64,000 nt of DNA from Amphibalanus amphitrite. Lineage: Eukaryota; Arthropoda; Thecostraca; Balanomorpha; Balanidae. The stretch is from assembly GCF_019059575.1 (NCBI RefSeq), contig NW_024881973.1:186001-250000 (forward strand), given 5' to 3'. The notes beneath the pieces were generated by a model. The model was not told the DNA's origin. It made no database searches and saw only the letters and a program-made list of their open reading frames with translations. Numbering within the stretch: the stretch's first letter is position 1; the number at the start of each line of letters is the position of its first letter. The position numbers and the translations under genes are program-made. Below, piece after piece: positions 1-64,000 of this stretch.

Positions 1-266
1 TGTGACATCTCCTCTGGCAGTGAGGGCGTTGCGAAGTTGCGACATCTGAAGACCGTGCAGAGTTTCACTTATGACGTCATAGGTCAGTGACCTGACCTGA
101 CCCAAAAATGCGGTTGGTGTCAAAAGATGCGGCTTGGATCAAAGGTCAGGTATGCCAAGCGTCAGCTCTCTATCGCCAGCGTGTTCGGAGCTATCGCGAA
201 AAAAAAAACCCTATGGGGGGGCGGCACCCGCCCCCCCCCCCCCCCCCCTCGGCCGGCGAGGGTTAA
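1..266. mobile_element. Right end of a TTAA-bounded element with a G-run/C-run hairpin (copy E, cut by window start)
   Basis: The end reads GAGGGTTAA, with TTAA at 263-266. Just inside it a 7-base G-run (215-221), a 9-base loop and an 18-base C-run (231-248) can fold into a hairpin. Positions 72-150 carry several TGACCT/AGGTCA half-sites. The same plan (TTAACCCT end, G/C hairpin, TGACC-rich interior) recurs at 15.7, 37.7, 38.6, 45.6 and 63.0 kb. The left end lies outside the window. TTAA targets and CCC-starting termini suggest a piggyBac-like non-autonomous element; Kolobok is the alternative. Confidence 0.6.
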
Positions 267-1091
267 TCTATGATGGATTTTTTTATGTAGCTTTAAAATC
301 CGATGATTTCTTGTCACAACTTAGATGGGTACTGTTTGACCTTACGTCATCTAATTATTTCAAACACATAGTATCTTCAATGCAAATTGGCAATGTTTCA
401 CACGTCAACCTCTGCTTTGAATCGATTGATAAGGGTGAAAAACGCATGAAGAGACGTATGTTTCACATTTTAATCATGTGCATATTCATTTTTATTCTCT
501 AAGCATAGGTACACTTTGGTGCGTCAAGGGAGGTCAAACACGCCCAACGCCGTTCAGGAAAACGAGTGACTAACAACAATGTAAATGTCATTAAATCGCC
601 GGTCCGCCCTTTGAATGCGGATAAAGAACGCACTACGACTGGGCGAATTTCGAGACTGGCCAAAAGCAATCACAGCCCGCTCCCAATATCCCGCTTGCAG
701 TGCCCCTCCACCAGCACAGTACACAATGTATCTGTACATTATCTCACTTGCATTATATACTATTTCGCTTGCAATGTGCCCTTTCCGATCAAAGCGTGTG
801 CCCTATGCCACCTTTGGGACGCAGTGAAAAATCCGTAAAATATGGCCTGCTTATATTTTTCTAAGCGCCAGCAAGAGTAAAGAATAGTGACCCAGCTAAG
901 CAAAAATATTTCACAATACACCTTGCTGCAGTCACGAATTTCAAACTTTATGTTCATTCGACACGATGACGCAAACTAATTCCATCACTTTGACGCTCAC
1001 TTTCTTTCAGACGATTTGTCTACAAGCTCAGTTCCATTCATGCCCCACTGGGTCACATTCTCCCGCTCGGCTACCGGCTCCGTTCCCACAC

Positions 1092-1178
1092 CCTCCCGTC
1101 CCTCCCATCCTCTCCCCGCCGCCTCCTCCCGCCTCCTCCCGTCCCTCCCATCCTCTCCCCTCCGCCTCCTCCCGCGGC
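1092..1178. repeat. Two-copy 45 bp polypyrimidine direct repeat
   Basis: A C/T-rich block beginning CTCCCGTCCCTCCCATCC occurs at 1092 and again 45 bases later at 1137, with only small differences. It is a simple tandem duplication in a strand-asymmetric pyrimidine tract. Confidence 0.7.
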
Positions 1179-2747
1179 CCAGTTTACTGCTCTGACGCCT
1201 CGGCGGCAATCGTGGCGCGCTAGCGGTGACGAGTGACGCGCTCGGTGTGCGCCACACGCCGCCGATCAGCACGCCGTGCCGCGATAGCATCGACTAATTA
1301 TGGTGCGAAGCTGGCGCATGAATTACAAACCGACAGCGGGCGGCGGCGGCGGGAACGGCAGGAAACGGAGCTGATTGGTATCTCTCCGAAGCCGCAGTGG
1401 CCACACAAAGTACCGGCGAGGGCAAACACGGGCCTGATTACTGAGTGAACGGTTTGCCGGTCTCGCGGCGGGGTGCCACGGCAGGATATTTATCGTGTGT
1501 CGTCGGCGAACATAGCCGGGCATGGATGCCGCCCCGTGTCTCAACTGTAACACCCGAACGGCCTCGGATACACACTTTTTAAGGCCGCGCCACACCTGCC
1601 GTGGGATCCAGCACAAAACATACGCCAGACCCGGGACTGAATTGGTTTCTGTTCGATGAGAAAATGCCTGGATTGGCAGCTGAGAATGAAGGGCCGCTTC
1701 GGCACAATATCCCTGGTAAAAGCTTCTGTCTCTGCTCATCAAGGTGAATTGATTCATTTGTGTCTAAGAGCATTGGTGGATCGTATGGAGAAAATACTTT
1801 GCATATTTGTTTTATTGCTGTTTTCATACCCACGTTTAATTTTCTTCATAATAATCCCAACTTTTTGTCACCTTGTTCGCTTATTATTTAGCGCCAACCC
1901 TTTGTTTTCTAGCCAGCCTCATCCTATCAAATATCGCGTGACAACTAGCAATTAAGAGACCAATAAAATGACAAGAATGCGTACCGTCCGGCGAAGATGA
2001 CGCGGGATTTGGAAAGGGTTGACAATCGACATGGTGGGGAGGCGCTGGCTCGTGTTAATTAGTGCTATCACAGGGCGTTTAGTCCAGATTTCCTCCAATC
2101 CGTCACCTTTGAGTGCGGGCACACGATGCAGTGATAACATCGGGTGGATGATAGATTCGGCCTGTCCCCGCCAGGCGTCGTTCAGTTGATGACAATGATA
2201 GTGACGAAAATCGAAAGTGTCAGGGACGGAAATCCTTCGGTGTAGGCCCCAACTTCGCTCAACATTTTTCGTAAACCAATTGGTCACGACGCATAATGCG
2301 TATTGGCCTGCCATGTTCCACAAAAAGCATACGCTGCATAAGCAAGGATGATATCTGGAATCACATTCCTGTTTCCATTTCAGTATGAACCCATCATTCA
2401 GACAGCCAACCCTAACCGTTCCCACTTTACCAGTGCTGCTGTCATTCAGCGTCAAATAATCAGCATCTCCATCTCACCAGTCAAACACCGAGACCTCGAC
2501 TGCTAACGATTGATCACACTCAGCTGGAGGTCCGCGTTAGAGAGTCATCCACTGTATGCCGAGTGCATACTGACTGCAGCGTGAACACCGGGCGCTGAAC
2601 ACACTGAGCAGTGAGCACAGTAGCTCGTGTTGATTGCATCGGAACGCCTCTGATCTGCATCGGACCGAGGCTGATCGGCGGCACAGAACCAGGAAGGAGG
2701 GACGGGCGCAGCGATCACTCATGACTCGCCAGTCACCGCCGCTGCTA

Positions 2748-2775
2748 CCGCCGCCGCCGCCGCCGCCGCCGCCGC
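2748..2775. repeat. (CCG)n microsatellite
   Basis: About nine uninterrupted CCG/CGC triplets are visible. The short frame that crosses them reads as poly-proline but has no other coding support. Confidence 0.85.
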
Positions 2776-3524
2776 TCGCCTACCCAGACCCATCATCACC
2801 CAGCAGTACGGGCCGTGCTAATTTTATGGCTATTGACTACTGGTCGGTAAAGAAGGCACCCCTGGACGCTCAGAGGCGTGGCGGTGCTTCAATGACAGCC
2901 GGGGGCGCTCCGCGGCCGTCAGTGCAGTCAATGCATTATCGGTGCCCTCTCTCTAGGCCGTGCACGTAGTCGGAATAGGTTCCGCCGCCGGTGCCTCCAC
3001 AGGATTGTCCATATAACCGACTCAACTGATAATTAGCGGCAACTGTTTATGTTTCTCGTTGTGGTAATAGATGAAATAACTCAACGGCAAAAATGACGTG
3101 AAATTTACCATAAGCAGTCGTAAATGCACATCTTAGAAACTAGCTGCTTTCGGCAGCGTCAAGTTCGGATGAATGGCGATTTTTCTGGCCATATGCACTT
3201 TAAAATGAGCATTAAATGTAGTGTTTAGCTCCATGAATCTGCATAAATTCAGTAACGACACAACCAGAACGTGCCAACCAGTGGAGGCTTATTCAGAAGC
3301 CCATGAACACGCTAATGCTGATTTGAACTTCTAGTCGATCTTGTTCAATCAGCGAGAAGCGCGTGCTCATATTAAAAGTGTCATGTTCTGACATAGGACG
3401 AGCAACGCATGTTGATGCAGATGAATATCAATTAGTTTTATCAATGCCTCGAGGCAAACTATTAACTGCTGCAAGGGTCTGCAAAGAGGTCTGGATTTTC
3501 CTTTTCTTTTTTTGCCTGTTATTA

Positions 3525-4318
3525 TTAAAGGGACAGTATCACCATTTTGATGAAATTTGACATTGCATAGGCCCCACCTTTCTGGTCCGGGAACTGAAGA
3601 CCGATCCTCGAAGCTCCACACCGTTATCCCGCTATCGCCGCTCAAAGTACGAAAGGTGTACCACACTTTTTGAATCGTGCTTCACTATCTTCACTGTTTA
3701 AATGTTTGCGCCGTTTTGAATTGACCGCCAGTAATAAAACTTTTACCCTGGTCATTTCATCAAATTTTATAAAGCCAAAACGTTTTTCGCACTTATTCAT
3801 CACCGTTAAATTCATTAAATAGTCGTAGGCAATTTCCGCTGTTTCCTTCGGATTTTAGCGGCTCAACAAAGGAATTCCTCCAGCTTGAATCACAATCTCC
3901 CTCCAATGTATGACGTTTATCACGTGATTGTCACGTGATATTTTCTCCAATTGTCAATTGTCACGTCCAATTGTCACTCCCTCCAATTGTCACGTTATAT
4001 TTTTATAGGCAATACCTAAGGCTACCTCTCCCTAAGGACAACTCAATCAGAAGAACGACCGCGTAAGCGTAGCGTCAATAATGTATTATCTGCGCCAGTT
4101 CTGTAATAATTTTGCATGCTTCCAAACTGGCGGCCATGCTTGTATAGTGGTGGTTCGCTCATGAAAATGAATCATGAAAATGAAATGTGGTTGCAATATT
4201 TTTCACCGAGTTCGGTCCTTAAACTATGTTTTTCTGATTCAGAAAAATAAGAAATGCTAGTAAAAAAAAAAATCAGCTCCATACATGGATTTTTTTTTCG
4301 ATGATACTGTCCCTTTAA
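3525..4318. mobile_element. TTAA-flanked MITE with AGGGACAGTATCA termini
   Basis: The left end reads TTAA then AGGGACAGTATCA (TTAA at 3525-3528). The right end is its inverse, TGATACTGTCCCT then TTAA (4315-4318). The element is about 0.8 kb, has no ORF of note and is AT-rich. It contains a cluster of CACGTGAT/CAATTGTCACG repeats at about 3920-4000. TTAA duplication points to piggyBac or Kolobok mobilisation. Its termini differ from those of the G-hairpin family. Confidence 0.75.
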
Positions 4319-5684
4319 GACATAAGAAGAACACATTCAGGAAACGAAGGTGAGGATTCCCAGCCGTTATCAAGTAGCTGTTACACGTTTTTTACCAGCT
4401 GTCTCTCCCAGGGTCAAGGTGTAGCCTTCCACATTCAACTGGAGCTCCGAGTTTGAGGTCCTCCACTGGCGTTCCAGGCTGTCCTGATCCACTCCGATAA
4501 ACCCCAGCGGGAACAGAGGGCACACGCGCTCTGCCCTCCCCTCCTCCCGTTCCGCGCTCCTCCCTGCTCCCCAATCACCTGCTCCTAATGGGAATTATAT
4601 TTCACAGATTTGTTCAGTCGTCTGGCCGGCAACATGCGCAGCGGTTGTGTTGAGACTTTTTGCCGGCTTTTTTGCCGGTCTCGATTCTTGTGGTTGATAC
4701 GGCGCCTCGACAAAAGCCGTGCCGCGTGTGGGGCACTTACGGCGAGGAGCGGAGAGAGGAGAGGAGGGAGTGATAAAGACGTGCTCTGGTGCGCCGGGAA
4801 GATGAACTGGAGGAAGGACTTCAGGTGGACTTGGCGGTGACATGTGTTTTATAGACTCCTTAGAGCCTTGTTTGTGAGTGTTTGATTAACATCATGGCTT
4901 TGAAATACCAGTGAAAGCGAAATAAATTGAAAATCGAAGAGGGAAAATAAAATATTTTTTAGCAACATTCCTATACAATGATTAAAAAAGATAATGGATC
5001 GCTTGTTCTATAGGATTATAGTGCAAAAGTTAAAACTGTTCGAAAACATCATTCGAGAGGAATCAAAACCATCGTCCGACCCCAACATTTTGCCAGAGTT
5101 TCAGCCAGCATTATGTCTGGCAGCCATTCGCCGAACAGCCTCCGTTGACAGCTGCATCTGCACTTTGACGTCTCTATGACGGCTGAGTGGTTGGTCATGC
5201 TTGACACGCCAACGCTCTTAACGACAGCGATACGGCACGTCGTTAAGTCTTCCCGAACATGTTGCCTAAGCACGTGTAATCCCGCTGCTGGCTATCCCTG
5301 ACGAGATGTCACCGACATGTCCTGACAAGACCGACTGACACCCGACCCGGTGTCGCCTCTGCGCCAGCGAGGACCTCAAACAGAACCCTAATGCACATCA
5401 GCATGCAGCTGCAATGCGTGCGGACACGCCGGCGTCAATTTATGGACAATTAGCGCCTCCCCTGACAAGACAACTGGTATCACAATGCGAATCGCATCAG
5501 CGATTCATTACTGAACATCGGCGCTGGTCCTTGGACGACTTCATGAATGCAGCACATTGTTATTCTCTGGAATGTGCACTAGCCAACGCAGGCTGGGAGG
5601 CCCTTCGGCAAAGGTGGACAGACAGACAGCCAGACAGAAAAAAGAGTTACAGAACGACATAAGGTGATGGAAGACGAGAGCTAT
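4319..5684. other. Intergenic, no gene recognised
   Basis: A CpG-rich stretch near 4490-4840 has overlapping short frames on both strands, but no domain or conserved motif. Nothing else stands out. Confidence 0.55.
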
Positions 5685-5784
5685 TGAGAAAGAGAGCTAG
5701 AGCGAGAGAGAAAGAGAGCTTTAGCGAGAGAGAGAAAAAGAGAGCAAAGAGAGGGCGAGAGGATGAGAGAGAGATAAAGAGAGG

Positions 5785-5825
<41 letters not shown>

Positions 5826-5850
5826 GAGAAAGAGGGGAGAGAGAGGCGGA
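5685..5850. repeat. (GA)n microsatellite with GAGAGAAA variants
   Basis: This is a purine tract of GA dinucleotides and related GAGAAAG units, with a perfect GA run near 5791-5822. Apparent Arg/Glu-rich (+) and Ser/Leu-rich (-) frames across it come from the repeat. Confidence 0.9.
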
Positions 5851-6875
5851 TGTACATACATACAAACGTCTACCAATTGTAAGAAGGGCTCCGTTGCATC
5901 AAGTTGCCTAAAGCAGAGCTTGCAAGGAGTCAAGTAGTAATAACAGCGACTCAGACAAGGGTGCAGGGTCCGTGGAACGCCCGTGAGGTCAGTGAGAAGT
6001 CGGGGGAAGTCTGGGTGTCGGGAAGAGGGGAGGGGGCGGGTAGAGGTCCACCTGCTCTTCTGGCGGGGCATTAGCATTCCGCTGGGGCGACTCGGCTCGC
6101 GCCAAACTGCCACCGCGGCTGGCGCGCCAGATCAACACCCAGAGGCCGATCGGCGCGGCTTTAGCGGCAAAAACGGGCACCGAGGCCCGCGCGCCGATCG
6201 AGAAATTGGTCGGTGGTATTCGCCGCCGTTTTGGAGGTCATGGACAGACAGTGGAGACGATGAAACCGGTAAGTTGCACTGAAAAAATATGTGTGTTCTG
6301 TGTATATTGGACAAATATGGCGAACAAACAAGCAAAGTTTAAAGTCTATTTGCAATTTCGATCGATTTTTCACGAGCTAAATAAAACGTTGCACACCTTT
6401 GCAGTATCATATGTGGGTAAATAAGTGAGGTGTATTGTTTCGTTATTTTTACGCTGTACAGGAAGGGCTATTTACAACTAACATACTGGCTGAAATTCGC
6501 ATACAAACTCCTCTGTAAACCAGTAGTTATTCAAACTGACCGCCCAATTACTACATCGCTTGACAATAGCCCAAAACATACCATTAGAGAAATGCCTGCC
6601 ATTCCTTGCCGATCCTCGGTGTGTGCAGCACGTTCCTTGATTGACAGTTGTCCTCAGAGTAACAATTGTTCTGGTGTCAGTGACATTGTCACCACGGGGA
6701 ACCGGAACACCAATCAGTATTGTTTCTCCGGTGGACAGAGCGGCCGCCGCGTCTGTCTCACTGTGGGTGGTCGGCAGGGGTGGCAGTCCGCCCCCGCCCA
6801 CCGCGGGCGGCGACGGAACCGGGCGGAACCCCCGCCGGAGTCGCCGTCAGGGGCACACGGGACGCCGCTCGCCTC
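5851..6875. other. Intergenic, no gene recognised
   Basis: Positions 5980-6270 are CpG-rich and are followed by a good splice-donor-like sequence (CCG|GTAAGT, 6267-6274). This could be a non-coding first exon of an unseen gene. No coding domain supports that. Confidence 0.35.
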
Positions 6876-6989
6876 CTCTTTTCTTCTCTTCTCTTCTCTT
6901 CTCTTCTCTTCTCTTCTCTTCTCTTCTCTTCTCTTTTCTTTTATCTTCTCTTCTCTTCTCTTCTCTTCTCTTCTCTTCTCTCAAGCTCC
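6876..6989. repeat. (TCTTC)n microsatellite
   Basis: Roughly twenty TCTTC/TTCTC pentamers run almost without interruption and grade into a looser pyrimidine tract up to about 7050. Leu/Ser-rich frames over it are repeat artefacts. Confidence 0.9.
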
Positions 6990-7394
6990 GCTAACTCTTC
7001 TCTTCCCTTCTCTGCTTTCCTCCTCTCTTTTGCTTTATTTTTATCTCTGCGCCTTTTTGTTTCATTATTCCATCATTAACAAATTTGTTTGTTGCTCATT
7101 TACCGTTCAAACTCACCCTAGCTTCTACAAAATCACTATACAATCAACTCGCGCCAAACATTTATTTGGCAATAATCACCGCGGCCGTTGGGCGGTTGGT
7201 CTTCCCCAGTCCTCCCCTCTCCCGGCCCCTCTCTCCCCCTGGCCGCTGGGCACGGCACGAGCCAGCGCGGCTGTTATCAGTCGCCGGGATCAGATGGGGG
7301 TACTTGAAGTGCCGCAGGTGCCGGCTCCCCACCTGGACCCTCACCGACTGCAGGTGGTTGACTTCCTCGCCGGTCCCCGGGTCTCGGGCCGGCG

Positions 7395-8575
7395 GCCGGC
7401 AGAGGCGACCGAATCACTGAGAGACTAAATCACTGCGAGACCGAATCACTGCAGAAGAGGCGACCAAGCCGCTGCGAGACGAGACCGAATCACTGCCATC
7501 ACTGCTAGGACGGGACCAAATCACAACCGGCAGAGACGACCGAATCACTGCGAGACTAAATCACTGCCGGGAGAGGCGACCAAATCACTGCGAGACCGAA
7601 TCACTGCAGAAGAGAAGACCAAGTCACTGCGAGACCGAATCACTGCAGAAGAGGCGACCAAGTCACTGCGAGACGGGTCAAAATAACTGCCATCCTTGCC
7701 GGAAGACGGAACTTAATCACAGCCGGCAGAGGTGACCGAATCACTGCGAGACCGAAGTTACTGTGAGACCGAATCATCGCCGACAGAGACGGCCAAATCA
7801 CCACAACAGACGCAACCAAATCACCGTGGCAGAGGCGACCAAACACCACGGCAGAGGCGATCAAATCACGAGACCGAATCACTGGGACACTGAATCACTG
7901 CCGTCACTGTTGGCAGAAGCACTCGAGTATCAGCCGGTGACAGGCAACCAAATCGCCGCTAGACAGGATCGAGTCACCAACAAAACGCTAGTAACCGCAA
8001 ATTGTTGGAAATAGGCAAACACTTTTCGTTAGTAAGCTGGTATGATGCGACCGGCGACAAAATCGTCGCTGACAGAGGCGACCGAATCATTGCGAGACTA
8101 AATCACTGCCGGGAGAGGCGACCAAATCACTGCGAGACCGAATCACTGCAGAAGAGGCAACCAAATCACTTCGAGACCGAATCACTACGTGACTAAGTCA
8201 CTGCCGTCACTGCCGGCAGAGACGATTGAATATCTGCCGGTAGACGGGACCGGCAACCAAAGTTCTGCCGTTAGACGGAACCGAGTTAACACGTAGACGC
8301 GACCGAATCACCAAAGTCCAAAACACCGCTAGTAGATGCGACCAGTGGCCAAATCACTGCGAGACCGAATCACGAGACCGAATCACGAGACCGAATCACT
8401 ACGCCAGACAGAAGACACCACCGGGTTTTCGGCTCGCCACGGTCACCGTCAGAGGGGTCCAAATCACCGCGGCAGATGCGACCAGCGCGGCGACCGAATC
8501 ACGATCACTGCGACCCAACAGCTTCCAAAGAATGTGACCGAAGCACAGACATCACCGAGCGTAGCAAAACCATTG
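7395..8575. repeat. Degenerate 16-17 bp minisatellite field
   Basis: Dozens of diverged copies of a unit like CCGAATCACTGCGAGA, often alternating with GGCGACCAAATCACTG, fill about 1.2 kb. Spacing varies and higher-order blocks repeat: the stretch near 7530-7640 reappears near 8085-8180. No transposon termini are visible around it. Confidence 0.85.
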
Positions 8576-11500
8576 CATGGGCGAATAGATGACTATCTTT
8601 GGAAAGATTGTTTTCATTTTGCGTTTTACTTTTGCTCTGTGCGGCATCTTCGTGGTTATTGTATTCTTTTTCATTCATACCTGATGAATACGAGCCTGCT
8701 CGAAGACAGAAATGATATGCCCCTTCACCGCGATTTGATGTGTCATTCTGAATAATTGCGACACAATTTTCGTCATTTTGGGTGATTAGATCACTTTAGC
8801 GTTACTTGATAATCTATTTTGTGATTTACAAATGGAGACGTTCACACAGGTCTCACATCGCCAGCTAAATCGAGTTTAGATCGAATAGGAAAGTTTAATT
8901 TCTCAATTATTTGTTCAGAGGATAATTGTCTCACAGCATATTTTTATCTTAAAGTCCAACAGTCCATGTCCTATTGTGTGTAAGCGATGAGCGTGCCCTT
9001 TTGTGTTCGAATCATACAAAGATCTGTTTAAACTTCTCGGGTTGATTAGGACAACCTTGCGGCATTTTTGTAACGGAAGACAGAGCCTCCGTTTCCGAAA
9101 GTTTCTTTCTTGACTCCATGGTGGATATCGCTGCACCAATACACCATGTGAGGTAACTCGGTCAGTGGGCTGTCGTGAAGACTGCATTACAAGCACTCCA
9201 AGCAGGTTTGGTCGATCACTGGAACAATGCCCTACGCTTAGGCGAAACGCTGTTACATATTTAAAGCGACCGGTGGCGCTGGTGTGTATCATCTGCCTGT
9301 CGGGCCGCCCCCTGCCTGTCGCGGCCTCAGACGGGGTCCGATAGACGCCGAACCATCAGCTGGTGTGTCTCGCTGCCCCCTGGCCGACCCCCGGATGACC
9401 AGACTCGGGCAGCAGCTGCAGCGGGCTATGGAGACGCCACCGGGTCGGGTCGCGGACAACTCGTCCGCTCGGACGCCGCCGCTGCTGCTCGGGAAATCGA
9501 TAGGCATCGCACTTGACGGAGACTGCGCTCTGACGCCGCCGAGACAAACGACATAAGAGCGGCGTTTAGCGGCGCCCATGTGCGCCAGGTGTGCCGGCGG
9601 CCACGAGCGCCGGATGTTGGACTGGGATCGAAGCTGAGCTATGGATATTGCATGCGATGGTGATCCGTTCATGGTTGACTTTAAGTCGGTCAGAGATGAC
9701 TACTGATCGAACGCTGCAGGCAGTGCGTCATTGAGATGCTGCGCAAGGTCGAGGTATCTCAGTTTTACGTCACCCCATGTCCTTTTTCCAGAGGCTCAAC
9801 ATCCGGTGACCCGACCAAGCCTCTCAGTTTCATAACAGCTCTCAGATTTCCTACATGACCCGGACGGGAAGTCACAAGGAGCGGCGGGAGTGAGTCGCCT
9901 CCCTGCCGACTGTCGGGCGGGCACTGGACCGTGGCCGAGCCGTGGACCCCCCTCGTCCCCGCCGCCGCCGCCGCCGGCCGGCACGTGCTGCATGTTAATG
10001 CGGCGCGACTGGCGCTAATGTGACGCGCCGCCGTGCAGCCGGCGGCGGCCGGTGCGGCGGCTGCTCGCGCCGGTCAGGTGCGCTGTAACTCCGCCAATCA
10101 TTGCCGATTGGGAGGCAGGTGAAAACGCCGCCATACGGGTACTATATGCCGGCTCGTTATTGATCCCGAAACAGCGAGCGCGCGTGCCGATCTGTGCCAG
10201 CTTGTCGCGCGCGCGGAGGCCGCCCGACCGACTCCCGGCTTCCGGGCTGCGGCGGACTCCAAACAATGACTCCCCGTGGAGTCGCTAATGAGTCAACCAG
10301 GGTCACCTCTTACCAGAAGGGTAAGCGGTTGAGGCCATGAAGCCTCAAAATCTCATGACCGGGATTATCGTAAGATCCAGATGGTAGCTAAATGAAATCA
10401 TTGGAACCATATTAAATCCATACGTACGAAAAACTGACTATAGAACCTAAAATGTACTTACTAAGAGCCCGCCCTGACAAGACAGTTTGTTGACCGAGTC
10501 ATGAGACGGGCGCCGTATTTGCCACAACACTAAAGGGGACATGTGTGTCGCACACTGTTCCCGTGCAATTAAAAGCGTTAAATGAGTAGTCACATTCCAG
10601 GCAGTTTGTTGCACACAGACAAGCGAACCACATCCAGGGAAGCAAATGACCTCACGACCGGCCGAGTCGGGCCTGCGGCGGTCCCATTGTGGCTCACCAC
10701 AAAAGCCGGCAACGGGAGCAGCTGGGCACAGCCACACTGCGAACACTTGTCACCGAAAACCTCCCACACACGGCGCCATTCACATGGAAAAACAGCGCCC
10801 CAAGGGTGGCCGGCATTGAATTCAGGACAGGGGACGGTCGCGACGGAACACTACACGGCAGCTTTGTGATGACGTTTGGGGGGGGGGGAGACGCCCGTTC
10901 AGGACGGCTAGAGGGGTGCATTGCGGTCCAGAAATGGTAGTCGAGTTCTACGCGGTGCTGTGCTTGCGTAGTAATGGATGACAAAGCGTGAAACCCGAAT
11001 AAGGCAGACTATTGAAATGTGTTACATTCGGTGTCAGTCGATCGACAGCGATGCATAACTTGATTTCGAGAAGGACGATTGATAAGGGCTGTGAAAGACT
11101 TCCGTAATCAATAGGCATGCTTTTGCTTACAAAGTTATTCTTAGCACCTAGCTCATTCCCTTACAATTATTTCATAAGCTACTTTACTTAACTGCCATGT
11201 GAGGGCAGGTTTGTGAATGATCCAGGGCAGTGACTACACCCCATCCCCCCGCAGAGCACTGAACTTCACCCCAACCTTCCGCCAGACAATACCCCGGCCG
11301 TGTTCTTGACGAAGGAACAGAGAGGACCTCTTCACAGCAAATATCATGCACTCGGCTACAAAAACACCAAGTGTGCCGACATGTGAGAATGCGGGATGAC
11401 TAAAACTATTCCCTGGTGCGTGCTGCAGGGGTCGATTTCGAGTGCCGGCTCAGAGGGGCTGGGACAGACGGCAGGGGAGTGGGACAGGATCAGAAGCTCG

Positions 11501-12284
11501 GCGGTCCTCTCAGCGATGGTGCTTGTAGGGGTGTTAGAGAGTGGTTAAAGACCTCCCGCAGAGGTACCGAAGCGTGGTCAGGTGCGCTGAAATAGTTCGG
11601 AATTGACTGGAACAATTTTGTGACGGGGTATTGTCTGAAGAGCATTCCGTTAGTTGAAACGGTAATGGTATAAGTGGTAGGTTAGAGGAGGCTGAAGTGG
11701 TCTCCCATAACCAATGGAATGCGGACGAGCATGCCAAATGCCAAGGCGACCTTACATTCAAAGCGGCGTCAAGTACCCGAGAGACATGGCTAGCATCATT
11801 TGCATAGACCCAACATTTCATTTAGAAAGAAGTAGGAGAAGTGAGCTTGGTGTCCTCGAGTCGTAAAGTCGACTGCAATTTTCAAACCAGTGATGTGCAT
11901 GTGAAGAAATGATAGCTATATGCACAAGCTTTACTCCTTACTCACTGAACAGACCAGAGCTGACCTGAAGAGCTGACCAGCGCGTGCAACCACTCCGACT
12001 CTGTCTCGCCTCGCGGCAGAGCGGCCCATCCGGTTGCCGACGCGGCAGCTCTTCATTTGGCCGGTATCGCCGACGGGCTCCGATTGGACCGTCCTTATCG
12101 GAAATTGGCGGATCGCCGTTACGAATGGCCGGCTCGGCCCACTGGCATCTCGGAGCGCCAACGCTAATAGCTGTCACGACCACGCAAAGTAGCTAAATTG
12201 CGCCGCAATCTGACCAATGTCGCCACCGTGCTGAGAGAACAAAGCTTTTATGTCGATGTAATTTGCCGCCGTGTGACTTCGATA
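8576..12284. other. Intergenic, no gene recognised
   Basis: CpG-rich patches at 9290-9600, 9880-10270 and 11980-12180 produce long overlapping frames on several strands without recognisable domains. A G-run lies at about 10878-10889. I see no paired termini or tandem repeats. Confidence 0.55.
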
Positions 12285-12286
12285 TA

Positions 12287-13642
12287 CAGGGTGTCCCATA
12301 AGTTCCTTCTCACCTAAATTTTTCTTTTAAAGGCTCCCTTATTTAAAGCCACGCTTAATTTATTTTGTAACTTAGCTTTTGGGGTTGCTATGGTAACTGT
12401 GAATATGCTCCACGGTAACTAATTCGTCTAGACAAAATATTTTTTGCTAGAGAGTTCACTTCCTGTAGAGACGGCTTACGCCGCAACATAGAGGTCTCCG
12501 ATACGGGTACGTCTCGGTATTTAGTCCGCACGTGGGCCATTTGCGACGGTTGAGGGTGATTGAGGCATCCAGTCTGTAGCCAATGTCTGTCGCTAACTGG
12601 ACGCACAGTCAGCAAGTGACACCGATGATTTGTCGGGAGTCAATCGCTGCAAGTTTATGCTCTTTTTTGTCAGCTCTCAGGAGTGTGCCATGTGGTCAAA
12701 ACTGTGTGGCGCCAAAGTGGCCGTCAAAAAGGTCTTAGCGTTAGAAAGTTGGTAAGCAGGCTTTTCAGAATGGATTACCAGCTGTCTAAGAGTATTATTT
12801 CGGAGTACATAACTCACGGTCACTTGGGCTTAAACTTAACGGAGGACGCAAAACAGTCGAAAATGTCTTAAAATGGCCAAACATTTGTTTCGTTATGCCT
12901 GAGGCTAAAAAACTGGAGGGCCGATGACATCAATGTGGTCATCTGGACTACCTAGTCCGTGTTCGAGATAAAACAACCGTCCAAACCCCAAAACGGTCCC
13001 ATATGGGCGACGGAAAAGGCCTTCGTGTCATCCCGCTTTAATCCTATGCAAAAGGCCAGGGTCATGGTAATGTGGGGTAATATGCGTCCAGACGCTGAGC
13101 AGGTTGCGATTGATACTCCAGAAACAGTGTTGGGACGCAGAATGCTTCTCCAAGAAGATCTAGGAGGAGTTTCAGCCTTCTAGCTCAACTCGAACCGCAA
13201 GTATGAACACATTTTTGGAGGAGAAAATGGCATTCGGGAGGTCGTAGGCCTATCTTCAAGCAAGACAGTGCATCAGTGCAGAGGTCAAGCAAAGCTTGAA
13301 AGCAGTGCCAGGAGACTGTGATAGGCATCTGTGGCAAGATCACATCCCAGGCAACTCATCGGATCCAAATTTCATAAAAATGTGTTGGAAATATTGAAAT
13401 CGAGGCTCGTCGAAGCGAAGCGCTGTTCCAGCCTCGAGGAGCTCACGGCGCATGCCAAGTCAGTCTGGGCTAACTTCAAGCCTGCTATGCTGCCAAACAT
13501 GCCGGTTGGCATGCCGCAGCATGTATTCATGTGTTTGCCTATGAAATGGGGAGCACATTGAGGGGTCATAAACATATCAAAACGCAATGTTCTCTGTTTT
13601 ACATGCAAATGTAAGGTGAGAACGAACTTATGGGACACCCTG
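12287..13642 (+). mobile_element. Mariner/Tc1-like transposon, inactive, with near-perfect terminal inverted repeats
   Basis: The left terminus begins CAGGGTGTCCCATAAGTTC at 12287. The right terminus is its inverse, ending at 13642. The 28 bp terminal repeats differ at one position. TA dinucleotides flank both ends (12285-12286 and 13643-13644), as expected for mariner/Tc1 insertion. The 1.36 kb length suits a full-length element. The internal + strand transposase is broken by stops and frameshifts. Confidence 0.9.
12683..13560 (+). pseudogene. Decayed mariner/Tc1-type transposase
   Basis: Fragments lie in order on the + strand. The first is a helix-turn-helix-like piece with GLSVRKL (about 12733-12755). 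Next comes a catalytic-core-like piece with VIWT (about 12930) followed by VFEIKQ and ARVMVMWGNM (about 12960-13085). The last is a degenerate C-terminal piece with SDPNFIK (about 13360), where an intact mariner protein has the PDLNPxD-type motif. Several stops and frame changes interrupt it, so it cannot encode a functional enzyme. The family call rests on these motifs plus the TA-flanked termini. Confidence 0.7.
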
Positions 13643-13917
13643 TATGTAACCTCTGTGGCTGATAGCCCAGGCAACCAAAGGTAATAGGATGACATATGAG
13701 TCTTATTTACAATAGGTATAGCTAATTAGGGGGTTATTCATCGGTAGATTATAAATCAGAATGACAGAGCCCTAAAGAAATGATGCATTTATTGAATGAG
13801 TGGCCCTTGTCGCAAAATAATAAAAAGGATTCCATCCTCGCATAAATCACTTAGCACAAGGTTTGGAACACTGCCTTATTTCACATTGACGCTGAGGTTA
13901 TATGAGTTGGTTATGAG

Positions 13918-14892
13918 TAGGGTAAGGGCGGGTAAGAGTACGCGGGCGATAAGAGTACGCATCAGCTGTTTCGGTTGCTTAGCAACGCGGGTTTGTCGAG
14001 TTCATGAAGTGACATGAAGCCGCCAGTGCGTGCTTGTCACCAACGGAACGTGGGCGTTGAGCGGCGACGCTGTTGAGTTTAAGGCGATGAATATTATTTT
14101 CGAGTGTTATGATATTATTATGGTATGGTACAATAATTTTGATACTTGGCAGTTGAGATAAGGTACATTTCCGTGATTGTTGTGGGAAACTTGTGAGGTT
14201 ATCTGGGGAAATACTGTGCAGTGCAATATTCTGTTTGCAAAGTTTTGCACAACGTTTCGGGGTTGTTTTGTGCGCGAATTGCATGTACGGTAAGAAGACG
14301 CACTGTTCAGGAGGGTAAGAGTACGCAGAATTATACATTAAATCGAATATACAGAAATATAAAATTATTAATCTATCGCTCAATGACGTTTGTTTTGTAG
14401 GTTTATCATCAATGGAGCACTGTGATGCAGATGCGTACCCGAAATTCTTCCAAATACGAGTTATTCTCCCTTTTAATTGTGCATTTTTTTTTTTAAGAAA
14501 CACACGACATGATTATTTCCTGATTTATAGACTTGAAATATTTATTTTGTTTTTCTTTTTGGATACTAGAATTAACTTAATGCCTTCTGAGTTTGAAGTT
14601 AAGCATTTGGACAGTACAAGCTGCATAGGTGTGTGTTCATATGCTTGCGTACTCCACCCGCCTGGCGTGCGTACTCTTACACACCCCATATGGTAAGAGT
14701 ACGCAACTGCAGCGGTTCAGAAAATGTCAGTTTTAGACCACTTCCATTTACGCTGAAGGATCGTTGTCCCATGGGTTGATGGCTAATTCAATGAACTTTA
14801 ATATTCCCTTTTTGCGATTTCTTCCTTTCAAATATTAAACAAATGAGAGCAAGAAATCCACTAAGTGCGTACTCTTATACGACTTCACCCTA
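13918..14892. mobile_element. Non-autonomous DNA transposon with TAAGAGTACGC subterminal repeats
   Basis: The left end starts TAGGGTAAGGGCGGGTAAGA. The right end, read inverted, starts TAGGGTGAAGTCGTATAAGA. The motif TAAGAGTACGC occurs near both ends and internally in both orientations (about 13936, 13950, 14310, 14660, 14694 and 14865). This pattern of many subterminal copies is typical of transposase-binding arrays. No coding sequence is recognised. The target duplication is unclear, so the superfamily is open. Confidence 0.65.
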
Positions 14893-15185
14893 CATGAAAA
14901 TAGAGCACCTTCTTCACTTCGCAGGTTCCTTAGCACTTGATCGAAGTTGTCATAGCAATAAATTGGCAATGACAATAAAACCCTAATTCATTAGGTATAC
15001 CCTGAATGAAACAGCATTGGAACTTAGTGCCCTGATTGGAACAAAGCGTGAAACAAGAACAGAGGCCCCGACTGAATTTGCTAGAAACCATAACGTTTAA
15101 TCAGGCTAATAAGATAGGGAAAGTATAAACACTGTAAAGCTCACACAAAAACGTCACAGATCAAGCCACCAACTGAGTGCACATC
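14893..15185. promoter_or_regulatory. Upstream region of the EFCAB9-like gene
   Basis: About 290 bp separate the transposon at 13918-14892 from the first start codon. An in-frame TGA at 15174-15176 precedes ATG 15186. I see no clear TATA box. The promoter position is inferred from location only. Confidence 0.35.
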
Positions 15186-18100
15186 ATGGAAGTCCGATCT
15201 GTTCTGCTGAAATCATTTCACTTGGATCCAAGTTTTTCTCTGATGACAGTGCGATCAGCCGTTCTCAGCATGGAATTGTTCAACCTGCTTGATATTCACG
15301 GTACATCAGCGATTAACGGTAAGTGCATACTGCATGCGGAATGCCTACCAGGAAGGGTGGGGCCTCAAAAGACTGAGAAATCGATCATCATTCTAATTTA
15401 GCCGAGAGGCTGGCAATCATCGAATATCATCGGCTGGTGTTGTGCCAAGGGATTGAGCATGAAAAATCAGCGTACATTTACAAAACTATGATGAACATAA
15501 GCGCACGTTGATAACAAATGCACATCACCGAGCATATGATCATTTGTGTTCACAACGCAGACGCACATGCACAATTTGAAAAATCGAGCTTATGGCTCAG
15601 CCGGCTGGTTTCAGTCTCGCGATCAAACGTTGCTCACGTTCTCACATTCTCCTACATACAGGGTGATTTTATTACTTGTTAACCCTATTAGTGGCAGGCT
15701 CCTGGCTACCCCATATTAGTGGCAGGGGGGGGGGGGCTGTTTACGACCCCCCCTTGATATCTCGAGATCTAACCGGCCGATTTTCAAAATTCAAACGGCA
15801 TTCGATTTGGCTCAACGAGATCTACATTTCTAAAAAAAAAAAATTAAAAATGTCAATAGGGGGGTAGAGGGGGGTAAAAACGGGCAAATTGCAGATACAT
15901 TTTAGACTGTTTATCACGGCCAGGTTTCTGAACCAATCTTAACGCAACTTTTGCCGATCGATAGAGAATGAACCAGGAATTCACATGGATCCTAAAAATA
16001 TGCATTTTCAAAAATCATAGGCGGATACAGATCATTGAGATTGGGGGTACACAAAAAGTATGGTAAATAAGGTTTTTGTTGGTACTGTTTCTAAAAAGGG
16101 TGGCAATGGTCTTGTTATGTTACAATTTTCTTATGAGAGAACGACTAAAATTGTATTGGTCATGCATAGGCGGTGTCAGGGAACCTATGTTGGGAGGTAA
16201 AAAATAACCCCCCTTTTTGGACGCCTGGATCCGCCTATTATAGCAAAAACGTGTCAAAAGAGGATGCACAATAACTTTGTATATGTTATCACATGATACC
16301 TTTCATTCACTGTTCGTAAAACTGGTGCAGCATCGTGATCTTCGCCCAAATGACTCGCTTCACGAATAGGACCCCCAATTCCCAGTGCTCTGGAGCCGCC
16401 CCTGGTAAAGTTATGAACTTCAAATTTTCAGGGAATGTGCCCAAATTAGTTTTAGGAAAAGTCAGAAAATTTCAGCATCGTAGCTTCAGCGGTTTCGGAG
16501 ATATTCCCGAAAAACCTGAGGGGTGGATAAAAACAACCCCCCCCCTGCCACTAATAGGGTTAAAAAGTAATGAGGTCTAGTGGGGTTAAAATGCAAATAT
16601 ATCTTGCAAAATTATATGCCAGGATGACGAGCATTCTGGGACATTTTGATTTCCTTGATTTCATGCAGACACAATGTGAAGGAACGTCCATCGTGTATTT
16701 TACTTGTGCTTGAAGTTACCCCCTCTCTCACCGACACGAATCAGCCCGCCTGAGCACGTGTTGAACAGCACCATGGACTCCCATACTCATTAGGCGGACT
16801 GAAAAGGCTCCTATCGCCCATTTTCAGCTCTGCCAGATATCTCCACTGTTTTCTTGTTATATCTGCCATAGCTGGGTCCAAAAACTACACCTTTTTAGGC
16901 GCAATTTCAAAAATTTAAAGACCAAATTCAAAAAGTTTACATTCAAAATGCACGTGAACGTTTTGAATTTGGTCTTTAACTTTTTGAAATTGCGCCTAAA
17001 ATGCTGTAGAAGCTTAGGGAGGGCAGGTCGAGGATTTTGATACTGGCGGCCCTGGTGGTGTCTGATTCGCTGTTTTTCTTTCTCCCTGAAGACTGATTCT
17101 TCAAAAGCTGCTCATACGCCAGATGGACCGTTTGAAGATTATTTATGACTACAAGCTTGTTCATGCGTTATTTAACGTCTTTCTGAGGTATCTCCTTGAT
17201 CATCGTATGCTTCGAACTGCCTCAATGCTTCAAAATCATCGTTTTGTGTCGTCCCTTACTGAACGGCGGTGGACCATGCGTGCCCGATTGGTGGGACATT
17301 TTCAGGCTCCATTGGGGCCGAGGCCGTCGGTTAAAAAAAGGGACAAATGATGACACCATACATAATGTCCCAGATTTATCTATCACGTGCATTGCTTTTT
17401 TGCACGCGATTTTTCGATTTAGGGGCCACCATTGACGTTTACTTTTTAACAGTTAAAAAAAATCACCCTGTATGTGTAACCACCCTGTATGTATGTGTAT
17501 GTGTAAACTCAACTATAATCGCATTTTTTAACCAAACTGCAAAAGTCAAACCCTAGTCATACACTTTCTCTTAATTCCGAATGTGATGACAGAAGTAGGT
17601 ACGACTGGTCAGCTAAAACGTGTGACCTATACCCCCTCCCTTGTGCCCCCAGACGTCATATTCTGCGCTTGGCTGCGCAGCTGCACAAACCTGAAGGGCC
17701 ACCAGGTATACGACCTGTTTGAACTGTTCGACGTCGACCGATCCGGAGAGATCGATTTCGACGAGTTCTACCTGGTCATCGCCATACTGGTCGCCGTCAA
17801 AGTATGCAAAATGTGGGACAGGAGTTGATAAGCGTGATGTGAAACCTATAAGATGACGGACCAATATTATAGCTAATTTGTAATGCATTAGCTCGACTTA
17901 CCAGGAAAGACAAGCCACATTTATTATCATTATGCTGCATTGTGCACGATACGGCTCGACTATAAAACAACTTTTGGACAGAGATACTCGTCAGCCTTGC
18001 ACTAAAGAGTTTATCCGTAAACACGACGATGCTTATCAGCTCTTGATACAAAGGACTTCGCTGCCTATTACAGATAAACGTATCTCACAAAACAACACAA

Positions 18101-18977
18101 GTTTTTGGCGTTTCTCTGTTCACATTCTCTGTCCACAGGACAAAGTGGAGAAGGAGTTTATCTACCGGCACTCGCGGGCCGTGTTCAACATCATGGACTT
18201 TGACCAGTCGGGCTCTGTGTCGGCCGAGGAATTCGAGAGGATCGGCTTCATGTTCAACTTCTACAGCACGGCCATCCGCTCCATCTTCAAGGAGTTCGAC
18301 GTGTCTGGAGACTCAGAGCTCGACTTCAAGGAGTTCAAGGTAGCCGCCCGGCTAGAAGTAGGCCATGTTACGATATTCTCAAAGCAAAGCGATCAATTCG
18401 ATATAAATGGAATATTTGGGGGGGGGGGGAGGCAGCTGTTTTCTGCGACATCCCAATGGCATTTGATTCATCGGGAATTGGACATGAGCTAGTGAGAGCT
18501 AGCCTGTGAAAGAACGGTACATGAATTTGAAATAATTAATCTTATGACATGAATGTAATGAAGTGCCTATTTTCAACCACGGCCGGGTACGATCATCCTC
18601 GACTCTTCTTTCGCAGCTGTTTGCGATGGCGTGCATTGACCAGCAGAGGGCCATCTGGCTGAAGGAGCAGCGGAAGCAGTTGCAGCGCAGCCAGCTCAAG
18701 TTCCTCACAGAGAACAAGGAGCTGCTGCTCTCCTTCCTCCGCAGAAGCGGCACCATTATCAAGGTAAACGACAACGATGCGACGAATCCACCGTTATTGC
18801 AGGGGAAAGAGTGCAGCAGAACGGGACCGGCCAACATAATAGTAATTTCGTACAATCTCAGCAGTGTGGTCGATCATGTCGCTATTGTTTTTCATAAGTA
18901 TTGCCAATATGTAGAAAAAATGAAGTTTAATTAATCCATCAATCCTCCATCCACAGCGGCCAGGAGTCGAAGATTGA
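15186..18977 (+). CDS. EFCAB9: EFCAB9-like EF-hand protein (CatSper accessory subunit family)
   Basis: Five coding exons: 15186-15318, 17653-17801, 18139-18339, 18617-18763 and 18957-18977. All junctions are GT/AG with matching phase, giving 216 residues; the last 7-residue exon is the least certain. Residues 34-45 form a degenerate EF loop (LDIHG...IND). Three calcium-type loops follow: 71-82 (DVDRSGEIDFDE), 114-125 (DFDQSGSVSAEE) and 148-159 (DVSGDSELDFKE). The FIYRHSRAVF segment before the third hand and a charged Lys/Gln-rich helix (residues 173-195) resemble vertebrate EFCAB9, which is of similar size. EFCAB9 with CatSper-zeta makes the sperm flagellar CatSper channel sensitive to calcium and pH. 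An in-frame stop at 15174 supports this start. Intron 1 (2.3 kb) holds two nested transposons. The gene is tail-to-tail with Vha55. Identity is from recalled family features, not a search; another EF-hand family is possible. Confidence 0.78.
15679..16563. mobile_element. TTAA-bounded element with G-run hairpins (copy G), nested
   Basis: TTAACCCTATTAGTGGCAGG begins at 15679 and its exact inverse ends at 16563, giving a 20 bp perfect terminal repeat including TTAA. Inside the left end the TATTAGTGGCAGG motif is repeated and followed by a 12-base G-run, a short spacer and a C-run (15727-15753). Inside the right end is a C-run. The interior next to the right hairpin (read inverted: AGGTTTTTCGG, then GAAATTTTC) resembles the left interior of the element at 37655. 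It inserted into the older element at 15659-17470. Confidence 0.8.
16893..17001. repeat. Long imperfect hairpin (about 41 bp arms)
   Basis: The arm starting TTTTAGGCGCAATTTCAAAA is matched in inverse by the arm ending near 17001, with only one or two mismatches and a loop of roughly 25 bases. It lies inside the TA-flanked transposon and the EFCAB9 intron, so it would be transcribed with the gene. Confidence 0.8.
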
Positions 18978-19779
18978 GGATGTTTGCACGGCTGCGAACG
19001 CCGGCTTGCCATATAAGTCGGGTGGATACGGGACATCAACTGCCCATGCCCGATCGGCAGCGTGGTGCGCCGTCCACCCAGAGTTCCACAGATCATTGGT
19101 GTGCGTGTGATAACACAATGTGCGTGCAGTCAATTGCATGCAGTGTTTGTGATTTAAATGCGGTAAACTGATGTTTTTTTCTGTGATGGTCTTCCTCGGT
19201 TTCATGATCCGATAGCTAACTTGGCCAATGAAGAGTTCCCATGTCAGTTTGTGTATAGTGTATATTTTTCCATCATCAGCCACACAAGATGATCGTTCAC
19301 TACATTCATCCGGGCCTCGTCAGCCACTGATTCCAGTCGATATACATTTATGGCTGCTGACCGTCTTCAGCAAATTATAACTGAATGTGATCCATCACTT
19401 AGACGCGCGCCGTCAAGCTACGCATCTCACCCACATGGAATGTATATCGACGACGCAATTCGCACTATCTACACAAGACGCTCACACTGAGGACAGGGCG
19501 CACAGGCACACACTGGCCACTGGACCAGCCGCGCTCCCTTCGACATATATGATCCACCTATCGCCAATATATGTACAAGGCCATGGCTTTGAACGGTAAC
19601 AAATATACATACCTCAAAACGAATTCGCACAAACGTGCCGATAAAAACGTACTGGGCACGGTCTACCAAATGGCCGAAAATTAACTCACACTTTGACGCG
19701 GCGGTGCACTTTAGAGACACCTAGCGGCGATTGCGGGAGACTGAAGTTGACCTACCACACACGGCGCGGCGCTGGCTGC
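18978..19779. other. Tail-to-tail intergenic region between EFCAB9-like gene and Vha55
   Basis: This 0.8 kb gap must hold the 3' untranslated regions of both convergent genes. I could not place confident polyadenylation signals on either strand. No other gene or repeat is seen. Confidence 0.5.
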
Positions 19780-32411
<12,632 letters not shown>

Positions 32412-33111
32412 CTTGCTGACTGCTGGAACTTCCGCTTCGAATTAAATTTCAAGGAATAACACTAAACTTAATTGAATACGACGGATTAGACCGGTCACAA
32501 CCAGCGAAGAAGTGCAGTGGTTGCTCGAAGAGAATCTTGTGTATCAGGTGATCCCAACAGCTGTTTGGGCTGTACTCCACACTGTGATGGTTTGCTTTAA
32601 ATATTTCTTATTTTGCATCTAACTTATGATTAAAATCCATTTTATCAAAAAATGTGTAGAAATTATTCATCGAATGAGTACATGTTTCAAATTTTACTGA
32701 AATAAAAAGGTTCTATCAGTTGAAGTACAGCAAATTGTGCTATGAAGGAATCTTGTGTTTGGTAGCATTCTGCATCGTAACTAGCGACAAATCCTGCGCA
32801 GTTGTTGCAAAATATTTATCCTGCCAAATTCTGTTTTTGTTGACTTCCGGAAGCCGAATGAGAATACGGGAGATCTTTTCTTCGGATTAGTCATGCCGGC
32901 TTTTTCATGGGAAGGTTATGTGCATTGATGGTTAAAGCTTTTTGTAATGAAATTTACTAACTGATAAATCCAGATTGAAGCAAAAATATCTGGGCCGTAA
33001 GGACAATTATTCACCATTCAAGCATCACAACCACTGCACTGCTAAGTATCTGATCCTACATCATTTCGATATTTTATTTGCCAAAAAACAAAGGCACAGG
33101 CATAGCCAAAT
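32412..33111. promoter_or_regulatory. Probable bidirectional promoter of Vha55 (-) and TEX261 (+)
   Basis: Only 700 bp separate the two divergent start codons. On the minus strand, a GAAGCGGAAGTTCC segment (ETS-like GGAAG core) lies about 10-30 bases before the Vha55 ATG. A TTCCGGAA palindrome sits at about 32845-32852. No TATA box is obvious in either direction. Shared control of these two secretory/endomembrane housekeeping genes is inferred from the layout. Confidence 0.5.
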
Positions 33112-33978
33112 ATGTGGTTTCTAAATTTAGTAGGATGGCTTTCATTTCTTCTACAGATCTGTTTCTTCACTTTTGCCACAGGTGAGAATCAAATTGAAAT
33201 GTTCAATAACTTTGTTACCGAGCTTTTGCCTTTTGACTGCTCACATTATCATATAACATACCTACTTGGGTTAGTTGATCCCACATCCTCTCATTTTTTA
33301 GTTTGAAATATGTGGTTTTCTTACTTCAACTTCCACCATTTTCAGCTCAAATTAGGAAATGATCTAGATCATCTGTGGGAATATAAATGGGGAGCAGTCG
33401 TTTTACTTCTTGATATTCTTGGTAAAAGTATACATTGAGTCCGAGTGACTGTTAAAAGATAAAGTTTTCATATTCTTACATTATTTGACATCCTGAATCA
33501 AAAAATGATACTTATATGTCTTGGAAATAAAAGAAAAAACATAATCAAACCTGACCTAACCTTACCTATTTACCTACAACCTACCAACCTACAACCTACA
33601 AACCTACAACCTAACCTAACCTAACCTACAAACCTACAACCTAAAACCTAAAACCTACAAACCTACCACCTAACCTAACCTAAAACCTAAATTTTTTGCT
33701 GTTACATATTTGTATCAACAGCGTCACAATTGTCCACTCGGACCTAATATATACTAATACCATATCCTTTGAGTATTACAAGAAGTGTATTAAAATAGGT
33801 CACCAAATAATACATGCTATTAAATCAATGACTTTCAACACAAATCAGTCCAGCCTTGTTCATCAGGAATCTGACCATCCTTGTCTTGATGCTGTCAGCG
33901 GCATGCCTGTACTACCTGGCTGAGCTGGTGGAGGAGTACTCTGTGGCAGCCGGCCGCTTTATCCGCTGGACGATCCTG
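33112..33978 (+). CDS. TEX261: TEX261 / SVP26-family membrane protein, first two exons only
   Basis: Exon 1 is 33112-33181 and encodes 23 residues; exon 2 is 33899-33978. The phase-1 junction gives FTFAT joined to AACLYYLAELVEEYS. This matches the start of TEX261: MWF, a first hydrophobic segment, then LYYLAELxEEY and a basic stretch (RFIRW) before the next membrane segment. The family (yeast Svp26) has several membrane spans and helps load selected membrane cargo into COPII vesicles leaving the ER. Both splice sites are canonical (GCCACAG|GTGAG, CTGTCAG|CGGC, CTG|GTAAGT). An in-frame TAG at 33103 precedes ATG 33112. The remaining roughly 145 residues were not found, so intron 2 either runs past the window end (over 30 kb, full of transposons) or the downstream exons were missed. 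The gene is head-to-head with Vha55. Confidence 0.87.
33548..33690. repeat. Interstitial telomere-like (CCTAA)n tract
   Basis: Runs of ACCTAACCTAACCTAACCTA alternate with the variants CCTACAA and CCTAAAA over about 140 bp. The core is the arthropod TTAGG telomere repeat read on the other strand. It lies in TEX261 intron 1. Confidence 0.75.
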
Positions 33979-35068
33979 GTAAGTCCCTTTCACTCTACAA
34001 GTACAAGGAGGGGTCATTTGCAACACCTTTCTATTCTGGGGCTATTGTGTAAATGTGTGAAAAATTATACCTACTTTTAAGTGAATTTTGTCTTAATGAA
34101 TGGATGGGTGGCTATGAACAAACACAGACTATATGAACATACTTATAGTATTTCTATCTGCTTTAGTATTTGATGTATTTTAATATTGGTTTTCAAGTGA
34201 TAACTATTAACTGTTTTATTCAGGGTGTCGATGACCACTGCAGTCCCGGCAAGGCTACAACCCAAGCATTGTGGCCATCTCTAATCTCTATCGTTCGCTC
34301 GACTATCCCCAGTTTACTCGATATAGCTAGGCTCAGGCTAGGAGCGCACGAGACATTCCCTCGATCGATTGCGCCTGCCACCATTCCAGCCAGTGCCGTT
34401 AGTGAAAGGGTCGACCACTGTCTTTCCCGGAGGTCATCAGTGCGATAAGACCGGCTGTGGCCACGAGTATCTGAGCTGCAGAGGTGGCTCTGGGATCGTT
34501 AGTCCTTCGCAGTAGCGTCCCGGACAGACGGCTTAAATCATTAGAGTCGGCTCCGTCCGTCTCGGGGCCGATGCTTCAGCCTAATGACCTCCGTCGGGCG
34601 CCACCGCGGCAGGGAAATTATGAGGACTGCCCGCCACAGTTTCTCGCGACAAGAGGCATTGCACGACGGGCGGGGTCGTGACCTTTGACCCCTGCGACCC
34701 CTCGCGAGACATGGTATGTGGCTCCGCTCTGCTATCGCTGCGATAGTGTAAGACAGGCAGCAGCATTGTCTATTTGAGGTATTGGAATGAGCTTTTTGGT
34801 GCCTGAGGCCATAAACATGTCTTGACGATTATAAGTGTGGACGCTCCCCGTTCATTATTTGTATTTTGTCGAACGAGTCATTGCCCTGTGCCAGTACCCG
34901 CGCTCTGTCCTATGCATCGCAGTCCGGAAATGTTGCTCGTCTGATAAATGTTCGGCGTAGTATCTTATTTAGAAACATTATTTGATTTTCGCTTACTTCC
35001 TCAACCCTGAATCTCTGAGCCGCCAATTTGATCTGGCATTGGGATTCAACCTTTCACTCGCTGCTGTC
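33979..35068. other. No gene recognised (inside the presumed TEX261 intron 2)
   Basis: An acceptor-like site (TTTATTCAG|GG, about 34217-34225) opens a frame, but its translation does not match the expected TEX261 continuation. Positions 34230-34740 are CpG-rich without a recognisable domain. Confidence 0.5.
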
Positions 35069-35094
35069 CAGTGACGTACCCAAGGGGGGGGGGG

Positions 35095-35612
35095 CACGGG
35101 GGCCATGGCCTTGGGGCCTCTGATAGCCTGTGGCCCCTAGTCGCCTAGGGGGCCCTGGTCAGTGGTCAAATGGGGGGCCTCTGGTCGCATGAGGCCCCTG
35201 ATCGACTGGAGGCCCCTAGTCGCCTAGGGGGCCCTGATAGCTGGGGGCCTGGTCGTATGGGCCCCTGATAGTCTGTGGCCCCTAGTCGCATGGGGGGCCT
35301 CTGGTCGCATGAGGCCCCTGATCGACTAGGGGCCCCTAGTCGTCCAGGGGGCCCCTGATCGCCTGAGGGCCGCTGGTCACCTAGAGGGCCCCTGGTCGCA
35401 TGGGGCCCCCTGGTCGCCTGGGGCCCCTGATCGCTTTGGGGGCCTGATCGCATTGGCCCTTGGTCGCCTGGAGGGCCCTGGTCGCCTGGGGCCCCTAGTC
35501 ATCTGGGGGACCTGGTCGACTGGGGGGCCCCTGGTCTCCCGAGCCCCCTGGTCGCCTAGGGGGCTTAGTCGTCCGGGCTCCCCTGGTCGCCTGGGGCCCC
35601 TGGTCGTCTGAA
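35095..35612. repeat. Degenerate 16-17 bp GC-rich minisatellite
   Basis: About thirty diverged copies of a unit like GGCCCCTGGTCGCCTGG fill this half-kilobase. Frames with repeating Arg-Pro-Gly-Asp patterns across it are repeat artefacts. Confidence 0.85.
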
Positions 35613-36289
35613 AGAACACTTATCACCTGATTGATCCCAAATCTCTGAGTGGCTACTGGCTACTGGATATATGTAGAGACTGGAGTAGGCACTCATCTGA
35701 AGGAGCCAATATCTTTCACGGTGCCGGAGATATCACAGAAAAACAAAAAGGCTAAACTGAATATCCCCCAACCTTGGCCCCAAAGGCGTCATTGGCTAAC
35801 ACAGGGATGTGGGTCGATTTGCAATCGCATTTCCTCCTAAGTCCTATTCCTCCAATGAATACAGGGTGTCCCAGAATTACCCAAGCATTCATAGACCCAG
35901 GAACAGGGGGGGGGGGGGCAGCGGGGGCGCTTGCCCCCCCCCAACTTGAGAGCCGAGGGGGCGGCGCCTCCCCAACATTAAGGCAGCGATAAAGGATCTT
36001 TCATCCATTTTCCGGACTTCTTTCCTTCTTGTTTCCTTTTATCATCTAAACATCAACACATGGCATTTTCTTTGCCATCTGAATGGTTTCTGATGATACA
36101 GTATCGATTTGACAACTTCTGCTATTGTCATCCCGCTTTGGTTTGGGCCTGACCTTGGCCAAAAGTTTGGCAGGCCGGATTTTATCTATTTTACTGGACC
36201 ATTTGAGTCAACTTTGAGAATTACATAACTTACAACGGTGGTAAAATCGTTGCTATAGGCATGACACAGTTTACCCGCTCCGGGTGTGA

Positions 36290-37300
36290 GAGAGGGGTGT
36301 GGGGCAATGAGTGCACTGACGTGGCGCCCTCGGAAGGCCGGTATGGGATTCAAGCTCAGCGACACTAAGGGTTTGAGTGGTGCCTTCGGTTATCGGTAGC
36401 GCCGTCAGAATCACCGGCGAAGGGCCCTCAGAGCCGCCGGTAAGGGCCTTTAGAGGCACTGGTGTGGGGCCGTCATGCAGGTGCCGGTGTGGGCGCTCGC
36501 CCAGAGATTAGTGTGAGATCAGATAGAGTCTGATCAGAGATCAGAGATAGTGTGATTCTCTCAGAGGCGCCGGTGAGGGTCCTTACAGGCTTTGCTGTGG
36601 GCCCTCATAGACGCTGGTGTGGAGCCGTTACAGACGGGTGTGGGGCCTTTAGAGCTGCTGACGCGAACCCTCTACAAGGCGGCAGGGGGTTCTCAGTGAT
36701 CGGCAAGGGGCCCTTAGGCCGGCAGAAGTAGTCCTGTGGGGTCCTTAGAGACCGGCATGGTACTGTCAGACGCCGTTGGTGCCCTCAGAGTCAGTAGTCA
36801 CCGGTGTGGGACCCTCAAAAGTCACCAGTGGGTGGCCTTTAGATGCGCAGGTGCTGACTGTTGGGTCCTCAGAGCCGCCGATATAGGGCTTTAATATAAG
36901 GCACTGGTGTAGGCACTCAGAGTTGCGGGTGTGAAACCCTCAGAGACACCGGTGTGGGCCCTCATAGGCGCCGATGAGGGCCCCCACAGTTGCCGTTATG
37001 GGACCCTCAGAAAAATAAGTGTGAGACCATCACAGGCGGGAAATGCCCCTAGAACTGGCCTCTCATAGGCCGGTAAGAACTCTCAGAGGCCAATAATGGG
37101 CCTTTGGGGACCACCGAGGGGCCCTTAAAAGCCGCAATAGGCCCTCAGAAGCCGGCGTGGGGCCCTTATGGAGATCTTAGTGTGGCTATTTAGGGCCCAC
37201 GAGGTGCTCTAACGAGCCCCATGGGACCCTTATGAGTCCAAATGTGGCCATTGTTAACCCTCAGCGGTCAAATGGCGCCGCAGGGCCCCTCGGACCCGAG
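36290..37300. repeat. Highly degenerate ~25-30 bp minisatellite
   Basis: A unit resembling GGCCCTCAGAGGCGCCGGTG recurs irregularly for a kilobase with heavy divergence. It may share ancestry with the 35.1-35.6 kb array, but the unit differs. Confidence 0.65.
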
Positions 37301-37654
37301 GGTCGCTTTGAACCCGATGGGGGGGGGGGGGGTACGTGTCCTCATAGACCCCTAGCTACGCTACTGTTTCATATGCATCATGTCAGGTATTTTAGGCTCG
37401 CCCGCCCCCAAACTTGAAAATCATTCCCGGGCCCCTGCAAGCATTTATTTTCTGGCTAAAAGTACAATTGCGCTCGATTCCTAGTGAAACATATAATAGC
37501 CGCGTTTACATAGGGCTAGTTGCCAGATAGTGGAATTCCGATAACGAGACATTTATTCCACACTTTTATATGATATACCTATTGTCCGGAATTGGAGGAT
37601 GTTCGGTAATTGAGGCGCTCGCTCATAAAATGCCATGCGTTACATGCACACTCC

Positions 37655-38611
37655 TTAACCCTAGAACGCCTAGGGGGGGGGGGTTGTATCAACCCCCCCC
37701 CCCCTGAGGTTTTTTCGAAGTGCACGCTAAACGGCTTGTCGTAGCGGGCTGAAATTTTCAATACCCTCTGGGGCAACCTTTGCGCATCTTTTGCCGAAAA
37801 AAAATTGATCGGGTCATGTCAGGTCACGGAGTTATGACGTCATAAGAGGTACAGCCTCCGGCCGACAGTTACCAAACGTGTGCGCCGAATCCCTAGGTTT
37901 TCTGCCGGTGATACCCACATTGTTTGATGGATCATGATGAAACTTCCCATGCATGTTGGGGCAAGCATTGGCTATCGTGTGGTGCAAGAAAATTGACCGG
38001 GTCAGGTCAGGTCACGGAGTTATGACGTCACAAGAGGAACAGCGTCCGGTACTATTTTTGAAAAGCGCCCGAACCACTATTTTGCTAATTCTTGTCACCT
38101 CAATGGGAATATGCAGCAATATTAGCTTCTATAGGGAGCAAATGGACCTCCCAAATCCAAAAATACAATCAGATTTCAAAAATTTAAATTTTGATTTTTC
38201 GAATTTCTGCCGCCGACTGTGACCTTGCCGACTTCCGGCGCTCCCAACGCGCCATTTTTAGAGCTAGGGAAACGAAATACATACCAAACGATAGAGAATT
38301 GATCAAGGAACACGATAGTGAAGGTTTCAAGTCGATATCTCCCACCGTTTTGCCGCCATCGCCGCCGAAAGTTGAAAAAAGTCTATTTTTCCGAAAATTT
38401 GACCTTTGACCGGTCAAAAGTAGGTCAAATGTTGACCTAGGACCAAAAAGTATACCACCAATCGCGAGATCTCGTTGAGAGCAATCCGTTGGTTTTTTCC
38501 GCTAAGCTCTACGACCTTCCGTTTCGAAACGCCAGGGGGGGGGGTCGTAACAACCCCCCCCCCCCCTGGTCGTTCGTGTTATGAGAAATGGCCTGGTCGT
38601 GCGAGGGTTAA
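37655..38611. mobile_element. TTAA-bounded G-hairpin element (copy A)
   Basis: The left end TTAACCCTAGAACGCCTAGG is followed by a G-run, a loop and a C-run (about 37670-37703). The right end inverted is TTAACCCTCGCACGACCAGG, and inside it is a second G-run/loop/C-run hairpin (38534-38567). It is about 0.95 kb without an ORF of note. The interior carries a direct repeat of about 45 bp (37804 and 37991) with GGTCACGGAGTTATGACGTC at its centre, plus many TGACC motifs. Its right TTAA (38608-38611) is also the left TTAA of the next copy. Confidence 0.82.
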
Positions 38612-40878
38612 CCCTCGCCCGCACATGGGGGGGGGTTGCCACCCCCCCCCCCAGGTAGTCTTTCTGCTCTGCACTCAACATTTTTAGAGCTAGAAGGCTG
38701 ATTTTTCGTATAGCTGCTCCTCTATCCTTTCTTGATGTCCACTGAAAATTTCAAGTTTCTGTGGTTTTTGGTTTCGGAGATATGACCTTGTTTTTCAGGT
38801 CATGTCATGACCCAAATGGCCAATTCTCAACATCTTGCGTTGGCTATGGGCCTTGTGAGCTTTTAACACCTTGATTTCGGCCTTTTATGCCAATCCTACC
38901 TCCCACCTATCATGAAACATATTGTTCGACGATGTACAGAGGTCAAGGTCAGGGTCAAGGTCAACCTAGGTCATCTAAGATAATTGCGTTTTAGGCAAGC
39001 TGAATTTACTTTTTTTGAAATTTTTTGACTACATTTTTGGTAAAAGCTTCTCAGATCATGATTTCATGTAATATGGACACATAAACAATCGGTGCACTCA
39101 TCAGTATACACACAGACACACACAGACATACAAACACATATTATTTGTTACATATTTAGAATTTTGAAGGAGTGTGCAGCAGAGTTCACTGTGCCGATCA
39201 CAAAACTCATTCGACTTTCGCTGAGCCAGGGCACCTTTCCTAGAGTCTGGAAACGCGCGTACGTTACCCCGGTTCACAAAAAGGGTGACCGCAAAAATCC
39301 CAGCAACTATCGCCCGGTTTCCCTCTTGCCGATTTGTTCCAAAATATGTGAGCGCATCATATGTGACCAAGTGATTCAACACGTGTCGCCCGTTTTATCC
39401 TCAGCACAGCACGGTTTTTTAGCAGGACGTTCATGCGAGACCAATCTTACCTGTCTTGTCGATCAGCTGTGGCGTTCGATAGCCGAGGGGGCTCAGACTG
39501 ACGTAGTTTATACGGACTATTCGTCGGCTTTTACTAGTGTTGACCACTCTCTGCTTTTACATAAGCTACAGAAGTCATACCATTTGTCTGGTGCCGCTCT
39601 CAATTGGTTCCGTTCTTACCTGAGTAGGAGAGAGCAGAGTGTAGTGTTGAACGGCAAGTGTTCTGACTGGGTGCGTGTGAAGTCAGGAGTGCCGGAGGGC
39701 AGCATATGTGGGCCAATCCTGTTCGTCTTATTTTGCAACGACGCCCCTCTCGACATATCTTCTGGGTGCCTGATGTATGCAGATGATCTGAAATTGTACC
39801 GTCGCATTCGAACTGCTAGTGACTCTTTGGCTCTTCAAGCAGACGTAGATAAATTGTGTGTTTGGTCAGGTACGTGGAAGTTAGCTCTGAACCCATCTAA
39901 ATGCAAAAGTATCACGTTCACACTTCGTGGAAAGCCTGTAGATACAACCTACCACATTGACGGTACTGCACTGGAACGTGTGAGCCAGATGCGTGATCTT
40001 GGTGTTCTGCTTGACTCAAAGTTGACATTCGGTCCCCACATTGATGAACTTGTAAGAAAGGTAAACCGCGCCTTGGGCATGTACTTGAGGTCGCTTCAGA
40101 GTTATCGAGCTCCCACCGGCCGCAGGCTACCGCCAGGACCTATAATGACAAGTTTCAATGCCCACATTCGTGCAATCATGGAATTCGGTTGCGTGATATG
40201 GGGCGGAGCAGCAAAAACTCATATTGCGAGATTGGAGCGTATCCAACACAAGTTCCTGATGTGGTTGGGCAGGCATTCAAACAGTCCATGTGCTTCTCTT
40301 GACTATACTGATCTGCTTCGTCATTTTGGTGTCTTGCGAATTGACCAGCGGCTTGTTCTGAATGACTTCTTCGTGCAGAACGTGTTCACCGGCAGGATCG
40401 ACTCCGGTGACATTCTTGCGATGTTTTCACTCGCTGTACCATCGCGAACTCGTTCCAAGCCTGTGCTGTATGTGCCTGCAGCAAGGGTTGACACAATCAG
40501 AAACGGTTTGTTCTGTCGCTTGCCACGAGCTGTGAACAGTAGGGTGGTCCATTTTTCCAAAGTTTCTAGGATCTTTCGGGCCGGGTCGGAATTCTTGTCG
40601 ATACCATGATACAAGGTTGTGTGCAAAATTTTATTCCGATCGGATAAATTTATCCCGTCCCGCAAAGCGACCAAAGTTTTCCCTATGTTAACAATAACGG
40701 GGTGAGCGATAATACGAATTCTCCCACTCAGTCCACATTTTTTGCTCAATACACACTGGCAGTCACTAAAAAAAGAACAGCAAAGGAGAGAAACACATCA
40801 GAGTGGAATAGGCATCGGTGAAAATAGCATGTCTGGTATAGATACAAATACAAAATCCACCGTGCGTGCCACCATGTA

Positions 40879-41071
40879 CTATTGGTCTCAATATAAGGGC
40901 CCAGGCGACCTGTAGTTTTAATGCGGTGAATACCCTTACCCTCGCCACAGCTCGGGCCGAGTGCATCCCTCCTCCCACCCAGCGCAACCCCCACTCGAGT
41001 TGTGGCGAGGGTGAGGGTATTCACCGTATCCGAACTACAGGTCGCCTGGGGCCTTATCTTGAGACCAATAG
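40879..41071. repeat. Long inverted repeat inside the DNA transposon
   Basis: Arms of about 75 bp, starting CTATTGGTCTCAATATAAGG at 40879 and ending with its inverse at 41071, flank a spacer of about 40 bp. Blocks GGCGACCTGTAGTT and ACCCTTACCCTCGCCACA are conserved between arms. It may be a remnant of another small nested element or a transposon-internal hairpin. Confidence 0.8.
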
Positions 41072-41159
41072 CACCAATATCCCTCTCGGATGCAACGCCC
41101 GGTGCAGTGGTGCTCCTCGACCTGAAGGAAGTGCTTTCACTATTCCTTGCCGTGCGCGA

Positions 41160-42100
41160 TGGCGCTAAAAATTTCCCACTGATAAGGGCAACAGTGCAAT
41201 ACCCAGCTCTCGCAAGTCGTTCACCACCCGTATATGTGCCGGGCGCCGATGAGCAGTGGTCAAGTCGTCATTGTCTGACCACTCGGCCGAGTCGACATTG
41301 AGGAAATCGTGGCTGGCCCCGAGGGATGTACCGACCGACAGATGCAAACGACGCCAGCGAGCGCTGCCCCACTGCGTCGAGGGCGACTTCGGCGCGGCAG
41401 GGTTCGTCTCTCTCAGACGCTGCTGCATGGAGGTGGCGATCGCCTCTTTTCCTCGACCGTCGTCCCGTCGTTGAAGAAGGAGAGACCGATGGTCTTGCCC
41501 ATCACCTTGCCCGGTTACCGTCCGATATCTGTGTGGTAAGCGGTAGGAGCCTTTGCGGAGGGCGATGTCAGTTCACGATGCTGAGGTCGATCAGCGGGCA
41601 GACAGCCACGGTGCTACTTACCTTGTGACGATGAAGGTGGTGAACCGGACCATCGTCCTCTTCTCGTGCTCGGTGAGCGCGAGCTGACAGAAGAGTGTTC
41701 TTGAGAGTGTTCTTGACTTGAGAAATCTTACGTGTTGATCACAGGCCATCCAACGAGCACGTTGTAAGGCAACCGGTTTCAGGATGCTCGCTTCCAAGTC
41801 ACCGTCCATCACGACGGTGGTGAAGTACACCACATTGCGGTAGTTATCACGGGGCAGCTGCTTCTTCAGCAATGCGCGTCAGGTGACGATCATCTTGTCG
41901 GCGAAGTCGATTAAGTCATTGAGCGGTTTGAACGACACTCGGCCCGTGAGCTGCCACCACTTTACAAACCGCTTGAATGACGGGATCTCGGGAGTTCAGG
42001 GCCGGAAGACGGATGGTGTGAAAAGTGAAAAGATGCGTCATGCATTTCGTAAGAGGCTGTTTCATCCAGCAAGGATTTGCTTCTGTCTGCCAAAGCAAGC
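41160..42100 (-). pseudogene. Decayed transposon-encoded protein (arthropod TE-associated family, transposase suspected)
   Basis: Read on the minus strand, fragments appear in order: SSGPEL then SFKRFVKWWQLTG (about 42010-41940), an in-frame TGA near 41880, PRDNYRN (about 41855) and QRARWMA (about 41755). LFCQLALTEHEK and FTTFIV follow (about 41690-41620), then VVNDLRELGIAL near 41230-41195. I recall this order (a GPE..LFKRF segment, PRDDYRE, HHARWMAK, then VVND.AERG.AL) from uncharacterised proteins linked to mobile elements in arthropod genomes. It has at least one stop and frame changes. Enclosure within terminal inverted repeats suggests it was the mobilising enzyme. That function is inferred. 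Confidence 0.6.
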
Positions 42101-43171
42101 CACATTTCGGTGATTGAGCGTGTTCCTTTTCCAGCTTCAGCGGCCATCCCAGACGCAGGCAAATTCATAACTAGTGTAATGCATTCGCACCTCCTGGCAT
42201 ACAGGGCCTTGCTCCTGGCACTGAGAACAGGAACTGTAACAGGAACTATGGATTATCGTTCCTGCCTGTGGCTGATATGAAGACTAGATCTATCATTGAG
42301 AAGGCTAGAGAGGGTTGGTGCGTTGAGCAGGCAAGCTCTTTGGTAGATAGCAGCTGGCGCGACTGGGCAATGTTGGAAGACAAGTATTCGCCCTATACTG
42401 AAGACTGGTACGTATCATGGAAACTTTGACCGCTTTGCGGGACGGGAAAAAATCATCCGATCTTAATATAATTTTGCACAGAAGCTTGTGCTATAGTATC
42501 GACAAGAATTCCGACCCGGCCCGATGAATCTGACGAACTTTATTTTTTACCATGTAAATGTGGACCACCCTAGTGAACAGTCTATGTGAGAAACGGCCCA
42601 CTGCTGACCTGTTCGGATCCCGGGCGGCGTTTAGAAGTCAGGTGAAGGCATTCGTATCGAGCCTGTAACCTTATTTATACATGTGTTAGTTAGACATAGG
42701 TAGGTGTGTGAAAATGTGACGTATATTTATGCTTGTGACTCCGTCTGTAAATGGGGTGCACCTGTGGACGGTATATTTCAATACACAATACACAATTATT
42801 GACCTTGACCTAACTTGACCTGAGATGACCTCAGCAGCAAAAACCTGGTCGGGTAGTGTGACAAAGAGGTTCTAGCTGGCTTGGCACCAGAAAACGGCAT
42901 CGTCATCGGTATATGACAAGCAGCGCGCTTGATATCCAACGGTGACCTAAAACAGCAACATTTTTTAGTTTGACCTGACCTGGAAGGTCAATGACTGACC
43001 TGAGAAGGTAAAACTGGGTATCGTTGGATTTGTCTCTTCCCAAAGAATCTTTTTGGTCTTTACCGCTAAGCTCTATCTCCAACAGGAACGAAATGGCGCG
43101 GGGGGGGGGTGGCAACCCCCCCCCCATGTGCGTTCTAGGATGGGAAAATGGCATGTGCGGGCGAGGGTTAA

Positions 43172-45612
43172 GCAAAAAATATTTTTAATTTCCAATTTTC
43201 CACATTTTCTCAAGGCTTAGACCGTTACAGAGACCGTTTTAATTGACTTTGATGAAGTTGAACGCGAGAAATCACAACCAAATGCTACATTAGGTTGTAA
43301 AGAACTGAATTGCGTTTTCCCACACACGTGGCGTTTTCTCACCTACGTCTGCAGGAGAGACCGGACCCACTATGCCCCCCCCCCCCACCATCGAAAGGTT
43401 CTGTATGACTCCCGGGGGCCCCCGGGTGACCTGGGGGCCCCTTCGAAAGCAGGTGGCCCCCTCCTGGGCGAAATCCTGGGTACGTGCCTGCTGCTGTCCG
43501 GCGGTCCATGGCGAGGTCACCCCAAATGACTGGTGTCAGATCAGCTGTCAATGGAGTGCCCACCTGGGTGCTGACTGCTGACGGTTCCTCTGCGTTCCAG
43601 GTGTGACCCCGCGGCCACGTGCATCCACCACCGAATCCAGTGCTGGTCATGGAGTACTTGTATGACGTCCTTTACTTGCGCTGACTTGATTGGTATTGGT
43701 AGATTGGTAGGTACAGTTTGAAATGAGCGAACTGGACATTCATGGTAAATAAAGATAAGTGCATTAGTCCATTAGACATATATCTCATCGAGATATTCTT
43801 AAAAACGACTTTGAGCAAAACTAGACAGCTAAACACAGTTTTGACGTCCCCGATTGTTTATTTATCACATTTTGTCGTTCAAGAAATTGCGAAATGCGTG
43901 CTATGCAAGCCATGCTTAAAATAATTTGTTGTAGTAAGGCGTATTTTAAACGGAATAATACAACCAATGACAACACTTATGGCCGTTATTGACACGGAGA
44001 CTGTGACGGCATACCAATGCATTGGTATTGACTCGATCTTCTTATGTATTGTTCCTCCTTCTCAAGTCGCAACAAACCGACGCTGCATTCCATTGGAAAG
44101 AATGTGCATGATAGATGAATGCGATGCATTACCTTTTCATCGGAATTGTGTCCAGGTCAGCGGATTGGAAGTCGTTCGTTATGATGAGTGGAAAACTGCC
44201 GCCGTTGCGTACTCAGCTCAGTACGTGTAAACTGATGCACCGTTGCGAGGGAAGGAAGCTCGGCATTGTGCAACAATTTGCAGGTGCCGTAAACTGCGAC
44301 GAATTCCCTATTTAGTCCCGCTTGAGTCCGTACCAAGTCCAAGGGGTTTGCTGCACCGGTGCCAGTTGTCACTGATTCGAGAGGAATTGTTTCCTCGGCT
44401 GCTTTCAGTCAGAGATGGCGAGTTTTACTGCATATTAGCCAAATCGCGCGTTGCAAAGATGGCAGGCCTGCTTTTCAGAGCCGGTTGAAATTAAGTAGCA
44501 ACACTCTCTGAAGTATGATAACAATTTTATGGTTGGCCTGTTACTCCTCTGGTGCCCCGATGTTGATAATAAAACACCAATAACAGCCCACTCCGGTGAC
44601 GTAAAATACCAGTCGGCACCGTCGCCCGTAAACCCCGATCTCAGTTCGTCGGACGGCATTGCACGGTACGATTTGGGCCATTCTTGTCCTCACATGACCA
44701 TTGACAGCCGTCAATAGGTGGGGCACGATGTGCTGCGACGGCAGCCATTGGGGCCATTCTCTGGTTTGTTGCTCGGTGCTGAGCTCAGGCGGCTGTTTCG
44801 CTCGGGACTTATCGTAATCGGCCATCGGGTGGCTGTTGATGGCGCCATTCAGACGCTATGTCGCCGAGACGGCGCGTCTCCCGTCACCGACTGAGATGGT
44901 ACCGCCCCAGACGGCATCGGCGAAAAGACGACCGGAAGGACGGCCTTGTTTGGGTGGAGTTGGGAACCATGCACGGACTGTCCGATAGTTTGGAAGGCCT
45001 TTTGTGTGGCTGGCCGCTGGTAGCAGTCGCCGGGCACTGGGTGCTATTTGAATATTTTATTTTTTAGTTGCGAGAAAGCAATTTACAGGCACCAAGTCGC
45101 AATTAAAACTGCAGTTAGAATGGCACAGTGGCTGGGAGTTCTGGGAGCGCGAACTTTTCAGATGGGTTCCGAGTTGAGACTGCCGCCTAATTGGGTTTTG
45201 AAGTTGGACCAGACGGGTTTTGGTTTATTAATGTGAATATGTGCAAAACGGCACACCTAACTTATCAGGACACGGTGACTTTTGTACCAATTCACTCCAC
45301 CGAGCAAAGACGCTTCTTGTGTTACTCGCATAGCAACACCTAGCCGTGCATTAAATGAGTGCATTCCGTTCATTTGTGATTTATATCTACCATCTTCTGT
45401 CATTAATCGATGTTTATCATTGAAGTATCTGTAAAAGGTATCTCTTGGAGATGTTTTTTCACCCTCATAGAATACACAATGAACAGTAGCTCAAGTTGTC
45501 TACCTTTAATGTTAACTGTATTCGAATTTCAATCTCAACTGTGGCTCATTCAACAACGGCACTACACCACTGAAGGCACAATTTCAGTCGGACAGATAGC
45601 TTCGCGCGCCCC
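43172..45612. other. No gene recognised
   Basis: At 43373-43387 a C-run is followed by GGGGGCCCCCGGG-type sequence, perhaps another degraded element end. The rest is unremarkable mixed-composition sequence with short, unsupported frames. Confidence 0.5.
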
Positions 45613-46812
45613 TTAACCTTCCAGGCGGTGGGGGGGGCATTTTTTTGCCCCCCCCTTTAGTTTTTTCGATATATCTCGAGAACCGCTGCGCCGATCGTCA
45701 CCAAACTTTCAGTACCCTCCGGGGAGCAGCTAGCGCACATGGTGACCAAAAATTTTTCCAAAGGCTATGATAGGTTGGCCGCTAATGACGTCAGAGTGAC
45801 GTCATTTTTGCTATTTTCGACCCAAAAAAAGGTTTCGCGGGAAGAGCTGTCAGGCCTACAGCTTTAGAGATACAGAAAAATGTGTTAGACATAAAAGGTG
45901 TGAAATTAAAAGGGCTACAAAACTGCTATTTCGGTTTTTCGATTTTTTTGGATTTTGACCCCCAAAAATCAAAAAATAGATTTTTTGAATATAATAGCCA
46001 AAAAATCCAAGAAGTTTTTTGAATTTCGAAAAAAAACCGGAATATATGTGATAGCCCCAACCGCCTTCTATCTACATACCAAATTTGAGATCGATACCTC
46101 TTTTTTTGGCCAAGTTATAGCGAAAAAACTGTTCAAAATTGATGACGTCAAATTTTCAAACTCAATTTTTAGCAATTCTAGACCTCGTAGCGCAAAACAA
46201 AGACCACCATTAAACTCCCCGTGACGAGCTGCATCGAATCGATACCCATTTTATGCAAAAATATCAACTTTGAAATTTGACCTTTTTTGACCTGACCTTG
46301 ACCTGACCTCCACCAGAAAGTGACCTAAACCGTACCTGATGGTCTTATAACCAACACCATTGAGTTGGAAATGAAAAATTGGCCATAAAACATGCATCGC
46401 ATAACCTTAGTAAAGTTGGGCTCATGTGGTGACCCTTGGTGACCTTTGGTGACCTGACCTGTGACCTGACCTGGTATGACCAGTGACCTCTAATAGCAAC
46501 ATATGTACTAGACAACTGACGCCTTATCGCTGATTTTCGATAAAATGCGTTTTACTCGGTGTTATAGCGCTTTCCCTAGAAGCCCCGTGAACGGTGAAAC
46601 ATTTTATCTTTGACCTGACCTGTGACGTCATCGGTGACCCCGAGGTCAATGAAATTTGGTTTCCCTCGACAAATTTGACAGGGCTATCGAACGCCGTTTG
46701 AATTTTTCGGATCCGTCCAGTAGTTTCGGAGATACGGGGGGGGGGCAAAAAAGTGCCCCCCCCCCCCCACCGCGCGGAAGGTGGCTGGTAGGCCCACCGC
46801 CTGCCGGGTTAA
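45613..46812. mobile_element. TTAA-bounded G-hairpin element (copy C)
   Basis: The left end TTAACCTTCCAGGCGGTGGG runs into a G-run, the loop CATTTTTTTG and a C-run (45630-45656). The right end inverted is TTAACCCGGCAGGCGGTGGG, with a matching hairpin just inside (G-run, AAAAAAG loop, C-run; 46736-46770). Right-end sequence again repeats the terminal motif. The left interior (TTTTTTCGATATATCTCGAG, then CTTTCAGTACCCTCCGGGG) is homologous to copy A. Positions 46260-46640 hold more than a dozen TGACC/GGTCA units. It is 1.2 kb without a supported ORF. Confidence 0.82.
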
Positions 46813-49800
46813 TGCCAAGAGAATCGCGGCGCTGTTATACGTGTCGTCCTGAGCCGCGGCACGAGCCTTTCGTGCTAGGTCGCTCGTCGGCTGGCCGTCT
46901 TCCAATTGATCTCGTCCCGCTTGGATACCCCGTGCCGCGGCGGGTCGCCCGCTGGGTTCCTCGCTCGTGTCAAGGGTCGCCGCAGGCGCTCCAGGCCGTG
47001 CCGAGAGGGCAGCGCTTCGCGGGCCGGCCCGTCCGCCAACAGCGGATGGTATTGTGGTTAGACGACACCCTTTTCGGTGGCTCGGTGTCTTATGACACTT
47101 GGCGGCGTTTATGGTCTATGTTCGGCGGACTTGTTGTTTTCATATGGTGACGGTAAAATGTGATTGTATCTCTGAATGGGAGTATAGGGGTTATATGGCA
47201 GCGAGATACACAAATAGCTGCTTGTCCTTGTCTCTGGGCGATGATGTGGTGGGTGGAGCCTAAAGAGACGTTTTCCGGGGCTATTCTTGTTGATGAGAAG
47301 CGAACCCTCTTCCGACGCATGCTAAAGGCTATGCATTATTTGTTTCGGTACGTGTCGTATGCAACGCGAATTTTGGTTTGCACTGTAGGCGCGTTACCTG
47401 TTTCCAAGATATTGAACACGGCATCATCAATGATGCATCATTGCAGTCTCGATCAATACTGAGCCGGATCACCACTCGGAAAGCATCCTGTCTGGGGCTT
47501 ATTTTAAGGTCTTGCTGATAGGTTTCCAGACATCTGCTAAGACGATGTTACTTCCTTTGTAGATTATTTTCTGCTTTGTATGTTGCATGCGCGGCCATTT
47601 GTTTCCTGCGTTTCTGACATTTGTTTCTACATCCATTGAGCATGTGTGGGTTGACGTTAATTCTATCGTCAGTGTATTAGCCGTGGCGGCCCGTCTTACT
47701 GTAGTCCGATCACCGGACCCTGTCAATGCGTCTGGTAGTCTCCCTGAACTGTCGACGTCACTGGTTCGCCATGCGGCCTGTCGACGCTACCACCGATCCG
47801 TGGGTCGCCATGCGCGGGTCTATGTCCGCCTACCACGTGAAGCCGATCTTAGTCGCCTGACCCGATCGGGCCTCTCTCCCCGGGGGGCGATATGTCCCTC
47901 TCGGTCACTGGCCGAATGAACCGAGCTGCTAGCTATAAGCCGCGCCGAGCTGAGAGCTGTGAGCCGAGAGATGGGCTGCGAGCTGAGAGATGGGCTGCGT
48001 CTGCGAGCTGTGAGCTGAGGACCGACCCGAGAGCTGCAAGCTGAAGGCTAAGAGCTGAGAGCCGGGAGCCAACCGGTGAGCTGTGAGCCTAGAACTGAGC
48101 TGCGTCAGCGGAACACGGAGACGGACATTGATATTCAGCCGGGTTTCGGCCGGCGCGGAGCCGGTGCCTTATCTGCTCGACTGCGCCGGTGTCCGGGTTG
48201 GGTACGCGCTCCCGCTGCTCCCGGTCCCCGGTACGTGCGAGGGCCGGGCGGGCCGGCAGAGAGCAGACTGGAGACCTCCGACGCACCTGATCGCAGCGTG
48301 ATACGACGCTAAACGTGCCGTGGCTGGATGTGATATGGTATGGGTGCCGCTGACCTCTGCAGGTTAGGAGCGCTAAAATGCAGGCCATCATCATAATCAT
48401 CATTATTATAGTTCTGTCATTCATTTGCATCATCTTCAACGGATATTTCCGTTTAGCGTCGTTCAGAAATTAGAAGCAAATCGATTTCAATTTCGATTCT
48501 GATTGGATGCGCTTTTGAGTCTTTGACTGTTCTCGGATTGAATCTGACACTGCTAATGTTTTTCCGTTTCTTCCTACGAAGGCTGGTGCAATTGTATAAA
48601 AACATATTTGTCTCCTCCGCTCCTCGTGGCCGCGAAATTAATAAGTTACTTAACCAGCTCGCAGCGGTGCTACCCACATCAGACTCAAATTTCACATACC
48701 TACGTAATGGTTGGCCACACCTACCTGTCGTGGCTATCAGCCAGTCCAAGTGAATACAAATATATTGAAGCTCATTTTGAAATGCAACGTCGCTTGCGAG
48801 AAAACAGGAAATGCTTTACACATAATTCAAGTTTTGTGACCTATCCAGTAGATATGCAGTAAATGCATCTTCATCCTTGGCATGGTATGATCAATGATCA
48901 TTGATCAATTTCAGCTACAGGGAGCGGCTCGTACGAGTAGTATAGGTAAAGTAATCTTGGCTCGCACGGCATTGTGCTCTGCGGCACAGCATGTGCCAGG
49001 CGCCTCGATTCGAGAGCCATCTAGCGACAGATGTGGTAACCTGTGTCGTGTGGTGCCGCTGGAGAATGGACGTTGATCGTTCACTCTCACATTAACTTTC
49101 TCTCTGTATATGAACCTTGTGTCGGAATGCCAACTAGTTTCTCGCATGACATAACTGGCATTTCTCATTACTCGTACGAAACACTCTGGAAGTACTCGTG
49201 TTTATTTCATTTTCCCTCACGCACGAGTTTTTCTCCGCTATTTTTCTATGGTTTGTGAGACTGGGGCCGGGCCGGGCCGGCGGCCGTATGTCATTTCCAG
49301 TTATATGTTTCGTGCCGCCATTTCAACGGCAGTCGTTGGTTGCATTCGTAATCACGCCTCCCCCTCTTGGGCCGAGAGCGGACCGCGTTATTCCTGCTGA
49401 GAAACGGGCTGTATTCTCGGCGGATCTTGTCCTGGTTCCGCGCGCTGACAGCTCTGGTGCGGTGCATAATTCCTGAACTCTCCGAGAACGGGTGTCGCCG
49501 CTCGCCCGTTGTTTGTTGTGCTCTGGACTGTGGTAGCTCTTGCGCAGTGTGGCCAAATTTGTGATGTTGCGGGGAAAGTCACCCCCAATGAAAAGTATAA
49601 TGACATCCTCAGAAATTTTAAAATTACATCATCACATACCTAGTGAAGGAATAAAGACTAAAAATGTTCCAATGTACGATTCACACCGTCATACTCGTAC
49701 TGTCGCGCTTGCAATGTTTTTTCATCTTTGATGACAATATTTGATTTTTTTTTTTTTACTTTCCACCAGAGCTTGACGTCAGGTATAGTTTTTCCACATA

Positions 49801-50424
49801 ACTTGTAAAAACTGCACCTAAAATGACACTGAAGACGAGTTTTTTTTTTGAAAATAGTGACATCCTCATACGACTTTTTTATACATCCTCCCCCTAACGC
49901 TAAACCAATTTGGCCACACTGCTCTTGCGTGCGGTTCCGTGTAGCGAACTGACTACTGAGGTTCTCCAGAATGTTGGAAAGATATTTGGAAAGTGGTAGA
50001 TGAGTTCCAATTACGTCTTTGCATTTTTATTGTTTTTTTTTTCTGGTCAGTCTGTCTCTCCTTGTCCAGTCAGACTGGACTGAGTGACACCATGCGACTG
50101 GTCTAGTCTGAGCTCGTCTGAGTTCAGCCGCTGGCCATCTGGGAGTCATCAGAGGACGGAGCGGCGCCGGTGTCCGCCCGCCGCCCACCGCTGGCCGTCA
50201 GTTGTCCGCCGTCCGCCCACCCGCTGCCGTCGGAGCCGCTCGGTGATCAGACAATCAATGGCGCCAGCTGCCCGACCCCATCTATTGCAGTGTGAATGCC
50301 TGCAACATACTACAGCCCAGTATGTGGCTATAATACAGCAGCTGCCTCGGTCGGTTGGCTGGTGCTTGACCTGTTCTGTATCCGAATGATACACTGTTGG
50401 CCGCAGTACTTACGTTCTGTTTGG
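46813..50424. other. No gene recognised
   Basis: GC-rich patches occur at 46820-47060, 47670-47930, 48120-48300 and 50140-50290, without a recognisable domain. A 20 bp perfect palindrome (TGATCAATGATCATTGATCA) lies at 48888-48907. No transposon termini were paired in this stretch. Confidence 0.5.
47921..48085. repeat. Degenerate GAGCTG-type simple repeat
   Basis: Units such as GAGCTGTGAGC, GAGCTGAGAGA and GGGCTGC follow one another with irregular spacing. It is low-complexity sequence. Confidence 0.7.
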
Positions 50425-50922
50425 GGGGCATTCCACGTCAAGTGGGACAGAAAATGACCATTTTGAACCTCACCTCCTCCGATTTTTGCGAAACTTGGTT
50501 AAACTACTCATCTATATGTGAAAATAAAGGAGACATTTTTTTGTCAAGATATGACGTCACGTTTCCGAGATACACGTCATTAAACATTGACTTAGGCAAG
50601 GCACATTATCATCTTTAAAGCGTCATAACCATTTAAGTTTTAGACATATCACCACGAGATAAAGTGTGAAATGGAGGGAATAGATCAGGCTTTAATTTGA
50701 GGCTAACAATATTGACGTAATTAACTAATTAGTGAACGTAATTAAAATTCAAAAAATAAATTTTGATTTTCTGAAAAATGGGTACCCTTCGATTTTGCTG
50801 ATTTTTACATATTTTATTCTCCTATACATTAGCTACATCATATAAAAAATCCAGAATGGGCCGACGTCTACGTAACTGTCTTTTGGGCTTCGTAATGTCT
50901 GGCACTCGCGTGTTTCGTTTTA

Positions 50923-51309
50923 GCAACCAAGGAGAGGCGCTACCCGAAGATGCTTCTTTCTGCCCCAAACCAAAGCAAACCTAACCTGACCTGACGTGAC
51001 CTGGCCTAATCTAACACGCGTAAATATACAGTCCTCACGGCAGTTGCCGACTGGCCAAATGCTACTTAGATACGAACATGAGCCCTCACGACATTTGCCG
51101 GCTGGCCAGATGCTACTTAAAAAACGAATGTGTGTTAAAACACTTGAGGCTGACCGGCTGCGAGGCAGCGACCTTTAGATTACGAGGTGGGTACACTCGG
51201 CACACTAACTACTAAGCCATGAAGATAGGTGGTCATCGCGGAGATGTAAGCCAGTTTTTTTTTAATGATGCCATTGGGCATTCTCCGGGCAGCGCCTCTC
51301 TTTGGTTGC
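50923..51309. repeat. Nested inverted repeat, possible small MITE
   Basis: GCAACCAAGGAGAGGCGCTA at about 50923 has a near-exact inverse at 51288-51309, followed inward by a CCCGAAGA-like block. About 390 bp are enclosed. It sits inside the 50425-52583 transposon. Confidence 0.6.
51033..51128. repeat. Two-copy 51 bp direct repeat
   Basis: CCTCACGGCAGTTGCCGACT, with the following TGGCCAAATGCTACTTA, recurs 51 bases downstream with a few substitutions. It lies within the putative nested MITE. Confidence 0.75.
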
Positions 51310-52583
51310 AAAAAAGAAATACGCCTGACTCTCCCAGCGTTAGGGGAGAAAGTCCCGGTTTAGCCAAAAAAGGTATTTAAAAAAAAACGGAATTTGAGTT
51401 GTAAGTGGGGCGGTGGGGAACTTTATCGTGTGCCAATTTCATGGCCCTAGATCAATATCTTCAAGATCAAGTGAGGTTAAACGTGATCAAATTTGCTATA
51501 GTGACTATTTTGCGTTTATACGCCCATAGCTCTAAGAGTTAGTGGCCGATTTTCCTATTTCTTCCTTTATACGACATTTGTAGTGTTATGAGAATCTCTA
51601 GTTAATCTAACCATAAATTTGGCAGTTAGTGGCCTGCTAAGGATGCCGCCGGCAGAGGCGGGGATCGGCCGACGCGGGAAACGTTTCAGTCAAAGATTGT
51701 GTTTGCGCCCTAATAATTCAATTTTTACCAGTTGCTTTTCGTATTTATTTGCCCATTAGATTGCGTGTAAATTTTTAAGCCTTCACACAAAATTTGACAC
51801 GAATCGATCAAAATCAGCGGTAAGAAGCGCAGTGCAAAGATGGAACAGTCCCGCGCCGGCACAGTCTACCATTCAGGCGGCAACGGCCGGCGCCGGCTGC
51901 CGCGCCGCTCCGGCAAGATGTTTGACTTTACACCGCTATTACTAGAAAAGTTGTGGACCGATTTACCTATTGCTTGCACGGGAGGATTAGCAATTCAATT
52001 CTGGACAGATACTGAAATTTTGACGTTAATGTAATAATTATGGCGTGAGTTATTGGCGAAAAACAGGTGGGGTTGGCGAAATCCGCCACTTCCATCGGCC
52101 GTGCTACGTTGCACTACTTGTTGCTATATCATCCAAAGTTATCGTTGGCCCACTCTAATTTTCTCAGCACGTGTGCCTTACGTGTAGTGGAAGACAATAT
52201 CTAAATTTGAGCAAAATCGAAGGGTACCCATTTTTCACAAATTAGATTTTAGGAAATTAAATCAAAATAAAATAATTTCAAAATCACCAAAAAATGTAAG
52301 AATTGCCAAATTTAACTAGCATAACTCCTTATGTACACGTTTCAGTTTGTTTTAAATTAATAGCTTCAAAAATGTTGAAGCTATAGATCTTTCAAGATTG
52401 CAATACACGTCCAATTCTGCTAAAAAGCAGACGTTAAGTGGCTTTTATCTCTGTAGCCCGAGGGCATATGACAAAATCCTTTCACCCTCAGAGGTTTCAC
52501 CCAATAGCCAATAAGTATACCAAGTTTGAACAAAATCGCAGAGGTGGCCGATTTTGGTTGTCCCGGTTGACATGGAATGCCCC

Positions 52584-55500
52584 TTGGCTTTCATTTGCAA
52601 AGAAGAGGCATAGACTGAATCGGCCCTAATCACAAGAGCTTTCAGCGGTGGCATGTCACAAGCCATCATTGGAATGCATCGTACTATGTTAAACGGATGG
52701 TAGGGGTGTGCCCAAAAGCGCTTGATTATCGCTGAAAATAGTCTATTCAGATACACAACCATTCCAAACATCATGTTAAATATGTACATGTCACTGCCAT
52801 CGATGCATTGGTAACCGATTTCGATCACACAAAAACTATAATTTCAGGTTGGTTTTCCGAGTATTTTGGGGCGTACAGCGGCACCGTTTTTCCTGCGTGT
52901 ATTGACATAGCGACACGGAGCGGCAGGGGAGGGGTAGGGGAGGAGCTGGGTTGGGACGAGCCGGTCTGAGGGGAGGGGCTCGGGAGAGCCACGTAACCAC
53001 TCCTGTTGCTAGGCGGGCTGGGCTCTAAAGCAGCACGCGGCGCTGCGGAGAACAGCGAGTCTCATCTTATTTGACACGATTTGGTAGCGTTCTATAGAGC
53101 TTAGCGGTCGGAAATTCTCGGCCGAGAAAGTCCGCTCCACTGGGGCTCTCGTCGGTAAGGAGGGAAGTTAGCAGATAGTTCACTCTGGGTAGGTGCGGGT
53201 AACAGCCATTGCCATAGAAAAGTTAATAGCCGCATTGATCGCCTGAAGCCGTCGGGCTCTGCAAGTTAGAGCAAATGATGCGTCGCAGAACCAGGCGATA
53301 CTTATAGATTTGACGAGCTCATCGGTATTTTATAGGATGGCTGTTTTTACGTGTGGTTTTTGCACACTCCAATTCGTAAAATATGTCTGCCGATTTTTTT
53401 ATTGTCACCAAGCACCCCACTTGGTCGACAGGTAGGTGTCCTGCTACGGGGATATGTCTGGCTTCAATATGTATTTACCACGGAAGCTCTGAGACCACAG
53501 CGCTCAGTTAGACCGTGACTGCAGAGAGGCATAATTGACAGTAGCGGTGGTAGGGAACAGGCTGCGATAGTGACGGTGGCGGTCGCTAATAAAGAATAAT
53601 CTGCTTGTGACTTTCAAAAGACTTAGCCATAATATTTAGCTTTGGCTTCGTCCGGAAGTATTGTTGGGCATAGATTTTTCTGTAAAAACGTCTTCGGCTC
53701 ACCAGTCACCATTCGACCTTTTCACAACATCCAGTCAACTTTAATTGCTTGATTGCTTATAAACATCAGTTAGAGACTGGTGACATTAAAGCATTAGAAA
53801 ATATGACAATGGCCTTGGTCACTCAATACATATTTGGTAGCCGTGCTCCACATTTGCGTGCAAAACCTATTCGACAGTTGTTGAGCTCCTCTTACGCCCA
53901 AATGGATATCTCTTCATTGCAGTTCGCTCATTTGGTTCCTAAGCCTGATGAACCTGAGCCTAATCATGCCATTAGCATTACCAGGCTCCATCTAAGTTCA
54001 GCGCCGTCTGCCGGTCGCGTCTCGTGACATTTGCATTACTGTCCTTTACGAAACGCACCGTGGCACAGCTACTCGCTTCCAGTGCGGATCTCCTGGGGCT
54101 TATGTGGGTAAGATGGCCCAGGACCAAGGGTCTAGTCTTGACTGGTCAGTCAGCAATTCATGTTATTACGCCGCGTGTCTTTAACCCGGTTTACATAGCA
54201 TTTTTGACGAGGCTCTAGCTCGCTAATTTGGCGATAATTTCGATGCAGTGGTCTTCAAATATTTAGAGGGGATCATTTTGTAAATTGTTAAGCACCATTG
54301 GCATCTTTTGCAACATCACGGACGGAGATATAAGCTTGCAACAAACCCTATGTAAACCGGTCTATTATGAACAGTTTCACGTCCTAGCTGGTATGAGTGA
54401 GAAACTCAGGGATCACAATTTTGTGGAAAATGATTGACTTGTTGTTTTCGACTTCCATTTCTCTCCTATAAAGACGCTATTAATGCCTTTTCTCGGAGAA
54501 AGCTTCTTGCGCACCGAGGCGTGCTCTCGTGGCATTGGCCAACGGCTGGCTCGTCACTACTGACACTTTTCTGATGAGGAATGCTATCCCGTTGATTTCC
54601 GAGCCAAATCGGGTAAACCTTATAATCACGGCCATCACAAAAACCACCAACCACCGGTGGTGGGTGGTGGGATCCGGCGGATCCGGCATTAGAAGAGGCA
54701 CCGGAGCTGTCTGGGCACATCGGAGTTCGACGTTATCGGTGTCAAATGCGTTCGACGAAACTGATCTGGCAGTAAATTAGATGGTGGGTTGAGACTATTT
54801 TAGATGCATGTAACTAGTCCCACTTTTTGTTTCTGACAACAAAGCCACTAGCCGGAGTCAGTGTTGAGTTGGTGTCGGTGGGTGCTTTTTATGATCGCTT
54901 CACAATGCACTCAAGGCGTAGCAACAGGCACGTTCATGAATGGAAAGTCGTCCATTAATTGATTTTGATAATGGGCAAGTTTTGCCATTTTCTTGAAGTT
55001 TCTGACACTTATTTATTGTGAACATTGGAACGAACTATACGTCCACATAATACATCCAGCTTGTTTTTAGAATAGTTGAGCTACTTTAACGATACGCTAC
55101 ACATCCATGAGCTATTCCATCCAATCATAGCGTTGCATGTAAACAGTAGTATGCACTTTATATCCTTATGGAATGGATACATGCTTAGGGTTATATGTAT
55201 GCATCATGCATTTCCGTTGACTGTGTGATGTTAGAGGTATGTCGGCTGCCTGAGATGCCCGTTGGGTCAGTGTGACACACGTTTTCTATCCATTGCTCTC
55301 CGTTCTCAAAGCCTCTCAGCTCTGCCCACGCGGGCCCTTTGAGTGCGTGTCGGGCGGCTGTCCGGCCGAGGTTTCCCCGGACACGGGCCGGTCCATGGTG
55401 GCACTTTATTCCGCCCGGCTGCCCAGCTCAGAGCGGCCCGTGCTCAGTGCTCACTCTAGCGGCGCTTTGAAGAGCCGGTGTGGGCTTCAAACGCGCACTG

Positions 55501-56464
55501 ACTCGGCCTGAGTGCGGCATTTATCACGGCCCGGCCGGTGCGCCTCACGCTAAGAGCGTATCGCTCATCGCTCCATTACGGGCTGACGTCATAGACTCGG
55601 CCGGCCGCCGCTCATACTTATAGGAGTGCAGCGTATTGCGACGGTGCCTGTATCAATGTTCTCAGACATGACACGGGGTGACCAGGTGGAAGCTATCAAA
55701 GTTTTTTCTTTACTCACGCTCGGGTACGAGTAAGAATAAAAACGTGTTTGGAAAAGTGTTGGCAGCTTTGGGATAATACTTACCTACTTGATAGTTCGTG
55801 GTAGGATTGAATGATCAACTGAATCATGAACTGCTTACTGCTGGTGAATTTATTGAAGAATAATTTATGTCGCATATTTTGTATATGCTGTTAGATTTTC
55901 CTTGGTATAAATACCGAGCGACATATCCTCTGGAAATGCTGTTTATTGGGCTCTCGCACTGCTACAGGGGCTATTAGATGGGGGCCGAATGACTTAATAT
56001 GTCAGCTACATTCGGCCCCGGTCCCTTGGCGTTAATTTTCGGCCACCATGCGTTTCATTATATCGTTCTAGCTTTTAATTGATTTTTTCGTGAAGCTAAT
56101 GGTCACTATTCTCATTGTAATTAGTTGAGACACTTAGATAACGTTCAGTGAAATATTCTGCTATATCTAACGAATAGTGTTTGTCTATTTCAAACAACCT
56201 GCGGTTATCTATATTGAGTCCATCGTTCGTTTGTGCACCTGGCCATGACAGAGTGGAAAACTAATGGATGTCGGCGATTGGTTTGAAGGCGGCCAGTTCA
56301 TCCGTGTAATATAAATGACTGGCCTGTGGCCCAGATAACGAACTTCTCCGAAATATTATAGGCAACATTTATAGATGTAGGATACTCAGGTAGTGTAATT
56401 GCGGACTGCGGCAAGCCTGGGCGTTGTTACCAATACTTTGTATTGCTTGTTAGCAGGTAGTACA
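52584..56464. other. No gene recognised
   Basis: A GC-box-like stretch (GGGGAGGGG repeats, 52920-52985) is followed by GTTGCTAGG at about 53003, and a CpG-rich patch lies at 55320-55610. Both look promoter-like, but no exon could be tied to them. A 92-codon + strand frame at 53749-54027 has no recognisable domain. Confidence 0.45.
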
Positions 56465-57005
56465 TTAGCGTTAAGGTTGCTAAGTGAGTCCGGGCTAAGC
56501 TATTACGTTCGGTGTATTGGCATTGGCTGGCCTCGACCCCTGACCCCTTCCTGGGCTCTTCTGAAAGACGCCCTAGAAAGAACAGAGGGAGACAAAAAAA
56601 AAACAATGGCTGCGCGCACTCCGTCGCTCGGCGTCCTAACGGAAAAGGCCGCGTGGGCAGCGTTGCCTCGAGACCAACATAAGTTGTATGTCGGACTTAC
56701 TTACGTGCAGTTGTGGTAGCCGTTGTGGTTCCAGTGCCTGCGCCCACGCTGTAAGTTGCTAAAATACATTCATGGTAGAAATCAACGCTGTTACAATATA
56801 TCGCCCACGTTCTAAATGCCATATATCTGCGCCTGTCGTGTGTGTGCGCGACATCTGGTGGCACTATGCGACCCGTAGTTATCCCCCGGCGCACCTAGGT
56901 GGCACTACCTGCCCCGTGATGAGGCACGACCTGGCGCTGGCGGAGGTGGGAGATGGCGCAACTTCCCGCTAATATAATTTGCACGGTTCCATCGTGAAAT
57001 GACCA
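56465..57005. repeat. Tandem duplication, unit 1 (short form)
   Basis: The unit starts TTAGCGTTAAGGTTGCTAAG (block X, 109 bp). After a short linker it ends in a 403 bp block Y (56603-57005). X is identical and Y differs at about two positions from the copies in the next unit. The central sequence with the minisatellite is missing here. Confidence 0.85.
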
Positions 57006-58926
57006 TTAGCGTTAAGGTTGCTAAGTGAGTCCGGGCTAAGCTATTACGTTCGGTGTATTGGCATTGGCTGGCCTCGACCCCTGACCCCTTCCTGGGCTCT
57101 TCTGAAAGACGCCAAAAAAACGCCAAAATTAGACGTCATGCCGCTGTTCAGGGCTCTAGAAGGAGCTGCTGGGACAGGGCCAGCGGGGACATGTCATTAG
57201 TAGCGACGTAATGACATGGTAGTTGACGGTGAGGTGGATGCGGGGCAAGCCAACGGGCATGCCATTAGTAGCGACGTAATGGCGTGGTAGTTGACAGTGA
57301 GTGGTATGCTGGGGCAAGCCAGCGGAAATGTCATTAGTAGCGACGTAATGACATGGTAGTGGACATTGAGTTATGTGCTGGGGGTAGGGGCCAGCTGACA
57401 TGTCATGGTAGGGACATAGTGACATGGTAGTTGACAGTGAGTTGTATGCTGGGGCAAGCCAGCGGACGTGTCATTAGTAGCGACGTAATGACATGGTAGT
57501 TGCCAGTGAGTTGTATGCTGGGGCAAGCCAGCGGACGTGTCATTAGTAGCGACGTAATGACATGGTAGTTGACAGTGAGTTGGATGCTGTGGCAAGCCAG
57601 CAGACATGTCATTAGTAGCGACGTAATGACATGGTAGTTGACAGTGAGTTGTATGCTGGGGCAAGCCAGCGGACGTGTCATTAGTAGCGACGTAATGACA
57701 TGGTAGTTGACAGTGAGTTGGATGCTGTGGCAAGCCAGCAGACATGTCAGTAGTAGCGACGTAATGACATGGTAGTCGACAGCGAGTTGTGTGCTGGGGC
57801 AGGCCAGCGGACATACTTGACCGTCCTCCGCACCGGGGGGCTGCCGGGTGACTCATCCGGCGTGACGTCAGCTGCCCTTGGCCAAGGCCGTGACGGGCCT
57901 GTGGCCGGCGGTCGGGCGGCCGTTGATCGGGGGTGTCGCCTTGCACCGGTCTGCAGCGGGCCGACTGAGGGTCAGGTCACTGCTGGCAAAGTGCCACTCT
58001 GTGGATGCACGAAAGCCTGCGGCTATGCTGCATTGATGATCCAGTGGTGACATAGCATGACAGCCCAGGTAAGGGCAGGCCAGTCAGGTATGGCCATGGG
58101 TGGAGAATAAGGGGTTTGAGGGTGCACGAGCACCCCCTCATGTCGCAAAGCACCCCCACAAACATGCCAGTGGGCAGGGCATTGTTCAGGGCCAAGCTAC
58201 AATGCTGGTGTGTGTGACCGCCCAGAGGGCCATCTGAGTATCTGAGACAGGCGGCCACATTAGTATGGGGCGAAGGGTAGTAACAGAGCAAATGTGCCAA
58301 CTGCCAGTATTCAAGCAACTTGGCAGACTAAGTTGCTGACGAAAATTAGACCGCCGGTTAGAGGGGCGCCATGATTGCCTCGTGCGAAGGGCCTGCGCGT
58401 AACTAACAGGCCGGATAGCTGGTAACTCACCGGTGTTCCTTCTGGGTCGTCCCATGGTGGCGGTAGCCGCCGCTAATAGCTATCACTCAACTCTCCGCGG
58501 GTTTCAACCGGTAAAATAAAAAAACAATGGCTGCGCGCACTCCGTCGCTCGGCGTCCTAACGGAAAAGGCCGCGTGGGCAGCGTTGCCTCGAGACCAACA
58601 TAAGTTGTATGTCGGACTTACTTACGTGCAGTTGTGGTAGCCGTTGTGGTTCCAGTGCCTGCGCCCACGCTGTAAGTTGCTAAAATACATTCATGGTAGA
58701 AATCAACGCTGTTACAGTATATCGCCCACGTTCTAAATGCCATATATCTGCGCCTGTCGTGTGTGTGCGCGACATCTGGTGGCACTATGCGACCCGTAGT
58801 TATCCCCCGGCGCACCTAGGTGGCACTACCTGTCCCGTGATGAGGCACGACCTGGCGCTGGCGGAGGTGGGAGATGGCGCAACTTCCCGCTAATATAATT
58901 TGCACGGTTCCATCGTGAAATGACCA
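57006..58926. repeat. Tandem duplication, unit 2 (long form with minisatellite)
   Basis: Block X (57006-57114) is followed by 1.4 kb including a 69 bp minisatellite, then block Y (58524-58926). The junction between units is seamless: unit 1 ends ...GTGAAATGACCA and X follows at once. On the minus strand the sequence before Y contains GCCGCCACCATGG (58450-58462), a strong translation-start context. That start is followed by a GTGAGT donor after 8 codons, and Y itself contains a GTAAGTAAGT donor. These suggest an unrecognised transcribed element. Confidence 0.8.
57175..57815. repeat. 69 bp minisatellite, about 9 copies
   Basis: Copies anchored by TCATTAGTAGCGACGTAATG begin at 57193, 57262, 57331, 57403 (diverged), 57471, 57540, 57609, 57678 and 57747. 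Each unit contains the imperfect palindrome GTCATTA...TAATGAC. Because 69 is a multiple of three, the minus strand stays open and gives a 23-residue repeat. This alone is not evidence of coding. Confidence 0.95.
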
Positions 58927-59342
58927 TAATCAACGAGTTTTTCAACGTGATCAACCGGGGTTCGAATCATGCTTCGCAGCTGAATTTCATCATGTGTAAC
59001 CAATTTTGGGCCGATCGAAGTTTTGATATGGCGGAGTGGACTCTGGCACATGATTCTGCATAAATACATTTTTGAAAGGCATCTTTTTTAACCTGCTCGA
59101 TACAGGAAAAGCGTCAACAGGCGTCCTTTCTAGATGGAAATGAGAGGTGACTGCTCAATACTTCCGAAATCAATATGCGACTGTTTTTGTGCGCTTGCGT
59201 GATTTATGAATGTGTGCTGATCTTTGTGGGCATGTTTAGAGACTAGTCTGAAGGTAGACGGATGGAAAGCTCTTTTTTGATGGATTAGAAGGAGGAGAAC
59301 GGAGAAACCATCAGAATGAGAAAGAGAGGGAGGGAGGGAGGG

Positions 59343-59343
<1 letters not shown>
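58927..59343. other. No gene recognised
   Basis: A tRNA B-box-like string (GGTTCGAATCA, about 58960) is present without a matching A box or cloverleaf. Nothing else is seen. Confidence 0.5.
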
Positions 59344-59379
<36 letters not shown>

Positions 59380-59461
59380 CAGACACAGACACAGACACAG
59401 ACACAGACACAGACACAGACACAGACACAGACACAGACACAGACACAGACACAGACACAGA
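59344..59461. repeat. (CAGA)n then (CAGACA)n microsatellite
   Basis: About eight CAGA tetramers change to about fourteen CAGACA hexamers. The purity suggests recent expansion. Thr/Asp and Ser/Val repeat frames across it are artefacts. Confidence 0.95.
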
Positions 59462-59884
59462 GAGGGGAGGGGAAGGGGAGAAAAAGGGTAGCGGCTGACG
59501 GTATTTCATCTGCATTCCTGTATGCCGGCGGGTCGGTCCCTGATGTGGTGGCTCATTGGACGGTGTCCTCTGCCCACTCCGCTGACAATGACCCTGACCC
59601 GGGAGGACCGGCACGCACGCCGCTGGTGTGCCGGCATTGTCTCGCCGGCGTCACATTGCACATCATACCCGATTACATTGCCGCCCCGCCATAGACGGTA
59701 TCTGACCTCTGACCTTCGGAGTGCGGTGGCGCGGTCCCCGGTGCAGTCAGTGGTGGATGGAGCTGGTTTTCTGGGGTAGATGATGAGAACAAAAAGAATA
59801 CGGCGGGCGCTATTTGTTTTGTACTGGGATGCAACTTAAACTGGTAAACCTACAACAATTTTTCAGTTATATTGGACAGGTATG
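59462..59884. other. No gene recognised
   Basis: Short frames only. Sequence becomes AT-rich towards the inverted repeat that follows. Confidence 0.5.
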
Positions 59885-60079
59885 TAGTAAAGAGCCAGTA
59901 GTCTACGAATATATTAAAAAACAATTAGAAATGAATAAGCGGACCGGTTTCGTCTATCAGACTTCTTCAGCGCTTTTTCAAAAACGTTTTTGAATTGTTT
60001 CTAATTGTTTCTACAATTTCTAATTGTAAACATTTCTAATTGTTTTTTAATATATTCGTAGACTACTGGCTCTTTACTA
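59885..60079. repeat. Perfect 49 bp inverted repeat with 97 bp spacer
   Basis: The arm TAGTAAAGAGCCAGTAGTCT... at 59885-59933 has an exact inverse complement at 60031-60079. The spacer contains the ribozyme-like motif at 59937-59975 and repeated CTAATTGTTTCT strings. Identical arms imply recent origin or maintenance by gene conversion. Confidence 0.93.
59937..59975 (-). ncRNA. Hammerhead-ribozyme-like motif (type I layout), possibly Penelope-derived
   Basis: On the minus strand the order is AAGCG, CTGAAGA, A, a small stem (GTCT-GAT-AGAC), GAAAC, CG, GTC, CGCTT. AAGCG and CGCTT pair as stem I. CTGAAGA and GAAA match the conserved hammerhead core (CUGANGA and GAAA). GTC sits at the expected cleavage position with a minimal stem III, a layout reported for Penelope-like retroelements. 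One extra A before stem II departs from the consensus, so activity is doubtful. Confidence 0.35.
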
Positions 60080-60702
60080 TATAAACAACTTTTCAATCAT
60101 TGTTTTGTTTTTCATTGTTAATGGATATTACCTAATTATCGAAATTATCCAGTGTGCCAATGCAGATGTCAAGGCTGTATGTATTTGTTGCGCCTAAGGC
60201 GAACTATATTCGTTGTAATTAGATACAAGTTTCATTCTTGAAAGCAATATCAAGCAATATGGCAGGGTTTTGTCGGTTTTTACGTCGGTGACTGGTCGTT
60301 TGGCAACATGCTCCACCTCATGTGAATTATTCGATGCAGTTCGATGCTGTTTAATTTTTGTTTTTGCATTTCCTGCTCCGATCTTTTAACCCTTTATATC
60401 TGTGACAACTTTGTTTAAGCGACTCTACATAACGTTTAGTGTCGTGGCTACCTCAGTGACCCCCATACCATTGGCCTGATGCTGGTGGCTGCGGCCTCAG
60501 GGCTGTAAACAAACTACTCGTCCAGCTGCTGTTGTTTTGTCGGCGACTGCGGGGGCGGCGGCGGCAGCTCCTGGTAGGAACTCCACCGCTCCTACCCAGT
60601 GACCTGTTCCCACACGGTGTCACAGCTGACTCTGGTATGCTAATGGGCCGACGGGCCTGTCGGCGGCCGGCGCGGTGGGCGCGGCCGGCGCCGGTCAGGG
60701 AG

Positions 60703-60815
60703 GTGTGGGTGCCCGAGCCACCCGCGGGGTGTGGGTGCTCCAGCCACCCGCGGGGTGTGGGTGCCCGAGTCACCCGCGGGGTGTGGGTGCTCCAGCCACC
60801 CGCGGGGTGTGGGTA
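60703..60815. repeat. 26 bp minisatellite, about 4.5 copies
   Basis: CACCCGCGGGGTGTGGGTGC followed by TCCAGC or CCGAGT repeats with a 26-base period (unit starts near 60719, 60745, 60771 and 60797). Confidence 0.92.
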
Positions 60816-60901
60816 CCAGCTCTGCTCGTGGCGGTGTGGGTGTTATGGGTGCCGGCTCTGTCCACGTGACGGCGACCCTTCCCATCCCCCATGGTGCATG
60901 G

Positions 60902-60945
60902 GCGTGAGTACAATGGACTGTACCAGCTGTCCATTGTACTCACGC
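60902..60945. repeat. Perfect 17 bp inverted repeat with 10 base loop
   Basis: GCGTGAGTACAATGGAC, the loop TGTACCAGCT, then the exact inverse complement. ACCAGCTGT-type strings continue to about 60990, so a local repeat-and-invert event is likely. Confidence 0.93.
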
Positions 60946-62996
60946 TAACCAGCTGTACCAGCTCAGACCAGCTGGCAGACTTTACCAGCTCTGCCGGCAG
61001 CATGAGTGCCAGACCGACCATGGTGTGGGAGCCCGCTCTGGCCGTGCCGTGGGCGTCGTATGTACAGCGCGACAGTCGGCGCTCCTATGAGCGCTCCATT
61101 ACCACTTTCCACTGATGTCCGACATTGTGCGCGCCCATCAAAGGACGGCAGGATGGCGGCATTGTGGCGTCACCGGCGGCCTGTGAATGGCCGGTCAGGT
61201 GCGGGCCGTTTGTCTGAGGCCCCACTGGCGCTCGTGGCGCCCGGCCGGGCGGCCGCCGATGCGAATCCACCGTGTGTTGCTACTTCGTCCCACTGGGTCA
61301 TTACAGGTGGAATGGGAATGCCTAAGCCGAAATGAGAACGGTCAATGTAAGACTGTCTCACTTTTTATTTATTCAGTCGCCTTTGTTTTATCCTTTTCTA
61401 TATTGTTTTGGTGTCTTGGGAATACGATAGTCGCACTGCATGACATTTTTTTTTGTCACGCAGTCATAAAATTCATGTTACATAAATGACAATGGTTCCC
61501 TGCTAGTTCGCCTGCGTCATGGGTGATTATGCGTAATGCTTTAACCACTTGAGTAGTCTTTTGTAAGCCTACGGAGCCTGCTGTCCTATAACGAATGATA
61601 GAATGAAAGGTGGTTTCCTGACCAGATTATATTTTCCTATTACGTCGCTTATTTGAGCGTAACGTGAGCTGAGAGTTCCCTCACTGCTCACAACACCCAC
61701 CTTATGTTTCAGTTTTCCCATAATGCTCACAACATTCACCTGTTATTTATGATGTGGTTGATCTCGAATTATGAGAGAAATAATTGAAAAAACTCGATTG
61801 CAATACTGGTAAACAAGCTGCAGATCATGTCTATCGGTGAGTGCTGTTTATGACGGTTGTGTAAGTGTTCATAAATGTCACCCGACTTTATCGGCATGCA
61901 ATGACTGCAGTCAACGTGCAAATGGCTGCCTGCTCCCGAACGAAGCTTGAAATGCTTGGCACCGTCATGGATAAGAAATGCTGCTTGAACCTCCGTTACT
62001 TGCTTCCAACAAACGGTAGAAACAGTGGATGCCATCTGAGCTTCACAAGTGTTATGCAGCTGGATTGCTAAAACAACCATCATCATGTCAATAAGCTTCA
62101 TAAATAAACAAATATATCTATGCCTACTGCATGAGTTTGCTCTTGATTTAAGACAAGTTCACATGGGACGAGAGAGTCGAAGAGAACGTTAGATGGCATG
62201 GCCAAAGTTGAGTCGATCATCACCGAGAGACTCATCGAAAACGCCTCGTTATTTTGTCCGAGGAAATCGGCGCCCTGCCAAAGCCTCCTTACAGCTGCCC
62301 CAACTTCGGAACGGAAGAACTTTCTGATGAAGGCCTGAATGAATCCTTATCGTAAACTAACCATGCCAACAAGCAGGCTGAAGCTGATAAAGAGCGCTGG
62401 ATGGTAATGTTATTGTGTAATATGTTGTTAAGTAGCGGAGGCCTCTCCACTGCTGGCGGTTGAGGCGCCTCTGCGTCTTAGACCCAACCTCGCCAATGCT
62501 GTGACGAAGCCGGCGCGCCGCCCACCCTCTCTCGGTGTCCGTGGGTGTGTGGGGCCCGACTGAAGCCGCACCCTCCCCGGCCCAACAGCGCCTGAACCGT
62601 CCTGAATGGCGGTGGCCACCGGCACCGCATGTCAATGCTGCATTCCGAGTCGTATCTGGCGCGTTTCACCGCCCGAACAGCTGGGGGCACTCTGGGGCTA
62701 AATCCCTTGAATCCCCGGGGCAATTTGCCGGGCAGAGATTGAAATTGTAATGGCGCTGCCAATAGAGGCTGATATGAATGCTGACTTTGACGCTCACCAA
62801 TCCTATGCTGGCTCTATTTTTGTCACTGCAAAGCTGGCTATGATCCGTGTTTTGTGGGTAACTGCTGTCACTGCTCCCGTTTTTGTTAAGAGCTTGATGT
62901 GTTGGGGCCGTTGCCATGGTATACATTTCACATTTTTTGTGGTTTGTTCTGATTGACATATAAAGGTATTATGCTATTTTTGATGAATAGGTTTGT

Positions 62997-64000
62997 TTAA
63001 CCTGCGCCCCAGTGGCGATCTCAGCCAACTTCGCCCTAGTGGGGGGGGGGGGGGCACATGTTACCACCCACCTCTAACTCAAAAACTAAGAGGGCTAGAA
63101 AGACGCGGTAAAAAGCAGTCGATAGCTCTTAATGCGTACGTTTGAAAGTATTTCGGTCATTTTTCACCTTAGAGCAATATTGGGGTCACCAGAGGTCATC
63201 AAAGGTCGAAATTTGCCAATTGTCATTATATTTTTCAGAAAACATGCCGCTATCGGAACTATGGTAGCTAGAAAAACGCATGGAAAAGCAATCGATAGCT
63301 TTTGAACTCTTCTTTTGATAAGGTCATCATCAAAATTGACCTCAGGTCAACGGTTTAGCCTCCAGAGGGCAAAACTCCAAAAATAGCTGTTTTTACGAAA
63401 AGTGTTTTTCGACAATAACTTTCGACTAAAAAAAGCCACGACATTTCTATTGCCAGAATCGTGTTCCCCTCGCCGAGACGCGTCGAATGAACTATAATTT
63501 GACCTTGAAAGGTCAACTTGAAAATTTGACCTCAAGTCAAGGTCATGACCTGACCGGAAAAGGTCATGTTGCATATCAGTCGATGCGTCTCAACAAGACA
63601 AACACATTGAGACCATCCCCAGCGTTCTATCTCTTTCCAATCGCGAGTTATTGGCAAAAAACTGTTTGTAGCCTCAAATGACCTCGGATGACCTTTTTAG
63701 AGGCTATCAGCAAAAATGACGCCTTGGTCATCACGAGTGGTCTAAATCATTGTGATTCTGAAATATTTGGACTGTTCCTATGCGTACACACGGATCTAGA
63801 GGCATTTTCATTTTTCTGCATTGACTTGTAATGGAAAGGTCACGCCACTGACCTGACCTTAGGTCACGGATATAAAAAATCCGAGATATACAAATTGTAG
63901 GCGTCCATAACAGCATGCAATCCACCAAGTTTAAAACCCTTCTGACAAACACTGCAGGCTGGAAATGATTGCAAACTTTTTTAGGCTTGGTCAGTTAACT
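62997..64000. mobile_element. TTAA-bounded G-hairpin element (copy D, cut by window end)
   Basis: The sequence starts TTAACCTGCGCCCCAGTGGC at 62997 and has a 14-base G-run (about 63041-63054) followed by CACATGTTACCACCCACC. As in the other copies, the interior is rich in TGACC/GGTCA units (63190-63350, 63500-63570 and 63840-63870). The right end lies beyond the window, so the pairing of ends cannot be shown. Confidence 0.6.

Follow-up and report, generated by a model that had tools for sequence, protein, structure and literature searches.

What kind of element is bounded by TTAA and carries, just inside its ends, a G run opposed by a C run, and what might such a hairpin do? The question is raised by a stretch of 64,000 nucleotides from Amphibalanus amphitrite (the window), in which an initial annotation had delimited two edge-cut and four complete TTAA-bounded elements with boundaries that proved correct to the base (LE, left end; RE, right end):

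1..266, minus strand: edge-cut element; LE at 266, subfamily CCCTCGCCGGCCGA, loop CGGGTGCCG
15679..16563, minus strand: complete element, 885 bp; subfamily CCCTATTAGTGGCA; RE left, LE right
37655..38611, plus strand: complete element, 957 bp; LE CCCTAGAACGCCTA followed by G11 TTGTATCAA C12; RE begins CCCTCGCACGACCAGG
38608..38611, no strand: single TTAA common to two adjoining elements
38608..43171, plus strand: complete element, 4564 bp; LE CCCTCGCCCGCACAT followed by G9 TTGCCA C11; same loop in RE
45613..46812, plus strand: complete element, 1200 bp; LE CCTTCCAGGCGGT followed by G8 CATTTTTTTG C8
62997..64000, minus strand: edge-cut element; RE at 62997, subfamily CGCCCCAGTGG; G14 run without its C run

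The ends were originally described as starting CCC, but two of them, the LE of 45613-46812 and the RE of the edge copy at 62997, start CCT. The G run, loop and C run are recognizable at eight ends, the exceptions to the original description being the lost C run at 62997 and the partly decayed LE hairpin of 15679..16563. The element at 38608..43171 is indeed complete, but its original size was about 0.9 kb (judged by eye) and it has been swollen by a LINE, with a recognized reverse transcriptase, that is itself interrupted by a DNA transposon. Neighbors sharing one TTAA are also found at C1:6077-6080 and C5:162847-162850, and the element at 45613..46812 is 93.7% identical to C1:92782-93977.

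The family is real. TTAACC ends with a Gn-loop-Cn palindrome number eight in the window and none in 40 dinucleotide shuffles, and eight of the nine window hairpins with runs of at least 6 lie inward of a TTAACC[C/T] end by 65 bp or less, compared with a mean of 0.15 and a maximum of 3 in 5000 random placements of the hairpins, so they are not simply the general G/C runs of the genome. Genome-wide, a loose end pattern gave 42,435 forward matches and 641 for the reversed control; strict patterns gave 7459 and 0 for the LE and 6291 and 1 for the RE. Shuffles, placement and reversed patterns together led us to reject a chance origin of the ends. Complete copies are mostly 0.9–1.2 kb in size, and run length varies from 7 to 18 among copies. 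For one tested subfamily, the 19-nt terminus occurs in 5677 exact copies, 3328 of them directly before a run of 8 or more G, 1030 as an exact RE tip and 1319 unclassified; the runs are thus not missing from most copies of this subfamily, a result that would have spoken against the initial annotation.

The two ends were unlike in every complete copy examined. The LE consists of a motif of 13–15 bp followed by the palindrome, and the RE consists of the LE motif, a stretch closing with a second copy of the motif's inner part, and then the palindrome. One LE and one RE were found in 11/11 complete elements from the window and C1:1-200000, with the second motif copy present at one end and absent at the other in each; the same pairing was seen in 29/29 convergent neighbors less than 1.5 kb apart on contig C1 and in 23/23 cases in one subfamily (1189–1206 bp), the three sets being overlapping ones. 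What had been described as a terminal motif "often" repeated at the right end is therefore a rule in the examined set. Two other convergent C1 neighbors, at 2.7 and 3.4 kb, are RE/RE and of differing subfamilies, and we read them as ends of separate elements. The outer motif finishes in 5 G in two of the 11 complete elements.

Comparison of 16 subfamilies, each represented by one LE and one RE among the matches listed, places the start of the G run at bp 14–16 in the LE and bp 40–43 in the RE, with the RE palindrome displaced inward by 26–28 bp in 16/16. Within the window, the displacement is 28 in 15679..16563 (RE run at bp 43, LE run at bp 15) and 27 in 37655..38611, 38608..43171 and 45613..46812. 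The two ends also co-vary: the 9 nt preceding the G run agree at 7.5/9 positions within subfamilies and 3.4/9 between them, and none of 20,000 re-pairings equaled this, although the pairs were chosen by tip sequence or as the ends of one element, which biases the test towards agreement. For 11 physical elements, where no pairing choice is involved, the values are 7.2/9 and 3.0/9, again with none of 20,000 re-pairings as good. Displacement is 27–28 in nine of these elements; the other two, at 23 and 25, carry mutations in the run or at its border. The terminal inverted repeat is short and starts CC(C/T); its fourth base is often G, and many termini read CCCG.

Evidence for TTAA target duplication comes from one insertion. 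When the flanks of C1:55424-56624 were joined at one TTAA, 40/40 scored repeat copies (of 285 candidates) matched across the junction at 96–99%, and the three empty copies that were read all have a single TTAA where the occupied site has two. A second joined-flank test yielded no empty site, its flank being unique, so that only one of two joined flanks gave empty sites.

This end plan is known. According to the structural paper on Trichoplusia ni piggyBac (PMC7351741), the ends of that transposon are LE35 and RE63, the palindrome lies at about bp 17–35 of the LE, where the cysteine-rich domain (CRD) of the transposase binds as a dimer, the RE is 28 bp longer with a duplicated motif, and the asymmetry is termed "enigmatic". 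The elements described here share with it the TTAA target, the short terminal motif and an RE palindrome displaced by about 28 bp behind the duplicated motif. They differ in lacking a transposase gene and in having a palindrome of opposed G and C runs, with the run starting at bp 14–16 and inner bases specific to each subfamily. The claim that no described family has this plan does not, therefore, hold, although our literature search found no description of G/C-run palindromes in a T. ni-type plan; a search by terminal letters returned nothing on transposons, judging by titles and the starts of abstracts. In piggyBat of Myotis lucifugus, a short motif is likewise followed, 3 bp further on, by an imperfect palindrome to which a CRD dimer binds, but the module occurs three times on the LE and no such palindrome is given for the RE (PMC11707139). 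The CMITEs of Acropora, which are piggyBac-derived MITEs, resemble our elements in being non-autonomous, inserting at TTAA, forming adjoining copies and comprising several subfamilies whose termini differ while their interiors are related; they differ in size (about 100 bp) and in abundance (about 1600 copies estimated in A. millepora; PMC2872659), and "palindrom" and "hairpin" are absent from the text of that paper.

We conclude that these are very probably non-autonomous members of the piggyBac superfamily with a transposase-dimer palindrome built on G/C runs. The initial suggestion of piggyBac-like mobilization is strongly supported by the empty TTAA sites, the CC(C/T) termini, the LE35/RE63-type asymmetry and the many piggyBac transposases of the genome, in which we scored 116 DDE hits; one tested hit resembles piggyBat (E 3e-25) and T. 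ni piggyBac (E 4e-13) in PDB. A piggyBac transposase encoded elsewhere in the genome would recognize a module that combines the inner portion of the terminal repeat with the adjoining palindrome and is present once at the LE tip; at the RE, a copy of the terminal motif would occupy the tip and a second copy, 26–28 bp inward, would be joined to the palindrome. The palindrome (Gn-x-loop-x′-Cn) is most likely bound by a dimer of the C-terminal CRD, a putative role suggested by its position and symmetry. The element would then leave its TTAA site through hairpin intermediates, as piggyBac does, presumably seamlessly, and be inserted at another TTAA. Several observations count against this model. 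Such variation in run length (7–18) would be surprising in a protein-binding site, unless the inner bases alone matter; the LE and RE loops are identical in only 7 of 16 subfamily pairs; RE palindromes are often imperfect (65/101 over distinct strings); and the CCCG termini depart from the rule CC(C/T)T quoted in PMC2872659 and are not among the four 5′ motifs given in PMC10813416.

Of the 116 hits, 31 were inspected, comprising 11 DDE loci together with their flanks and 20 upstream pieces covering one side only; no transposase among them had G/C-hairpin ends of its own, and in many of the 31 no end at all could be identified. The following loci did not yield a partner. The piggyBac at L029 (363-3043) has different termini of its own and sits inward of a hairpin RE (203) by about 160 bp; we read it, from the near side, as a nested insertion. 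At L034 and L035, an RE of subfamily CGCCCCAGTGG lies about 100 bp and 70 bp, respectively, past the transposon's own end and points away from the transposase. A G11...C9 hairpin occurs near the transposase at L058, yet no TTAA was seen at the right distance.

The main alternative accepts piggyBac-type elements but gives the hairpin a structural role: as a cruciform, G-quadruplex or i-motif it would serve excision, protection or silencing, instead of being a protein-dimer site. Pairing is retained while subfamily sequences differ: across all 54 distinct loop strings among the matches listed for the strict LE and RE patterns, 97/149 cases are paired at the first three inner positions, compared with 34% after re-dealing (0/2000 as good); this count replaces a smaller one on 39 hand-picked strings (81/112 and 39%). 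Symmetry is thus preserved although the letters of the palindrome change, a result that counts in favor of the dimer reading as well. A stretch of 7–18 G opposite C would, moreover, be exceptionally stable, and one end at L034 breaks off exactly where the run should begin, as if by hairpin-caused deletion. The same symmetry, however, is expected of protein-dimer sites, and position and displacement match the piggyBac CRD palindrome. Palindromes without G runs occupy the equivalent place in several autonomous piggyBacs of this genome; among autonomous families with a readable LE, a palindrome (arm of at least 5) starts at bp 13–20 in 5/6, compared with 5.1% of random 60-mers, although our palindrome test detected none at the RE of L031 or at either end of L029. 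Copies with decayed runs persist, which shows only that the hairpin is dispensable for persistence. We found no specific support for the structural roles proposed initially, self-protection included, and since a dimer-binding palindrome explains both position and symmetry, they are unneeded; we regard them as unlikely.

It is also conceivable, if quite doubtful, that a transposase or host factor recognizes the hairpin by its shape instead of its sequence, leaving the letters free while pairing is kept, and that the three copies of the motif in each element (LE tip, RE tip and RE inner) change together by palindrome-guided copying, which would create new specificities and leave the interior unchanged. 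Membership in Kolobok or another TTAA-target superfamily is very improbable: Kolobok shares the TTAA duplication, but its termini are 5′-RR and YY-3′ (PMC9587614), a rule that the 5′-CC termini here break, and the displaced second motif with its palindrome fits piggyBac. Mere microsatellite growth beside an ordinary TIR, or an assembly artefact, would account for run lengths that differ between copies but can be dismissed almost entirely, given runs at two fixed positions in 16/16 subfamilies, paired bases inside them and the strict-pattern counts over the reversed control.

The distinctive feature of these ends lies in the palindrome, where opposed G and C runs stand in place of the usual transposase-binding sequence. 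The lopsided LE/RE plan persists across 16 or more sister subfamilies that differ in terminal motif and palindrome, and the end matches, numbering in the tens of thousands in this genome, form a natural data set on piggyBac end constraints, in which the parts fixed by mechanism (the 26–28 bp displacement, the symmetry and the repeated inner motif) stand apart from the changeable letters. Transposon ends built on homopolymeric G/C palindromes also have practical relevance to genome stability and repeat annotation. The subfamilies constitute a large and very abundant group with interiors related in at least some. Multiple alignment of seven elements gave interior blocks of 0.34–0.50 mean identity, compared with 0.32–0.41 for shuffled interiors, so kinship rests more on pairwise interior matches, which reach E values of 2e-26 with the low-complexity filter off.

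Each of the 11 complete elements that we delimited in the window and in C1:1-200000 (C1 being another contig of the assembly) consists of one left end (LE) and one right end (RE), in agreement with the initial annotation, which had remarked on a repeated terminal motif at the right. In the LE, TTAA is followed by 13-15 bp and then by a Gn-loop-Cn palindrome, the G/C hairpin; in the RE, TTAA is followed by the same 13-15 bp motif and by a further stretch, the last bases of which repeat the inner part of the motif, and the palindrome comes after these. The elements measure 573, 885, 957, 1009, 1033, 1184, 1195, 1196, 1200, 1201 and 4564 bp, the largest having been enlarged by insertions, and the longest stop-to-stop frame in the seven measured is 110 codons. 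Further sets of ends, which overlap with these, were paired by position. Among the matches listed for C1 (71 LE and 96 RE), all 29 convergent neighbours less than 1.5 kb apart are LE+RE pairs of 914-1198 bp, eight non-convergent neighbours being left out of the count. Convergent ends also lie 2.7 kb apart in one case and 3.4 kb apart in another; both are RE/RE combinations from different subfamilies, as we call elements with a common terminal motif. For one subfamily, 100 LE and 30 RE among the matches listed form 23 pairs, each of them LE+RE and 1189-1206 bp long, as well as one pair of neighbours with a common TTAA; a second set of 100 listed places yields 19 elements (1191-1206 bp), and in three longer combinations a nearer end is passed over. 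At three places neighbouring elements have one TTAA in common (window 38608-38611, C1:6077-6080 and C5:162847-162850, on a third contig), for which a simple reading is that one element inserted at a TTAA already bordering another.

The TTAA boundaries first reported are correct to the base, and the association of hairpins with them holds up: the window contains eight TTAACC[C/T] ends with G≥6-loop-C≥6, against none in 40 dinucleotide shuffles, and 8 of its 9 hairpins are located at TTAACC[C/T] ends. Across the assembly (807.55 Mb, 2644 contigs), TTAACCC with seven G 12-41 bases on occurs 42,435 times in forward orientation compared with 641 for the pattern read backwards; forward counts were used for run-containing patterns because reverse counts are inflated, one run yielding several matches. 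Strict ends (at least seven G and at least seven C) number 7459 of LE type and 6291 of RE type, with controls of 0 and 1. If one end is counted per element and each end represents a full element, about 42,000 copies with a length close to 1.1 kb would amount to some 46 Mb, or about 6% of the assembly. Nor are hairpins missing from most copies in the one subfamily counted: of its 5677 exact 19-nt termini, 3328 lead directly into a run of eight or more G (two G of the motif itself included), 1030 are exact RE tips and 1319 are unclassified. Decayed runs occur in several copies within C1:1-200000.

The distance between terminus and palindrome differs between the two ends by a nearly constant amount. 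In 16 subfamilies, each represented by a single LE and a single RE among the listed matches (subfamilies with only one listed end being left out), the G run begins at bp 14-16 of the LE and at bp 40-43 of the RE, and the best-match displacement is 26 bp in four, 27 in nine and 28 in three. The nine bases before the run agree between LE and RE at 7.5 of 9 positions within subfamilies and at 3.4 between them, a sum that none of 20,000 re-pairings reached. Since these ends had been assigned to each other from the sequence of their tips, or because they bound a single element, which favours agreement, the comparison was repeated on the 11 physical elements: agreement was 7.2 versus 3.0 of 9, again with 0 of 20,000 re-pairings, and displacement was 27 or 28 in nine of them, the others being C1:5072-6080 (23) and C1:92782-93977 (25), in which the run or its border is mutated. 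Agreement within but not between subfamilies indicates that the three motif copies of an element change together among subfamilies.

Palindromic pairing continues past the G and C runs into the loop, with its symmetry kept and its letters not. Among the matches listed, the three loop positions that adjoin the runs are paired in 173 of 208 cases at 71 LE places and in 153 of 196 at 70 RE places. In the 54 distinct loop strings, 97 of 149 positions pair; re-dealing the 3′ parts lowers this to 34%, and none of 2000 re-dealings did as well, a figure that should not be read as a probability because the strings are related. When the LE and RE loops of each of 16 subfamilies are compared, 7 pairs are identical and 15 share their first three letters. 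Letters that change while remaining paired are predicted by a site for a protein dimer and by a cruciform alike.

Insertion at TTAA could be read from an empty site. When the flanks of C1:55424-56624 were joined at one TTAA, all 40 scored copies of a repeat, presumably mariner-like from its appearance, matched unbroken across the junction at 96-99% identity; the three copies read carry a single TTAA there, and at the occupied site the element is bordered by TTAA at both ends. For C1:64576-65759 the flank is unique, and the same comparison gave no empty site. Two C1 copies of one subfamily are 95.8% identical, and window 45613-46812 and C1:92782-93977 are 93.7% identical.

These elements are very probably non-autonomous members of the piggyBac superfamily, although locus L029 (below) and the loops, which often differ between LE and RE, weigh slightly against this. 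In a cryo-EM study, LE35 and RE63 are the sufficient ends of Trichoplusia ni piggyBac (PMC7351741), and our elements reproduce that plan with a nearly equal displacement. In piggyBat, a short motif is followed by an imperfect palindrome bound by a dimer of the cysteine-rich domain (CRD), and the sequence of this palindrome bears no relation to that of the piggyBac palindrome (PMC11707139), so that a changed palindrome would fall within the range of the superfamily. The initial suggestion that no described family has exactly this plan must be divided: the plan is that of T. ni piggyBac, but for palindromes of G and C runs in piggyBac-type elements we found no description in the literature outside most subscription journals, Repbase and Dfam, so that such a consensus may already have a name. 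MITEs were left out of a survey of animal piggyBacs (PMC10813416).

A profile search for the piggyBac DDE domain (PF13843) gave 116 scored matches among 232 candidates; many of the matches lie in open frames that are 550-700 codons long, and several have equal scores. Six frames, from transposase loci L029-L034, all match PF13843 in Pfam, and one frame compared with PDB is similar to piggyBat and piggyBac. Six autonomous families, covering 11 of 31 loci, have a readable LE; in five, a palindrome with an arm of at least 5 begins at bp 13-20 (arms 10, 8, 6, 5 and 5) and in one there is none, compared with random 60-mers, of which 5.1% have an arm of at least 5 and 1.8% of at least 6. These palindromes are without G runs. 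L032 carries within the element a second, inverted copy of the motif end and palindrome, and no palindrome with an arm of at least 6 is present at the L031 RE or at either L029 end. None of 31 of the 116 matches (11 loci with flanks and 20 upstream pieces) shows G/C-hairpin ends of its own, and many of these loci show no end of any kind in the piece read. The partner transposase may be among the other 85 matches, extinct, or acting across unlike palindromes. At L029, a hairpin RE of subfamily CCCGGCACCGCC at 203 is followed, some 160 bp further in, by a recent-looking piggyBac (363-3043) that has termini of its own, CCCATTAGTGCCCA; read from one side, this piggyBac is probably a nested insertion.

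Two separate insertions of one piggyBac transposase family, with termini CCTCTAGCGACCCA/CCTCCAGCGACCCA, were found at L034:3333 and L035:3248. Each has an RE nearby, no more than about 110 bp away and facing away from it, and both RE belong to one hairpin subfamily. At L034:3150-3225 and L035:3102-3177, a perfect 16-bp palindrome, GTATAGATATCTATAC, directly follows the LE motif of this piggyBac family, and motif and palindrome are partly copied further inside. A 45-bp RE tip of subfamily CGCCCCAGTGG at L034:3333-3377 ends exactly where the G run is expected to start and adjoins unrelated sequence, possibly through a hairpin-associated deletion.

Some subfamilies with unlike ends show collinear pairwise similarity of their interiors; in C1:41753-42947 and window 45613-46812, 534-708 aligns with 537-707 at 74% (E 3e-24, low-complexity filter off). 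In a seven-element alignment, interiors exceeded shuffled ones only weakly. The interiors recall CMITEs, piggyBac-derived MITEs of Acropora corals, whose interiors are more conserved than their termini (PMC2872659). Interiors contain arrays of TGACCT/AGGTCA ((TGACC)n) and TGACGTCA, for example at window 46260-46640. Ten elements contain 128 TGACCT, a density of 12.3 per kb where the whole 264 kb, elements included, averages 2.0 per kb (about 6-fold); for TGACGTCA the corresponding densities are 1.73 and 0.23 per kb (about 7.5-fold). The arrays may represent nuclear-receptor-type half-sites or a transposase-related signal.

The window also contains the following features:
12284-13645, element-like unit with ends CAGGGTGTCCCATAAGT, 48-nt arms (85%)
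16885-17009, inverted arms of 61 nt, 89% complementary, 3 nt apart
24924-25457, ATP-synt_ab exon, domain match
35098-35623 and 36426-37001, degenerate GC-rich tandem repeats (of GGCCCCTGGTCG type and another), directly left of the element cluster
39062-40609, LINE reverse transcriptase, domain match
40532-42581, DNA transposon starting TAGGGTGGTCCA, 121-bp inverted arms (83%)
59881-60083, inverted arms of 53 nt, 98% complementary, 97 nt apart

The ATP-synt_ab exon is taken as vacuolar ATPase and, together with the LINE reverse transcriptase, would suit an animal genome. The DNA transposon is nested in the LINE, and the LINE in element 38608-43171; an 8-bp direct repeat seen by eye at both sides of the transposon (GTGAACAG, 40532-40539 and 42574-42581) suggests a hAT-like insertion. 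The unit at 12284-13645, which we assume from its appearance to be mariner-like, has a tip resembling the repeat that contains the C1:55424-56624 empty site.
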